Assembly (NCBI GenBank): GCA_037447655.1 | Contig: JBBHKE010003072.1 | Span: forward strand, 89,768 to 153,767 | Length of the DNA stretch: 64,000 bases | Direction of reading: 5' to 3' | Source of the DNA: Zygnema cylindricum | Lineage: Eukaryota; Streptophyta; Zygnematophyceae; Zygnematales; Zygnemataceae | In this document: positions 1 to 64,000 of the stretch, piece after piece | Numbering within the stretch: position 1 is the first letter of the stretch | How the letters are laid out: each line of letters begins with the position of its first letter | The notes under the pieces: generated by a model | What the model was told of the DNA's origin: nothing | Databases searched by the model: none | The model's input: only the letters and a program-made list of their open reading frames with translations | Position numbers and translations under genes: made by a program

Positions 1-1382
1 TTTGTGACTGATACCTTCCTTCTCAAATGTGGTTATCTCCTCACTCTTGTAACCAATAACCTCTTCGAGTGCTCGGTTTATTGTCAACTCCTCATTTTCT
101 GATAATTGAGCGATTCCGAGGGGGAAATTTTCTAAAGTTTCCTCCAGCTTTGCCACTTTGTTTCTCAAATTAGAAATTTCTTCCTGCATGTCTCACCATA
201 GAGAAGAGTGTGAGATCACGAACAAATTTCCAGTGGAAAAATTTCTGACAAAATTTGCCCAGTTATGCTCTCACTGAGTCTGTTTATTACTTTATTTATA
301 GCTAAATGGGACAGGAAATTCAACATCTATATTTCAAACTTGGTTCATGTTAAACTCTTAACTGTCGAATAGAAAAGTTGAGAACTGTCCTCCTAATTTA
401 AGAAAAATCTTGAAGTTTTATGTCACAACTGTTATGTGCATACACACATAACAAATTAGGGTTAGGGTTTTCCTTGGCAAGACATATAGTGATATTAACA
501 TAAAGACAGCCTCGAACATGTTCCGACATTATTTTAAATCTTATTTTATTTTAAATCTTATTTTATTTTAAAACTTATTTTGAGATTAGGCACATCTTGG
601 ATACATTTGTTTCTACTTAGACTACAATGGGACAAGTGCCAGACCTCCATAGTTGGTTATTTCTTTAGGGATTTTAGGGTTTTTTAGCCAGACCTCCATA
701 GATTTCATGTTGCTGATGTCATCAAAAATCAAAAGTGTCTGTCCTTCCCCTTTGGAAACCACTCTTAATCGGAGCCAAAGAGAGTAATTTCTGTCTTTTC
801 TGGAATGCCATCGCCACTCGCCCAATGGCTGTCCAATGCAGTTGCCACGTGTCATCATTATGTCACAGGTTTTCTGCATCCCACTCAGGACAAGACGACA
901 GCTGTCAGGACAGGAAAGTGTCATGCAGAATTGAAGTATGGAAGTATGGGACCAATATAATATATGGCTATGTTTGTTAAAATGTTGCTCTAAGTGAAGT
1001 TGAGGTGCTTAATATGATATAAGATAAGTGGAAATGAGATTCACATTTTCGCACCTGGAAATCCTGTAAATCATTCGACTCCACAAAGTTTTCCAGTCGA
1101 CAGCCGACAATCTGAGGGTTCCCCAACATGTGACATAACGCCTGACTGATTCCACATGCAATATGAAAAACAACAGTTGTGAGAAATACAAGCATACTGT
1201 TAATCATATAGACACATGGGCATAAAACCAAAAACCTTCGTACTTTTTTTATTTTTAACTCTTCTCTGAGTGAAATAATGGTCTAAAACGTTGCAATGGA
1301 CACTTGGAGTGGAATCAAGAAATCCAAGTTTTGAGATAACCTCTTAAATGCGGTGATATTGGTGGAGTCAACCACAAATGAT
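1..1382 (-). CDS. PAS-domain protein, 3 to 4 exons, runs off the left edge
   Basis: The minus strand shows exons joined by GT-AG sites in phase 0: probable 1304-1382, then 1055-1141, 694-873, and 184 to the edge. Exon 1055-1141 reads like the start of a PAS fold (CHMLGNPQIVGCRLENFV). Exon 694-873 reads like its C-terminal sheet: GEWRWHSRKDRNYSLW, then a DISNMKSME ending typical of PAS/PAC motifs. The leftmost exon gives a short coiled-coil-like stretch (NLRNKVAKLEETLENF) and a second PAS start (PLGIAQLSENEELTINRALE, then EVIGYKSEEI). PAS folds bind ligands or mediate signalling contacts; the output domain lies outside the window. The donor after 694 (GTCTGG) is weak, and exon 1304-1382 is supported only by frame and splice signals. 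An ATG at 189 could alternatively be a start, but TGCAG immediately follows and fits an acceptor. Gene family not identified. Confidence 0.5.
531..588. repeat. 17-bp AT-rich tandem repeat in a PAS-gene intron
   Basis: Three copies of a unit close to TTATTTTATTTTAAATC lie between the two leftmost PAS exons. No function is visible. Confidence 0.6.
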
Positions 1383-1930
1383 CTAAGTTCCACAAAAACA
1401 AAAACTAGGTTGAAAGGAAAGTGAAACTCACATCTACAGAGATGTCAGAGTGTTGAAAAGTTTACAAACGATTTAACTCAATTTAAAGTTTGACGTGGTT
1501 CAAGTTGACGACTAACCTTGATCGAGTAAGCAAACTACTCTTTAAAACTTTTGCGTTTAATTATGATGCAAAATCACAATTTTCAACGTGCAATATTTCA
1601 GATGAAAATTCATTATTAGTGAGACAGAAAGTGTCAAAAAAATGTTTAAATATCGATACAAAGTTTAATTTATAATAATAATTATTCAGTTAGAAATATT
1701 ATTAAATTATATTTTCTTCTCCAAATCTACCTGTTCATCAGATAGTAATTCCAGACCATTCTAACACTGAAATATCAAACATATAATGTTGGATGTCCTG
1801 TCCACTTGCCATTGTCAAATATACTTCAACATCATGAAGGTTGACAGTCCATGGAAAAAAAATATTGGCTCATGGACGGGATGACCTTAATGAGACTTGT
1901 AGGCTAAAATAACAAGTACACATAGCGGGT
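1383..1930. other. No recognisable gene
   Basis: AT-rich sequence with only short open frames and no family resemblance. Further upstream exons of the PAS gene could be hidden here but none was recognised. Confidence 0.4.
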
Positions 1931-2240
1931 TCAGCGTTTAATGTCAAATACACATGTCCAATGTCCATATCCAATATTTAATGTTCACTCCCAACGCCTA
2001 GTGTTTATTGTCCAATTTTGAATGTCCAATGTCCAATGTCCAATGTCCAATGTCTAATGCCTAATGTCTAATGGCAGTGTCTAGTGTCCAATGTCCAATG
2101 TTCAATGTCCAGTGTCAAGTGCACAATAACCAATGTCCAATGCCCAATGTCCAATGTCCAATGTACAGTGTTTGACGTTCATTTTTCAATGTCTCGTGTT
2201 TACTGTTCCACCTCGAAGGTCCAATGTCCACAATCCGATG
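1930..2240. repeat. Heptamer minisatellite (CCAATGT)n
   Basis: About 300 bp built of a 7-bp unit CCAATGT with many variants (CTAATGT, CCAGTGT, CCAATGC and others). The most regular stretch is around 2020-2060 and 2085-2170. The array ends where the copia remnant on the minus strand begins. Open frames here are artefacts of the repeat. Confidence 0.85.
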
Positions 2241-3712
2241 CCCAGCTTTCTATATTTCCTACTTTCATAGTTCACATGGCCTAATCTTTTATGCCACAGC
2301 TCATCTGAGGATAATGCACCGGAATACAAAACATCATTTTCTTTATTATCGGGCATATCCATTCGATACATTTTGCTGGCATCTCTTGTTCATGTTACTG
2401 CAATTTTCCCATTTTTGCTAACGACCTGCCTGGCATGTTTCAGATTGACCTCAAACCCTTTACTTTCTACCAAATAAGTTGAAAACAAAATTCTCTTAAA
2501 ATATGGGACATAGAGAACATTATGAAGAGTTCTCTCAATTGCCTTGCCCTCTATATCAACTAGCAAGGAGACATCACCTACAGCCTGCGTTTGCACACTC
2601 ATTCCACATGCATAGTAGATATTTATTTATGGTGTTGATTTCAGATTTTTGAAAAGTGCCTTGTTCCAGCACATGTGGGCCGACGCTCCCATGTCCATTA
2701 TCCATCCATTGTCTTTCGCGCCCTCCATCGCTGCCACCATAGCAAATAGATCATCATCCTCCTTGCTTGAGAGTGAAAGAGACTTGTTCTGATGAGCTGA
2801 AGACGTCGAAAAGAGCGCATTTCCTCGTTGTGAAGATCTCGTGAAGCCCTGATGAAATTGGCTCTGTTGCCATCAAGGCCTATACAGACCTATTTCATTA
2901 TCTTTTTTAATCTTAAGACATAACTTATATCCATTACCTTTTTCATTAGAATAAAAAATAGCATTGAAGGATTGTCTATTTCCTCTTTGATTAAACTATC
3001 TAAACTGATTCTGATTTTGAGTAAACTGATTTCTCTGCTGATTAATGTGACATTTTTTGTCAAATTCTGTGCTAAATGCCTCTACTTGTTTTTCACCATT
3101 AAAAATCTTAGAATCTGCCCCCTCTTCTAATATCAAATTGATAGCTAACTGTAGTGTCCAGCTAGCTTTATCTTTCGGTTTCAGCCTATCAGACGTTGCT
3201 GTCATAGTATTACGAAGACCTCTCATTAGCAAAGCCACTTGCTGAAACTGTGGAAAAGATCCACCTGCACAAGCATGAGAATCTATTAGTATTCAAAATT
3301 TGTTACAATATTTTGCCATTGTGCCACTCGTGTATTTGTAGTCCCAAATCCGTCCAGCCACATATAGTTATTTCTGAACATTAGCCTTTTCAAAATCATC
3401 CTTGAGAGATTTCCAGATATCGATCGCCTTTTTCATTTTTATCCGTGACATAGCCAATTCTTGTGAAATACAGAATTTCAAAATTGATCGAGCTTGCGAA
3501 TTTTTCTTTGACCAAGACTGATCCAATTCCGCCAGTGAACCATCCAAAATATCCAAAAGATTAACATTTTCGAAGTGTGTTTCCACCATATCTGCCCAAT
3601 ACGCGTATTTTTCTCCCGAGAAAATAGGAATTCTTGATGACAGGCCCATAACCTGTTGTTCTACGACCATTAGAGCAGGTGGAGCATCAGCGGTAGTTGT
3701 GGAAGTATACAT
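2190..3712 (-). pseudogene. Decayed Ty1/copia gag-pol remnant
   Basis: The minus strand begins with a gag-like frame at 3712 (SSRIPIFSGEKYAYWADMVE, then AIDIWKSLKDDFEKANVQK), followed by a second gag frame at 3238-2996. Near 2700 is an aspartic-protease remnant in which the usual D-S-G-A is D-M-G-A (WIMDMGASAHMC). At 2602-2390 a protease tail follows (LHNVLYVPYFKRILFSTYLV), and at 2371-2290 a GAG-pre-integrase motif (ELWHKRLGHVNYES). Several stops and frameshifts break it, and integrase, RT and RNase H are absent: it stops at the heptamer repeat. Its protein sequence differs clearly from the copia nest at 47-64 kb, so it is another, older lineage. No LTRs were found. Confidence 0.85.
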
Positions 3713-4299
3713 AATCTAACTCACAGAAACTTATCAAGAATCCTATCAAACAACTGTTTTCTACAGCACACCAAATCTGATACAATCAACCAAACTACTT
3801 CAAACTATACTACAGTATATAATATCACAAAGACTGACAACTCCCAAAGTTTTAGCTCAATTGATCCAACATACACCAAGATATGCAACTCTGAAGTTTT
3901 CCAAAAAACAGTATGCAGATTACACAGTCTGGAAGTCTGGATACATAAAATGTTCTACGTCCTAAGTCTTATACTCTTCACTCAGTTTTCCTACTGCATA
4001 GTGTTGTACCGCCGATACAAGGGTTCCTAAAAGATACGTCTAAAAGAACTAAAATGCCACTAAGGTCTAAGTGCTCCTAATCACACTAAAACTACTCTAT
4101 CACTATACAATCAATATTACTGAGAATCCTATACAGGTGATTTGTTCAAATACGTGTCGCCTGGCTTAGTGACAATTGTCTGGGTACGTCCATCCGGCTG
4201 TTGAGTCACTTAAATATTCTCTTATGAATCTCGTCCGTTGACTTGATTCATATCAACCGTATCAGCGCAGTCTGATTCCTGATCACATTCAAATATCTG

Positions 4300-4520
4300 C
4301 AGCTTTGTAGCAGCTACGTTGTCCCATACCAAAAACCGCCGCAGCTGCGTTTGTCTTGTTACGTAGCAACTGCGTTGTCTTATACCAAAATATTTGCAGT
4401 TGCGTTTTGTCCTATTGCGTCGCAGGCTGCGTTCGTCCGTACAGACCATATCAAAAATAACCGCAGCTGCGCTTGTTCCATCTGCGTTGCAGCTGCGTTG
4501 CCGGTACCATTCAAACACAT
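4300..4520. repeat. Degenerate tandem repeat of about 60 bp
   Basis: Three to four diverged copies of a unit containing GCAGCTGCGTTTGTC, then a spacer ending in ATACCAAAAAC or similar. The core CGCAGCTGCG is palindromic. No coding potential was recognised. Confidence 0.6.
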
Positions 4521-4744
4521 GCACTGTGCTTCAACGCGTGTCCCTATAGATATATTTTTCCGCCGTCCTATAACTTTGCTGAGACTTTAAGCTTTCTAAA
4601 AACAACATTCCGGCACCTATTCTTTCTTGTATGGCACATTCATGTGATTGGTCCGTACCTTAGTTGGTTCCGTGTTGACAATAATTTAACCGGTCAACAC
4701 GAAACAACGACAATTGAATTTCAACGGTCTACAAAGATTAAATT

Positions 4745-5385
4745 CGGCGTGCCAAAATGACACGTGGCATCATCCTTTAGGACGTGGAGAAGAAAGTGAC
4801 AGAATGGCGACGACTTATTCGCCACGTGGTATTCCGAGAGTGGTGCTGTTTAATTCCGTACATAAAGTACGGCGGCTACCGTACTTTGAATGTACATTAT
4901 GTAGTGTGCAATAATCTGATTGGTCTATAGGGGCTATGAGAGGTTTTGGGACTTAGAACCTTTTTTGGTAGGTAGCCGTCTCTCTTTGAGAGCACCCTTG
5001 AATAAAAAAACTCACTTTGAGCATCCATAACTATCAATGCAGGTTACCAATTTTAGTGATTCTTTTTGCTGCAAACTCACTGGAGTCCAGGCTACAAAAG
5101 TGTGTAGTCGGTCGGAGCTTTTGCTTGCCACGGTGGCAGCATTTCTAAGAGAAAGTCAAAGTGGGGAATACTGTCTAAAACACATGTTCAAGCTTTGCAT
5201 TCTGTGGTGAAATTGAGCACACAGAAAGTCTTCTTTCACAGGGGTGAAGTTCTATTGGGGTTCTCACTATCAGGGTGTTAGTCATTTGGGTTTATATTAA
5301 CTTGGATTCGGCACTATGTAGATAAGCTTGTTTGGATCTGCGATTTCTGTGGGGAAATGGAACCCATAGAATTTAGTCTGTGTAC
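4745..5385 (+). mobile_element. Copia LTR fragment (3' part, C/D type)
   Basis: It matches the 3' half of the LTRs found at 16.6-17.15 kb and 54.2-54.6 kb. It has the paired GTAC-rich arms around 4857-4900, a CTCTCT/GAGAG inverted repeat near 4980, the shared core GATTCTTTTTGCTGC, then GTCAAAGTGGGGAAT and a terminal AAATGGAACCCATAGAAT. The 5' half and any internal region are missing. Confidence 0.8.
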
Positions 5386-5809
5386 GTGAATTCGGCTACT
5401 TTTTGAGCGATGGGAGTCAGGCCTAGAAGTCTCTTTGGTTGGGGTCGGGGTGGTGGGATATGCGAGGTTCGAGTGGATGCTGAGGAGTTTTGTATGTGCA
5501 TCAGCATGTCGATGAATTCATGAAGGGAGAATGCACCCTTACTATCATTATAAAACCCATAGCTCCACAAGAGCCTCTGACTAGCACCAAAATAATTAAT
5601 CCTATCTCCATTTTAATCTTGGCTTGTCTCCCTCTCTATCTGTGCTATCATTTCCCACCCAGCAGGAACTCGAACAACCCTCGGCAAAACAAACAACATT
5701 CCCCTTCCCGTTCCATCAAGAACTCCATTGCATTTGCAATAAATTCCTTTGCATAAACACCACTCTGAGGAAGATTGTCGTCTTCTTTGGCCGCATGCTC
5801 AGGTAAAAA
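5386..5809 (-). other. Possible minus-strand exons, family not recognised
   Basis: Two minus-strand frames look more protein-like than the surroundings: 5780-5648 (PQSGVYAKEFIANAMEFLM) and 5570-5480 (SYGFYNDSKGAFSLHEFIDM). They lie in different frames and no splice model or family could be fixed. A distant similarity of the first to PPM-type phosphatases was considered but not supported. Confidence 0.2.
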
Positions 5810-6191
5810 ACATTTGGAAGCACTATATGTGGCTGGCCTATATAATACGCGTACTCTACGATATACTCTGCGTACAGTATGGGTTGTCAGCATATAGCGT
5901 TTCCAATTGCTTTCACATATTAGAAGTATGGTTCAAAACTTCAAACTTCTATTGCAACTTAAAATTTTAAAGCTTCCGAAACAGAAATTGTAAGCGGTTA
6001 CGGAATAACCACATAGGTATAATTTCGGTCGTCGAAGTTCTTATATAGGCCAAACTCAACATGTATTCTTTTGCATAAAAACATTATTTCATTTGATACA
6101 CCTTTATGTTTCTTTACTTATTATTTTCTACAACAGAGTATTCTTTTTGCGGTATTTGCTCCATACACTACTTTTTGCTTTATTAGTTTAC
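5810..6191 (+). repeat. Dispersed repeat R1, copy 1 (target of hAT MITE)
   Basis: About 380 bp closely similar to 9962-10348 (shared landmarks AAAATTTTAAAGCTTCCGAA, GTAAGCGGTTACGGAATAAC and TTTTTGCTTTAT). In this copy the hAT-like element at 6192-7163 is inserted, with the repeat resuming at AAGTTTAC. Confidence 0.8.
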
Positions 6192-7163
6192 TAGTGTTGT
6201 GTATCGGTAAAAAAATTTATCGCGATAACACTGATACCAACAGGTATCGATCATTGAACAATCAGATGTCCCGATATATTGGTCTGAGACCACCAAATTC
6301 CATATCGGTGATAACTTACAAAAAAAATTGTATGCATACAATAGTACTTTATAACACACAGTATTATATTATTGACTTTATACAGTGTGGCATGCCACGT
6401 ATAAGAATCTGTTCCGTCTCTGTTTAATTGCGATTTATTATGGACAACGTAGCACATAAACGTTGGCTGGTTAACTGAACATAAATTTTACGACAACTTA
6501 CGGAATTGGACCGACAAATTGGTGAACATGGAACGGTAAAAGGAGGGCGGACACAAAGTACAACGGACGCAAAATAACATTATGCGCGCCGCCGGAATCG
6601 AACGGACAACTTGGAATGAGAAAATACGAGCGGACGGCCAGAGTGAGCGCCGGCATCCCGTAATGGCTCTATCTCGGAATGGCTCTTTTGGCAGCTTATG
6701 CCAGAAAAACCAGTTGATTGACACGTGGCAGGTCCCTAGTGGATCCCAAAGAAGAAAAGGACAAAGCCATGGCGTCGGATGTGAAAGGTACATCGTTTTT
6801 ACTAGATCCCTACCCAAACCGTACAGATCTCATGGCGGCTATTGTACTTTCTGTGCTTGTACAACTGTAGAATACAGTGACCTGATTGGTAGACACCTCA
6901 AAAGATAGGGGTTGTGAGTAGGGCGCGTCCAGGGAATAAGACGTACAGTTGAGTGTGCAAGCCGTACATTTATCTGTACGGTCCGTACAGATATCGCCGA
7001 TAGTTATCGATATCGGTGTTATCGCCGATAATAACCGATAAATATCGGTTATTTATTGGTGATAACACTGATAGCGATATATCGTACCAATATATCGATT
7101 ATCGGCTACCAGAGAAAAGGCCCATATCGGTTATCGGCAAATCCTTACCGATACACAACATTA
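6192..7163. mobile_element. hAT-like non-autonomous element (MITE), 972 bp
   Basis: Terminal inverted repeats TAGTGTTGTGTATCGGTAA and TTACCGATACACAACATTA match at 18 of 19 positions. The 8-bp flanks TAGTTTAC (6184-6191) and AAGTTTAC (7164-7171) match 7 of 8, the target-site length of hAT transposons. Subterminal regions are full of TATCGGCGATAA-like palindromes. There is no transposase frame. Related copies begin at 28869 and 43244. The related repeat at 9962-10348 shows the empty site. Confidence 0.85.
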
Positions 7164-7329
7164 AAGTTTACAATTTATAAACGTCGTCGCTGTTTTTCTC
7201 CGAGTGTGTTTTCTGACCATAGATGTTTCATTCGTTAAAATTTTGAAAATTTTACTATTATGCATTATTTTTTGGGTTTTTTCAACTTTTCGTAAATTTC
7301 GTAGACTTTTCCTGTACGGAAAATATGTA

Positions 7330-7920
7330 AGGATGTGATGCACGGAATTTTCAAAAAAAAAAATTAAAGTACAGCGGAATAGCTTTTAGATTAAGAGTCC
7401 GATACACGTTCCCATGAGCCGCGACACCCTGTGTTCACATTTTCGACGCCTGAACATCTGAGAACAGTTTCTCGCGATTTTTCCTCGTCTTTATGACTTG
7501 GAATGAAATCTTCGTACGATTTTCCGTGCAACGCACTCAATTTCCACTGTCGGCGCCTTTATCTGACACTTATGCTTTACATAATAATTACAAGATTTAG
7601 TACGGACTGACAACATAAGTACGGATGCAATGCAAGGAATTTTCAAAAAAAAAAAATAAGTACAACGTGAATCGCTATTAGAGTTAAGAAACCAATACGC
7701 ATTCCCATGATTTTAGGGTTAGCCGCGATAGCCTGTGTTCACATTTTCGACGCCTGAACATGTGAGAACAGGTTCTCGCTATTTTCCCTCGTCTTTATTA
7801 CTTGGAATGAAATCTGCGTACGATTTTCCGTGAAACGCACTCAATTTCCACTGTCGACGCATTTATTTGACACTTAATTTGTACGTCTGTACAAAATATA
7901 TTTAAAGATTTAGTACGGAC
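7330..7920. repeat. Tandem duplication of about 300 bp
   Basis: Unit 1 (about 7330-7640) and unit 2 (about 7641-7920) share TGTTCACATTTTCGACGCCT, TCCTCGTCTTTAT/CCCTCGTCTTTAT, GATTTTCCGTG and CACTCAATTTCCACTGTC in the same order. A short third start follows at 7913. Unit 2 contains the GTGAATCGCTATTAG motif that forms the ends of the TA-site MITE family. No gene was recognised. Confidence 0.7.
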
Positions 7921-9300
7921 TGACACATTTCGTATGCTACACTATTTAAAAACTTTTGAAATTTGTAACTAACACTATTTTAACAGTACCAATACTAACG
8001 CAAAAAAAAATAGCGAGTATTCTCCCTCGTGCTAAAACTTTCCAACTCGTGTGACACCTGCGTGAACATTTTTCATTTGCTGTCAGGATGAAAAATTAAT
8101 TAGAATAAATTTGTGAGATGATTTCTGAAAAAGATTTTTCCTAGCCGTTGGTCGAAAATTTGAAACCGCCAAAATGAGATTTTCTCGTTGGAGACTGAAT
8201 TTGTAGTAAAACGACAAAAAAAATTCGGTAGTTTAATACATGAGCACATACCCTAAGTTGTAGTATTATTTCTGATTAAATGTTTCGATTTTTTATTTTA
8301 TAAAAAGTCAAATCCGGTCAACGCATTTTAAAAAATGTGAAATTTTGAATAATGCGCATATGCATTCTTTTTCAAAATACTTTACCGTGCGCATAGTACG
8401 AATGAAACATCTATGTTTCTGACCCAAAAGTCCATAACAGGGTTTTAAAAAAACTATGGTCCAATGAATGCCAGCCGTTTGCGTACATGTGGACATCGCG
8501 GTGGAGGAAATTATCGTGTACGAATCTACGACTTTCTTCACAATTCGGTAAAATGACACCAATACACGACTCTGCAGTACTAAAAATGTATCTTGCCAGG
8601 TCGCGACCTCATGTTTTTTTCCCTAGATTTCAGGTTTGAATGGATGACGTCCTGTACATCATCACAACATGTGAATCCATACTATCACATGCATTACATG
8701 CGAAGTCTACTAGAAACCGTGCGAAAAAATAAGATGTAGATTCAAATTCGCGTAACACGTGGGAAGAGCAGTTTCCGGTCGTCTATCGTCAACCGCTTGC
8801 AATCTCGTCGCGAGCTGGAGTTGCCGGCAACTGACAAACCGACACACTGGATTGACCGGGCGTGCAAGTCTTTTTCGGCCCATGCATGCATGTACTCATG
8901 TACTATTTTACGTATTTTTGATCGAAACCCTAAGCGGCGACAAAATGTAATCATACCAAATTGGCCGCGAAACTCTTGGTAACGCTTCATAACCTTTGTA
9001 CGGACTACGTTTCAAAATCTGTAGGTTCAATTATTCCGTGCGTCTACAAACCGACAAATAAAGGCAGATTAGGGTTGGGCTCCATTAGGCCAGAATAAAG
9101 TAGAAAACCCTGTTGCAGTGTTTTGGCTCAAAAGTCGCAATTTTTTAGGGATGACGCAAAATATGTGCCAGCCGTTTGCGTACATGTGAACATCGCGGTG
9201 GAGAAAATTATCGTGTTACGAATCTACGACTTTCTTCACGATTCTCTGCCGTACAATCATGAATCATGATGTACGGTAAAGCTGTTGACCTGTTGATTCT
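7921..9300. repeat. Gene-free region with a dispersed repeat pair
   Basis: A block of about 95 bp containing GCCAGCCGTTTGCGTACATG and CGAATCTACGACTTTCTTCA occurs at 8469-8545 and again at 9168-9245. Nothing coding was recognised on either strand. Confidence 0.55.
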
Positions 9301-9360
9301 GGCTTTAGAAGATCTTGGAAATTAAATCTACTTCAGAAGATCGTATAATGAAGATTGCAA

Positions 9361-9425
9361 CAGAGGACAGTACAGTACAGTACATTAGTGTACTGTAAAG
9401 TACTGTACTGTACAGTACAGTATCC
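9361..9425. repeat. ACAGT/ACTGT palindromic microsatellite
   Basis: Repeated CAGTACAGTACAGTAC followed by the complementary arrangement GTACTGTACTGTACAGTAC. It can form a cruciform. It lies just left of the R2 MITE. Confidence 0.7.
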
Positions 9426-9467
9426 AAGAGGACAAGCACTGCAGCTGGTTCGCCTTGGGCTGGCTCA

Positions 9468-9930
9468 AACCATAGTTCAAAAGTAGGTGAAAGTACACCC
9501 ATAAAATATGTCTATTGTACTCAAAAAATACAATATACCCTGAAGACCCATATTGTATTGGCCGCAAAATGAAATAAAATAGTAACAGGGTTGAGTTGCA
9601 CATGGATCGATAGAGAATTAAACGTCATGTCTAAATTTGAAAAAAAAAACGGACAAAAAAATCTTTTTCTGTGAGTTTTTAGCGACCTTTTATTTAAGCC
9701 GTCAGATTCTGACGATCGGACGGTCGCTGGTCAAAGTAGCGATCTAAGAAGATCACATGAAAAGCCTATAACACAACTTACGATAGGACTATCGTCAGAT
9801 TTGGACGATCGGACGGTCGCTGATCAAAGTAGCGACTTAAGACGATCACATGAAAAGCCCATAACACAACTTACGATGAAGGCGCCGACAAAAGACCTAC
9901 AATAGAAACGCCTTCTTTTGAACTATGGTT
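9468..9930. mobile_element. R2 MITE copy 1 (TIR AACCATAGTTCAAAAG)
   Basis: It starts AACCATAGTTCAAAAGTAGG and ends with the inverse CTTCTTTTGAACTATGGTT. Internally it shares TAGAGAATTAAACGTCATG and the GATCGGACGGTCGCTG block with 28197-28846 in opposite orientation. The latter block is tandemly duplicated here (9705-9780 and 9797-9878). No coding capacity. Target duplication not certain, so the superfamily is unassigned. Confidence 0.75.
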
Positions 9931-9961
9931 CAAACCATCAGACCTAAGTTCAAATGCGCGA

Positions 9962-10348
9962 AAACAATTGGAAGCGCTACAGTATATGTGACTGGCACAT
10001 ATAATACGCGTACTGTACGATATAATCTGCGTACAGTATGAGATGTCAGCATATGTCGTTTCCAATTGATTTCGCACGTTTGAAATATGGTTCAAAGCTT
10101 CAAACTTTTATTGCAACTTAAAATTTTAAAGCTTCCGAAACTGAAATTGTAAGCGGTTACGGAATAACTGCATAGGTATAATTTCTGTCGTCGAAGTCCT
10201 TATAAATGCCAGACTCAGCATGTATTTCTTTACGTAAAACATTCTTTCATTTGATATATTTTTCTGTTTTTTTACTAAATATTTCCTACAACAAAGTATA
10301 TTTTTTGCGGTATGTGCTCCGTGCACTATTTTTTGCTTTATAAGTTTA
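9962..10348 (+). repeat. Dispersed repeat R1, copy 2 (empty hAT site)
   Basis: Second copy of the repeat at 5810-6191. At its right end TTTATAAGTTTAC is uninterrupted, so it represents the site before hAT insertion. Confidence 0.8.
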
Positions 10349-10440
10349 CACTTTTTCTCATGTTTCGGATTCTTGATCTAATGCATCACAAATGCACGAA
10401 AAATTTCGGTGTGAAAGTGAAATGAACATTCAACTATAAG

Positions 10441-10486
10441 ATATGTTTGATATGTTTGATATGTTTAATATGTTTAATATGTTCGA
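10441..10486. repeat. 10-bp tandem repeat upstream of GT90 gene
   Basis: Five copies of GATATGTTTG/AATATGTTTA about 310 bp before the GT90 start codon. No promoter motif was convincingly placed in 10349-10798. Confidence 0.7.
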
Positions 10487-10798
10487 TGAAGGATATTGCA
10501 ATAGTGAAATGTAAACGCATTGCTGAATTTAGGGCATTCATCTTGATAATGTATGAAACATGTTACTGTGGACTTTGGCCTTTGATTGTAGGAGGAACTT
10601 CAACACTCTCAGGAATTTCTTTATTGTGTTTTCTTTATTTTGATTCTGGTCATTAAGGCATAAAGAAAGTAGAAGAGAGGAAATGTAGTTTTGTTTCTCC
10701 CTTATGGTTTCTGCTAATCTGCATTGATCGAATCTCTACACTAATCAAGTAATAACAATTTTTCGGTTTGTTTTTGTCCTCACAAAATAGTAGGTCCA

Positions 10799-13700
10799 AT
10801 GAAGGGTCCTCCTTTAAGAGGCCATCTATCAATGGCATCAGTTCCTGCTGGACAAGGGAGGTCCTCTTTGCTGATTTTGTCCTTATCTATCACAATTCTG
10901 GTGAGTTTATCGCTTTGTTATTGTTTCTTGGAGGAAAACAAGGAAAAATGCGAAAGTTATCACTTCGTTGAGAAATTGTAAGATTGAACGTGGCGTATAT
11001 TTCTGTGCAAATCACTATGATTTTTTAGATGTTTTGTTTTTTGTTAATACAGCTTCGCTACTCGATCTGGTGTTCATTCCTGTCTTTTCTATTACTGCAG
11101 ACAAACTTGAATGTACTTCTTGAATACTTTTTTCTAGTTGCTTTATTGAAGGATGATTTTCCTATGATTCAGTGTCAATTTGGTTGTATTTACAAAACCC
11201 GTCCTCTGGATTGGCTTTCTGGGATATTTTTTGATTTTCTGTGGTCAAAGCCGACATTTTTGTCCTCTTACAGAATGACTTTTGTATGTAGATCCTAGTT
11301 ATATCCAATTACTATCTTCTTTGGTCAAGTAAGGATAATTTTTTTAATTCCGGCATCAACTACTTTTCTGCTACGATGGATTCGACAAACAATACTGTGA
11401 CTGACTCCATAATGAATGTAACTGATTCCATAATGAATGTAACGGCGAATGAAGGGAAACTTGGTTCAAATAATGCCGCTCGTTGTCCCCATTACTTTAA
11501 GTTCATTATCGAGGATTTGGCTCCATGGAAAAGATTGGGAGGAATAACTCTCCAAGCGGTGGAAAATACAAAAGCTCAAGCTGCAATGAGGATTCAAATA
11601 CTAGATGGAAAGTTGTACGTTCATGAGTATTTTGTGAGTTCCTTTCTGTATTTCTCTCCATCTCTGTCGCATTCTGCCCTCTTTCTCCATTTCCTTCTCT
11701 GCCTCCCTGGTTTTCTTGAGAATGTGGATTGATGAGAAAATAATCATGAGCGCGGGAACAAGTGTGAAGTATGTGATGATGAGAGGTGTATGTTTTTCTC
11801 TTGATTTCTTGTGTTTTTTCTGATTTTGTTGGTCGTCGAAACTTTTCCTGGAATTGCGGGGGCTACTAAGTCTAAAAATTAGGTCATAGGATACTATTGT
11901 TGTGTGGCCTGAGTTTTCGATCAATGATATGAATGCACTTTGGTTATGTCTGAGTGATAGAATAACGGCTTTCGAGGAATAATTTTGCAAGCACTTATTT
12001 CATCGAAACGGCACACGGCTGTTAACTTTTGCGTGGGTGTGGCGTTTTGTTCTCTTTTTTTGTTTTTGCTTGTTTTTTGGGGATGACATAAAAAACTTGG
12101 AAAATTTTGTTATGCACGTGAGTAACATTTTATTATCACCCAACAAGATCCTATGGGAAAAACTTGTATTGGTTATGAACAATGTGTTTGCATTTTGGTT
12201 GATGGAAGGGCTCAGGTTTGTTTTCAGACAAGAAGCATTTTTACTGTTTGGGGAATATTGCAACTTCTTCAAAGGTGAAGCCTTAATGTATATTTTCATT
12301 TGTTTCTCGCTTCTTGGAGTTCTAGGAAAACCGAAATTCAGAAACAGAAAAACTGAAAACTTCAAACAGTATAACTTTACGAATTTAAACGCTCAAAGAA
12401 ATACTGCAACCTTAATTTTCCTTTATTGGCAAATAAACACTTGTTTAACTCCTTTGTTATCATTTGTGTCTTGAACCATGTACAGTTTTCCGTACATTGT
12501 GACCATGGTTTGGCTAAAATCGTAATCGTGTTTTTTTTGGATTTGACAATTTCACTGTTTAACCATCTATCACTGGCGCAGATAATTCTGATTTTAGTTT
12601 CAGATTTCTCATTTCAATCCATATAAATTTATTCATCTTTTACTTCGATCTTTTGGTCACTACTTTTTCATCTGTACTAAAGCTACCTCACGCTCTCATT
12701 CTTCTAAAATGTGACTTAATTCCCCTCATTTTCCGCCCTCCGGCTCTTCCTCCTGTCCCTGTTTTCATCTCCCTCTTTTTCACCTCTCTCTACACCTCTT
12801 CCTCATCTTCTCCTCCCTCGTCCTGATTGTGGCTTCACAGATATCCGAAACAAATTCCGGACGTAGATTTCATGTTGGAGTGTGGGGATTTTCCGATTCA
12901 TTTGAAGGCATATGCAGCTTTCCAAAGGGACCCTCCCCTTTTATTTCGATATTGTACTACTTCTCTCTTTCAGGAGGTCCTGTGGCCTGACTGGTCCTTT
13001 TGGGGCTGGTAATTTCTTCAAAAAAGGCCGATTAAAACCCATTCATCAAGTACTGGTTAGAAGATTAGAAAATGTACTAAAGAACTCTAATTTGTCTTTT
13101 AAAGAATACCATGTAAAGTCTGGAATACTGGCGAAAAATCCTGAAACGGTCTTGAAAAGCCTGAGTGCCTGAGCCTGAGCGCTCAAAATATTTGAGGATC
13201 GCTAAACGAGCCCTTCAAATGTTTTCTACATTTCCTAAATCCGTAAAAAACATGTTAGAAAAACAATATAAACTGTTTAAAATCTTAAAAGAAGCTTAAA
13301 AAAGCCTTTTACAAACAAATGAATTCCTGAAAAAGTCTACTCTTTGACACGAAACTCAAACCAAACAAAATTCTCAGACCCGTCCAAAATTGCAGATTTG
13401 GGAGGGGAACTGGAAATTGCACTTTTTCTTTCAAATTTTCTGGAACATCAGAAAAGCTCAACCAAAAGAGCTTTCTTTGTGAAAGGGTTTTCGCAACATT
13501 TTTGGGAAAATCAAAAAGTTGTTTCCATCTGTTCTGCTCTAAAACTGGATCTCAAAGTTTTTTAGAAGACCACGTTGAAAATCTCAGTCCAGGGAAAAAA
13601 ATTACATTCGGTATCTTTGCAATTATCCAGAAAACCACACAAGGTTTTACATGTCTATAAAAGCAACATCGTAAGCGCTTTTATTATTTGTAAAACTACA

Positions 13701-15932
13701 CTGTGAATCGTTATTAGCGTTACTGAGCAGTAATTTGGTGCCTCTTCTTTTTTGCCCTCAGACCACAAAATACCGTTAATAATACTAGTTTTTTTCTCAA
13801 CATCGATTCTTTAAACAGTTGAAAAACAGCCCAGATAGTTTGAAACTGGATCAGTGTTAATAACAGTAATATAAAGCACTGGTAATTTCTTGATCTAATA
13901 ACGATCCATGGAGTAGTTAAAACTACTGAAATCATATCTCCCCTGCCCCTATTCTTCTTTTTGTTGTTTTTTTTTTCTTTTGTTGTTATTTTTACTTTCT
14001 GTTGTTGTTATTCTCACTGTCGTTATTTTTCTTTTTGCAACTTCTGTCCCCCATAGGCCGGAAATTATGATTGAAAAATGGGAGACGGTTTATCCGGCAA
14101 TGCTTAATAGATCCTCCGCCCTTTCATGGGAAGAGAGGATACCGTTAGCTCATTGGAAAGGAGCCGTGGGAACCGCTGGTATTAGAGGAGAAGTTTTTAA
14201 ATGCCACGATCCTGAGGCGCATAAATGGGGCGTAGAGGTTTTTGACATCAATTGGGAAGCTGAAAAAGAACAGCCAGGAGCAAAGCTTGAAAATCATTGT
14301 ACCCACAGGTGGGAGGGCAAAATCCTTGCGTTACCTGTTCTTGTTTTATTTCAGATCCTTTGTTTTTTTTTTTTTTTATTTGTTGTGTTCAATTATGTGA
14401 GTTTTTTTAGTACTGTTTAAAAGCTTCTCGAAAGCTCTCTTGAGAGAGCGGGAGGTCGGGAGAGGGGGAAGGGAGTGACGGTGAGAAGCAGTTGGAGATA
14501 GGGAAGAGCCTGAGGGAAACAAAGAGACATGACGTAAATCAAGGCTAGAGAGGAAGAGAGAGAGAGGAAAGAGGTGCCTTGGATTGTTTCTTAGGTCTTG
14601 ACTTGCCTTTGGTTCTTAAGGTGACATTGTGTAACATTTTCGGAACAATGATGGTGATAGCGATTTCAGTCAATTTTTTTTGAAGAAAAGGATGTTCTCG
14701 TAGTTTGTTGTTCTTTTTTTCTTGCAATTTTTAGTGCATACTGTAGAATAATTTGCAAAACCCGAGGATTCTTTTTGGAGACTCTTTTCGAGGTTTTCTT
14801 TGGAAGTCTTTCAGATCTCCCTCCAAAAAATTTAAAGGTTTTTGTGTTGTTCTTTGAAGTACTTATGAAGTTTTTGGAAACTTTTTAATGCTTTTTTGGG
14901 GAGGAAAACAGGTATAAGATCTACATGGAGGGCCGCTCGTGGTCGTGCAGTTTAAAATATATTTTAGCTTGTGCCTCAACGGTTTTTTACATAAAGTCGA
15001 CCTATATCGATTTCTTCTCCCGAGCTTTAAAGGAATATACCCATTTTATTCCTGTGGATTTGGAGCGTCCAATATGTGAGACCCTCAAGGTGAGAACAAG
15101 AGGGAAGAGGAGGAAGGGAGGGGTGGGAAGGATGGATTATTTCAGTATTGGAAGAGGAGGAAAGCTAAGAAAAAAGATAAGCTAAGCTTAGAAGGGCAAA
15201 AGGAAAGAGGAGAAAACAATAAAAAAAAAGAAATTACAAGAAGTTATTGTTGCTCATACGATTCATGTAAGAGATGTTGAATTACAAGGAACCTTGCAAG
15301 AAGATTGTTCCACATTGTTTTTTGTAATTGGAAAGCCAAGGGTAAAGAGTGATGCTTCTTGCGTGATTTTATTTGGAGGGATAGGAATGTACGGTCTTTA
15401 AAAACAAATTTTGCGATGTACGGTGGATATTCATCATAGTTTGACTATTTTTGAAAAGAAATAAATACTAATTAATGTATTTTTTTTTCTTATGTACGCG
15501 AAATATTCATCATAGTTTCACTATTTTTGAAAAGAAATAAATACTAATTAATGTAATTTCTTTCTTATATAGGATGGGGTGACATGGGGTGAGACAAATC
15601 CGGCGATGGCGAAGTCGATAGGATTGGCCGGAAGTCAATTTGTGGAGAAAGAATTGAATATGGACACGGTTTACGAATATATGTACCACTTGTTACGTTA
15701 TTATCATAGTCTTCAACAATTTCAACCGGTACGAGCTCCCAATTCAGTTCACATTACTATTGAGTCTGTTTTAAGAGACCATCCGGTTGAGATGCACCCA
15801 TATTTTGGTGAAAGGGAAATACCAACTTTAAAAGAACCATGCCTTTTTGATTATTATTCATTGCTAAAAAAACAAAATCTTAAAGAATTATTTATCGAGG
15901 TTTTAAGCTTTAATAAAAAAACTACGAATTAG
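10799..15932 (+). CDS. GT90-family (Rumi/CAP10-like, DUF821) protein O-glycosyltransferase, 7 exons
   Basis: Exons 10799-10977, 11330-11633, 12216-12274, 12841-13008, 14057-14308, 14912-15089 and 15573-15932 have GT-AG borders, compatible phases and total 1500 nt (499 aa plus stop). The N-terminus has one hydrophobic segment (SSLLILSLSITILVSLSLCY), suggesting a type II Golgi/ER membrane protein. Family landmarks in order: CPHYFKFIIEDLAPW (about residue 110), FTVWGILQLLQ, YPKQIPDVDFML, PPLLFRYC, LWPDWSFWGWPE, HWKGAVGTAGIRGEVFKC, NHCTHRYKIYMEGRSWSCSL, YILACASTVFYIKS, DFFSRALKEYTHFIPV and a C-terminal helix region. GT90 enzymes move glucose or xylose from UDP-sugar to protein or glycan acceptors in the secretory pathway; the plant substrate is not settled. 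The stem has a duplicated SIMNVTD unit with N-glycosylation sequons. The join 10977/11330 is the least certain; a donor at 10901 is the alternative. Confidence 0.85.
11405..11444 (+). repeat. Tandem duplication inside GT90 exon 2
   Basis: CTCCATAATGAATGTAACTG is followed at once by a near copy, giving duplicated SIMNVT in the stem region between membrane anchor and catalytic domain, with two or more Asn-X-Thr sequons. Confidence 0.8.
13682..13730 (+). repeat. Single end of the TA-site MITE family in GT90 intron 4
   Basis: TACACTGTGAATCGTTATTAGCG resembles the inverted end of the element at 43721-44117. Similar lone ends occur near 7668, 18114, 19328, 31640 and 38450. Confidence 0.5.
15418..15563 (+). 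repeat. Direct duplication of the 3' end of GT90 intron 6
   Basis: ATTCATCATAGTTTGACTAT...AAATACTAATTAATGTA is followed by a second near-identical copy of about 70 bp. Each copy contains a TACTAATTAA stretch resembling a branch site and ends in a T-rich tract. Only the second is followed by the used acceptor at 15572. Confidence 0.8.
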
Positions 15933-16113
15933 AAGGTTTATTTGATCTATTAGTCTAAAGTAGAAGTAACACAAAGTATTGTTTGGAAAGCAATTTTTTA
16001 TTTGTAGGAAGTTTTTTTTTTTAACGAAAGTTTTGTTATGAAACACAATGAAGATGAAATCTGATTGTCTAGTTTATTTGGAAGATTAAGCATCAAAAAA
16101 ATAATTTCGAATT
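15933..16113 (+). other. 3' flank of GT90 gene
   Basis: Short AT-rich segment between the GT90 stop codon and the assembly gap; probably 3' UTR. No canonical AATAAA was located. Confidence 0.4.
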
Positions 16114-16123
16114 NNNNNNNNNN
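16114..16123. other. Assembly gap (10 N)
   Basis: Ten unknown bases, probably a nominal-size gap. The LTR fragment to its right starts abruptly here, so LTR sequence is likely missing or collapsed. Confidence 0.99.
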
Positions 16124-16617
16124 ATTATCACCACGTCAATTGCCACGTGGCACAATCACATTGGATTACGACATCTCCTGGGATTCCAAGAACGAATCCA
16201 AAAATGACATGTGTCGACTTTTTGGCCATGTTGTACAATATCCGTACATAAAGTACATCGGCACATGTACCTTTATGTACGATACACTATTATGATTGGT
16301 GCCGTACTTCAGTAGATGAGTTTTAGAGAGAGATAGGACTTAGAAAAATTTGATTGATTAGACCCTCTCTCCGAGAGAGCTCCTGTACAAAAGGTCAACT
16401 TTGACCCTTCATAACTTACTGCTCAGGGGAGCAAATTCAGAGATTCTTTTTGCTATAGACTCAGGGGAGTCTTGCCTTTACAGGGGTGAAGGTGATCAGA
16501 GTTTTGGTTTGCCAGGGTGGCAGTTATTCTTGCTGAAACACAAAGGGGTCAGGGTTATCCTAGAGGCTTCTTGTGAGCTGCCTACACTGAGGTCCTATGG
16601 AGGTCTAAGAGTTACAC
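16124..16617 (+). mobile_element. Copia LTR fragment, A type (3' half)
   Basis: Closely similar to 48276-48767 and 53745-54220 of element A: GCCACGTGGCACAATCACAT, the paired GTACATAAAGTAC/GTACCTTTATGTAC arms, TGATTGGTGCCGTACTTCAG, and end GAGGTCTAAGAGTTACA. Its 5' half falls into the gap. Confidence 0.85.
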
Positions 16618-17153
16618 CATGTTGTACAATGGTCGTTCAACAAGTACAATCAGCCAATGTTCCTTCTTGTACTATACACTCTTTTGATTCGCCGAGGGTA
16701 GAGTAGTAGGTAGTTGTGAGTAGGAGTTAAGGGACTTAGCGTGTTTGAGGCGCCTCTCTCCAGGTGACCTTTTGTATTTATAGGCCATTTTTGGCCAGCC
16801 ATAACTAACTGCTCAAGGGAGCAAATTCAGTGATTCTTTTTGCTGCGGACTAAAGGGAGTCCAAGCTACATATGGGTGTAGTTGGTTTGAGTTTTTTCTT
16901 GCCAGGGTGGCGGCATTTGTAAGGGAAAGTCAAAGTGGGGAATGTTGTCCAAAACACATGTTCAAGCTTTGCACTTTGTGGTGAAACTGAGCACACAGAA
17001 AGTCTTATTTCACAGGGGTGATGTTGTATACGATTTCTGACTGTCAAGGTGTCAGTTATTTGGGTTTGTATAAACTTGGAGTTGGCACTATCTAGATAGG
17101 CTTCTTTAGGTCTGCGATTTCTGTGGGGAAATGGAACCCATAGAATTCAGTTA
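16618..17153 (+). mobile_element. Copia LTR fragment, C/D type (3' part)
   Basis: It continues directly from the A-type piece and matches 4745-5385: GATTCTTTTTGCTGCGGACT, GTCAAAGTGGGGAATG, and end AAATGGAACCCATAGAATTC. The abutment of two LTR types suggests that the A-type LTR inserted into this one; the gap hides the proof. Confidence 0.8.
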
Positions 17154-17162
17154 CTACCGTGT

Positions 17163-17433
17163 CAGATTTGCGACGCTAATCATGATGTCACGTACTTCCA
17201 CGATACCAAAGAGTACAAAGTACAATAATGTTGGATTGTATGGATAGTACAAATTTTTCTTTTTTTTTGGTTTTTTGGTCGATTGACCGTAACCGACCGT
17301 TCTTTTTTTCTAGTCAGTCAACCCACCGCAACCGCCTGGCCTTCAAAATTTGGCAACCGAATCCGTTCCAGATCTGGCGCGGGCGGTTGGTTAACGGTTG
17401 GCCACGGTTTTGGTTGACCATTTGCGACCTCTG
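17163..17433. repeat. Dispersed repeat R3, copy 1
   Basis: Related in inverted orientation to 44125-44380: AGATTTGCGACGCTAA at one end and TTTGCGACCTCT at the other, with GACCGT/ACGGTTGG-rich sequence between. Possibly a MITE; no clear target duplication. Confidence 0.6.
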
Positions 17434-19745
17434 CTCTATACCAAATTCGTAGCTTAGCATTAAATTATCGCAGCGATATTGTATCGATTGGAAAATCGCA
17501 GCACGTTAAGACGTCTTAAAACGATATCGCAATATATCTTGAGATATTCTTTACCATATATAACACTACACTACACTGTGTCGCGCTATTAGTGTTAACG
17601 TTTTTTTTCGCCACTTAGCGTTTTCGTGGACACTTATCGGAATGTTACCTCCAGTTGGGATCGAAAGGTAAAATTATCACCTTCCTAGTGGCGGTTTTCA
17701 ATGGAAAACAATGACAAGTGTGCACAGAGAAAATATGTTTTAAGTGACGGAAAATACATCAACTCTAATAGCAGTAAAAAATGTTCTTGTATTTTGTTGT
17801 GATCTAACTTTCGACACTTTCATGGCGAAAGATCTTCATCAAATAAATGCCATTTGTCCGAGATCTCGAGTCATTGGGGGTATATACAATAGAGTACGAT
17901 ATTTATTGCAAATGTACACTATATATTTGTACCCTGACTGTATGTCATACGATTTATTAATTATACATTACACTGAAATGAGAGAAGAAAAAAATGAAGT
18001 CTCGTTGCCACGTCCTATTGTTACTAAACGTGTTCGATGAGAATGTAGAAAGCTTCTTGATTCTTAAGGGTTTCACACTATAGTAACACTTTCTTTTACC
18101 GCAAGTTGTGCGATACAGTACACCATGAATTGCTATTAGTGTAAATATTTATTTATGTAGGGAAAAAAAGTGTTATCAATGTTATTTTGTGCTCGAGGTT
18201 ATAAAGCTAACAAACATTGATTCCAATTAACATACATAACAATAATATATTTACACATTTCCATAGTGAAGTCGTTATAGTTCGTGTCCTTATAGTCGAC
18301 GTCTTAACAAGTTCGAACAAATCCCCCTAGTCTTTATTAACGTGAATCAAGTTTTAGTGTACTTTCTCGTGCCCTCTCCGTGATTTGACACTTTTTTGTA
18401 TGTACGTATACAGGAAACAAGAAACAAATAGCGTACGGACTGGCACATTTTGTATAGTACACTTTTTTCATGCCTCATAAATCAGTGTCACTAACACCAA
18501 TTAAATCTTACCTATATTAATGTAAACAAGAAAATAGTATTATTGATACTATCTTAGGCCCAAGGGTCCTAAGTTAGGAGCGGCGATATAGTGTTATTAA
18601 CCCTAATACTGATTCACAGTTGTGTGTTGAAATTTGTTGGCTTTAGGCCATTGGCCCCAAAACCGCGTTAGCAACATTATTTTATTTATACTTTCTGCAT
18701 AAATAGCCATTCACGGTGTAAGGTGCTTAGGCGTTAGATATCCGGACCGTTGGTTCGTAAGTCGACCGTTTTTATTTGGACGGTTAGCAATCAGTTACAT
18801 GTCTATGAGCCATTGGTAGTCTTATTGTACCCGCAATTGGCTTTTGGATGAACTAGATGATTTGGAAAATCCTAACCGTACTGTTATGTTTAACTTGTGT
18901 CCGCTGTCTGCAAATTTGTGCCGGAGCTTTTACCTACCAGAGCTTTACAACCGGATATCGGGATATCGCTACTTCTCGATTCATGTAGGCGTTACTGTAG
19001 TTTCTTACGGTGGCGTTCTATTATGAAATTATGTAATCGTACGGCCAACTATACGGGCTGGGTTGATTGAGGGTGGCCTTCCATTAGGCGTTTTAGTAAT
19101 TGTACGGATACGTTTACTGAAAGGCGTGCCTTCCATTAGGTCGCGTCAGTAAACCACTTTTTTTTTGCGTGGCTCATTCTGGTTGGTAACACGTAGGTTA
19201 ATATTCGATTCTTAAAATCTTGAAAGAATCTTAGTATGCAAAGTCTGAACGCAATATCTGTACGAGCCGAGATAATATCTGTACCAGCGGAGGTAGTTAA
19301 TGACTCGTACAGAGGGCATTATAATGTATTGTACACCGCGAATCGTAATTAGAGTAATGAAAAAATTAGAGTAAAAAAACAAAAAAAAAACAATTAGAGT
19401 AATGAACTCTAATTTATGTGATAGAACTTTTTCACAGTCGAAGTTTACTCTAATTTATTTAAGTACTCTATATTGGGTTGTGTCGGCTATAAATTTCCGC
19501 GCTGAAATTATGAACACTAAATTACGTAGATGTACAGAATCTGTCAGTCCGTATAGTTTTGACGTCATTATGACGCTAGTATTATTTGTCGCGCTGAATG
19601 TCAGTTAATGTTCACACTGACGACGATGCTGTCGACGGACGAGAGTTATGCGAACGGCTATTTTTCGATGTGATTAATTTTTCGTTTAGTCCGATTTCAC
19701 GTGCGAGCGCGATTGTATTAAATCATTATTTGTACCTTTTTACTT
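17434..19745. other. No recognisable gene; scattered MITE ends
   Basis: The only notable signals are TA-site MITE-like ends at about 17571, 18114 and 19328 (variants of CACCGTGAATCGCTATTAG). The longest frame (17744-18040) has no family resemblance. Confidence 0.5.
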
Positions 19746-19914
19746 AAAAAATTCTTTTTGCTACGGACTCAGGGGAGTCCAGGCTACACAGGGGTGCAGT
19801 CAAATTGTCAGTTTGCCTTCTGAGGCAGAAGTGGTTGTGGCTTAAAGTGGGTTAGTTAAATACTATCTAGAGGCTTCTTGTATTCTGTAGTCCAATGGAG
19901 GACACAGAATTGCA
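19746..19914 (+). mobile_element. Copia LTR fragment, B type (terminal 170 bp)
   Basis: ATTCTTTTTGCTACGGACTC through TCCAATGGAGGACACAGAAT and TGCA matches the 3' end of the element B LTR (60637 region, opposite strand). 5' truncated. Confidence 0.8.
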
Positions 19915-20187
19915 ATTTTGGTATTGATAATTTGAATACAAAAAATGGCGCGTCAAAATATGGTCAAACTATGGTCATTGAATAGCAAGAGGAGAAACCT
20001 GTACTTTTGGTGGGCCGGTGGGTTGGGGGTCGGTTGTCTGTTGGTGGCCAGCCGGTTGACCTGCATCCATCCAACTAGCATGGCAGGCGGCACATGGCAT
20101 GTACGACGTGCACGCTTGTGATCGTTTGTACAACGTAGATCTTTTTTCTCCTTTTCATGTGTACCAATGGTAATCAATGGTAATCAT

Positions 20188-20233
20188 CCAGTTGGACACA
20201 ACTCTCCTTGCGAGGAGAGTTGTGTCCTACTGG
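20188..20233. repeat. Isolated 21-bp stem, 4-nt loop hairpin
   Basis: CCAGTTGGACACAACTCTCCT (20188-20208), loop TGCG, then its inverse to 20233, with one mismatch. It is too short for a plant miRNA precursor and has no T run for Pol III termination. It may be the fused ends of a deleted MITE. Confidence 0.8.
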
Positions 20234-21482
20234 TTGATGTGCGCGATTGCTTCGCGGATCTAAAAAAGTGAAACATCCAACGGTCAAATATTACGCCTAC
20301 ATCATTTGATCTTCCCGACAACTTTCCAGCAACGATGTTTCGTCTGACAAAAATAAAATTATGGTACAGCTCGGTACGGCGTTTGTCGAAAACGTACGGC
20401 GTCTAATAACGAACCCCACTTTTTGCCTAATGGAATGTTACCTTGAGACGATATTTCATCATTTACAGCCTGTAGACCTCGTGTTCTAAATTGAGTGGCA
20501 CCCCGCAAGCTACAATCCGATATTGAATATCCTTAAATTTTCTCTCACCGACAATCTTCACCTGCGTACCATGTACCTGCGTACCAAGTCATCATACGAC
20601 AAAACTTTTGTTCTTTTGCAAACGCCAGGCTTCTACGCTAGCTCATATTTTAAGGTTCCTGTTTTTTCGAGCATGACGAAAATCCTTTGCCGAAAATAGT
20701 GTGACGAAAGAGCATTGCCAAAGATAACGCGACGAAGGACCGTTTCGAGGTTGCTTTTTTTATTTTCCGTTGCATTTTGAAAGGTACATATCATGTGCAA
20801 ATTTTGTGATTTTTCGTTGGTTGTCCATCGTGACACGTGGCTCAATCGTCCAGCGTGTCGCGATGCATATTTTTTCGTACCTGACAACCCACCTCCTATG
20901 TCTCCTCGTACGTTGTCAGCTACAGAGAAAATGAAGCAAATGCCTCGCGAATGAATATCCGATGGTCAGTGTTACCTCCCAGACCTTCGGAGAGTATTGG
21001 TAAGATTCTTTGTAATGTTGTTTCACGTTTAAAAACAAAATAAGAGGTACGGTTTGGTACGGATAGGCGCGGATTTCTGTAAACTACCCCACTTTTGACC
21101 GATGGAACCATTGATCAAAACTTTTCTTTGAACCTAAAATGGTAAATAATAACCTCTTTTGTTTTTTTGTCAATTTTTAAATGGTTCAAAATCAGCGGTC
21201 TCATTTGGAACTAGACTAAAAGTAAACAACACTAATATAGACCAAACGCCTAAAACTTCGTTACTCTATTGTCAATCCATAGTATAGTCTGCGGGTTTCA
21301 GTTTAACAAGCTTCCATTTCCCGCGCACCAAACTTAGCCCAGATACAACGCAGACTGGAACGCAAGTTTGTACTTTGTTATTTATGTCTTCTAGCTTTCC
21401 TTTTCAGTACTGTAATTTATTTTTGTGTGAGTTTTTTTTTTTTTTTTTTTTTGTTCTATCTTTCCTTTTCTTTTCTTTTATT

Positions 21483-21516
<34 letters not shown>

Positions 21517-22072
21517 CGTTTGTTTCCACTTACTCAAATGGTTTAATAAAACTTGTTATATCATATCTTAGTTGAGAACAAACAAATTGTTCACACTAAT
21601 CACATATTTGTGAAGGAATAAAGATGTTCCAGTATCGAACATCTGACAATAAGTGAGACAGTTCACACTCATATTTTTGAAGACGAATAAAATTGTTCAC
21701 GGGGTCATACATTTTAAGAAGTGAAATTGTTCGCACTAATTATATATTTGAAGAGAAATAAATTACTACATGTTAGTTTATTACATACAAAAAAACAGTC
21801 ACAGGTCAGTTTTCATAGAAAAGAAATTGCACAGCAATTTTTACTACTGAAAAAGACCATACAAAACAAGGTATTGAAAGAAAAAAAAGTATTGAAACAA
21901 AAAAAGTATTTTTTCATCACTTTTACAAAAAAGCACCCTTGCCGTAATTGTGGCGGATACTTAAAAATTGCTTTGCACTGTAAGCATTTTTAACTAAAAG
22001 AGGATCTCTGTACATTCCTTTAGTAAAATAAAAAGTTGCGTTTTCAACCTAAATAAAGAATTCAAGGATTCC
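20234..22072. other. Gene-free spacer with long T tracts
   Basis: No protein family was recognised. T-only or nearly T-only tracts lie at about 21430-21452 and 21485-21517. Confidence 0.5.
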
Positions 22073-25000
22073 TTAGTTCGATTTCCCGTTGTTTTTTTCC
22101 CATGAATCATCGTTTCGTGGCACAATTATGCCATAGCCTCCTTGTGTCCTCTTATACAAAATGTTAATTTCACCTGATACAGCCGTTTAAAAAGGTTTGC
22201 TTAGTCGAGTATAATAGTTAACTTATTTAAGTTTAGTTTAGTTTAGTTAGTTAACTATAAAGCCAAAAGATGCAATACTGCAGTGGTGATTTCAACTTGT
22301 AGGTGCAATAGAAATATGAGACTAAAAGTTGGTTGTAAAGAAATTACAACAAAAACAAATATGGATAGAATTTGGCAAAGCTGGAATTGCGTTAGTTGCT
22401 AAAATACCCGTACACCAAAATGAACCGAGGAAGGTGAAAGTTTTTTGTCAAAAACCACGAAGCAAAAATTCGTACCTGAAACTTCATCTCTGAAGGCATA
22501 AAATTGGTGACCCACATTGACCAACTGCTCCAAAGCCTCGTCTGCACTCATTGGCTGCATTTCAAAGTACTTTGTTCGCACCACCTGCTTACCAATCAAA
22601 AGTCACATTTTAAGTTCTTCAAACATAAAAGAAAACAAGAAAAAAAAGAATAATCGTAAAAACTAAGCGAGGAATGTCTATATGTACATATTTGAGAAAT
22701 GATATACAGCAGGAGGGAGTAGGGAGCGGTATAACGAGAGCCGGGGAGAGAGAGATATAGGAGAGACTGGCAGACAGACAGTGAAAGAGCCAAAGAGAAG
22801 AGGAAGAGGGACAGACGAGAGAGAGTGAATTATGCTTCGGGTCAAGAAGAGCCTAATGTACCCATAAAGGCTCTCCAAGTCGAAGTATAGGGAATTTGAC
22901 AACTGCCATAACTATCCAATAAGCATTACAACATCATCAAGGTTTAACGAACTAAAAACTGAAAAGCAGAGTAAACATACAATCTGCAGTGAGGGCTTTT
23001 ATGAAAGGTACCACCAAACAGTTTATTTATTTGACCTTCACAGCATTTGTAAATTCAGTACATAACTAACAAGCAAAAGATTTCTATTTTGTGAATTCAT
23101 ACAATTAGCTTTAATCTCTCCACATCAAATAGCTGCAACTTCAACCACTGTCAGGTAGAGCTAAGCCGCACTTTGTGTTGAGAAATAACAAGCATGAGAA
23201 CTAGTTGTGTTTCAAGGAGTGGCCACCAATGTGCCGCATAATCAAGACCTGAGTAAGCATTGACAGAAAATCCGCTTCAACACTAATAATTGCCTGACTG
23301 TAATTGCGATGAAGGGGTGCCGTCTGATACAAAGAAACACCTCAACGTGTCTTTCACCTAACTGTACACTACGCCTCAAATAGTGCTCCTGACATATATG
23401 CTCTATTCAGAAAGAAATCAGTAAATATTAACTCTGCCTAAACAGTAAATACTTACATTAAGGTTGCAAACAACACTGTTACATTCCCAAAGTCTTTCAA
23501 ACGAATGAGATTAGTCCAGAATCAAACATAAATGCGTCAGACCAACAGAATATAACCAAGCACCATGATTTATACTTAATAAATAAAACCTCTGCCATAA
23601 ACCACGAAACCTTCAACTTTTACGCATCTTTGCCCACAAAATCCTTCATATAAGGCATAATCTATGGAATTAAAGACAGGTTCTGGTAAAAACTAAAAAA
23701 AAAAAAAAAAAGCTAAACGCAATTGCGATTTCCCAAAACCTTTGGCATTTATTTTTTATTTCAGATCTAAATCTAAAGCAGTCTTGTTACTTTCCCCCCG
23801 ATTATGCCACATAAGTCAACATTTTGTCTTCCACTGCATTGAAGCATAGTTTGAGCACAATCATGACTTACAAAGACCGTGGATAGTGGAGGTGGAGAGG
23901 AGGACAGTACTCTAATAGGGGGAGGGATTAGCAAAACAAAATCAAATAAAGGGGATAAATAATGCAAGATAAAAAGGCAAGATCTCACCTCCTGTGGAAG
24001 ATCGTCAACAGGCTCTTTGTTCAAAATGGGGATGAGGTTGTCGGGTTCGTCTCCAATAAGCTCTCCAAGTTTGGGCTTGCCTCGCATTTGCCAAGACCGC
24101 CCATGACCACCGTCTTTCTCTTTGATCTTACGTAACTTTCGTGAAACAATATCCGAAACCTCATCAATCGCAGCATACATAGTCTCATCCTGCTCCTCCG
24201 CCCTCACTACCCCATGCTTCTTTGTGAAGATGGTTACCTGCATTGTCTCAACAGTCAGAGAATCAGAAATCAGATGGATTCTCATGACAGCAAGCAAGAC
24301 CTGTAGATTGGGATTCACAAGATATATAATGTAGCAATTATGAACAATATATTTCAGTCACCTACCTCAAAAGGTACAGAACCAGAGATACTGCCAAATA
24401 GTTCAAATGTGCACAAAATATTGGAAACGCTATATCATTAGCCCATATAATTTGCAACCAAAAAACCGTATAACACGCGTACAGTATGGAATAGGATATA
24501 CCATTCCCAATTGTTTTTGCAAATTTAAACTATGGCCGAGAAGATTCTCATGACTGCAAGCAAGATGTCTATTTTGGGATTTAGAAAATATACAATTCAG
24601 CAATTACACAAGGCGTACTCGAGCTTGAAAGGAAAGAACCCAAAAGAAAAGAATATATATAATGTCACACATCAACGCCTCAACATGAATGAGAATTAAA
24701 ATCTTCAGCAAAGCTCATGACACTGGCATAGATGACGAGAAAAAAATGTTAGGAAAGAAGGGAGGCTTTCAAGGATCAATAACAAGGAAATAAATATCCT
24801 TGCGACAACTATGGACCGAATCCTTCAGTAGTTTTTAGTGATAAGAATATATCCTCTTACATTAATGACCAACAAGCTGCCTTTCAAATTCACATTCACA
24901 CAGACAAACTTCAAGTACTGACAATACAGTGTTTTCAGAGTTTCAAACAACATATCATATGCTAAAACCTTATCTAAAAAATGAAAAGAATGTCATATAT

Positions 25001-27280
25001 GAAGCAAATCTTATCCCTAGTACATCACTTTCAATTCTGTACGGATTGCACTAAAGCAGTTTAGCTCACATTACTAAAACAAATCAATTTACAGTTTTAC
25101 TGCGCAAAAACGAATTGATGTGTAGTTTTGCCGAACATAAAACAACTCAAATGTATAGCTTTAACAAGACACACAAAACCGTGCATGACTTAAACTCATG
25201 CATTAAACATGGAAGAAAAAGGAAAATCTCTGCAAGATATTCCATAGAAGATAGCAATAGAAAGAGCATGCTTGGGAACCAAAGTACTAACCTCACAGCG
25301 CTGAAGTTTGGGACCCTTTCCCATCTCTCCCCCTCGAACAGAACAGCGAACATCTACTTCTCTCACCAATGCCCCATGGTTCTGTACTGCATGACCAACT
25401 TTTTCCTCCACATATGATCGTATGGAATCAGTGAGCTGCAAAACAGACGAAACAGGTTGTCAGTGGATTTTTTTACAAACTGTACATGAATAAGTGCATT
25501 CATAAAAGTGTACGTTTATAAAAGAGTACATTTGGCGAAAAGTACATTTGTAAAAGAGTACATTCATAAAGAGTACATTTGTAAGAAGAACAATTAGAAA
25601 AGAATACAAAAGAGTAGGTTATTTTCAAGATTGGCTTTAATCACTACAATCTTACAGCCAACCAGTTAATCGCTTCTTTCAGAAAACAGGACAAATTAAT
25701 AAACAAACTTATTCAAAACCATGATTTTGTCAACAACAAGATACTCAGACGGCGTATTTTTTCAGTTAATCCAGCTGAATTCATTGCTTTCTGAGCAAGA
25801 GAGCACTTTCTGCAAAAAGTGCAATGTAGGTGTGGAAAATTTAAAGTAGGGAGGGAGGGAGTGATGGAGAGGGGGGGGGAGAAAGAGAAAAATCTTTTGA
25901 TCAATAGTGGCAGGAAAACTGCTCCATAGAAATCACAGAAGGAAGTAAATTAAAAAAAAAGGGTTGAAATCATAAAACACCTATTCAACAGCAAAGAAAA
26001 ACAAGCAATTTCCAGCAAAAATTTTGAAGAGAAAAAAAAAAAATTGGTTTGTTCTTCCTCAAATTACAACAATGCGTTTAGAAAGCCCTTTTTCATCAAA
26101 TGTAGAACTCAAACATGTGCAAATTAAAAAAAAAAAATGTATTGCAACAACAGTTGACCATTTTGACACAACAATTATCATAGAATCAGAGCTAATTTCC
26201 TGAAATATGAGGCAAATTGGGCAGCCGATTATTCAAAGTACAGTTTTAAACTATAAACTGTACCGTGAGGAACTTTTTTAAAACATAAAACCAAACCTCT
26301 GATCTCTTCAAGCACAAAATTTTCGGTTTTTACTTGCAATGACGTACCACCACACACAATAGAAAAACTCCAATTCATTTTTCCTCGATAGTTTCAGTTT
26401 AACAACCTTAATTGTTATTGGATTAATATTTCACTTGGACAATATTAGATATTAATAGAATTATTGGAGACTGAAACGGCAATCGAACTTGAATTATAAA
26501 AGTGTACATTGTTAAGTAGACAACAAAAAATAGAAAAAATCACTCTCACAATTTCACATATTCAAGTGACAACAAAATAATAAGCAACAGAAGGAAGATT
26601 GCACAATATTGCTGACAATTCAGAGATAGTAAAACCATCTGCATAAGACAGTGATTGAAGAATCATGAAAAAAAAGAAACGAAAAACTAGACACGTGATG
26701 AAAACATAAAACATAATTACCTCCCACTGCAGCATATAAGACCATCATTTACTGAAAAATTGACAAGCTGAGAGAGTCAACAGAACAGGTTCTTTCAAAA
26801 TCAGCAATACATTTTCTGGTAAAGGTCGTTTCAATTTCAAACAAAAACACAAACAAAAAATACAAACTCAACATACTCAACATTGCAAGAAAAGTATTAC
26901 TTATCTTGCCCTAGCTTGTAACCTGCAACCTGTCTTATCCTCACCTCCATATTCTTTCCTTGCATTACCAATCGGACGGCTGCCAGAGTCCCGCCCCATG
27001 CCATACAAGTGACTGGCCCTGGACCCCTGGAACTGCTACCCTCAGAATCACCAATTCTAAAGCCCTGCACAGCATTTTTTCGTGAATTGGCTGCAAAACG
27101 CAATGATTGCAACGCTGAAGAAGACAAAGACGAAGAAGGAGATTCGCCTCTTGTGAAAAAACTTCCAAGAGAGAGAGAATCTTTGCGTTGACTTTTCTGC
27201 AAAGACGAGGATGACGAGGATGGAAGTGAACACAGAGTGGGAGAGGAGGAAGAAGTTGGTAGGAGGTAGGCTGTTGCCAT
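22073..27280 (-). CDS. PSRP1: Plastid ribosome-hibernation factor PSRP1 / long HPF, 5 exons
   Basis: Exons on the minus strand are 27280-26945, 25435-25292, 24237-23989, 22584-22476 and 22173-22073, with GT-AG borders and phases 0,0,0,1; total 939 nt (312 aa). An ATG at 27373 in frame would add 31 residues; the start at 27280 ([13 protein letters not shown]) gives a typical Ser-rich chloroplast transit peptide. Mature landmarks: [60 protein letters not shown] and [18 protein letters not shown] form the ribosome-binding N domain. [33 protein letters not shown] and [20 protein letters not shown] form the C-terminal dimerisation domain of long HPFs. Such proteins bind the mRNA/tRNA channel of the 70S ribosome and silence it in darkness or stress. 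Short C-terminal tail beyond the domain. Confidence 0.92.
24275..24610. repeat. Duplicated segment in a PSRP1 intron flanking an R1 scrap
   Basis: GATTCTCATGACAGCAAGCA...GCAATTA (24277-24345) is repeated at 24543-24607. Between the copies lies a short stretch resembling part of repeat R1 (CGCGTACAGTATGG and CCAATTGTTTTTGCA). Confidence 0.55.
25486..25610. repeat. About 20-bp tandem repeats in PSRP1 intron 1
   Basis: Five diverged copies of AAAAGAGTACATTTGTA. Simple intronic minisatellite. Confidence 0.7.
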
Positions 27281-28196
27281 GGCTGTAAAAACACTTTTCT
27301 GATCTGAATTTGGCAGACGGACTGACGGATCGCTAGATTTTCCGTCAGAGTAAACGGTTGGGGAAGAGGTCACCTTAAGTCACGTTGAGAAGAATAGGAG
27401 AAAGCAGAGAAGAGCTCTTGCTTTCTGAAGATGAATCTCTACTTCTGAGGAGCCCGAGTCTGTTTTTATATAGCAAGCTCAGGAGACGCTCTGTTGAGAC
27501 AAATTTGGTGCAAACTGCAAAACGTTGCAAGCCTACTTTCACAGTTTTACTGCTTTCACTACATGGAAACAGTTGCGCTATGAGGCAGCAGCTGTAATGT
27601 CCGACGGCAAAATCAATTTTAAACCTCCGCTGACATGGAAGATAGAGTATCTGTATCGGACGGCGTTCAGGCAGTGTTTCCTGCAGGAAACGTTTAATCG
27701 GACGATGCTTGTGCGTTTGTTAGAGTCCCCCGCTTGCCACGAAATGACTAACTACACATGGATTCTGGGTTTTTTCTGGCTCACCGTGTGACGTGACGGT
27801 ACTATGACGGAGGGCTACCGTACGTGGATATTAAAGTCGCAGCCACGCTGGTATTGTTCATCACATGGCTGTGCGTGGCAGTAACCAATGAGAAGCAAGC
27901 AGCTGATCTTTCCAGCGCAAGTTTGACCAAATCTGTCGACTTGACATGTCCTGCCACGTGGCACCGTTTCGATGGACAGCAGAGCAAACATAGAACAAGA
28001 ATCCTTGTTAAACAAAAAGCCGCCAAAGCCGGAATGCTTTGTCATTTTATTCCCTAAGTAGTACGATACATTATCCGATAGCGGATTGAAAGCCTAACAA
28101 TATATTTATATATATTAACACATATGTATATATATATATTGTACCCGTTATTATATGAAATAAATCAATAACAGCTAAAATAGTAAATGTTTTACT
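27281..28196. promoter_or_regulatory. Upstream region of PSRP1, no second gene
   Basis: It contains the PSRP1 5' leader and presumably its promoter. No gene was recognised on the plus strand. A G-box-like CCACGTGG lies at 27954-27961, but 700 bp from the start its role is unknown. Confidence 0.35.
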
Positions 28197-28846
28197 TATA
28201 GTTCAAAAGTAGGCGTTTTTATGGTAGGCCTTTGGTAGGCGCACAAAACTTTGCACTAAACTCGCGTAGAGTAGGCATACTCTATGTGTGTGCATTGTGC
28301 ACACTGCTGTACGAAAGTACGAATCTGACGTATGATCATAGTACAACGCACGCCGCCGGACGAATTTGTTTAGCGAACTGACACGGCGTAGGATGACATT
28401 CCGCGGGAAAGAAAACCCGGAAAAAAAAAAAAACGCGGACGGGCAACCAAACAAAATTTCTACTGTGAATGACCCACGGAAAAAAAAATTAAGCCTTCAA
28501 AATTGCAGACGCTAATATGACAGATAGTCTAATCATAAGTTGTGTTATGGGCTTTTCATGTGATCTTCTTAGATCGTTACTTTGATCAGAGACCGTCCGA
28601 TCGTCCAAAATCTGACGGTTTAACTGAAAAATACCTCAAAACTCACAGATTTTTTTTTTGTCCGAATGTTTTTCAAAATTTAGACATGACGTTTAATTCT
28701 CTATTGATCGATGTGCAACTCGGCCCTGTTACTATTTTTTTTCATTTTGCGACCCATACAATATGGGTCTTAAGGTCCTATTGTATGTTTTACATACAAT
28801 AGGCATATTGTACGGGCCTACTTTCACCTACTTTTGAACTATGGTT
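28197..28846. mobile_element. R2 MITE copy 2
   Basis: Same family as 9468-9930, inverted: starts TAGTTCAAAAGTAGGCG, ends CACCTACTTTTGAACTATGG. It shares GACCGTCCGATCGTCC and CATGACGTTTAATTCTCTAT. It is longer, with unique left sequence. Non-coding. Confidence 0.75.
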
Positions 28847-28868
28847 TAAATCCTTAGTCAAATTTCTA

Positions 28869-29225
28869 GTGTTGTGTATCGGTAAGGATTTGCCGATAAC
28901 CGATATGGGCCTTTTTTCGGGTATTCAATAATCGATATATTGGTACGATATATCGTTATCGGTCTTATCGCCGATAAGTACCTGATATTATCGGGTACTT
29001 ATCGGCGATAATGCCGATAACGATAATTATCGGCGATAACTGTACGGACCGTACAGATAAATGTACGGCCTGTACACTCAACTGTACGTCTTATTCTCCG
29101 GACGTACGGAAACTGTACGTCTTATTCTCCGGACGTACAGAAACTGTACGTCTTATTCTCCGGACGTACGGATCCAGTAAAAACGATGTACCTTTCACAT
29201 CTGACGCCATGGCTTTGTCCCTTTA
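28869..29225. mobile_element. hAT-like MITE fragment
   Basis: It begins TAGTGTTGTGTATCGGTAAG and matches the 6192-7163 element read from its right end, up to GCCATGGCTTTGTCC. The far end is missing. It holds three tandem copies of a 32-bp unit (29083-29172) containing CTGTACGTCTTATTCTCCGG, present once in the other copy. Confidence 0.8.
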
Positions 29226-29235
29226 CCCTCTTAAC

Positions 29236-29345
29236 CTTTTTTTTCATTTTTCGACCAATACAATATGGGTCTTAAGGGCATATTGTATGTTTTGCATACA
29301 ATAGGCATACTGTATGGGCCTACTTTCACCTACTTTTGAACTATG
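29236..29345. mobile_element. R2 MITE terminal fragment
   Basis: TTTTTTTTCATTTTTCGACC...CACCTACTTTTGAACTATGG repeats the right-hand 110 bp of 28197-28846. Confidence 0.7.
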
Positions 29346-30514
29346 GTTTTACTGCACCTTTCGGTTCCGCGCAAACCAAGGCTACAGTACTGTAGTTGAA
29401 AGCTTTGTCAAAAATGACAAAGCAAGAACCCACCAGCTTCCAGTCACTTTGCTGCTTCGTGGTACGTGGACTTCCAAATATCAAATTTCAAATTTGCATC
29501 AAAACGTTGATAAAGGTTGGTTAACTACAGTACTTAACATTTTGTACGGAATCTACAATACTAATGTAGCTTCTACACTTTCTGACCTATGCTGCTGTGG
29601 GCTGAGAAGGTGACGTGGCGCATGTGGAGCTCACATCTGGCAATACGACAATTGAGATTCACACAAGAAATGCGTGCTGTTTGACACTTTAGCAGTTTAG
29701 CCTCTGCAGGCACACAAATAATTGCGTCGCACACACGAGGTGCATCTGTTTTCTCCTGAATCCTAAGAATTCGTACAATGTACAGCCTGTAGTAGCCGAA
29801 TTTACGACTTGACGGGCGGGACAAGATCTTTGACGGCCACGAGGTTGTCGTCCGTAGAAAACTCCCGGAGTCCGTATGGCATCAAAATAAAATAAAATTA
29901 TCATTTTGCCACTGAAGAGACTCGAACCAGCGTCGACACTCTACTGACCTTGACAAGTGAAAAACTCTCCGTTCCTTCCGTGTCGTGTCACGCTTCCCTC
30001 CGAGCCGGCCTGCTCCCTGCCCGAGTTCCCGCGACGCCGATTTTGGCAACATCCGCGCGATTCCATTCCTTCCCGCGCGATTTCCGGCACAATTTCCGGA
30101 TCAATTTCCGCGCCCTGCCCTCCTAGGCTCCGGCTTGGCTGAACTTCGCACCACATTGCCTTGCTCTGCTCCTCCGAGCGCTCTTTTGTACATCATCTTG
30201 TCGTTTAGTTCCATTCCTCTCCCCTCGCCATAATGGCTATGGCAACCTTGGCTCACAAAATCTAAGTAAAAACTTGAGCCAAGAATCTGTTCGTTATCCT
30301 TTTTTGTGTTTTTGTACAACATTTAACAAACGTTGAAACTCTTTTTTGTCGTTATCTCACAGTTTTCTTTCTAGCGGATTACCCGACCAAAGCTACTTTA
30401 GGGTGAGACTCGGAAGAGAATATGTGCTCAACGCCTAATTTTTTCTTCTAAAGAGATTACGGACAACATTAAAGCTTATGAAAAAAGACGGAGAATACAA
30501 AAATCTTTCCTGTA
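29346..30514. promoter_or_regulatory. Upstream region of CCB2, GC-rich stretch at 29985-30180
   Basis: No gene recognised. The stretch rich in TTTCCGG/CGCGCGATT is the most GC-rich part of the neighbourhood and could be the core promoter or leader of CCB2. A B-box-like GGTTCGAGTC lies on the minus strand near 29920 without a convincing tRNA fold. Confidence 0.3.
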
Positions 30515-30640
30515 AAAGAAAATTGACACACGATACTTAAATTTATCTTCTAAAAGGAAATTGACACACAATACTGAAATTGATCATCTAAAAAAGATTA
30601 GACACACGATACTTAAAGTTATCCCCTTAAAGGGAATAAA
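30515..30640. repeat. Three 45-bp tandem repeats just before the CCB2 start
   Basis: Three diverged copies of a unit around GACACACGATACTTAAA followed by TTATCTTCTAAAAG. They end about 50 bp before the start codon, so they are probably in the 5' leader or proximal promoter. Confidence 0.7.
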
Positions 30641-30686
30641 CAAAACGTACTAAATTTTTTCCACACTATCTATTGTACCTGTCCTC

Positions 30687-33600
30687 ATGCTGCAAACTAC
30701 TCCCATTCTCCGGCCTTCTTCTCACTTTTCTTCTCCAAATATTAAAGTTTTTGCTACCGCTAGCAATTTTAGAAAAGACTATTTTTCGCCTTCTAGGTCT
30801 CTTGTAAGCCATAGTCTCCGTAGAGGAGTGGAAAGAACACTCTTTAGTACTAGTGAGCTTCATGGAAGACTCTTATTTCATCAAATCAGAAGACTGGAGG
30901 CACCTGGAAGACTAATTGCAAATGTGAAGGGAGAAACAACTTCCTCAGGATCAGATGTTGAATTGGCAGTTTTTCGCTTCACACTTGGTACAATGTCTTT
31001 CCTTCATCTTCATTTACTCTTTTCTTTTCATTTTCATTTATCTACATTCTTGGTTATGCCTCGTAAGACTTTCTGCGCTACTTACTATATTCTTTCTATT
31101 TGCATTTCCTTCTTAGTATATTCTCTAACATGCTATTTACGTTTCCTTCTTCTTCCTTGTTATACTTTTTATTTATATTTCATGCTTTGTTTTTTCTTTG
31201 CAATGCTTTCTATCTTACTGGGTAGATCCTAACTTGACATACGTTATATGTACATTTATCCTTTCTTCTCTTGCTATATCTTTGTCATTTCATGCAATAC
31301 TTATTTCTTGCTTGGTACAACTTATTCCTTGCTCTGTATGGTTTATCTGAACCCCATCCTTTCTTTTCTTGCTATACTTTGGGGGAATAAGAGCTCGAGG
31401 TGTATTTTTGCTGTCAAGAAAACTTCCTCAGAAGGAATAAATTGCATCAGTTTTGTTAATTATCGTATCAACAACACTAATTCGGTGCCATTTTTTTTTC
31501 TGGCCCCTGGACATAGAATAGCGTTGATATATCTATTTGTTTTCTTAACGCTAATTTGGTAAAAGGTTGACAATTGTCCACTTCTCTTGAACCTAGATTA
31601 GAATTAATAACATTAGAATAAACTCCACGCTATATATTTCTTAATGCTAATAACGATTCACGGTATATCGCAGGATGTTTCAAATATTGCTTTTTACTTA
31701 TGTTACTTAATTACTTATTTCACTTATTACTTATGTTACTTATTGCTGATATTCCTTATTACTAATAATACTTATTACCGACATTACTTATTACTGATAA
31801 AACTTGTTACTTATATTACTTTTTACTTATATTACCTGTTACTTATATTACTTATTGTAATGGAAGGTGTTGGCTTCTTTTGTTTAGTTGTTAGAGGATA
31901 AAAAATAAAAGTTAATGTAAAGGCAAAAGGGAAAAAAAGGAAAAGGAAAGGGGAAATTAAAGGGGAATGAATGGAAAGGAAAGGAAATTGGGATTGGTCA
32001 AATTTTGGGAGCTGAAAAAGTGTATTTTTATGCAATATCGAGTCTCTCTGGTGATCTGAAAAAATTATAACATGTATTGTAATATATACTAAATAAAATA
32101 TATGAAACGAGAATGTTTTTTGCTCTAGTGGTTGTAAGTCAAATGGAGACCAAAAATTGGAAGTATATTTTGGTTCTTCAAATAGAGGGAAAGGGAGGAG
32201 AATGGAGGGGGGGAAGGAGAGAGAGAGGAGGGGGGAAGGGGAGGGATTTTTCCTTTTAACACCACTTCTGCAGAACAACAAAACTTCTGAGGGAGAGGAA
32301 GAAGAGGAGGGAAGGGAAGGGGGGGAGAGAGAGGGAGAGGGAGATAGAGAGGTGACAGAAGAATTTCTGGTGACTAAATAGACTGCTCCATCCACTTCCT
32401 TTACTCTCTTACTCTCTTTTAACTCTCTCCTTCTCTCCCTTGACTCTCTTTTCACACTTATCACTCTCATTTCACTCTTTCTTTTTATTCTCTTTTCCCT
32501 CTCCCTATTCCACTCTTTAACTTTTCCCTTTCTTTTCCCTCTCTTTTCCTTCTTTTTTCCTTCTTTTTTCCCTCTTTTTCGAACGTCTGACTGATTCGGG
32601 TTCGATCGATCCGAGTGATTGGATTGGTCGCTGGGATTCTCATTATTCTCAACCACATTCTCTCCCTCGACTCCCTCACCAACTCCCAATGGGTACTTGC
32701 CCTAAAAACACCCACAAATACTTGAAATCCAAAATAACTAAACTATGCGATCACCTATTTATTTGAATAACCCTAAAATCCCTAAAAAATCCTATAATGT
32801 TTCTAGCTTATCACCATAGCTTGAATCCACACTATTTTCTAATTAAGTCTATTATTGAATATAACCAAAATAACTATGTTTATATCTTACCACTGTTGCT
32901 TGATCCACACTATTTATGAAGTAAACCTATTATTGAAACCAAAGCAACGAAATTAGGTTTGTTTTTGATATTTTTAGCTTACCACCATAGCTTGATCCAC
33001 ACTACTTATGAACGAAGTCTATATTGAATAGTTTTTAGGTGATGGTAGTTTTTAGCGAAATCTATTTAGTGTAAAACATGAGTTTCGTCTCGAGTGGACC
33101 AAATCTTGGGAAAACTGGACCAAAATTTTTGGAAAACTGGACTGAAACTTGTGAAAATTGGAACTAAACTTGGGAAGAAAGGACCGGAATCTGGAAAAAT
33201 TTGGCGAAAATTTGAAAAAATTGGACCAAAACTTATTTGGGCTGAAACTTGGGAAAGTTTTGACAAAATTTTGGAAGAACTGGCAAAAACTAGACTGGAA
33301 CTTAAAACTTGGAAATATTGGGCCAAACTTTGCGTAAATTGGACAAAAAATTGAAAAATTGGACGAATTCTAATGTGGATTACATTTTCAGGACTTTCAA
33401 AATGTTTTATTATTACTGTTTTATTGAATGCATGCATTCCTTATCTCTTCGAAAAAATAAAATCCGTATGGGTAATATACCGTATATATCCTCGATAACT
33501 TGTGAAGAATTCTCATAATTTTACCGTCGTTTGCAATATAAAACACACTCTTTTTTTTTTTGTCCTAAGCCATTTTTTTTTTAAATCACCTAAAGATAAT

Positions 33601-36600
33601 TTTGAACTTTGTATAATATGATTCTCTGTTTTGCTAAATAATAACAATTGTTATTAACAAATTACCGGATTGGGACCGTTGTAACATCGGTTATGAAGAA
33701 AAGTATGGAAGAAATAAAAATTTATAAAACATCAGTTATATATATATAGAGAGAGAGGGGGAGGGGGGGAGGGGGGGAGGGAGGGAGGGAGGGAGAGAGA
33801 TCTGTATCAATAAAAAAAAACTATATATCGGATATCAGATATCAGATCTGTGCATAAAATGACTTAGAGGATCTATGAACTTGTGTCATTTGAAAACTCA
33901 AAAAACAAAAAAAAACTTGGGAACGTGTTATTTTTTGCGATTTTTGCAATCTCCGATGCAATTTCCATTCCACAGTATTCAAAGTGGCATTCAAAACCGT
34001 TTTCTTTTCGCGACTAATTCCCTCGTCTTTTTATGTTTTCTTCTTAAATTTGATAGAGGAATGTGACTAATTCCCTCTCCTTTTTATGTTTTCTTCTTAA
34101 AATTTGATAGACGAATGTGACTAATTCCCTCGTCTTTTTTTGTGTTCTTCTTAAAATTGATAGAGGAATGTGTCTAATGACCTCTTTTTTTTGTCTTTTT
34201 TGGGCAGCGGTCAGAAGGAGTTGGACTTTTTTTGGCCTCTGTGGCCATAGCAATTCCGGAGCTTGGGAAGCGAATGAAGGTACAAATACCATTTTTTCTC
34301 ATTTATATAGTAAATAAAATATAGTAATAATAATGTTGTATTTATATGTAGTCATTTTTTCTCTTTATTCTCTTTGTATTGAAGTCAAACACCGTTTCTT
34401 TCTTTTTCTCTTCGTTTTCTACTCCGAAGTCCAAAATACGTCAGGCAAAAAAACAATTACCATCTACTCTAATATCGACTTCCTTCCTTTTTCTCTTCGT
34501 TTTGTAGTCCGAGGTCTGAAATATCTGAAATACGTCAGTCTAAGTAATCACTATCAACTCTAATATTGACTTTTTGTGTATGATGATTATTTGTCGATAG
34601 GAAGCTCGGGGAGTAAGAGAACGAGGTGTACTTGCAGGAGGTCCTCAAATTTTTGCTTTGGATGAGAGTCTTGGAGAAGAAATTTCTAAGGAGTTGGCGT
34701 GGACTTCATATGCATTGCTTCGCAACTCAGCAGCAACAGCCGTGGTTTGTGTCCTTTTTTTCCTATTGTCTTGTCTTTTCTTGTCTTTTCTTGTCCTTTC
34801 TTGTCTTTTCTTGTCTTTTCTTGTCTTTTTGTCTTTTTGTCTTTTTCTCTTTTCTTGTCTTTTCTTATCTTTTCCTGTCTTTTCTTGTCTTTTCTTGTCT
34901 TTTTCTTGTCTTTTCTTCCCTCGTCTTGTTATCTCTTCTTGCGTCACCTATTCACGTCTCTTCTCCTCTCTTCTTTTCTTTGTCCCCTCTCTTCTCCCCT
35001 CATCCCGTCTCTTCTAGCCTTTTCACTTCTCATATCTTCTCGCCTCTTATCTCGTCTCGTCTCCTCTCCTGTCTTCTTGTCTCCTCGCCTCTCTTCTCTT
35101 CTCGTCTCCTTTCTTCTCGTCCTGTCTCTTCTCCCCTCATTCGTGTCTTCTAGCTTTTTCCTTTCAAACATCTTCTCGTCCCTCTTGTCCCTTCTCCACT
35201 CTTCTTGTCCCTTCTCCACTCTACTTGTCCCCTCCCAGCACTTTTCGTCTCTTCTTGTCTCTTGTCATCCCTTCTGGTCTCTCGTCGTCTCAATCATCTC
35301 TCCTCGTCTTTGTCTTTCCGTTTTTCTCTCCCCTTCGTGCTCGTCTCCTCTTATTTACTCTCGTATCGTCCTGTCCCGTTTCTTTCCATCACTTCTTCGT
35401 TTCTTTCTGTCCCGTTTCATTTTTTTTGTCATTTTTGGACTCGTCCCATCTCTTCTTGTCTCTTCTCGTCTCTTCTTGTCTTTTCTCGTCTCCTCCCGTC
35501 TCCTCTGTTGGAGAATTGTCCACTTTGGACTCCACACGTGTGTATCGCGCTGTAAGCTGGTTCGCCAGTGCGCCACTCATCGCCGTATAAATTCGGTATT
35601 TGGCGCTTGCGTACACATCGGCCGGGTAGCTCAGTTGGTAGAGCTAGTGTACGGTTTGCACAGGTCCCGGGTTCGATCCCCGGCTTGGCAATTTTCCAAA
35701 GTTAACACTTTGGCGCCCTAGCGATTAGTTGAATATCGCCGATTCTAACATTCTCGCCTCTTCTTGTCCCTTCTATTTCCTTCTTGCCTTTTCACTTCTC
35801 ATGTCCTCTAGTCTCTTTTCTTCTTGTCTCTTCTCGTCCCCTCCAGTCTCTTCCCGTCTCTCTCTTCTCGTCTCTTCCCTTGATTCCCATGTCTTCTCTC
35901 TGTCCTCATCTCTCATCTTTCCTCATCTCTTGCCGTCCCTTATGGTCTCTCCTCGTCTCACTCGTCTTGCCTCGTCTTCAACTTTTCTCGTCTCTTCCTG
36001 GGTCTTTTTATCTTGTCTCTTTCCATCTCTTCTCGTCCCTACTCGTACCTTCCCATCTCTTCTCGCCTCATCTTGTCCTGTCTCTTTCCGTCTCTTCTCA
36101 TCTTTTCTCCTCTCGCCTCGTCTCCCACTTGTCTCCTCTCATCCTCTCTCGTCTCCTCTCATCTTCTCTCGTCTCTTCTCGTCTCTTCTCGTCTCTTCTC
36201 ATCTCTTCTCTTCTCATCCCACCCTGTCTTGCTTTTGTCATTTAGTTCAACCCTGTGGTAAGGATATTGCTGGGATTTGCTTATTGTAAACCAATCAAGA
36301 TCAATTAGTCTCGATATTGACATATCAAGCTATATTTCTACCAAACATTTGAGAAAAACATTTGCCATTGTTTTTGCTTTTGTGAGGCTATACTTTTATT
36401 GCTTTTTTAATAGGTGTAAAATACAAAACAATTGTTTGTTTTGTATATAAATATGAATGTAAATAAAGCTCTTACCAAAATGAAAACGATTGATTGTTGG
36501 CGAGAAATAGACTGATTGTAAGAATCTGTCATTGGGCACTTTGTCAAAAAAACAAAAAAAAAGTTTTTTGAAAGAATCTGTGGTATGAAATAACTGATGG

Positions 36601-37874
36601 GAATCATTTGATTCTGTGTCTTTTTATTTCATTTATCTCATAATTTACTATTTCTCCATCCTTTCTTGGTGTACTTTTCGCGTTTCTGTTTTTTCTTTAT
36701 ATCTTTCTCTCTCTCTCTTTCCCTCTATTTCTACTCTCTATTTCTTTCACTCGCTTTTTCTCTTTCTTACTCGTTCTCTTTACTTTCTTTTCCTTTCTTA
36801 TAACGGTTTTTTAGGGTTTTTTTCTTCCTTATAATATTTTTTCTCTATTGGATGACATTCAGATGATTTACTCGGAAGAACTCGGTTTCGTCTGTATTCG
36901 AGGATTTCTCACCGGATCTCTCTCTCTCTCTCCCTCTCTCCCCCTCAATAGCTCGACCAAAAAAAAGGATATTCTTAAGGAATACACAAGAGCGATGAAA
37001 AAAGTTTTGGAGACTTCAAATGCTCTCCGGAAAGTCATTTTAGGAGAGGGAGAGAGAGAGGCATTATATATTCCAGAAGGTAACAAAAATACAATATTTT
37101 GTAATATCTTTAAAATGATCCACACTATTTATGAACAGATTTCAATTAGTGGGTTTTTTCAGAAGGAAAACATTGGTCGTTTTATTACATTGGAGTTAGC
37201 GTGGAAGTCGATTTTGAAAGGATGGTAGCAAATTTAGTGTGCATCCCTGTCCCTCTCCCTATCCCTCGCCTGTTTCGTCTTCCTCTCCCTCTCCCTATCC
37301 CTCGCCTGTTTCGTCTTCCTCTCCCTCTCCCTCTCCCTCTCCCTCTCCCCCTCCCTCTCCCTCTCTCTCCCCCTCCCTCCCCCGCTTCTCCCTCCCCCTC
37401 TCCCCCTGCCTCCCTTCCCTTCCCTCCCCCTTCCTTCCCTCCCCCTCCCCCTCTCCCTCCCTATTTTAGTTTCTGTTTTCTTTTTTGTTCTCGTTTTTGT
37501 TTTCTTGTTTTGGCTATTCTGAGAAAAAATCGCTTCTTTTCGTTTTTTTCACCGTTTTTTCCGTTTTTAATTGGTTGGAAATTTCAGGCGGGCAGCAGTG
37601 GGAATTTTTGCCACGTGACGCGACATCAGTGCTCGTGCAGCCAATCAGAATGGACTACGAAGGAAATTCCAAAGGAGGAGAAAAAGGAGGTGGAAAAGGA
37701 GGGGAAGGAGGAAGGGAAGGAAGAGGAGCTTTAATACTTATTTCTCCTCAACCACGAGCTTGGGGCAGTAAAGATCAAATATGGGTCGATTCTCTCGCTA
37801 AAAAGTTAGGAAGTACACTAGTACTTTATGATAGTACAAGTGTGCCGGAAAGTACGTTGGTAGAAACAGGTTAG
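30687..37874 (+). CDS. CCB2: CCB2-like cytochrome b6 heme ci attachment factor, 6 exons
   Basis: Exons 30687-30987, 32616-32692, 34208-34279, 34601-34744, 36863-37079 and 37588-37874 have GT-AG borders and close in frame (1098 nt, 365 aa). Exon 1 is a Ser/Arg-rich plastid transit peptide ending in VELAVFRFTL, a CCB2 landmark. Exons 2 and 3 encode two membrane segments (VIGLVAGILIILNHIL; GVGLFLASVAIAIPEL). Exons 4 to 6 carry the DUF2930-type domain: LGEEISKELAWTSYALLRN, SEELGFVCIRG, EALYIPEGGGQQWEFLPRD, SVLVQPI, ALILISPQPRAWGSKDQIWV, DSLAKKLGS. CCB2 works with CCB4 in the thylakoid membrane in covalent attachment of heme ci to cytochrome b6. Odd points: low-complexity inserts (a Ser/Leu run at about 36917-36952 and a Gly/Glu/Lys run at 37674-37730), and fewer residues between exons 1 and 2 than in relatives as I recall them, so a small exon may be missed. 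Left edge of exon 2 is the weakest. Confidence 0.82.
31660..31860. repeat. TTACTTATATTAC-type degenerate array in CCB2 intron 1
   Basis: Many variants of TTACTTAT/ATTACTTATTAC. Low-complexity intronic sequence. Confidence 0.75.
32157..32590. repeat. Purine-rich then pyrimidine-rich block in CCB2 intron 1
   Basis: 32157-32380 is almost all A/G on the plus strand (GGGAAAGGGAGGAGAATGGA style). 32395-32590 is almost all C/T. The two halves are roughly complementary in composition and could pair or form triplex DNA. The second half ends 25 bp before exon 2 and may serve as its polypyrimidine tract. Confidence 0.7.
33095..33365. repeat. Degenerate 18 to 20-bp tandem array in CCB2 intron 2
   Basis: Recurring GGAAAACTGGACCAAAATTT and variants (TTGGACCAAAACTT, ACTGGAACTTAAAACTTGG). 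The 86-aa frame across it comes from the repeat. Confidence 0.75.
33738..33805. repeat. GA/G-rich microsatellite
   Basis: TATATATATAGAGAGAGAGG runs into GGGGAGGGGGGGAGGGAGGG-type sequence in CCB2 intron 2. Confidence 0.85.
34010..34180. repeat. 54-bp tandem repeat next to CCB2 exon 3
   Basis: Three and a half copies of a unit containing GACTAATTCCCTCGTCTTTT and AAATTTGATAGAGGAAT. The last copy ends about 30 bp before the exon 3 acceptor (34207), whose T-rich tract resembles the repeat. Confidence 0.85.
35506..35750 (+). mobile_element. 245-bp solo-LTR-like insertion with tRNA-like core
   Basis: This block of normal base composition sits sharply inside the polypyrimidine tract. It starts TGTTGGAGAATTGTCC and ends GATTCTAACA, i.e. 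TG...CA with short inverted ends (TGTTGGA/TCTAACA), as LTRs have. The flanking pentamers TCCTC (35501-35505) and TTCTC (35751-35755) match at 4 of 5. It contains a TATAAATT at 35586 and the tRNA-like segment 35620-35691. It could be a solo LTR of a miniature retroelement (TRIM), or less likely a SINE. Confidence 0.65.
35620..35691 (+). tRNA. tRNA-like sequence, probably not a functional tRNA
   Basis: It has a perfect A box TAGCTCAGTTGG, B box GGTTCGATCC, a D stem GCTC/GAGC, a T stem CCGGG/CCCGG and a T run (TTTT, 35692-35695) directly downstream. As a tRNA it is flawed: acceptor pair 1-72 is G-A, acceptor pairs 5 and 6 are G-U, anticodon stem pair 27-43 is A-A, and the loop ACGGTTT has C instead of U at position 33 (nominal anticodon GGT). 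It is more likely a retroelement-borne Pol III promoter than a decoding tRNA. Confidence 0.6.
37236..37465 (+). repeat. CCCTCT array in CCB2 intron 5
   Basis: (CCCTCT)n with embedded duplicates of ATCCCTCGCCTGTTTCGTCT. A second polypyrimidine stretch, upstream of the exon 6 acceptor at 37587. Confidence 0.85.
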
Positions 37875-38984
37875 AAGGCTTATTTTCGGGCTTATTTTTT
37901 TCATAAGAAGGTAAAATGTACAAAATTTTGAAAGCAAATTATAAAAAACTTGTCTCGGCATATTTTTCTTACTGTGTAGGAACGTAGTTTAGTTCGATAA
38001 AAATAATATTTTTAGGGTTTTTTTAGGTTCATTAGGGCCAGGAAAAGTTGTTGGTCAAAATTTGAAAGTTGATACTGTATATGCAAACCTGCTCTGTTTC
38101 AAAAAATTACATTCTCGGGTCTTTTCGATCAAAAAACAAATGGTTTTTTACTTGTTTTAGGTTTTGAAAATATGTGGTTATTTGTTTCCTTGGTTTACAA
38201 TCTTCACACCAAAATCCATGTTATTAAAATTCTTATTCGAGTATGGATTTGCAACGGAAAAATAAAATGTGCTTCAGGAAAATTAAGAAAAATCAAGGAA
38301 GATTAAACAAATGTTCCGGTCATCTTAATATTAGAATATGAATCTATACAAATTCAGGTTTGGGCAATGTTGCATAATAGTAATCTGTATCTAACTACAA
38401 ATTTATCTTTCGCGTAAAAGAATAAAGGCATTCTAATGCAGGTTTTCTTTTGTGAATCGCTATTGGTGTTAATAACTAATTAGTACGAGGACTGTTTTAG
38501 CAGTAAAAAATATATATTTCCGGTCCAGTTAACTTGGATGATTGTGAATAGTAATCATGATTAGTGCTAATAAAAAAACAACTATTATCAACATCATTTT
38601 ATGTTTAGAGGGCAAAAAAAACTGGGAAGTGATCCACGGTCGGTAGCTTCTAGCGTGAAGACTGGTAATTCAATCCAACGGTTTCTACCGTCTAACCACA
38701 AATTAGCATTAACAACACTATTTGTTACTTTCGTAAAGTCAATTCTTTTGCCGTTAAGAACCGCCCACATCATTTGGGTAGGAAATAGAACCAATAATAC
38801 CAAAGTAATCCTTATACTAATTGTTTTTCAATGTTAATATTTACTACGTAGTAAATGAGCATGGGAAAAACAGATGAAATAACAAAAATGAACAACGAAA
38901 ACAGAAAAAGAAACATCACTACAAACAAAAGTGGAAAAGATTGGTAATGCGGGCAAGTTTTTAATGGTTAGACGTCCGTCGGTT
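37875..38984. other. 3' flank of CCB2 and spacer with MITE ends
   Basis: A T-rich segment ending TTTTTTTAG at 38026 could be an alternative CCB2 acceptor, but the open frame after it resembles no CCB2 part. A TA-site MITE-like end (GTGAATCGCTATTGGTG) is at 38452. No gene recognised. Confidence 0.4.
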
Positions 38985-40025
38985 GTAATTCAATCGTAGG
39001 ACTTTATTAAAAAAGCACGGTGGTAAACCATTTGAGTACATAAGAAAAAAAAGGGGGGGGGGGGGGAGGAGGCAAAAACGGAACTGAAAATGTTGGTGGA
39101 ACCAAATAAAAAGGAAAAACAAGTTGAAAGAAAAAACTAACACACGAAATAAAGGCAAGCCAACAAAAGACATTGAAAGGACAAGAAGTGACAAAAACAA
39201 CAACAAAATAGCATTACCAAAACAAAACCTACCAGGCAAAACTTCAACACAACTACAAAACTACTAAAAGAAATCCCTTAGGCTCGACGGAGCACTCCAC
39301 GTCCACAATCCATAGTAACACTAGTAGATATAAAGAGGATACAGACTTGCACCCCCTGCAAAGCCAATAATACACGCTGGTGATAAAAAGAAGTAAAGAT
39401 CGAAGCACGAGGGCTCCCAAGGCCTGTCCTTTTGAAAGAATGTCGACCACCATAACTGAAAACTAATCAAAAGCAACTCTTACACAACCATACTATCTTG
39501 ACCACCATTGGAATAAAGTCGCACGTAACATCGTGGCGTGCATAGTCACGCCTCTTAGCGATGTCACACGCGGCTTCTCTAGCACGTAAAGTCGCTTAAC
39601 GAACGACTATAATTGAGACAGGCTTCGCCAAAGGAGTGTCACCAAAAATACCACGGTCACCGTCGAATAAAACACCGACAATCCGCGGTGAAGAAATAAC
39701 ATGTGAAACTTCCCGATGAACAGAATAGCCCCCTCATAGGCAATTCTCGCATAACGTCATGAATAGTGTTGTGGGCTTGAATGGACTCTCCTCTATGGAA
39801 GCAATGAAGCAAATGGACGCCACAATCGCACGAGCAAACGAGAGAGCCAAGTAATGTAACCAGGGAGGGTAAACCCAAACCATGCGACGATGGTGAGTTG
39901 AGAAGGGGTGAAATGCATAGTGGAGAGAATAAGTGTGGCCAAGCTCCGACATTAGTACGGGCAAGTGAAGAATCAAAGGTAAAAACCTTGAGAAGCTCAA
40001 ATCTAATGGCGACAACAACTTTATT
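38985..40025 (-). pseudogene. 5'-truncated copy of the non-LTR element (copy 2)
   Basis: The minus strand carries the same 3' end as 40528-43078: GGTTTACC then TTTTTTAATAAAGTC, and protein segments parallel to that copy (LRSLLLFITSVYYW against FQSLLLFIVNVFPW; GLPSLVTLLGSLVCSC against GLPHPPLLGSLVCSC). Several stops and frameshifts. Only the region after the RT core is present. Confidence 0.75.
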
Positions 40026-40527
40026 ATTAATTAATGCTTAGGCACACATAACAGACTTCGTAATAGGGGTGGAGAAAATTTGTGCATCCGCATAGGTTTG
40101 AAAGTAAAACATTGCTAGGGGAAGAAAGTGAAATCGTGTAGTGGCTAGTGGAGCATGAAACCTTAGATCTGAAGGTAAAACATTGCAATATTAAGAAAGT
40201 TAAATTTTGCAGTTTAACACTACGTGGGTATGCAAAAACATGTTAAAAAGTTACCAATATTTTTCACTCACATTAGAGTGTTATAACTTTGAATCTAATT
40301 TTCCACAGTCGTATCTTATTGCGATAAATAGAATAAATGTTCTTATCAACAATCTTTTATATCAATCATAGAAGTAGTCGTGGAAGCTAGTAATGGCATG
40401 TTGCGACCATGTGATATCCATTTTACTAATGGTGTAATTTTTCTACATTCATTAATGTTGATGTTAGTTTATGTCCACTTAGCATAATATAAGTGTCGCC
40501 ACCTCTTTAAACCCCACCATAGCTATT
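40026..40527. other. Spacer between two opposed non-LTR copies
   Basis: AT-rich, non-coding. It contains no obvious target duplication or shared sequence that would show how the two copies came to lie back to back. Confidence 0.4.
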
Positions 40528-43035
40528 TCGCGACGTTTTGCCTCCGAAATCTGGTGCTCGGGGTTTTTATATGTTTTCTCGGGGTTTTGATATGTTTTTT
40601 CGAGTTTGTTCCCTTATTGCGGCTGGCACTGTCCCTTCCCGTATTTGTGATCTCCTCACGGCCTCCCGCCTCGTAGTTGTCACCAAACCCAATGGGGGAA
40701 TCCGTCCTATTGCAGTGGGCGAGGTATTGTACCGATTGGTGGCCCGTGCATCCAACTCCAGCCCGCTTTCCATGATTATTTCTCTCCTCATCAGTTCGGA
40801 GTGGCAACCCGGGGGGGTTGAGAGGCCGTGGTCCACGGGATCTGGGCTTTGTTAGATGCCCATCCGGATTGGTTAGTGCTCCAGGTGGATGTTTTTAATG
40901 CCTTTAATACAGTGGATCGGAATGCCATTTTTTCGGAGCTTATGGCTCCATCTTCCCCGATTGTCCAGATATTTCTTTTTGTGAGAGCTTTTTATTCTCT
41001 AAGCAGTAGCCTCTCTTTCTCCACTGATGATGATTTGGTCCCACTTTCCTCCACGACTGGCACTCGTCAGGGTGATCCTCTTGGGGGGCATTTGTTTGCC
41101 CTAGCCCATTACCGTGCCCTTCGAGCTTCCGCAGGTGCTTATCCTTCTTGCCGCTTCCCTTCAGTTGCGGATGACACACACATTATTGGTCCTTCGGACC
41201 AAGTTATACCGACCTATAACTTTTTCAAGGCTCGCTTAGCCGAACTCAATCTTTCGGTCCAGCCCTCTAAGTGTGTTGTTTGGTCCCCACATCATATTCC
41301 TCCTCCTTTCACTCCCCCTCCTGGTTTTCAAACTCCTCCTCCTTCCGGAGGCATTCGTGTGTTGGGTGCTTGCTTGGTTTCGATCCATACGTCAAGACAT
41401 TCCTTGATTCCGCTCTTCAGACAGATTTATCCCATGTGGACGACCTTCCTCACCTTTAAGATCCCAAGGTGGCCTTTGCTCTTCTGACACGTTGTTTCCC
41501 TCACCGACCCTCCTACCTTACTCGAACTTCCCCTCTCACCCCATCCTTTGTGTCCTCACTTTCTACATTCGATGATCGCCTTATGGATGTCCTCAACACT
41601 TTGTTGGGCCGTGGAGCTTTTGATCGCGAGTTTGGGCCTGCGGCACGCATCCAAGCCTCTCTTCGTGTCTCGGCTGGTGGTTTGGGTTTACTCTCGACGC
41701 CGCGTGTTGCTCCGGCCGTCTATTTCGGGAGTTGGTGCCTTGTTGCTTCCACTATTGTCTCTCGTTTTATGGCCGAGGACACCCCTATTTTTGCGGCCGT
41801 GGTTCCCCGTGTTTTGGGTGTTGAGCTCGCCTTCCAGCGGTCCCTTTTGGATGCATCACGTTCTCTTAATCCGGCTGCTATCGAGGACATGCCGATTTTT
41901 TCCACTCTCGTTACGACATCAGTTGCGCGTGTTCAGGAATCCATTTTTGATCCGGTTGTCGCCGCTATTAAATCCGAGCTTATTCAGGCACTTCCTTCCA
42001 ATTCTTGCGTGCACGTTTTCTGTTTTGTGGCGGACCTGGCTTTGGAGCTTGGCTATTGGCCGTCCCTATCTTATCCACTCTTCGTTTCCACCCGGCTCAG
42101 TTCACCACGGCCCTTAGGATCCGGCTTGGCCTCCCTCACCCACCTTTGCTTGGCTCACTTGTTTGCTCCTGCAGCCACATTCTCGAGCTCGACGGGGTCC
42201 ATTTGCTTTGATTCTCCCTCGTGGGCGAGTTTATTCATGCGCACGACACGATTCGAGACACCATCGCTACTGTCGCTTCTGAGGGGGGATTTTTTGGTCG
42301 TCGCGAGGTCTCTCACATTATTCCTTCGCGTCCGATCGACCTTGTATTACTTGATGGTGTGCGTCGTACTTTGGTGGCATTGTTTTGACGAACCCTACCT
42401 CAACTCCAGTCGTCAACCAAGCGGCTCGGCATATGGGAGTTGCTGCCCGTGATGCAATTAAAAGGAAAGAGCGTGATTATGCCTATCTCGACACTATGGA
42501 TGGCTTCATTCCGATGGCGGTCGAGATACTTGGTTGTTTGGGTGTAGCTTTGGATGAGTTTTTCCGTACTTGTGGTCGGCGCTCGTTCGAGAGGCGAGGA
42601 CCTGGGAGCACTCCTGTTTCAGTCCTTACTTCTTTTTATCGTCAACGTTTTTCCGTGGCCCTACAACGGGTGTTGGCTTCTATATTACTTTGATCGTCTA
42701 TTGCCGTTATGGATCGATGGCGTGTTCCGAAACTTCCTCCTCGTGCTCCTCCGAGATTCGAGGACTTACGTGGTTGCTTTCCGTATATTTTTTGTTCTGT
42801 TGGGGGTTTTTTGCTACGTGTTAGTTTTTTCCTTTGATGTTTTGTTCGTTGGGTTTTGCTTTTTTCGGTGTTTTTTACTTCCTTGCCATCCTTTCGTATT
42901 TTCGTAGTTTTTGCCTTGATTTTCCCTTTTGTTTATTCCCTTGTTATGTGGTTTTTCAGTTTTAGCAATGCTACTTCTTTTTGTTCCTATGGACTCAGAT
43001 GGTTTACCATCACGCTTTTTAATAAAGTCGGCCCC

Positions 43036-43078
<43 letters not shown>
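40528..43078 (+). pseudogene. Non-LTR retrotransposon RT with C-terminal endonuclease-like tail
   Basis: The frame is broken by shifts near 40815, 41380 and 42270-42380. RT landmarks: RLVVVTKPNGGIRPIAVGEV, GIWALLDAHPDWLVLQVDVF then NAFNTVDRNAIFSEL (palm Asp), TGTRQGDPLGGHLFALAHYR, and VADDTHIIG where FADD/YADD is usual. Next come LNLSVQPSKCVVW and a long region (AARIQASLRVSAGGLGLLST). The tail IPSRPIDLVLLDGVRRTLVA, AARDAIKRKERDYAYLD and FIPMAVEILG resembles a PD-(D/E)XK nuclease tail of similar algal and oomycete RTs. The 3' UTR ends TTTTTAATAAAGTC and a (TA)n tail. The 5' end is probably truncated. It encodes no working enzyme now. Confidence 0.82.
43038..43078. repeat. (TA)n at the 3' end of the non-LTR element
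   Basis: About 18 TA units directly after the element's 3' UTR; either its microsatellite tail or its target. Confidence 0.9.
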
Positions 43079-43243
43079 TAAGTATATATTGATCAACCAA
43101 ACTTATTCACGACCATATTTTAATTATAAACGTTAGCGTATTTTAAATGTTATAGCATCTTAAGATGAACTGTTGGACCTTTTTTGCTTGTGAGAAAGTG
43201 TTATATTACAACACTTACTTAAAAGCAAAAAGTTAAAAATTAG

Positions 43244-43701
43244 TAGTGTTGTGTATCGGTAAGGATTTACCGATAACCATTTTGTCCCATTTTTTTGGCT
43301 TACCGATAATTGATAAATTGGCATGATATATCGGTATTGGTGTTATCACAATAAAAAATCCATACTATCGGTTTTTCATCGCGATAACACCGGTATCGAT
43401 AACTATCGGCGATAATTGTATGATTTTACGTATAATTATATGGATAGTTATCCGTACTATACTTCCGTCATATAAAGTATAGAACAGATTGTCATACATG
43501 GCATGCCACGCTATATACAGTAAAAAATGTAATATAATATATTATAAAGTACTATTATATAGCGTACTATGTTTTTTTCTACTTATCGCCGATAAGGAAT
43601 TTGTTGGTATCGGAGCAATATATCGGGACCCCTCAAAGTTCGATAACCGATAACTACCGGTGTCGGTTTTATTGCGATAATTTTATTGCGATACACTTTA
43701 C
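43244..43701. mobile_element. hAT-like MITE, diverged copy
   Basis: It starts TAGTGTTGTGTATCGGTAAG and has dense TATCGGCGATAA-like palindromes. The right end GCGATACACTTTAC is a decayed inverted repeat. Non-coding. Same family as 6192-7163. Confidence 0.7.
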
Positions 43702-43720
43702 TCAAAATTAGTACACAGTA

Positions 43721-44117
43721 CACCGTGAATCACTATTAGCGTCAATAACTCTAATTGCGGTACCCCGTTTTTTTACCCAAATTCTCAAATAGAATAAATA
43801 AAAACCCTTTAAAAAACAAATTAGAGTAAATGATTTCCCTCAAAACCCCCAAATTCCCAAATAGCGTAAATAACGCTAGTTGTTTCATTACGCTATCTAT
43901 TTCATTACGTTAATAGCGATTCACGGTATAGCGTTCATAACGCTATTTCGGCGCCCCCAAATTTTGACCAAAATTATGAAATATAATTATTAATTCTATT
44001 ATGGAAAACTCCAAATTCCCAATTATAGTCAATGAATTCCTTGAAAATCCCCAAATTCCCAACTAGTATTTTTTTTGAACCCTAATTATTTCATAACGCT
44101 AATAGCGATTCACGGTG
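43721..44117. mobile_element. TA-site MITE (397 bp), Tc1/mariner-like by target
   Basis: Ends CACCGTGAATCACTATTAGC and, inverted, CACCGTGAATCGCTATTAGC, flanked by TA on both sides (43719-43720; 44118-44119). An additional internal end (CGATTCACGGTATAGCG) at 43918 suggests a nested or rearranged copy. No transposase. Confidence 0.75.
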
Positions 44118-44124
44118 TACACCG

Positions 44125-44380
44125 TGTATCAGAGGTCGCAAACGGTCAACCGAAACCGTGACTGACCGTTAACCAATCGCACGCGCCAGCTGCGGAACGG
44201 ATTCGGTGGCCAAATTTGGGGTATGGATTCGTGCTTGACCCACGGTTACGATTGGTCAAGCAAAAAACGAAAAAAAAATGAAATTTTGCACTTTTTTTTT
44301 CCAACATTTTTGTCATTTGTACTTTTGGTATCGTGAAAGTACGTGACATCATGGTTAGCGTCGCAAATCTGACATTGTAC
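44125..44380. repeat. Dispersed repeat R3, copy 2
   Basis: Inverted relative of 17163-17433 (AGAGGTCGCAAACGGTCAAC ... GTTAGCGTCGCAAATCTGAC). Confidence 0.6.
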
Positions 44381-44383
44381 TAA

Positions 44384-45174
44384 GGGCGTGTTCCCATGTA
44401 ACCGAAACTTTGAAAAGTTACTTTGGATTTTAGCGCAGATTTTACGGTGTACTTTTCAAAGTGTGCCAATGTCAATCGTTACTTGCGCCTTCATTACTTC
44501 GAATATGTGACAGTTGTAGACGTCGCCAATATCTTGCGACGCTTGTAGACGTCAACAAACTGTGGACATTTGTACACTACAACAAGCTCTTGACATACTG
44601 CGGACATTTGTCGACGCCAACGAGCTCCTGACATTTGTAGACGCCCAGACGTGGACAACATAAGCAACCGCATACGTCTACAAATAGGTTGTACCGTACT
44701 GTAGTGAAAGTGTCACTGAATGTTCAGCGTGACATTGTAGACGTCGGGCTTTCTTTCACTGCCATGTGCGTAATTCTGGCGGATCGTGTCCGACTGCTTG
44801 TCCGTACAACCAAACAAACAAACGAATTGTTTGCAAACGGACAAACAACTTTATTTTCGTGTACTCTCCCTACTGCAAAAAAAAAATTGAAAACGTTTGA
44901 CGCGTGCAAACCAGGTTTTCTATTCGTCAATAGGTTAGTATTTTGATTAAAATCAGATCGCGATTTGATTCCAGTGCAAGTGTGAAGATGAGCTGGAAAT
45001 TGGGGGCGATGATAATAACGCCAAATTGTCGTACCTTCCAAGTTCCAAGATGAAGCAAAATGTACTTGTGTTTTTCCCCATTTTTCGTACGGCGTAATAT
45101 TTTCTCGTTGGAAGTCCCATTTTATGTGAAAACGACGTAAAAAAACCCTTACTTGAACACATGGGAACACGCCC
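44384..45174. mobile_element. PIF/Harbinger-type MITE, 791 bp
   Basis: Perfect 16-bp inverted ends GGGCGTGTTCCCATGT and ACATGGGAACACGCCC, flanked by TAA on both sides (44381-44383; 45175-45177), the 3-bp target of PIF/Harbinger. Open frames show no transposase or Myb-like partner. Confidence 0.88.
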
Positions 45175-45200
45175 TAACTCTATTCATTTGGCGAATCTTA

Positions 45201-47117
45201 GGGCGTGTCCCCATGTAACCGAAACTTTGGAATGTTACTTAAGATTTTAGCGCCGATTTTACGGTGTACTTTCAAAGTGTGCCAATGTCAATCGTTACTT
45301 GTGCGTTCATTACTTCGAATTTGTGACAATTGTAGACGTCTACAAAATGTGTGACAGTCTACGAAACGAAATGTAGACGAGTACGAAACTACGAAACTTC
45401 CTAAAAACGACAACAGTTGTAGACGTCGAGGTTTTTGAGACGTTGTAGATGTTTAGGGTTGTGTGACATAGCGAAGTCATGCTACCATGTGACGTCATCA
45501 GTGCGTACATTTTTCGCCATGGCTTCCCGATTTCGTTTTCTTATCTTTTATCATTCGATATGCCATCAAACTTAGACCAAAAATATTAAAAAAAATATAT
45601 ATATATATATACCTTTCATTTGATACTATTATTGTTGCATCTTGTGTACATAAGAGAGAAAGAGGAGTGGTCGAGTGAGAAAGAGGGGGAGAGACGAGGA
45701 CGCCGTAAAATTATGCAAAGGACCCATGAAGGAAAGTGGAGGTCCGCGACCCCTGCAATTTTTTTTCCGTACATGTTTGTCATTTTCCTTTGTGCATGCA
45801 TGTAATAACATCTCCTACCTCTCAGAAAAACCCATTACTTCAATCAATTTCAACCATACATTCCACACATTGGAAAATACACATCCACATTGGAAAGCAC
45901 TCACATAAGGATAAACTTTAAATTAGAAGAAGCTTCTGACCACATAACATTAGCTTGGTCTCTTGCCCTCGTGGCTCAACCCTTCTTATTAAAGTGTTTT
46001 CCTCTACTCTCCACTCTTAATAATTCTATCTCTTAACTACTAAAACACTACTTAGTTTGCAAGAGATTTCAATGCCAAAATGCCAATGCTCCAATTTGGT
46101 TTTAACCGCTCAGGACCAAGATCAGTCAGAATTTTCACAAACTTTTTCAAAAGAAAAAATGTTTTCTCTTAGACTTCACTAATTATTCATCATCGCCCTG
46201 GACTCGCCAGGCCAGAGTCAACGTTAGAGTCAACGCTCCGTTGAATAGGTTTTACCTGGGCCAATCATTGATTAGCAAGGACTCAAACTGACCAATGCAC
46301 AAACGTGCGAAATCTCTTACTAACTACGTAGCATTTCTAACCAATCAAACACTATGTTTCATTACGTAACATTTACATGCAAAAGTGCGCGCCAAACGAA
46401 ACGCGACTTCGCACGAACGTGCGTCGCAAATTTCGCACGCGAAACTTCCTACGAAATTCCATAAACTGAAAGTGACGTTTCGTACTAAAAATTGTACGAA
46501 ACGAACCATCTTGCGTACCAAACGTTTCATTGTAACTTTATGAAACGTGCAGGCGAAATTTCGGTACTAATTTGACCCTTAACCCGTTTCAATGATACCC
46601 GCTTGTTATTTTGACCCGGCGCTGTCGCCTAAATACACCTATCGATATAACTTTTGATATATAACTCCAAATCGCATGATTCTTTCGCGGACGTCTACCA
46701 AATTTAGTACTCTATAATCATATTACCTAAATAGCCCATTTACAAACAAGTTCGATCCGCTATTAATGTTACAATGCGCGTGACGAGGAGTGAAAAAAAT
46801 AGCGTGTACTTTCCTTCGTGCAATTTTTTTCCAAAACGTTTGACACGTACAATCCAAGTTTTCTATTCGTCTATAGGGTAGTATTTTGATCAAAATCAGG
46901 TCGCGGTTTGATTCCAGTGCAAGTGTGAAGATGAGCTGAAAGTGGGTCGCGATGATAATAAAGCCAAATTGCCGTACAATATAAGTTCCCAGAAGACGCA
47001 AAATGTACTTGTATTTTTGCCCATTTTTCGTACGACGTAATATTTTCTCGTTACAAGTCCCATTTTATGTAAAAACGATGGAAAAAAACCCTTACTTGAA
47101 CACATGGGGACACGACC
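45201..47117. mobile_element. Longer PIF/Harbinger derivative, 1917 bp
   Basis: Ends GGGCGTGTCCCCATGT and ACATGGGGACACGACC (one mismatch), flanked by TTA (45198-45200; 47118-47120). About 330 bp at each end match the 791-bp element next to it. The middle 1.2 kb (45530-46770) is absent from that copy and has no recognised transposase, so both look like deletion derivatives of a larger parent. Confidence 0.85.
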
Positions 47118-47308
47118 TTACAGTTGAAATTCAAGTATTTTCTAGGTCTAGAGATTGTAAAATAAAAGGCAAAAAGGAGACAGTGACAGCCTGCCTCTAA
47201 CTCTTCTCTCAAGTCCCAACACTTATCGCAGTCACTGAAGACTAGAGGAGGAGTTGGAGCCATGGCTGCCTAGACTGTCCTCTTAAGGCCAATCTTGATA
47301 AAGTTGCA

Positions 47309-47391
47309 AAAGGTTTGACGGACCCAGGAATTGAACCTCGTACCTGACGTCCGCCAGAGTAGTAGTTAGATTTATCCTATAAGTCTAGGAC
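47309..47391 (-). other. Antisense tRNA-like (Pol III-like) unit, LTR D
   Basis: Minus strand: an A-box-like stretch CTAGACTTATAGGATAAA, an 8-bp stem TGGCGGAC/GTCCGTCA (one G-U) around GAGGTTCAATTCC (B-box-like), then CTTTTG as a T4 signal within 15 nt. Confidence 0.6.
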
Positions 47392-47539
47392 AAGTGTTAG
47401 GGTATATGGAGTTCGCTAAATATTTATATAGATACACGCGGACTAGTTTGTTTAACGGGAGGGAGATACGTAGTGCATAGATACAGTTTTAGATAGTACG
47501 TAGTACGGTTATATGTATTATATGAAACAGATATCGCGC

Positions 47540-47563
47540 ATTTGTTTCGACCGCGAAACAAAT
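47540..47563. promoter_or_regulatory. LTR palindrome ATTTGTTTCG-N4-CGAAACAAAT
   Basis: Perfect 10-bp inverted repeat. Related forms occur in A (48153-48174; 53617-53641), B (55871-55888; 61219-61237) and C (61753-61776). The position inside the LTRs, upstream of the paired GTAC arms, suggests a transcription-factor site; not tested. Confidence 0.7.
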
Positions 47564-47732
47564 ACGGCGCGTCTATTTTCAACAGATAAAAATATATCAG
47601 GTTTTGATCGGACGGCCAAGATAGGCGCCGCGATCGTGGAATGTGTACTTTTGGCGATTTACGGACAACGCCATGTCAACGAACACGTGGTGCGTCAACA
47701 TTGGATTGCGGCAACTCCAGAGATTACGGGAA

Positions 47733-48767
47733 TGTAGATATTAAAGGTTATTTTAGTATTTTCTAGGTTTTGTAAAATGCAGAAAAGAAGCAGAGGCAGT
47801 CTGCCTCTAACTCCTCTCTCCAGCTCCCACACTTGTCGTAGTCACTAAAAGTTGGAGAGGGAGATAGAGCCATGGCCGCCTATGCTATCCCGATAGGGAC
47901 AGATTTTAGGTTAGTAGATTTTACCAAAATAAACTTGGCGGGCCCAAGATTTGAACCTGAAACATGCCGTCCGCCAAAGTAGTTGGTAGCCTGTAGCCTT
48001 AGCCAACTAGTCTAAACCAGAGATTTATGATATAGGGTTTGATAGTTATTTAAATGTTAACACGTCGGCTATCTTCATTCAACGCGATATTTAGACATAG
48101 ATATAGTTTGTAATGTACGGCGTACGGCACATCCGAAACGGATACCACGCATTTTGTTTCGAAGGCGAAACGAATATTGCGCAAGTATTTATGACGACCA
48201 CAATTGTAATCCGGCTTAATCGGACGGCCACGAAGCATGCCGAGAAAGCGCAATAGATTTTTTGCGGTTTGCGGTTGACGTCACATCAATCGTCACGTGG
48301 CACAATCACATTGGATTACGGCATCTCCAGGGATTCTAGGAACAAATCCAAAAATGACATGTGTCGACTTTTTGGCCATGTCGTACAATGGCCGTACATA
48401 AAGTACAACGGCACCTGTACCTTTATGTACGATACAGTATTATGATTGGTGCCGTACTTCAGTAGATAGAGTTTTAGAGAGAGATAGGACTTAGAAAAAT
48501 TTGATAGATTGGACCCTCTCTTCTAGAGAGCTTCTGTACAAAAGGTCAACTTTGACCCTTCATAACTTACCGCTCAGGGGAGCAAATTCAGAGATTCTTT
48601 TTGCTGTAGACTCAAAGGAGTCTTCCCTTTACATGGGTAAATTTGGTTAGAGTTTTTGTGTGCCAAGGTGGCAGTTATTCTTGCTGAAACACAAAGGGGT
48701 CTGGGTTATCCTAGAGGCTTCGTGTGAGCTACCTACTCTGAGGTCCTATGGAGGTCTCAGAGTTGCA
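47733..48767 (+). repeat. 5' LTR of element A
   Basis: It starts TGTAGATATTAAAGG and ends CAGAGTTGCA. It carries the antisense tRNA-like unit (47926-48015), palindrome (48153-48174), paired GTACATAAAGTAC / GTACCTTTATGTAC arms (48397-48432), an ATTGG (inverted CCAAT) at 48445 and a CTCTCT/AGAGAG inverted repeat near 48516. Confidence 0.95.
47926..48015 (-). other. Antisense tRNA-like unit, element A 5' LTR
   Basis: Minus strand: A-box-like TAGACTAGTTGG followed by CTAAGGC, stem TTGGCGG/CCGCCAA enclosing CAGGTTCAAATCTTG (B-box-like in a T-arm-like hairpin), then TTTATTTTGG with a T4 run. Confidence 0.65.
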
Positions 48768-48782
48768 GGTTATGGACCCACC
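48768..48782 (+). other. Primer-binding site of element A
   Basis: GGTTATGGACCCACC directly follows the LTR. It is complementary, with one mismatch, to the anticodon arm of plant initiator tRNA-Met rather than to a tRNA 3' end. It contains the gag ATG (48772). Confidence 0.75.
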
Positions 48783-49860
48783 ATCTAGGGTGCCCATATT
48801 CAATGGAGCTAGCTTCATATAATAGGAAAGTATGATGACAGGAGCTCTATGTGAGAACGTTTTTGGGGAATAGTGAGTGGACTGGTGAGGCGTCCATCCA
48901 GTCTTGGGATACCTCTAGGGTTTATTGGAGGCAAATTCAATAGAGATGCAGATCCATCTTCTATGGAGGAGACAAAAGAAAGAGAGGTGGTGGACAAAGG
49001 AAAGGAGAAGGAGACGGTCACACCAATAGCAACCGGTTCGGCATTCATGTCACCTATTCCGAGGAACGAGGAGAATGTTATCGATACCTGGGACTACAAA
49101 AATATGGCGGCTAAGCACTTCATACTCCGCCATCTTACTCAAGGGCTTGCTTCTCCCCATTTGCAGGTTGAGAGGGCATCCGATATTTGGGTGGCTCTCA
49201 TAGAGAAGTACCGACCTGGAAAGATTTAGCAACAACAGTTGGCTGATCAGAAAATTAACGAGTATGTATACAAAGGGGGGAAGATGTTAGATTTTTCCAA
49301 TGAGCTTGCTACACTTTTTATGGAACTAGAGAGTGTTGGAAAAGTATTTAGTGAAAGGGAAAAGGTTAACTGTTTACTGATGAAGTTACCCGATGAGTTT
49401 GAGAACATCGTCAACTGTGTGCAGTACTTGGCGGACTCAAGGTGGATTTGGAATTCAGTGGTAGGGATGATTCTTGTTCAGGAGAATACAATTGAGATCC
49501 GAAGGGGAAGAAAGAGTGGGCAAGCTTTCGCAGTTGGGACTGATTGGAGATATAATGATTCCAGAAAACAGATTGGAAATTATCGAGGGGAGGGGCAGAA
49601 AATTCAGACCGAGGAGTTCGGACCAAGGACTCCCAAGGGTTTGTGCCATTTTTGTAAGAAACCTGGGCACTATATGGCTGAATGCACTAAGTTAACCGAG
49701 CTTCGGTTAAAGGAGGGGCAGACCGGTGGACCCTTGAGAGGAAAGAAAAAGGCCCCTGTGACACAGGTACATGAGGCCGAATCCGAGAACGAGGATGATG
49801 AACTCCTATTAGATGAGGAGTTGGAAGCGAAAAACGAGGTCGAAATTCCACGAAAGCAGA
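48772..49860 (+). pseudogene. gag of element A, disrupted
   Basis: It begins at the ATG within the PBS (MDPPSRVPIFNGASFI), then two stops where the sister elements read YW, and a 1-nt frameshift near 48853. After VRRPSSLGIPLGFIGGKF it runs open until TAG at 49228, where element B has CAG (Gln). Further on, YKGGKMLDFSNELA, MKLPDEFENIVNCVQ and a CCHC zinc knuckle CHFCKKPGHYMAEC at about 49640 for RNA binding. Gag would form the particle. Confidence 0.88.
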
Positions 49861-52800
49861 AATGTGCTTTCGATGGATTGAAAGGTGAAGCATGTTGGAT
49901 TGTAGATTCAGGTGCATCCATGCACATGTGTAAAGATAAACAACTGTTCACTAAGATAAGAAAGATTCCCACCGTAGAGATAGAGTACGGGGATGGGAGG
50001 ATAGTCACTAGTACTCTTCGAGGATCGGTAGATCTAAAAGTGTTAGTAGAAGGAAAGACATCTATAGTTACATTCTCCGATGTATTGTTTATTCTGGAGC
50101 TGAACAAAAACCTCATCTCTACGTCTGTATTAGATGATAAGGGTTTTGATACCAGCACTAGGAAAGGAGTCTTTACTGCTAGTTTTGAAAAGGAAGTTTA
50201 TTTCACTGCTGAAAAGGTTCCAAGGGATGTAACGAATGATTTTAAGCAATGTAAAGAAGAAACTTTATTATGTTGGTGTTCATGATATAATGTTGTGGCA
50301 TAAGAGGCTTGGGCAAGTGATAAGTTAAGGGAGATGAAAAAGATGGGAGTAGTGGAAGGGATTCAGTTTGGTGAAAGTGAGAATCTAAGTGATTGTAGTG
50401 GATGTGCTCAAGGTAAAGCACACAGGTTACCCTTCCCAAAAACGACCACTTATAAGGGAGAAAAGATTTTAGATTTAGTACAAACAGATATTTGGGGGCC
50501 GTCCAGAGTGCCATCACCCAGGGGGAAGAAATTTATGATGACTATCACCGATGATTGGTCTCGGTATTCCAGGGTGTATCTTTTGAAAAATAAGTTAGAG
50601 GCTTAGGATTGTTTTTAACAATATAAAGCATGGAGTGAAAAACTCCATGAAACCTCAATCGAGAGACTAAGGAGTGAGAATGGTGGAGAGTATACCTCTA
50701 ACCAGTTTGAGGATTTTCTGAGAGAAGATGGAGTGCAACACCAAAAGACAGTTCCTGAAAATCCTGAGCAGAATGGTGTAGCTGAAAGATTAAATAGAAC
50801 ACTGAGTGATAGTGCTAGAAGTATGTTGTCAGATAAGAAGATAGGAAAAAAGTTTTGGGCCGAAGCAATGAACTGTGCAAATTATCTCAAGAATAGAGTT
50901 CTTACTTCAACAGTAAAAGGCCAAACACCCTATGAAAGATGGACAGGCCGAAAACGAGGCATATCTCACTTAAAGGTTTTCGACAGTCAAGTATTCAATC
51001 AAGATACGGATCGGTCCAATTGGAAGCTAGATCCTAAAGGAAAATCGGGAAACTTATTAGGATATGATGAGGATTTCGGTAGTCAAGTGTTCAGTTTACA
51101 CACAGATCGGTCAAACTGGAAGTTAGACCCGAAAGGAAAACCAAGATATCAACTAGGATTTGATGAAGATGTAAAAGGATACAGAGTCTATGATCTCAAA
51201 AGAGAGGATATTATCCTAGTGAAGCATCTTGTGGTTATGGATGAAGGAAAATCTATAGATCCCTTTAAGCATACAAAGATAGTCAAAATCAGATTTGAGT
51301 CTGAAAATTCTGATGACTTTGAGCTTCCTAACTATTCAAGATTTCACGAAGATGATGATCTTGCAGGTACGGATCAGATCGAGAAGGACCCAAATGTGGA
51401 ACCTCTAGTATTAACTCCAACCGAAGCGGAAGACGTGGTGGAAATCGACCCGGAATGAAAGGATAGGGGAGAAGTAGAAACTGTTCGGAAGAATCCAAGA
51501 GAGCCATCTATTCCAGCAACCGAGTTTGAGGGAGGAAGAAGATGCAGCAAAAGACTGCAAGAGAGACAAGTTAACTATAAGGTAACCAAACTGTCTCACC
51601 CCGATGAACCTCAAACTTATAATGAGGCAATGACTTGTCCTGAAAGAAACCGGTGGACGACATCCATTAATGAGGAGATGACCTCAATTATGGCGGCCGA
51701 TACATAGGAATTGGTGGATTGTCCTCCTGACAAGAAGCGAATTGGGTGTTAGTGGGTATTTAAGCTGAAACTCTACCCGGATATCACCATTGAGCGCTAC
51801 AAGGCTCATTTAGTGGCGAAGGAATTTACCCAGAAAGAGGGAATTGACTACGGGGAGACTTTTGCTCCGGTCGTCAGGTTTCCTTGGGTTCGGATACTTC
51901 TCAGTATGGCGGCAGCAGAAGACATGGAAGTGCATCAGATGGACATCAAGACGGCCTTCCTACATGGAGAGTTGGAAGAGGAAATTTTATGCGATAGCCC
52001 GAAGGATTTGTGGTGTAAAGGGAGGAAAGCAAGGTATGCCGATTGATCAAATCTTCGTATGGGCTGAAACAGGCGCCTTGGCAATGGAACAAGAAGCTCG
52101 ATGAGTTTCTTACAGGTTTGGGATATTTTCGGATCAGCTCAGATCACTCAATTTATTTGTTTGGAGATGAGGAAGGAATTATTTTTATTGCAATTTATGT
52201 TGATGATTTGCTTGTTTTAACTAAATCTATAGATAAAATAAATAAGTTGAAAAATGGTTTAAAAGGAAGATTTGAGATGAAGGATATGAGAGAAGCAAGG
52301 TATATTTTGGGAATTCAGCTAGAGAGAGACAGAGATAAAAAGATAATAAGATTAACTCAAAAAGAGGCCATTGGAAACATGTTAGAAAAATTCCAAATGG
52401 ACAAGGCTAATAGTTTACCACTCCTATGGAATTAAAGAAGGGAAGTGAGGGGAGTGAGAAAGAAGGATTTATAATCTTAGATAATGAGGTAGGCATGAAA
52501 GAGAAAATATTTATACAGACCATCCCTTATAGACAAGTAGTGGGCAACCTAATATATATCATGAATTGTACCCGTTCGGACATAGCCGCAGCTGTAGGCG
52601 TACTAAGTAGGAGTCTGAATGCTCCCAATAAGAAAGATAGGGAGGCAGCTAAGAGAGTCCTTAGATATCTCATAGGGACTAGGGATCTATGGTTGCATTT
52701 GGGTGGGAACAATATTGACATCACCACTTGGAGTGATGCCAGCTATGGGGATGCTCCTATGACGAGATGCACATATGGATATGTATTATATGTGGGTGAT

Positions 52801-53190
52801 GGGGCTTGCTTTTGGAGCAGCAAGCAGCAAAAGGTCATTGCTCAGTCCACCATGGAGGCTGAGTACATGGCTTCTTGCTCTGCTGTAAAAGAATTAATAT
52901 GGGTCAAGTCTTTGCTTGGTGAGCTTGGTCATCTTAAGAGTGGTGTCCAAAAAGTGTTTTGTGATAATTAGGCTGCCATTGCCATTTCTGCCAATCCTAA
53001 ACATCACTTTAAAGCCAAACACATGGACATTAGGCTTAGCTTTGTTAGGGAGAAAGTAGAAAACAAGATAATCGGTTTGGAGTATAAACCAGATAGTGAA
53101 ATGGTAGCAGATATGATGACCAAACCTGTTCCTTCCCCTAAACTAATTTTCTGCCGGGAGAAGTGTGGTCTTAAAATAAAGAGTGACTAG
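49861..53190 (+). pseudogene. pol of element A (protease-integrase-RT-RNase H), disrupted
   Basis: Protease CWIVDSGASMHMCKD at about 49890. Integrase zone with CSGCAQGKAHRLPFP and DIWGP...TITDDWSRYSRVY, then QNGVAERLNRTLSDSARSML. A locally duplicated segment around 50990-51170 repeats DRSNWKLDPKGK. RT: GIDYGETFAPVVRF, MDIKTAFLHGEL, and active site YVDDLL at about 52200. RNase H: TWSDASYGDAPMTRCTYGYV, QSTMEAEYMASCSAVKEL. Stops include 50604, 50619, 51456, 51704, 51749 and TAG at 52969 where Gln is expected. Stop codon at 53188 abuts the PPT. Confidence 0.9.
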
Positions 53191-53203
53191 AAAATAAGGG
53201 GAG

Positions 53204-54220
53204 TGTAGAAATAAAAAGGTTATTTTAGTATTTTCTAGGTTTTGTAAAATGCAGAAAAGAAGTAGAGGCAGTCTGCCTCTAACTCCTCTCTCTAGCTCTC
53301 ACACTTATCGTAGTCACTGAAAGTTGGAGAGGGAGATAGAGCCATGGCCGCCTATGCTATCCCGATGGGGACAAAAATTAGGTTAGTAGATTTTACCAAA
53401 ATAAACTTGGCGGGCTCAATATTTGAACCTGAAACCTGCCGTCTGCCAGAGTAGCCTGTAGCCTTAGCCAACTAGTCTAAACTAAAGATACATGATATAG
53501 GGTTTGATAGTTATTTAAATGTTAACATGTCGGCTATCTTCATTCAACGCAATATTTAGACATAGATACAGTTTGTAATGTACGGCGTACGGCACATCCG
53601 AAACGGATACCGCACATTTTGTTTCGATGGCGAAACAAATATTGCGCAAGTATTTATGACGACCACGATTGTAATCCGGCTTAATCGGACAGCCACCAAG
53701 CATGCCGAGATCGCGCAATAGGTTTTTGGTGGTTTGCGGTCGACGTCACATCAATCGCCACTTGGCACAATCACATTGGATTATGGAATCTCCGAGGATT
53801 CCAGGAACGAATCCAAAAATGGCATATGTCGACTTTTTGGCCATATCGTACAATGGCCGTACATAAAGTACAACGGCACCTGTACCTTTATGTACGATAC
53901 ACTATTATGATTGGTGCCGTACTTCAGTAGATAGAGTTTTAGAGAGAGATAAGACTTAGAAAAATTTGATTGATTGGACCCTCTCTCCTAGAGAGCTTCT
54001 GTACAAAAGGTTAACTTTGACCCTTCATAACTTACTGCTCGGGGGAGCAAATTCAAAGATTCTTTTTGCTATAGACTCAAGGGAGTACGAGTAAATTTGG
54101 TTAGTGTTTTTGTGTGCCAACGTGGCAGTTATTCTTGCTGAAACACAAAGGGGTCTGGGTATCCTAGAGGCTTCGTGTGAGCTGCCTACTCTGAGGTCCT
54201 ATGGAGGTCTCACAGTTGCA
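53204..54220 (+). repeat. 3' LTR of element A
   Basis: It starts TGTAGAAATAAAAAGG and ends CACAGTTGCA. Similar throughout to the 5' LTR with many point differences and small deletions, so the insertion is not recent. Antisense tRNA-like unit at 53398-53480, with its stem partly decayed (GGCAGAC opposite GCCCGCC). Confidence 0.95.
53398..53480 (-). other. Antisense tRNA-like unit, element A 3' LTR
   Basis: Minus strand: TTAGACTAGTTGGCTAAGGC, then CAGGTTCAAATATTG as B-box-like region, then TTTATTTTGG. Less intact stem than in the 5' LTR. Confidence 0.55.
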
Positions 54221-54225
54221 GGGAA

Positions 54226-54632
54226 CAAATTCGGATATGACATGTGTTGACATTTCGGCCATGTATTAGAATGGTCATATAAAAAGTACACGGAAACATG
54301 TACTTTTTTGTACGACACAGTAATGTGATTGGTGCGGTACGTTAGTAGATAGAGTTTAGAGAGAGATATGATTTAGAAAATTAAGTAGGTAGTGTGTCTC
54401 TCTGAGAGAGCTCATGTACAAAAGTTTAACTTTGATCCTCCATAACTTACTGCCCTGGGGAGCAAATTCAGAGATTCTTTTTGCTGCGTACTCACAAAGT
54501 CCAGGTTACACAAGGGTGTAGTCAGTCAGAGTTTTTGCTTGCCAAGGCGGCTACATTTATTAAGGAAAGTCAAAGTGGGTGAATGTGTCCAAAGTCTCAT
54601 ATTCTAACTCTGCATTCTGTGGGGGAACTAAG
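54226..54632 (+). mobile_element. Copia LTR D, right part, cut by element C
   Basis: It resumes after the duplicated GGGAA and matches 4745-5300 and 16.6-17.1 kb (GTCAAAGTGGG, CATTCTGTGGGGGAAC). It stops where the inverted LTR C begins; the pentamer CTAAG just before it would be C's target site. Confidence 0.8.
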
Positions 54633-55278
54633 TGAAACTCTATGTGCTCCATTGCCCATAGAAATCGCATAATCAAAGGAAGCTAATCTAGATAGTGCCA
54701 TCTCTAAGTTGATATAAACCCAAATGACTGACCCCTTGACAATCATAAACCCATTATAGCTTCACCCTTGTGAAATAAGATTTTTTGTATGCTCAGTTCC
54801 ACCACAGAATGCAAAGTTATAATATGAGTTTTAGACACATTCACCCAATTTGACTTTCCCTTAGAAATGCATAGAGTCTGGCAAGCAAATAATTTGACCA
54901 ACTACACCCATGTAAAGCCTAGACTCCCCTGAGTCCGCAACAAAAAGAATCATTGAAAATGGTCAATTAAATTGATTGTTATGGCTGGCCAAAGTTTGCC
55001 TTTTATACAAGATGCTCTCTGTGAGAGGCGACTACCTACCCAAAAAATTCTAAGTCATATTCTCTCTCTAAGACCCTAACTACTGACGTACGGCACCAAT
55101 CACTTTAATGTACCGTACAAAAAAATACAGGTGCCGATGTACTTTATGTACGACCATCGTACGATATGGCCGAAATGTCAACACATTTGATATCCCTATT
55201 TGTTTGCGTAATCTCCGGAGTCGCCGCAATCCAATGTTGACGTGCCCCGTGTCACTTGACATGGAGATGGCCGTAAAA
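54633..55278 (-). mobile_element. Copia LTR C (3' LTR), outer part, split by element B
   Basis: Inverted C/D-type LTR starting (on plus) TGAAACTCTATGTGCTCC. It is interrupted by element B at TAAAA (55274-55278) and continues at 61655. Confidence 0.85.
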
Positions 55279-56294
55279 TGAAATTACGTGTCCTCCATTG
55301 GACTACAGAATACAGGAAGCCTCTAGATAGTATTTAACTAACCCACTTTAAGCCACGACCACTGCTGCCCAAAAAGGCAAACTGCAATTTGACTGCACCC
55401 TTGTGCACCCTGGACTCCTTTGAGTCCGAAGCAAAAAGAATCACTGAAAACAGCCAACCAGATGATAAGTTATGAGGCACTAAAAATGCCAATTTGTACA
55501 AACCCTCAAAGGGAGAGGTGACTACCTACCAAAATTTTCTAAGTCTTGATCCCTTCTAATAACTTCTATCTACTGAAGTACGGACCAATCAAATTACTGT
55601 ACTCTACCAAAAGGTACTACTGCCGGTGTACCTTTTGTACGGCCTATGTACGACAAGGCTATTAAGTGGACGCGTGTCCGCTTTTTACTTTTCCGTACAT
55701 TCCTCAGAATTCCTATGACCGAATGTCATCTCTCCACGTGGCTCCAGGTCATGCCACGTCACAAAACGCCAAGGTGACCACTCCGGGATTTCGGCGATGA
55801 CGTGCGCCGTCGGATTCGTAATGAGACGTAATCGTAGCCGTTATAATTACTTGCGAGATATTTGTTTCGCTGTCGAACAAATGCGAGGTATTCATTCTGA
55901 AATGATGTCGTACTAAAACTGTATCTATGCACGCCGTATCTAGTTTTAGTTAAATGGATTTCTTACTTCATAAATGTATATATATCTATCACACTCTATA
56001 ATATTTAGCATTGGTCCTAGTCTAGTAGGATAAAGCTGACCACTATCGGCCAATTTGACGAACCGCAGGTACCGGGTTCAAATCCCGGGTCCGTCAGGAC
56101 TATTTTTAGTAACCTTCTAAAAATAACTGCCTGTTGAAATAAGGCAGCCATGGATCAACCACCCTCTCTTTCCTTCAGTGACTACAACAAGTATGGGGGA
56201 TAGAGAGAGGAGGTGGAGGCAGGCTGTCTGTCCTTTTTCTTTTTCCTAACATATTAAACCTAGAAAATACTATAGAAATCTATGAATTTCAACA
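55279..56294 (-). repeat. 3' LTR of element B
   Basis: Element-sense start TGTTGAAATTCATAG, end ACGTAATTTCA. It contains the tRNA-like unit 56014-56107 on the opposite strand and the ATTTGTTTCG...CGAACAAAT palindrome at 55871-55888. Confidence 0.95.
56014..56107 (+). other. Antisense tRNA-like unit, element B 3' LTR
   Basis: Plus strand (antisense to B): GTCCTAGTCTAGTAGGATAA, TTTGACGAACC, hairpin CCGGGTTCAAATCCCGG (perfect T-arm-like stem with B box GGTTCAAATCC), GTCCGTCAGGAC, then TTTTT at 56103-56107. Outer GTCCT (56014) can pair with AGGAC (56096). Confidence 0.68.
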
Positions 56295-56307
56295 CTCCCC
56301 TTATTTT

Positions 56308-59300
56308 CTAGTCTAATTTTAATTTTTCTTTCAACCCGCATTTCTCCCGAAAATATTTTAATATAGGAGAGGACTCAGGTTTGGTCATCATGTCAGCCAC
56401 CATTTCTTCATCAGGTCTACACACAAGATTTAAAATTTTATTTTCAACTTTTACTCTTACGAAGCTTAATCTTATGTCCATATGTTTTGCTTTGAAATAG
56501 TGTTTTGGATTGGCTGCGATTGCGATTGCAGCTTGGTCATCGCAAAAGATTTCATGACCTCCCTCCTTCATATATCCCAGTTCTTGCAACAATGACTTCA
56601 CCCACATTAGTTCTTTTACAGCAGAACAAGACGCCATATACTCAGCCTCCATAGTAGACTGAGCAACCACCTTTTGTTGCTTACTGCTCCAACAGCAAGC
56701 TCCTTCCCCCACATACAAAACATATCCAGAAGTGCATCTTCTCATAGGTGCATCCCCACAACTGGCATCAATCGAAGTGGTGATATCAGTGTGCTCCCCT
56801 CCCAAATGCAACCATAATTCTCTAGTTCCAACCAGATATCTCATGACTCTCTTGGCTGCCTCACGGTCTCTCTTCCTAGGATCATTAAGACTCCTACTGG
56901 GTACTCCAACTGTTGCCGCTATGTCCGGCCTGGTACAGTTCATAAAATAAATTAAACTTCCTACGACCTGTCTATAAGGGATAGACTTCATAAACACTCT
57001 CTCCTCTGGACTCATCTGATTGTCTAAGATCATCACTCCTCTTTCTACACTCCCATCACTTACTTTTTTCAAGTCCATGGGAGTGGTACAACTGTTAGCA
57101 TTTTCCATCTAGAATTTCTCAAGCATATAACCTATTACTTCTTTCTGAGTAAGTCTGATAATCTTCTTCCCCCTATCTCTCTCCATTTGGATCCCCAAAA
57201 TATATTTTGCCTCCCCTAAATCCTTCATATTAAATCTGCCCCTAAGATCTTTCTTTAGCCTATTGATATTCTCCAAAGACTTACTTAACACAAGCAGATC
57301 ATCCACATAAATTGCAATAAAAATGACACCATTCTCATCTTTAAACATATAGATAGAATGGTCAGAGCTGATCCGGATGTATCCCAGATCGATGAGAAAC
57401 TCATCTAGTTTTTATTCCACTGTTGGGGAGCTTCTTTCAGTCCACATAAGGACTTTATGAGCCTGCAGACTTTGCTCTCTTCTCCTTCTTCCACAAACCC
57501 CTCGGGTTGCCTTATAAAAATTTCTTCCTGTAACTCACCATTAAGAAAAGCAGTCTTAATGTCCATCTGGTGTATTTCTATGTCTTCCGCTGCCGCCAGA
57601 CTGAGGAGAATCCTTACTGATGGGAACCGAACAACTGGAGGAAAGGTCTCCTCATAGTCAATCCCCTCTTTTTGGGTGAACCCCTTCGCTACCAATCGAG
57701 CCTTATACCTCTCAATTGTATTATCAGGGTTTAGTTTTAGTTTAAATACCCATTTACATCCAATAGGTTTTCTGTCTGGAGGAAAATCTGGTAGTTCCAA
57801 AGTATATGCTTCCATGATAAAAGCCATCTCGTCATTTATGGCTCTAATCGATCTTTCTTTCTCTGGACTATTCACTGCCTCTAAGTAAGATTGAGGCTCA
57901 TCTGGATGAGATAACTTAGCTACCTTATGAGCAGCTTGTTTTTACTGTATCCTTTTGCTGCTCCTCTTTCCTCCCTGAAACTACGAAGCTGGAATAGATG
58001 GAAGTCTTGGATTTCTTCTCACTGTCTTATCGGCTCCCCTGTCCATGGAAACCGGTTCTTATCCCGCTTCTTCTATCTCCTCAAAATCCATAGGAGTGTG
58101 TGAGGTTTCCGGTGAGTCTCCTGTATCTTAGATCTCTCCTGAATCTGTAATCATGGTTTCACTCATGTCCCTTTCGGGAACGACCGAGTTCTTCTCACTT
58201 TCGGACTCAAATCTGATCTTTATCTTCTTTGTATATTTGAATGGGTCAAATGACTTCCCTTTATCCATGACAACTAAGTGTTTGACCAAAATGATATCTT
58301 TCTTTGCTAAGTCATAGACTCTATATCCCTTAACATCCTCATCATATCCCACAAAGTATCCAAGTTTTCCCTTAGCATCCAGTTTCCAGTTTTTCCTATC
58401 CGTGTCAAGATTGTAAACTTGGCTACCAAATACTTTAAGGTGTGAGATATCTGGTTTCCTTCCAACCCATCTCTCATAAGGTGTCACTCCCTTTACAGCT
58501 AAGGTAAGGACTCTATTCTTAATGTAGTTGGCACAGTTCATTGATTCTGCCCAAAATCTCTTTCCTATTTTCTTGTCTGCCAACATACTACGCACACTAT
58601 CTCCTAGTGTTCGATTCAACCTCTCAGCTACCCCATTTTGTTCGGGGTTATATGGTACAGTTTTTTGGTGCTGCACTCCCTCATCTCTCAGATATTCCTC
58701 AAACTCGTTAGAGGTATATTCCCCCCTATTATCACTCCTTATCCTCTTAATGGGGGTTTCATGCAACTTCTCACTCCAAGCTTTATATTCTTTGAAGTAA
58801 GTTGATGCTTCAGACTTTGTTTTCAGAAAGTAGACTCTAGAGTATCTAGACCAGTCATCAGTAATTGTCATCATAAACCTCTTTCCTCCAACCGAAGGTA
58901 CTTTTGCAGGTCCCCAAATATCTGTGTGGACCAAATCTAACACTTTCTCACCTCTATATGTGGCGGCTTTGGGAAAGGGAAGTATGTGAGCCTTACCTTG
59001 AGCACAACCACTACAATCATCCATCATTTCATTATCCTCAAACTGAATTCCATCTACTACCCCAAGCTTTTTCATTTCCCTCAACCTATCAAAATGCACA
59101 TGCCCCAACAGTTTATGCCAAATCATCACCTTAGGAACACCAACATAATAAGCATTCTTCTTTTCATTACTCAGGTTAAGCCTAAACATTCCTTGGCTAC
59201 CCTTATCTGCTGTGAAGTAAACTTCATTCCCATACTTAGCTGTAAAGACTTCCTTTCTGGTGAAAGTATCAAACTCTTTGTCATCTAACACAGATGTAGA

Positions 59301-59519
59301 GACAAGATTTTTACTCAGCTGAGGAATGTAAAGTACATCTGAGAATGTAAGTATAGAAGTCTTACCCTCCACTAAGACTTTTAGATCTACTGATGCCACT
59401 AGATCTGTAGTAACCACTCTCCCATCCCCATACTCTATCTCTACAGTAGGAATCTTTCTTAGCTTAGTGAAGAGTTCTTTATCACGACACATATGCATGG
59501 ATGCACTTGAGTCGATGAT
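56308..59519 (-). pseudogene. pol of element B (protease-integrase-RT-RNase H), disrupted
   Basis: A stop separates it from gag. Protease reads WIIDSSASMHMC, i.e. D-S-S-A instead of D-S-G-A. A long open stretch 59498-58128 covers the GAG-pre-integrase and integrase parts (LLGHVHFDRLREMKKLGVVD, CSGCAQGKAHILPFPK, TITDDWSRYSRVYFLKTK, NPEQNGVAERLNRTLGDSVR). Stops follow near 58127 and 58060. RT: KLNPDNTIERYKARLVAKGF, MDIKTAFLNGELQEEIFIRQ, then a 1-nt deletion near 57405, YVDDLLVLSK, and TAG at 57109 where A has CAA. RNase H: SGYVLYVGEGACCWSSKQQK, MEAEYMASCSAVKELMW, ending in a stop next to the PPT. Confidence 0.92.
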
Positions 59520-60632
59520 CCATTATTCCTGTGGAGCTTCCCGAATTGCTCCAAGGGCACACTTCTGCCTCCGAGGGATCTCCTTCTCCTCCAGACTCTC
59601 GTCAAGAAGAAGTTCCCCATCCTCCTCAGAGGACTCATCCTCGGTTTCTCCTGACACTTTTCTAACCACAAGTGCCTTTTTCTTCCCTCCGGAAGAACCT
59701 CCTCCACGGTTCTCTTGGAGCCTCAGCTCTGATAGCTTGACACAATCTGCAATAAAGTGTCCCGCCTTTTTGCAATAATGACAAAGACCCTTTGGGGGCC
59801 TCTGTCCCCCAGAATGATCTCTTTCCCCTCTATAAGGTTTCTTCGGGTCCTTCCCCCATCGGTCCCCTCTTGCTGCTAGAGCTTGAATGCTCTTTCCTCC
59901 TCTCCTAATCTCCATTGTGTTTTCCTGCACAAGTATCATTCTGACTACTGTGTTCCATTTCCATGAACTATCAGGCATTCCCTGTACTCGGTACACTATG
60001 TTTTCGAACTCATCTGGTAATTTCATGATAAGGGTGTTAACTTTCATTTTTATTGTACCTGTCCACCCGGCACTTTCCATTTCCATATACAAACATGAAA
60101 GATCATTACAGTAATCTAACATCTTTCCTCCTTTGTAAGTGTAACTCAATAGCTTTTGCTCAGCCAACTGGAGCTCCTGAATATTTCCAGCTCTATAAAT
60201 CTCCACTAAACTCTCCCACAACTCCTCGGCCTTGTAAATGTGAAGATGAGGAGTGGCCAAACCTTGAGTGAGGTGCCTCAGAATAAAGTTCTTGGCAGCC
60301 ATGTTTACATCCTCCCACATTTGAGTATCGTTCTCCACGGTCTTCACGGTCGCCACTCCCGATACTGTGGCAATAGGAGTGAGGGGTGTCTTCTTCCCTT
60401 TCTCCTTTTCGGACACACTCTTGTCCCCATCATCTGCCTCCTTCGCTGAGGCAGCCGTCGTTGCAGAAAACCTTACTCCCCCAAATCCTGGTGGAGTTCC
60501 CGAAGGTGGACGTTTCACTTATCCACTGACGATAACCCAGTATCGTTTTTCACACAAAGATCTCATCATCATGGCTTCCCAATAGATGAACGCAGATCCA
60601 TTGAAGGTGGGCACCCTAGAGGGTGGGCCCAT
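59520..60632 (-). pseudogene. gag of element B, two stops from intact
   Basis: Starts at the ATG inside the PBS (MGPPSRVPTFNGSAFIYWEA), has one in-frame TAA at 60519-60521 after IVSG, then is open for 331 codons: GTPPGFGGVRFS, FILRHLTQGLATPHLHIYKA, YTYKGGKMLDYCNDLSCLYM, MKLPDEFENIVYRVQGM, and the CCHC knuckle CHYCKKAGHFIADC. It ends with a TAA just before the protease. Confidence 0.9.
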
Positions 60633-60636
60633 AACC
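60622..60636 (-). other. Primer-binding site of element B (initiator tRNA-Met anticodon arm)
   Basis: Element sense GGTTATGGGCCCACC directly after the LTR. It is fully complementary to the anticodon stem-loop GGUGGGCCCAUAACC of plant initiator tRNA-Met as I know it. The gag ATG (60632-60630) lies opposite the CAU anticodon. Confidence 0.8.
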
Positions 60637-61654
60637 TGAAATTTTGTGTCCTCCATTGGACTACAGAATACAGGAAGCCTCTAGATAGTATTTCACTAAC
60701 CCACTTTAAGCCACGACCTCTGCTGCCCGTGAAGGCAAACTGACAATTTGACTGCACCCCTATGCATCCTGGACACCCCTGAGTCCGTAGCAAAAAGAAT
60801 CACTGAAAACGGCCAACCAACCGATAAGTTATGAGGCACTAAAAATGCCAATTTGTACAAACTCTCAAAGGGAGAGGTGACTACCTACCAAAATTTTCTA
60901 AGTCTTGATCCCTTCTAATAACTTCTATCTACTGAAGTACGGACCAATCAAATTACTGTACCGTACCAAAAGGTACTACTGACGGTGTACCTTTTGTACG
61001 GCCTATGTACGACAAGGCTATTAAGTGGACGCGTGTCTGCTTTTTACTTTTCCGTACATTCCTCAGAATTCCTATGACGGAATGTCATCTCTCCACGTGG
61101 CTCCAGGTCATGCCATGTCACAAAACGCCAAGGTGATCACTCCGGGATTTCGGCGATGACGCGCGCCGTCGGATTCGTAATGAGACGTAATCGTAGCCGT
61201 TATAATTACTTGCGAGATATTTGTTTCGCTATTCAAACAAATGCGAGGTATTCATTCTGAAATGATGTCGTACTAAAACTGTATCTATGCATGCCGTATC
61301 TAGTTTTAGTTAAATAGATTTCTTACTTCCTAAATGTATATATATCTATCACACTCTATAGCATTTAGCATTGGTCCTAGTCTAGTAAGATAAAGCTGAC
61401 CGCTATCGGCCAACTTGACGAACCGCAGGTACCGGGTTCAAATCCTGAGTCCGTTAGGACTATTTTTAGTAACCTACTAAAAATAACTGCCTGTTGAACT
61501 AAGGCAGCCATGGATCAACCACCCTCTCTATCCTTCAGTGACTACAACAAGTATGGTGGCTAGAGAGAGGAGGTGGAGGCAAGCTGTCTGTCCTTTTTCT
61601 TTTTCCCAACATATTAAACCTAGAAAATACTATAGAAATCTATGAATTTCAACA
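60637..61654 (-). repeat. 5' LTR of element B
   Basis: Near copy of 55279-56294 with scattered substitutions, ending AAAATTTCA at the PBS. Carries the tRNA-like unit at 61374-61467 and palindrome at 61219-61237. Confidence 0.95.
61374..61467 (+). other. Antisense tRNA-like unit, element B 5' LTR
   Basis: As in the 3' LTR: TCCTAGTCTAGTAAGATAA, TTGACGAACC, CCGGGTTCAAATCCTGAG, GTCCGTTAGGAC, TTTTT. A few substitutions weaken the hairpin. Confidence 0.6.
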
Positions 61655-62201
61655 TAAAACGCCAAAATTACATATCCCGCGATCGCGGCGACTATCGTGG
61701 CCGTCCGATCAAATCCGGTTATATTTTTAGCCGTTGAAAATAACCGCGTGGTATTTGTTTCACGTTCGAAACAAATGCGCGATATCCGTTTTATAGAATA
61801 CATAAAAACGTACTTTATACTATCTATAACTGTAACTATGCACTACGTTTATATTTACCGTTAAATGAACTAGTGTACTTCTAACTATTTATATACAAAT
61901 CAAACCCCATATGTGCTAGCACTAGTCCTAGGCTTAACGGACAAAGCTACCGTCAATCGGAATCTTGACGGACGGTAGGTTCCAGGTTTAATTCTTGGAT
62001 CCGTCAATATTCATTTTAGTAAACCTACCATATATCTACACCTGTCTCTTTGGAGAGCTTAAGCAGCCATGGCTCTAGCTCCCTTTCTAGCCGTTAGTGA
62101 CTACAACTAGTGTGGGGGCTTGGAGATGGGAGTCACAGGCAGACTGCCTCTACGCTTTTTCTATCCTAAATAAAGACCTAGAAAATACTCAAATATCAAC
62201 A
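61655..62201 (-). mobile_element. Copia LTR C (3' LTR), inner part
   Basis: It continues LTR C after element B and ends AAATATCAACA beside the PPT (CTCCCCTTATTTTCTAGTCT on plus). Contains the palindrome ATTTGTTTC-N6-GAAACAAAT at 61753-61776. Confidence 0.85.
61925..62017 (+). other. Antisense tRNA-like unit, LTR C
   Basis: GTCCTAGGCTTAACGGACAA, an 8-bp perfect stem TTGACGGA (61965-61972) / TCCGTCAA (62000-62007) around CAGGTTTAATTCTTG, then TTTT at 62014-62017. Confidence 0.65.
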
Positions 62202-62730
62202 CTCCCCTTATTTTCTAGTCTACTTCCTTTCAATTCTTACAAACATTCATTTCTTTTTTTTTTCTTTTCCTTGTCTTTTTATAAAACTTTAAGATAACAC
62301 ACCCATATTTAAAAAGGTCCATTAAATGAGTTGAAGTAAACATTCCATCTTGCTTATCATACATTTTATTTAGCATCTCACTTTTCATAAATCCAAGCAA
62401 ATTTTCAAAGCTCCCCTTTCTTTTCCTCTCCCTCTCTTTCCACCAAAGTTCCGATAAGGTTTACCTTTGTCTTTCTTCCTCTCATCACGCTTCCGCTCGT
62501 CACCACCGTTCCTCTCATCACGCTTCCGCCAATCACCACCAGCTATAAATGCATTCACCCTGTCACTTCCCCTACGAAGCTCCAAAGTGCTTTACCTCAG
62601 AAGAATAATCCCCATGGTAAAGCTCCAAGTCCATGAGGAGCCATCCATTGCCTGCATACGACAAATGATGTTTTCGTACTCATTTGGTAGTTTGATGAGT
62701 AGTGTATTAAACTTCCTCTCCTCAGATTCT
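62202..62730 (-). pseudogene. Internal remnant of element C: gag piece joined to the 3' end
   Basis: After the PPT (minus strand) a short non-family tail, then a gag segment (KFNTLLIKLPNEYENIICRM; ELRRGSDRVNAFIAGGDWRK with a charged DERKRDERKK run). Protease, integrase, RT and RNase H are missing between gag and PPT, so C is either a large-deletion derivative or a gag-only form. Its right end is cut by LTR E at 62731. Confidence 0.75.
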
Positions 62731-63787
62731 TGTAGAAATTAATGGTCCATTTTAAGTATTTTCTAGGTCTAAATAGAAATATAGAAAGAAGCCGAGGCAT
62801 TCTACCTCTAACTTCTTTCTCCAACTCTCAAACTTGTCGCAGTCATTGAGAAATTGGAGACGGAGCTAGAGCCATGGCTACCTAGGCTATCCAGAGGTTT
62901 ATGGGAAATTTATATTAGTTAAGGTTTTATTTACTAAAAGAGGTATGTGCCGGCCACAGGATTTGATCCTGCTACCTACCGGCTGGCAGACTATAGTTAG
63001 CCGGTAGCCTTAGCCGTTAAGTCTAGAACAAATGTTACGTAGTATATGGTTTGATATTTATTTAAACATGAATACGTAGGATAAATCATTTAACTGTAAT
63101 TGTTTACGGGATACATAGATCCGGTAATGTATAAGTACGGATTACGGTACAGACAAGAAATCAATACCCCGCATTTACTTCTTTAATGAAACGAATACCG
63201 CACATGTATTTATTACGGCTACGATTAAAATTGAATTTAAACGGACGGCCGGAATTAGCGCCGAGATCGCGGAAGAAGATTTCGGCGGTGTGTGGCCATC
63301 GCCACATCGGATGACACGTGGCGAAATTACATTGGATCGTGGTATTTTCGGAGATTATGGCACCGAATCCGGATATGACACGTGTCGACATTTAGGCCAT
63401 GTCGTACAATGTCCGTACATAAAGTACACCGACATCGGTACTTTTGCGTACGGAACTGTAATCTGATTGGTTCCGTACATCTATATATTGAGTCTGTGAG
63501 AGAGATAAGACATAGAAAAATTAGGAGATAGGACCCTCTCTCCCAGAGAGCTTCTGTACAAAAGGTCAACTTTGACCCTCCATAACTTACTGCTCAGGGG
63601 AGCAAATTCAGAGATTTTTTTTGCTATCCACTCAGGGGAGTCTTACCTTCACAAGGGTGCACGTGGTTTGAGTTTTTGTCTGTCAGGGTGGCAGTTGTTT
63701 TTGCTGAAACACAAAGGGGTCAGGATTATCCTAGAGGCTTCTTGGAAGCTGTCCACTCTGAGGACTTATGGAGGTCTCAGAGTTTCA
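62731..63787 (+). repeat. 5' LTR of element E
   Basis: It starts TGTAGAAATTAATGG, ends CAGAGTTTCA; 1057 bp. A-type features: GTACATAAAGTAC arms at 63415, CTCTCTCCCAGAGAG at 63536, core TTTTTTTTGCTATCCACTC. Antisense tRNA-like unit at 62936-63027. The element continues beyond the window. Confidence 0.92.
62936..63027 (-). other. Antisense tRNA-like unit, LTR E
   Basis: Minus strand: TCTAGACTTAACGGCTAAGG, CAGGATCAAATCCTG (perfect T-arm-like hairpin with B-box variant GGATCAAATCC), GGCCGGCACATACC, then CTTTTAG. The outer stem is weaker than in A, C and D. Confidence 0.6.
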
Positions 63788-63802
63788 ATTTATGGGCCCA
63801 CC
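63788..63802 (+). other. Primer-binding site of element E
   Basis: ATTTATGGGCCCACC; two mismatches (first two bases) to the initiator tRNA-Met anticodon arm. gag ATG at 63792. Confidence 0.7.
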
Positions 63803-64000
63803 CTCTACGGTACCAATATTTAATGGAACTGGCTTCATATACTGGGAAGTTATGATGATAGGAGCTCTATGCGAAAAAAGGTTTTGGGGGATAGTGAGTG
63901 GACGGTTGGGGCGCCCATCAAGTCTTGGAATTCCTCCAGGGTTTGGAGGAAGCAGATTCACCAGGAAAGAGGATCCACCTTCAACAGAGGAAATAAAAGA
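63792..64000 (+). CDS. gag of element E, open to the window edge
   Basis: Open frame from the PBS ATG: MGPPSTVPIFNGTGFIYWEV, MMIGALCEKRFWGIVSGRLG, RPSSLGIPPGFGGSRFTRKE, without stops up to 64000. It shows what the broken 5' ends of gag in A and B looked like. As E has no visible lesion here it could be the youngest and possibly intact member of the nest; the rest is outside the window. Confidence 0.88.
   Translation, partial: MGPPSTVPIFNGTGFIYWEVMMIGALCEKRFWGIVSGRLGRPSSLGIPPGFGGSRFTRKEDPPSTEEIK

Follow-up and report, generated by a model that had tools for sequence, protein, structure and literature searches.

LTR elements at the locus

We analyzed a 64,000-nucleotide stretch of Zygnema cylindricum DNA (the window), where several LTR retrotransposons are nested in one another. 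Element A (47733..54220, forward strand) has LTRs at 47733-48767 and 53204-54220, flanked by the 5-bp TSD GGGAA. Element B (55279..61654, reverse strand) has LTRs at 55279-56294 and 60637-61654 (the latter from 60638 in one calculation) and the 5-bp TSD TAAAA. The K2P distance between the two LTRs is 0.065 in A and 0.048 in B. Reading the junctions showed that A lies within an LTR of a further element, D, and B within an LTR of another, C. These elements are of the Ty1/copia type: the integrase precedes the reverse transcriptase, the gag is copia-like, and LTRs, PBS, PPT, and TSDs are all present. The Pfam domains of the copia elements are Retrotran_gag_2, rve, and RVT_2, and their PBS corresponds to the anticodon loop of iMet. 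Elements A and B retain remains of gag-pol between LTRs of about 1 kb. Searches at the protein level brought up distant relatives in one case, with 41% identity in the top-scoring row, and none in another. A search of viral contigs gave no match.

An antisense unit in U3

All seven LTRs of these elements in the window (A 5' and 3', B 5' and 3', C, D, and E) were read and aligned, and each carries in U3, antisense to the element, an A-box-like segment, then a stem enclosing a T-arm-like hairpin whose loop is B-box-like, and lastly a TTTT run. This order had been claimed in an earlier note on this DNA, and we recovered it, with its spacing, in 7/7 copies. In the 5' LTR of A, the unit spans 47931..48019 (reverse strand), around LTR positions 199-287, with the A box at 48003-48014, an outer stem pairing 47969-47977 with 47935-47943, the B box at 47948-47957, and TTTT at 47926-47929. 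The copy in the 3' LTR (53403..53484, reverse strand; TTTT at 53398-53401) is 7 nt shorter and its T stem has decayed. The unit in the 3' LTR of B (56013..56101, forward strand) has its A box at 56018-56029, its outer stem at 56055-56063 with 56089-56097, its B box at 56075-56084, and TTTTT at 56103-56107, while the one in the 5' LTR (61373..61461, forward strand) has a B box starting at 61435. In C (61924..62011, forward strand), the A box is at 61929-61940, the B box, whose loop has decayed, at 61985-61994, and TTTT at 62014-62017. The remaining copies are on the reverse strand, in D at 47311..47392 (A box 47376-47387, B box 47328-47337, TTTT 47308-47311) and in E at 62943..63030 (A box 63014-63025, B box 62960-62969, TTTT 62936-62939).

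The hairpin described earlier as perfect in B is indeed so in the 3' LTR, where all 5 bp of the T-like stem pair. The A box had been described as of the type TRGYNNARNNGG, which fits fully in the B 3' copy and imperfectly in the remaining window copies. Averaged by family, its match is 6.8 in A, 5.7 in C, 5.2 in D, and 5.9 in E, out of 8 positions; across families, 5.2-7.8 of the 8 informative positions match for the A box and 7.2-7.8 of 8 for the B box. The full GGWTCRANNC box is found in 76 of the 123 unit rows of A-E.

The same U3 also holds a longer hairpin on the sense strand, strongly covarying, which was absent from the earlier claim. It is located at 47785..47900 (forward) in the 5' LTR of A, between the LTR start and the unit, and likewise at 53257-53372 in the 3' LTR; at 47165..47285 (forward) in D; at 56128..56236 (reverse) in the 3' LTR of B, with the 5' copy at 61487-61596; at 62059..62175 (reverse) in C; and at 62780..62895 (forward) in E.

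To quantify the occurrence of the unit, we used a strict descriptor composed after the unit was seen (B box GGWTCRANNC, T stem at least 4/5, outer stem at least 6/7). It matches 5 of the 7 window LTRs, all in antisense and none in sense, and misses A 3' and C. Dinucleotide-shuffled LTRs gave 17 matches in 4000, both strands summed. Across the window, there are no matches in 1-44000 and five in 44001-64000, every one in these LTRs. A relaxed descriptor recovers C too, but matches shuffled LTRs 419 times. Of 103 distinct unit sequences, non-independent descendants of a few masters, 101 have a TTTT in the 31-nt stretch at and behind the unit end, versus 17% of antisense LTR windows.

Our survey of LTR copies found the unit in at least six LTR subfamilies (A-F) of the 353-Mb genome, of which A-E occur in the window. 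Among 18 further LTR copies that could be examined and were not picked for the unit, 14 have it as detected by BLAST, three belong to family F, and one is broken off. Family F is a diverged form in which BLAST no longer detects the unit and the fold of A-E is missing. Its B box and TTTT are nevertheless found together in 10 of 13 copies; among 20000 shuffled versions of a single copy, 4 have both. Since F retains them despite a different fold, constancy appears greater for the boxes than for the fold.

Resemblance to tRNA

None of the scanned copies passes the tRNA models of Rfam or ARAGORN. The best unit score against Rfam tRNA is 18.3 bits (C, 61931-61998), below the RF00005 gathering score of 29, whereas 63 host tRNA genes score 45-74 bits. 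The A 5' unit has no Rfam match, and with E up to 10 no tRNA match came from 16 further sources. Neither in the window nor in the 119 loci scanned does any unit pass ARAGORN; four of these loci (L001, L004, L031, and L061) are part of the window. With matches this weak or missing, neither Rfam nor ARAGORN can serve as direct proof that the unit is a tRNA. The 5' acceptor strand is absent from its usual place, and the units have neither the ARAGORN cloverleaf nor the RF00005 gathering score of a functional tRNA gene.

When the T-arms of nine host tRNAs were compared, the best local match was at the antisense B box in five families (A, B, D, E, and F) and not in C; out of 300 shuffles, 8, 0, 13, 34, and 2 were equally good for these five families, respectively. 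For host D-arms, the A box is the site of the best match in families A, C, E, and F, and not in B or D; none of these matches is significant by itself (23-295 out of 300 shuffles were equally good). In family D, the sense strand scores higher in this comparison. With the nine host tRNAs used, the best T-arm matches vary by family (Gln, Phe, Arg) and point to no single parent isotype.

Covariation and conservation

The outer stem is supported in A-E by covariation, with two-sided changes. Using 35 rows chosen for diversity, 83.0% of the cells of the outer stem, T stem, and a third helix are paired, versus at most 45% when the helices are slid, and the three helices together have 32 two-sided cells versus 12.8 in shuffles. 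In the same rows, the number of pairs with a two-sided change is not unusual (207/500 shuffles). RNAalifold retains just 4 pairs. We also considered the full tRNA fold, with D, anticodon, and T stems, over all families. It pairs in 73% of cells and is best kept in C; the D stem is paired in 70% of cells and the anticodon stem in 64%. As there is no excess of pairs with two-sided change (331/500 shuffles), this fold was rejected as the general structure.

The earlier proposal of a conserved Pol III-like unit holds for the order of the boxes, their presence in at least six subfamilies, the covariation, and the box positions, which are conserved above the rest of the unit (0.75 versus 0.62, permutation p 0.027). 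It does not hold for the unit as a whole, since 151 of 387 and 92 of 365 LTR windows are equally high in two tests. Simple sequence conservation was hence rejected as evidence of selection, the whole unit not rising above the U3 background.

Interpretation and alternative explanations

We tentatively favor, as close to an even call, that the unit is a tRNA-derived type-2 Pol III promoter maintained in antisense in a copia lineage. A promoter made of A box, B box, and TTTT terminator, coming from a tRNA or a tRNA-headed SINE, would have been acquired in antisense by the U3 of an ancestral copia LTR and then been inherited through at least six subfamilies. TFIIIC is predicted to bind the boxes, and Pol III to make an antisense RNA of about 90-110 nt ending before the long U3 hairpin. 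In A-E, this predicted RNA could form an acceptor-like stem stacked on the T-arm.

The unit might instead be a dead relic, i.e., a tRNA gene or tRNA-headed SINE that inserted antisense into the ancestral LTR and has since been inherited without function. The whole-unit identity close to that of the rest of U3, the rejection of every scanned copy by ARAGORN, and the incomplete pairing of the D and anticodon stems are what one would see in this case. Yet the two-sided changes of the outer stem, the higher conservation of the box positions, and the B box and TTTT held by F beyond the reach of BLAST make it rather unlikely.

Also unlikely, in our view, is that the stem is a sense-strand element of the genomic RNA, acting in U3 with the long hairpin (e.g., in packaging, export, or 3' end formation) and resembling a tRNA by coincidence. 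Read in antisense, the outer stem has 30 A.C versus 14 G.U; the A.C, being G.U in sense, favor the sense strand, as does the strong support for the adjoining sense hairpin. Folding is lower on the sense strand for A, B, and E, and on the antisense strand for C and D. On the other side, the wobble of the T stem leans antisense (17 G.U versus 5 A.C), the commonest loop letters in each of the families A-E obey the B-box rule GWTCRANNC, the TTTT comes next in antisense, and F loses the stem yet retains the B box.

Finally, an inverted repeat acting at the DNA level, with arms serving as facing sites for a dimeric transcription factor in a U3 enhancer, is improbable: the arms of B, C, and D are TTGACG and CGTCAA, which we take to be reminiscent of W-box and TGACG sites, but E and A alter both arms in concert, away from these motifs, and the nested T stem covaries too.

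Comparison with known systems

Cassandra TRIMs are non-coding elements whose LTRs carry a promoter derived from 5S rRNA. The copia LTRs share with them a putative small-RNA-gene promoter, and differ in that Cassandra is 5S-derived and non-coding; no 5S rRNA match was found in 40000-64000 of the window at E up to 5. The acceptor-like 7-bp stem stacked directly on the T-arm, with a reduced middle part, recalls mascRNA and menRNA, the 3' processing products of long non-coding RNAs, and the B 3' unit scores 19.6 bits against the mascRNA-menRNA model RF01684 (56057-56095), under the gathering score of 42.5. As in tRNA-derived SINEs, there is a tRNA-like head with candidate A and B boxes; the TTTT directly behind the B box would presumably truncate a SINE transcript.

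The closest precedent is Helenus (TRIMp3), in which a tRNA-like sequence with A and B boxes lies inside the LTRs (Kojima 2024, PMC10886601). Sequence of tRNA origin has thus been reported in LTRs before. According to the sections of that paper available to us, Helenus elements are 311-1263 bp long and non-coding, their promoter is regarded as the source of the template RNA, and the fungal families are Copia-linked, with an anticodon-loop iMet PBS and 5-bp TSDs. Candidate boxes in the LTR, the Copia tie, the PBS, and the TSDs also occur here. In contrast, A (47733-54220) and B (55279-61654) are neither short nor devoid of gag-pol remains, their LTRs are about 1 kb, and instead of a sense promoter driving template RNA we find 7/7 window units in antisense. 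The available text of PMC10886601 has no occurrence of "antisense", "opposite", or "reverse complement", and "orientation" occurs once. What is new relative to Helenus is thus the antisense direction, the long LTRs, and the coding lineage. The literature searched, including the accessible parts of PMC10886601, PMC12786077, and PMC10853983, yielded no report of an antisense unit for a coding copia lineage. In yeast, the antisense RNAs of Ty1 indicate that RNA from an element's own sequence can restrain the element, although the portion of that work available to us names no Pol III unit (PMC12786077).

Possible function and implications

We conjecture that the likeliest function of the promoter is occupancy by TFIIIC and Pol III that would hold the U3 promoter region open, the short RNA perhaps being incidental or having a modest regulatory role. 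Should the unit be live, large LTR families within a single genome would be arrays of antisense Pol III units, and the range of small-RNA-gene promoters in LTRs would grow to include a coding copia lineage besides the tiny non-coding TRIMs. Such a promoter would face away from the production of the element's own RNA. With it, one could test directly whether LTRs are shielded from silencing by TFIIIC sites, and whether these sites steer nesting or yield a restraining antisense RNA. These units are also a warning that tRNA-like pieces in LTRs can escape tRNA finders.

Yeast Ty1 is drawn to Pol III genes. By analogy, though we regard this as very improbable, the LTR might be its own Pol III landing pad, drawing insertions of this copia lineage into sister LTRs at a distance of a few hundred bases on the upstream side of the antisense unit; if true, host genes would be spared and nests like those seen here would be built. 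The insertion point of A in D is 346 bp upstream of the A box of D, and that of B in C is 275 bp upstream of the A box of C. Seven nesting events were read in the window and the retrieved loci together, and four of them are at LTR positions 549-679.

A nest of Ty1/copia elements

Nested Ty1/copia elements occupy the final 17 kb of the window. An LTR of D houses element A (47733-54220, + strand; TSD GGGAA), an LTR of C houses element B (55279-61654, - strand; TSD TAAAA), and element E starts near 62730. Element B has Pfam matches to copia gag, integrase and RVT_2, and gag-pol is broken up across several stop-to-stop frames. A and B have LTRs of 1.02-1.04 kb; the LTR-LTR distance is 0.065 in A and 0.048 in B. 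Behind the 5' LTR, the sequence starts with GGTTATGG(G/A)CCCA, a putative PBS (48768-48785 and 60615-60636) whose apparent partner is the anticodon arm of initiator tRNA-Met, which would mean half-tRNA priming. Kojima (PMC10886601) describes the same primer type for fungal Copia and for fungal Helenus, short LTR elements with tRNA-like sequence. Elsewhere in the window, 16132-16911 and 19751-19918 are LTR pieces of the same family limited to sequence downstream of the antisense unit, and an open frame with an RVT_1 match (40822-41487) is perhaps a fragment of a non-LTR type reverse transcriptase.

Anatomy and spread of the antisense unit

The order proposed in the earlier note is found in all seven LTRs of the window: the antisense strand of U3 carries an A-box-like segment, 50-57 nt further on a B box within a T-arm-like hairpin loop, and then TTTT. 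An outer stem of at most 9 bp has its 3' arm directly behind the T stem. A descriptor derived from the unit matched 5/7 of these LTRs in antisense and none in sense, gave 17 matches in 4000 shuffled LTRs, and had no match on either strand of window positions 1-44000.

We searched the source genome (353 Mb, 2689 contigs) with queries from the LTR subfamilies A-F and obtained 41 rows each for B and C and 40 each for A, D, E and F, with scoring limited to about 40 of the 2857-5009 first-look candidates per query; the LTR families of the unit are large. Thirty rows each for B, C and E were retrieved as loci, and 20/40 rows for D (106 nt) and 10/40 for F (101 nt) as pieces; of the 40 A rows, none was retrieved. 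The 90 loci and the window hold 118 unit places including repeats, with 103 distinct unit sequences. The neighbouring U3 hairpin occurs at 110 different places, three of them cut by the end of the locus. Among the 107 examinable places, most of which were retrieved by queries that themselves contain the unit, BLAST found the unit at 103, three had a diverged form (loci L005, L055 and L064) and one was broken off (L043). A fair sample consists of 21 copies outside the window other than those that brought in their locus; three were cut, and the 18 examined comprised 14 with the unit, three of family F and one broken off.

Conserved boxes and a changing fold

Anatomy and spread, covariation in A-E and retention of the boxes are established for the unit. 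We tentatively read it, at close to an even call, as a tRNA-derived antisense type-2 Pol III promoter, which TFIIIC would bind, Pol III would transcribe, and which might bring a benefit. The foremost alternative, itself unlikely, is that the unit is a dead relic. A purifying signal beyond the LTR background is not supported for the unit as a whole: between families it is hardly more alike than the rest of U3 (0.67 vs 0.64, 151/387 windows as high; in a second comparison 0.69 vs 0.66, 92/365 windows as high). In A-E, the 16 box-defining positions reach 0.75 vs 0.62 for the other 72 positions of the unit (permutation p 0.027), the B box being the most alike part. Every B-box letter is present in 76/123 rows, and TTTT stands behind the unit in 101/103 copies, with 17% expected from antisense LTR windows.

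Covariation was assessed on 35 rows chosen for diversity out of the 103 distinct units, scoring three helices: the outer stem, the T stem and a third one (24-28/52-56), which crosses the outer stem. The helices covary in A-E: jointly, they are paired in 83.0% of cells vs 22-45% when slid, with two-sided changes in 32 cells vs 12.8 (sd 3.0) in shuffles. Five of the nine outer-stem pairs show two-sided change, and one pair shows A-U, G-C and C-G. The number of pairs that change on both sides is unremarkable in this set (207/500 shuffles reach it); in an earlier selection (38/73 rows), where 84.4% of cells were paired and 6/9 outer-stem pairs were two-sided, 18/500 shuffles reach it. RNAalifold kept just four pairs of the unit alignment. 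A classical tRNA fold was tried and rejected as the general structure (73% of cells paired, without excess of pairs with two-sided change). Read in antisense, the T stem has 17 G.U vs 5 A.C and the outer stem, in the opposite direction, 14 vs 30, so that the outer stem may belong to either strand. That the unit is instead a sense RNA element ranks next and is also unlikely; that it is a DNA inverted repeat seems quite improbable.

In family F (L055:660-832, L005, L064 and L111-L120), the unit is beyond BLAST detection, and neither the outer stem nor the T stem of A-E survives. Alignment and single-copy folds place its B box in a different inverted repeat. The B box and TTTT are retained in 10/13 copies (exceptions L005, L064 and L119). 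Their retention in F without the fold of A-E suggests that what stays constant is the promoter boxes and not the RNA fold.

Resemblance to tRNA and to known elements

The Rfam tRNA model gave 18.3 bits on unit C (D-arm, stem with enlarged loop, T-arm) vs 45-74 bits for the 63 scored host tRNA genes, and mascRNA gave 19.6 bits on unit B. An Rfam search of A 5' found no match, and the tRNA match was absent in 16 other loci, in L055 and in ten F pieces. We also probed U3 with nine host tRNAs, i.e., eight of ten fetched (second Gln and second Arg left out) and the tRNA-Thr of the window. In families A, B, D, E and F, the best antisense T-arm match coincides with the B box (8, 0, 13, 34 and 2 of 300 shuffles as good, respectively); in C it lies elsewhere (241/300). 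In families A, C, E and F, the best D-arm match coincides with the A box; in B and D it lies elsewhere, and none is significant alone. Switching to the sense strand lowers the best T-arm score in five families and leaves it unchanged in C; the best D-arm score drops in four, stays the same in B and rises in D.

Sequence resembling tRNA in LTRs is already known from Helenus (PMC10886601), whose elements are short and non-coding, with a promoter thought to make the template RNA. Here, in contrast, a coding copia lineage with long LTRs carries the unit in antisense, an arrangement of which a limited literature search found no description.

Nested insertions near the unit

Element A is inserted 346 bp upstream of the A box of D, and B 275 bp upstream of that of C. 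In yeast, the Ty1 integrase is attracted to Pol III genes, according to PMC12786077. Of the 14 junctions read, ten connect an LTR end with the interior of another LTR and represent seven events (window 47733 and 61654; L003 2063; L043 1193; L054 1818; L071 832 and 1888; L087 1450); the remaining four (L017, L025, L026 and L032) are of other kinds. The events lie at LTR positions 85, 153, 549, about 585, 611, 679 and 956, 4/7 being seen from one side only. Four of the seven fall at 549-679, upstream of the unit, a clustering that is only a lead because the queries, covering roughly LTR positions 50-400, hide breaks there and the interval was picked after looking.

A sense-strand hairpin in U3

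U3 also contains a long sense-strand hairpin, located between the start of the LTR and the unit and found on the + strand in A 5' (47785-47900, -46.7 kcal/mol, z -4.4), A 3' (53257-53372, z -4.2), D (47165-47285, z -3.9) and E (62780-62895, z -2.3), and on the - strand in B 3' (56128-56236, z -1.7), B 5' (61487-61596, z -0.7) and C (62059-62175, z -0.6). In an alignment of 39/42 selected rows (L005, L042 and L048 dropped), with the first row's fold as structure, 87.1% of cells are paired over its 35 pairs, vs at most 47% when slid. Fourteen pairs show two-sided change (59/500 shuffles reach that), in 68 cells vs 27.1 (sd 5.0; 0/500 shuffles). RNAalifold kept nine pairs, seven of them with two-sided change, and the sense reading has 106 G.U vs 77 A.C. 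Conservation of the hairpin is among the highest within U3; its apical part is nearly fixed, and covariation is strong across families A-F. The evidence for it is stronger than for the tRNA-like stem, and it probably forms part of the genomic RNA. Rfam gave no match at the hairpin that reaches the gathering score of its family; a weak MIR5185 match (21.0 bits vs 101.7) lies at or near it in loci L062 and L066.
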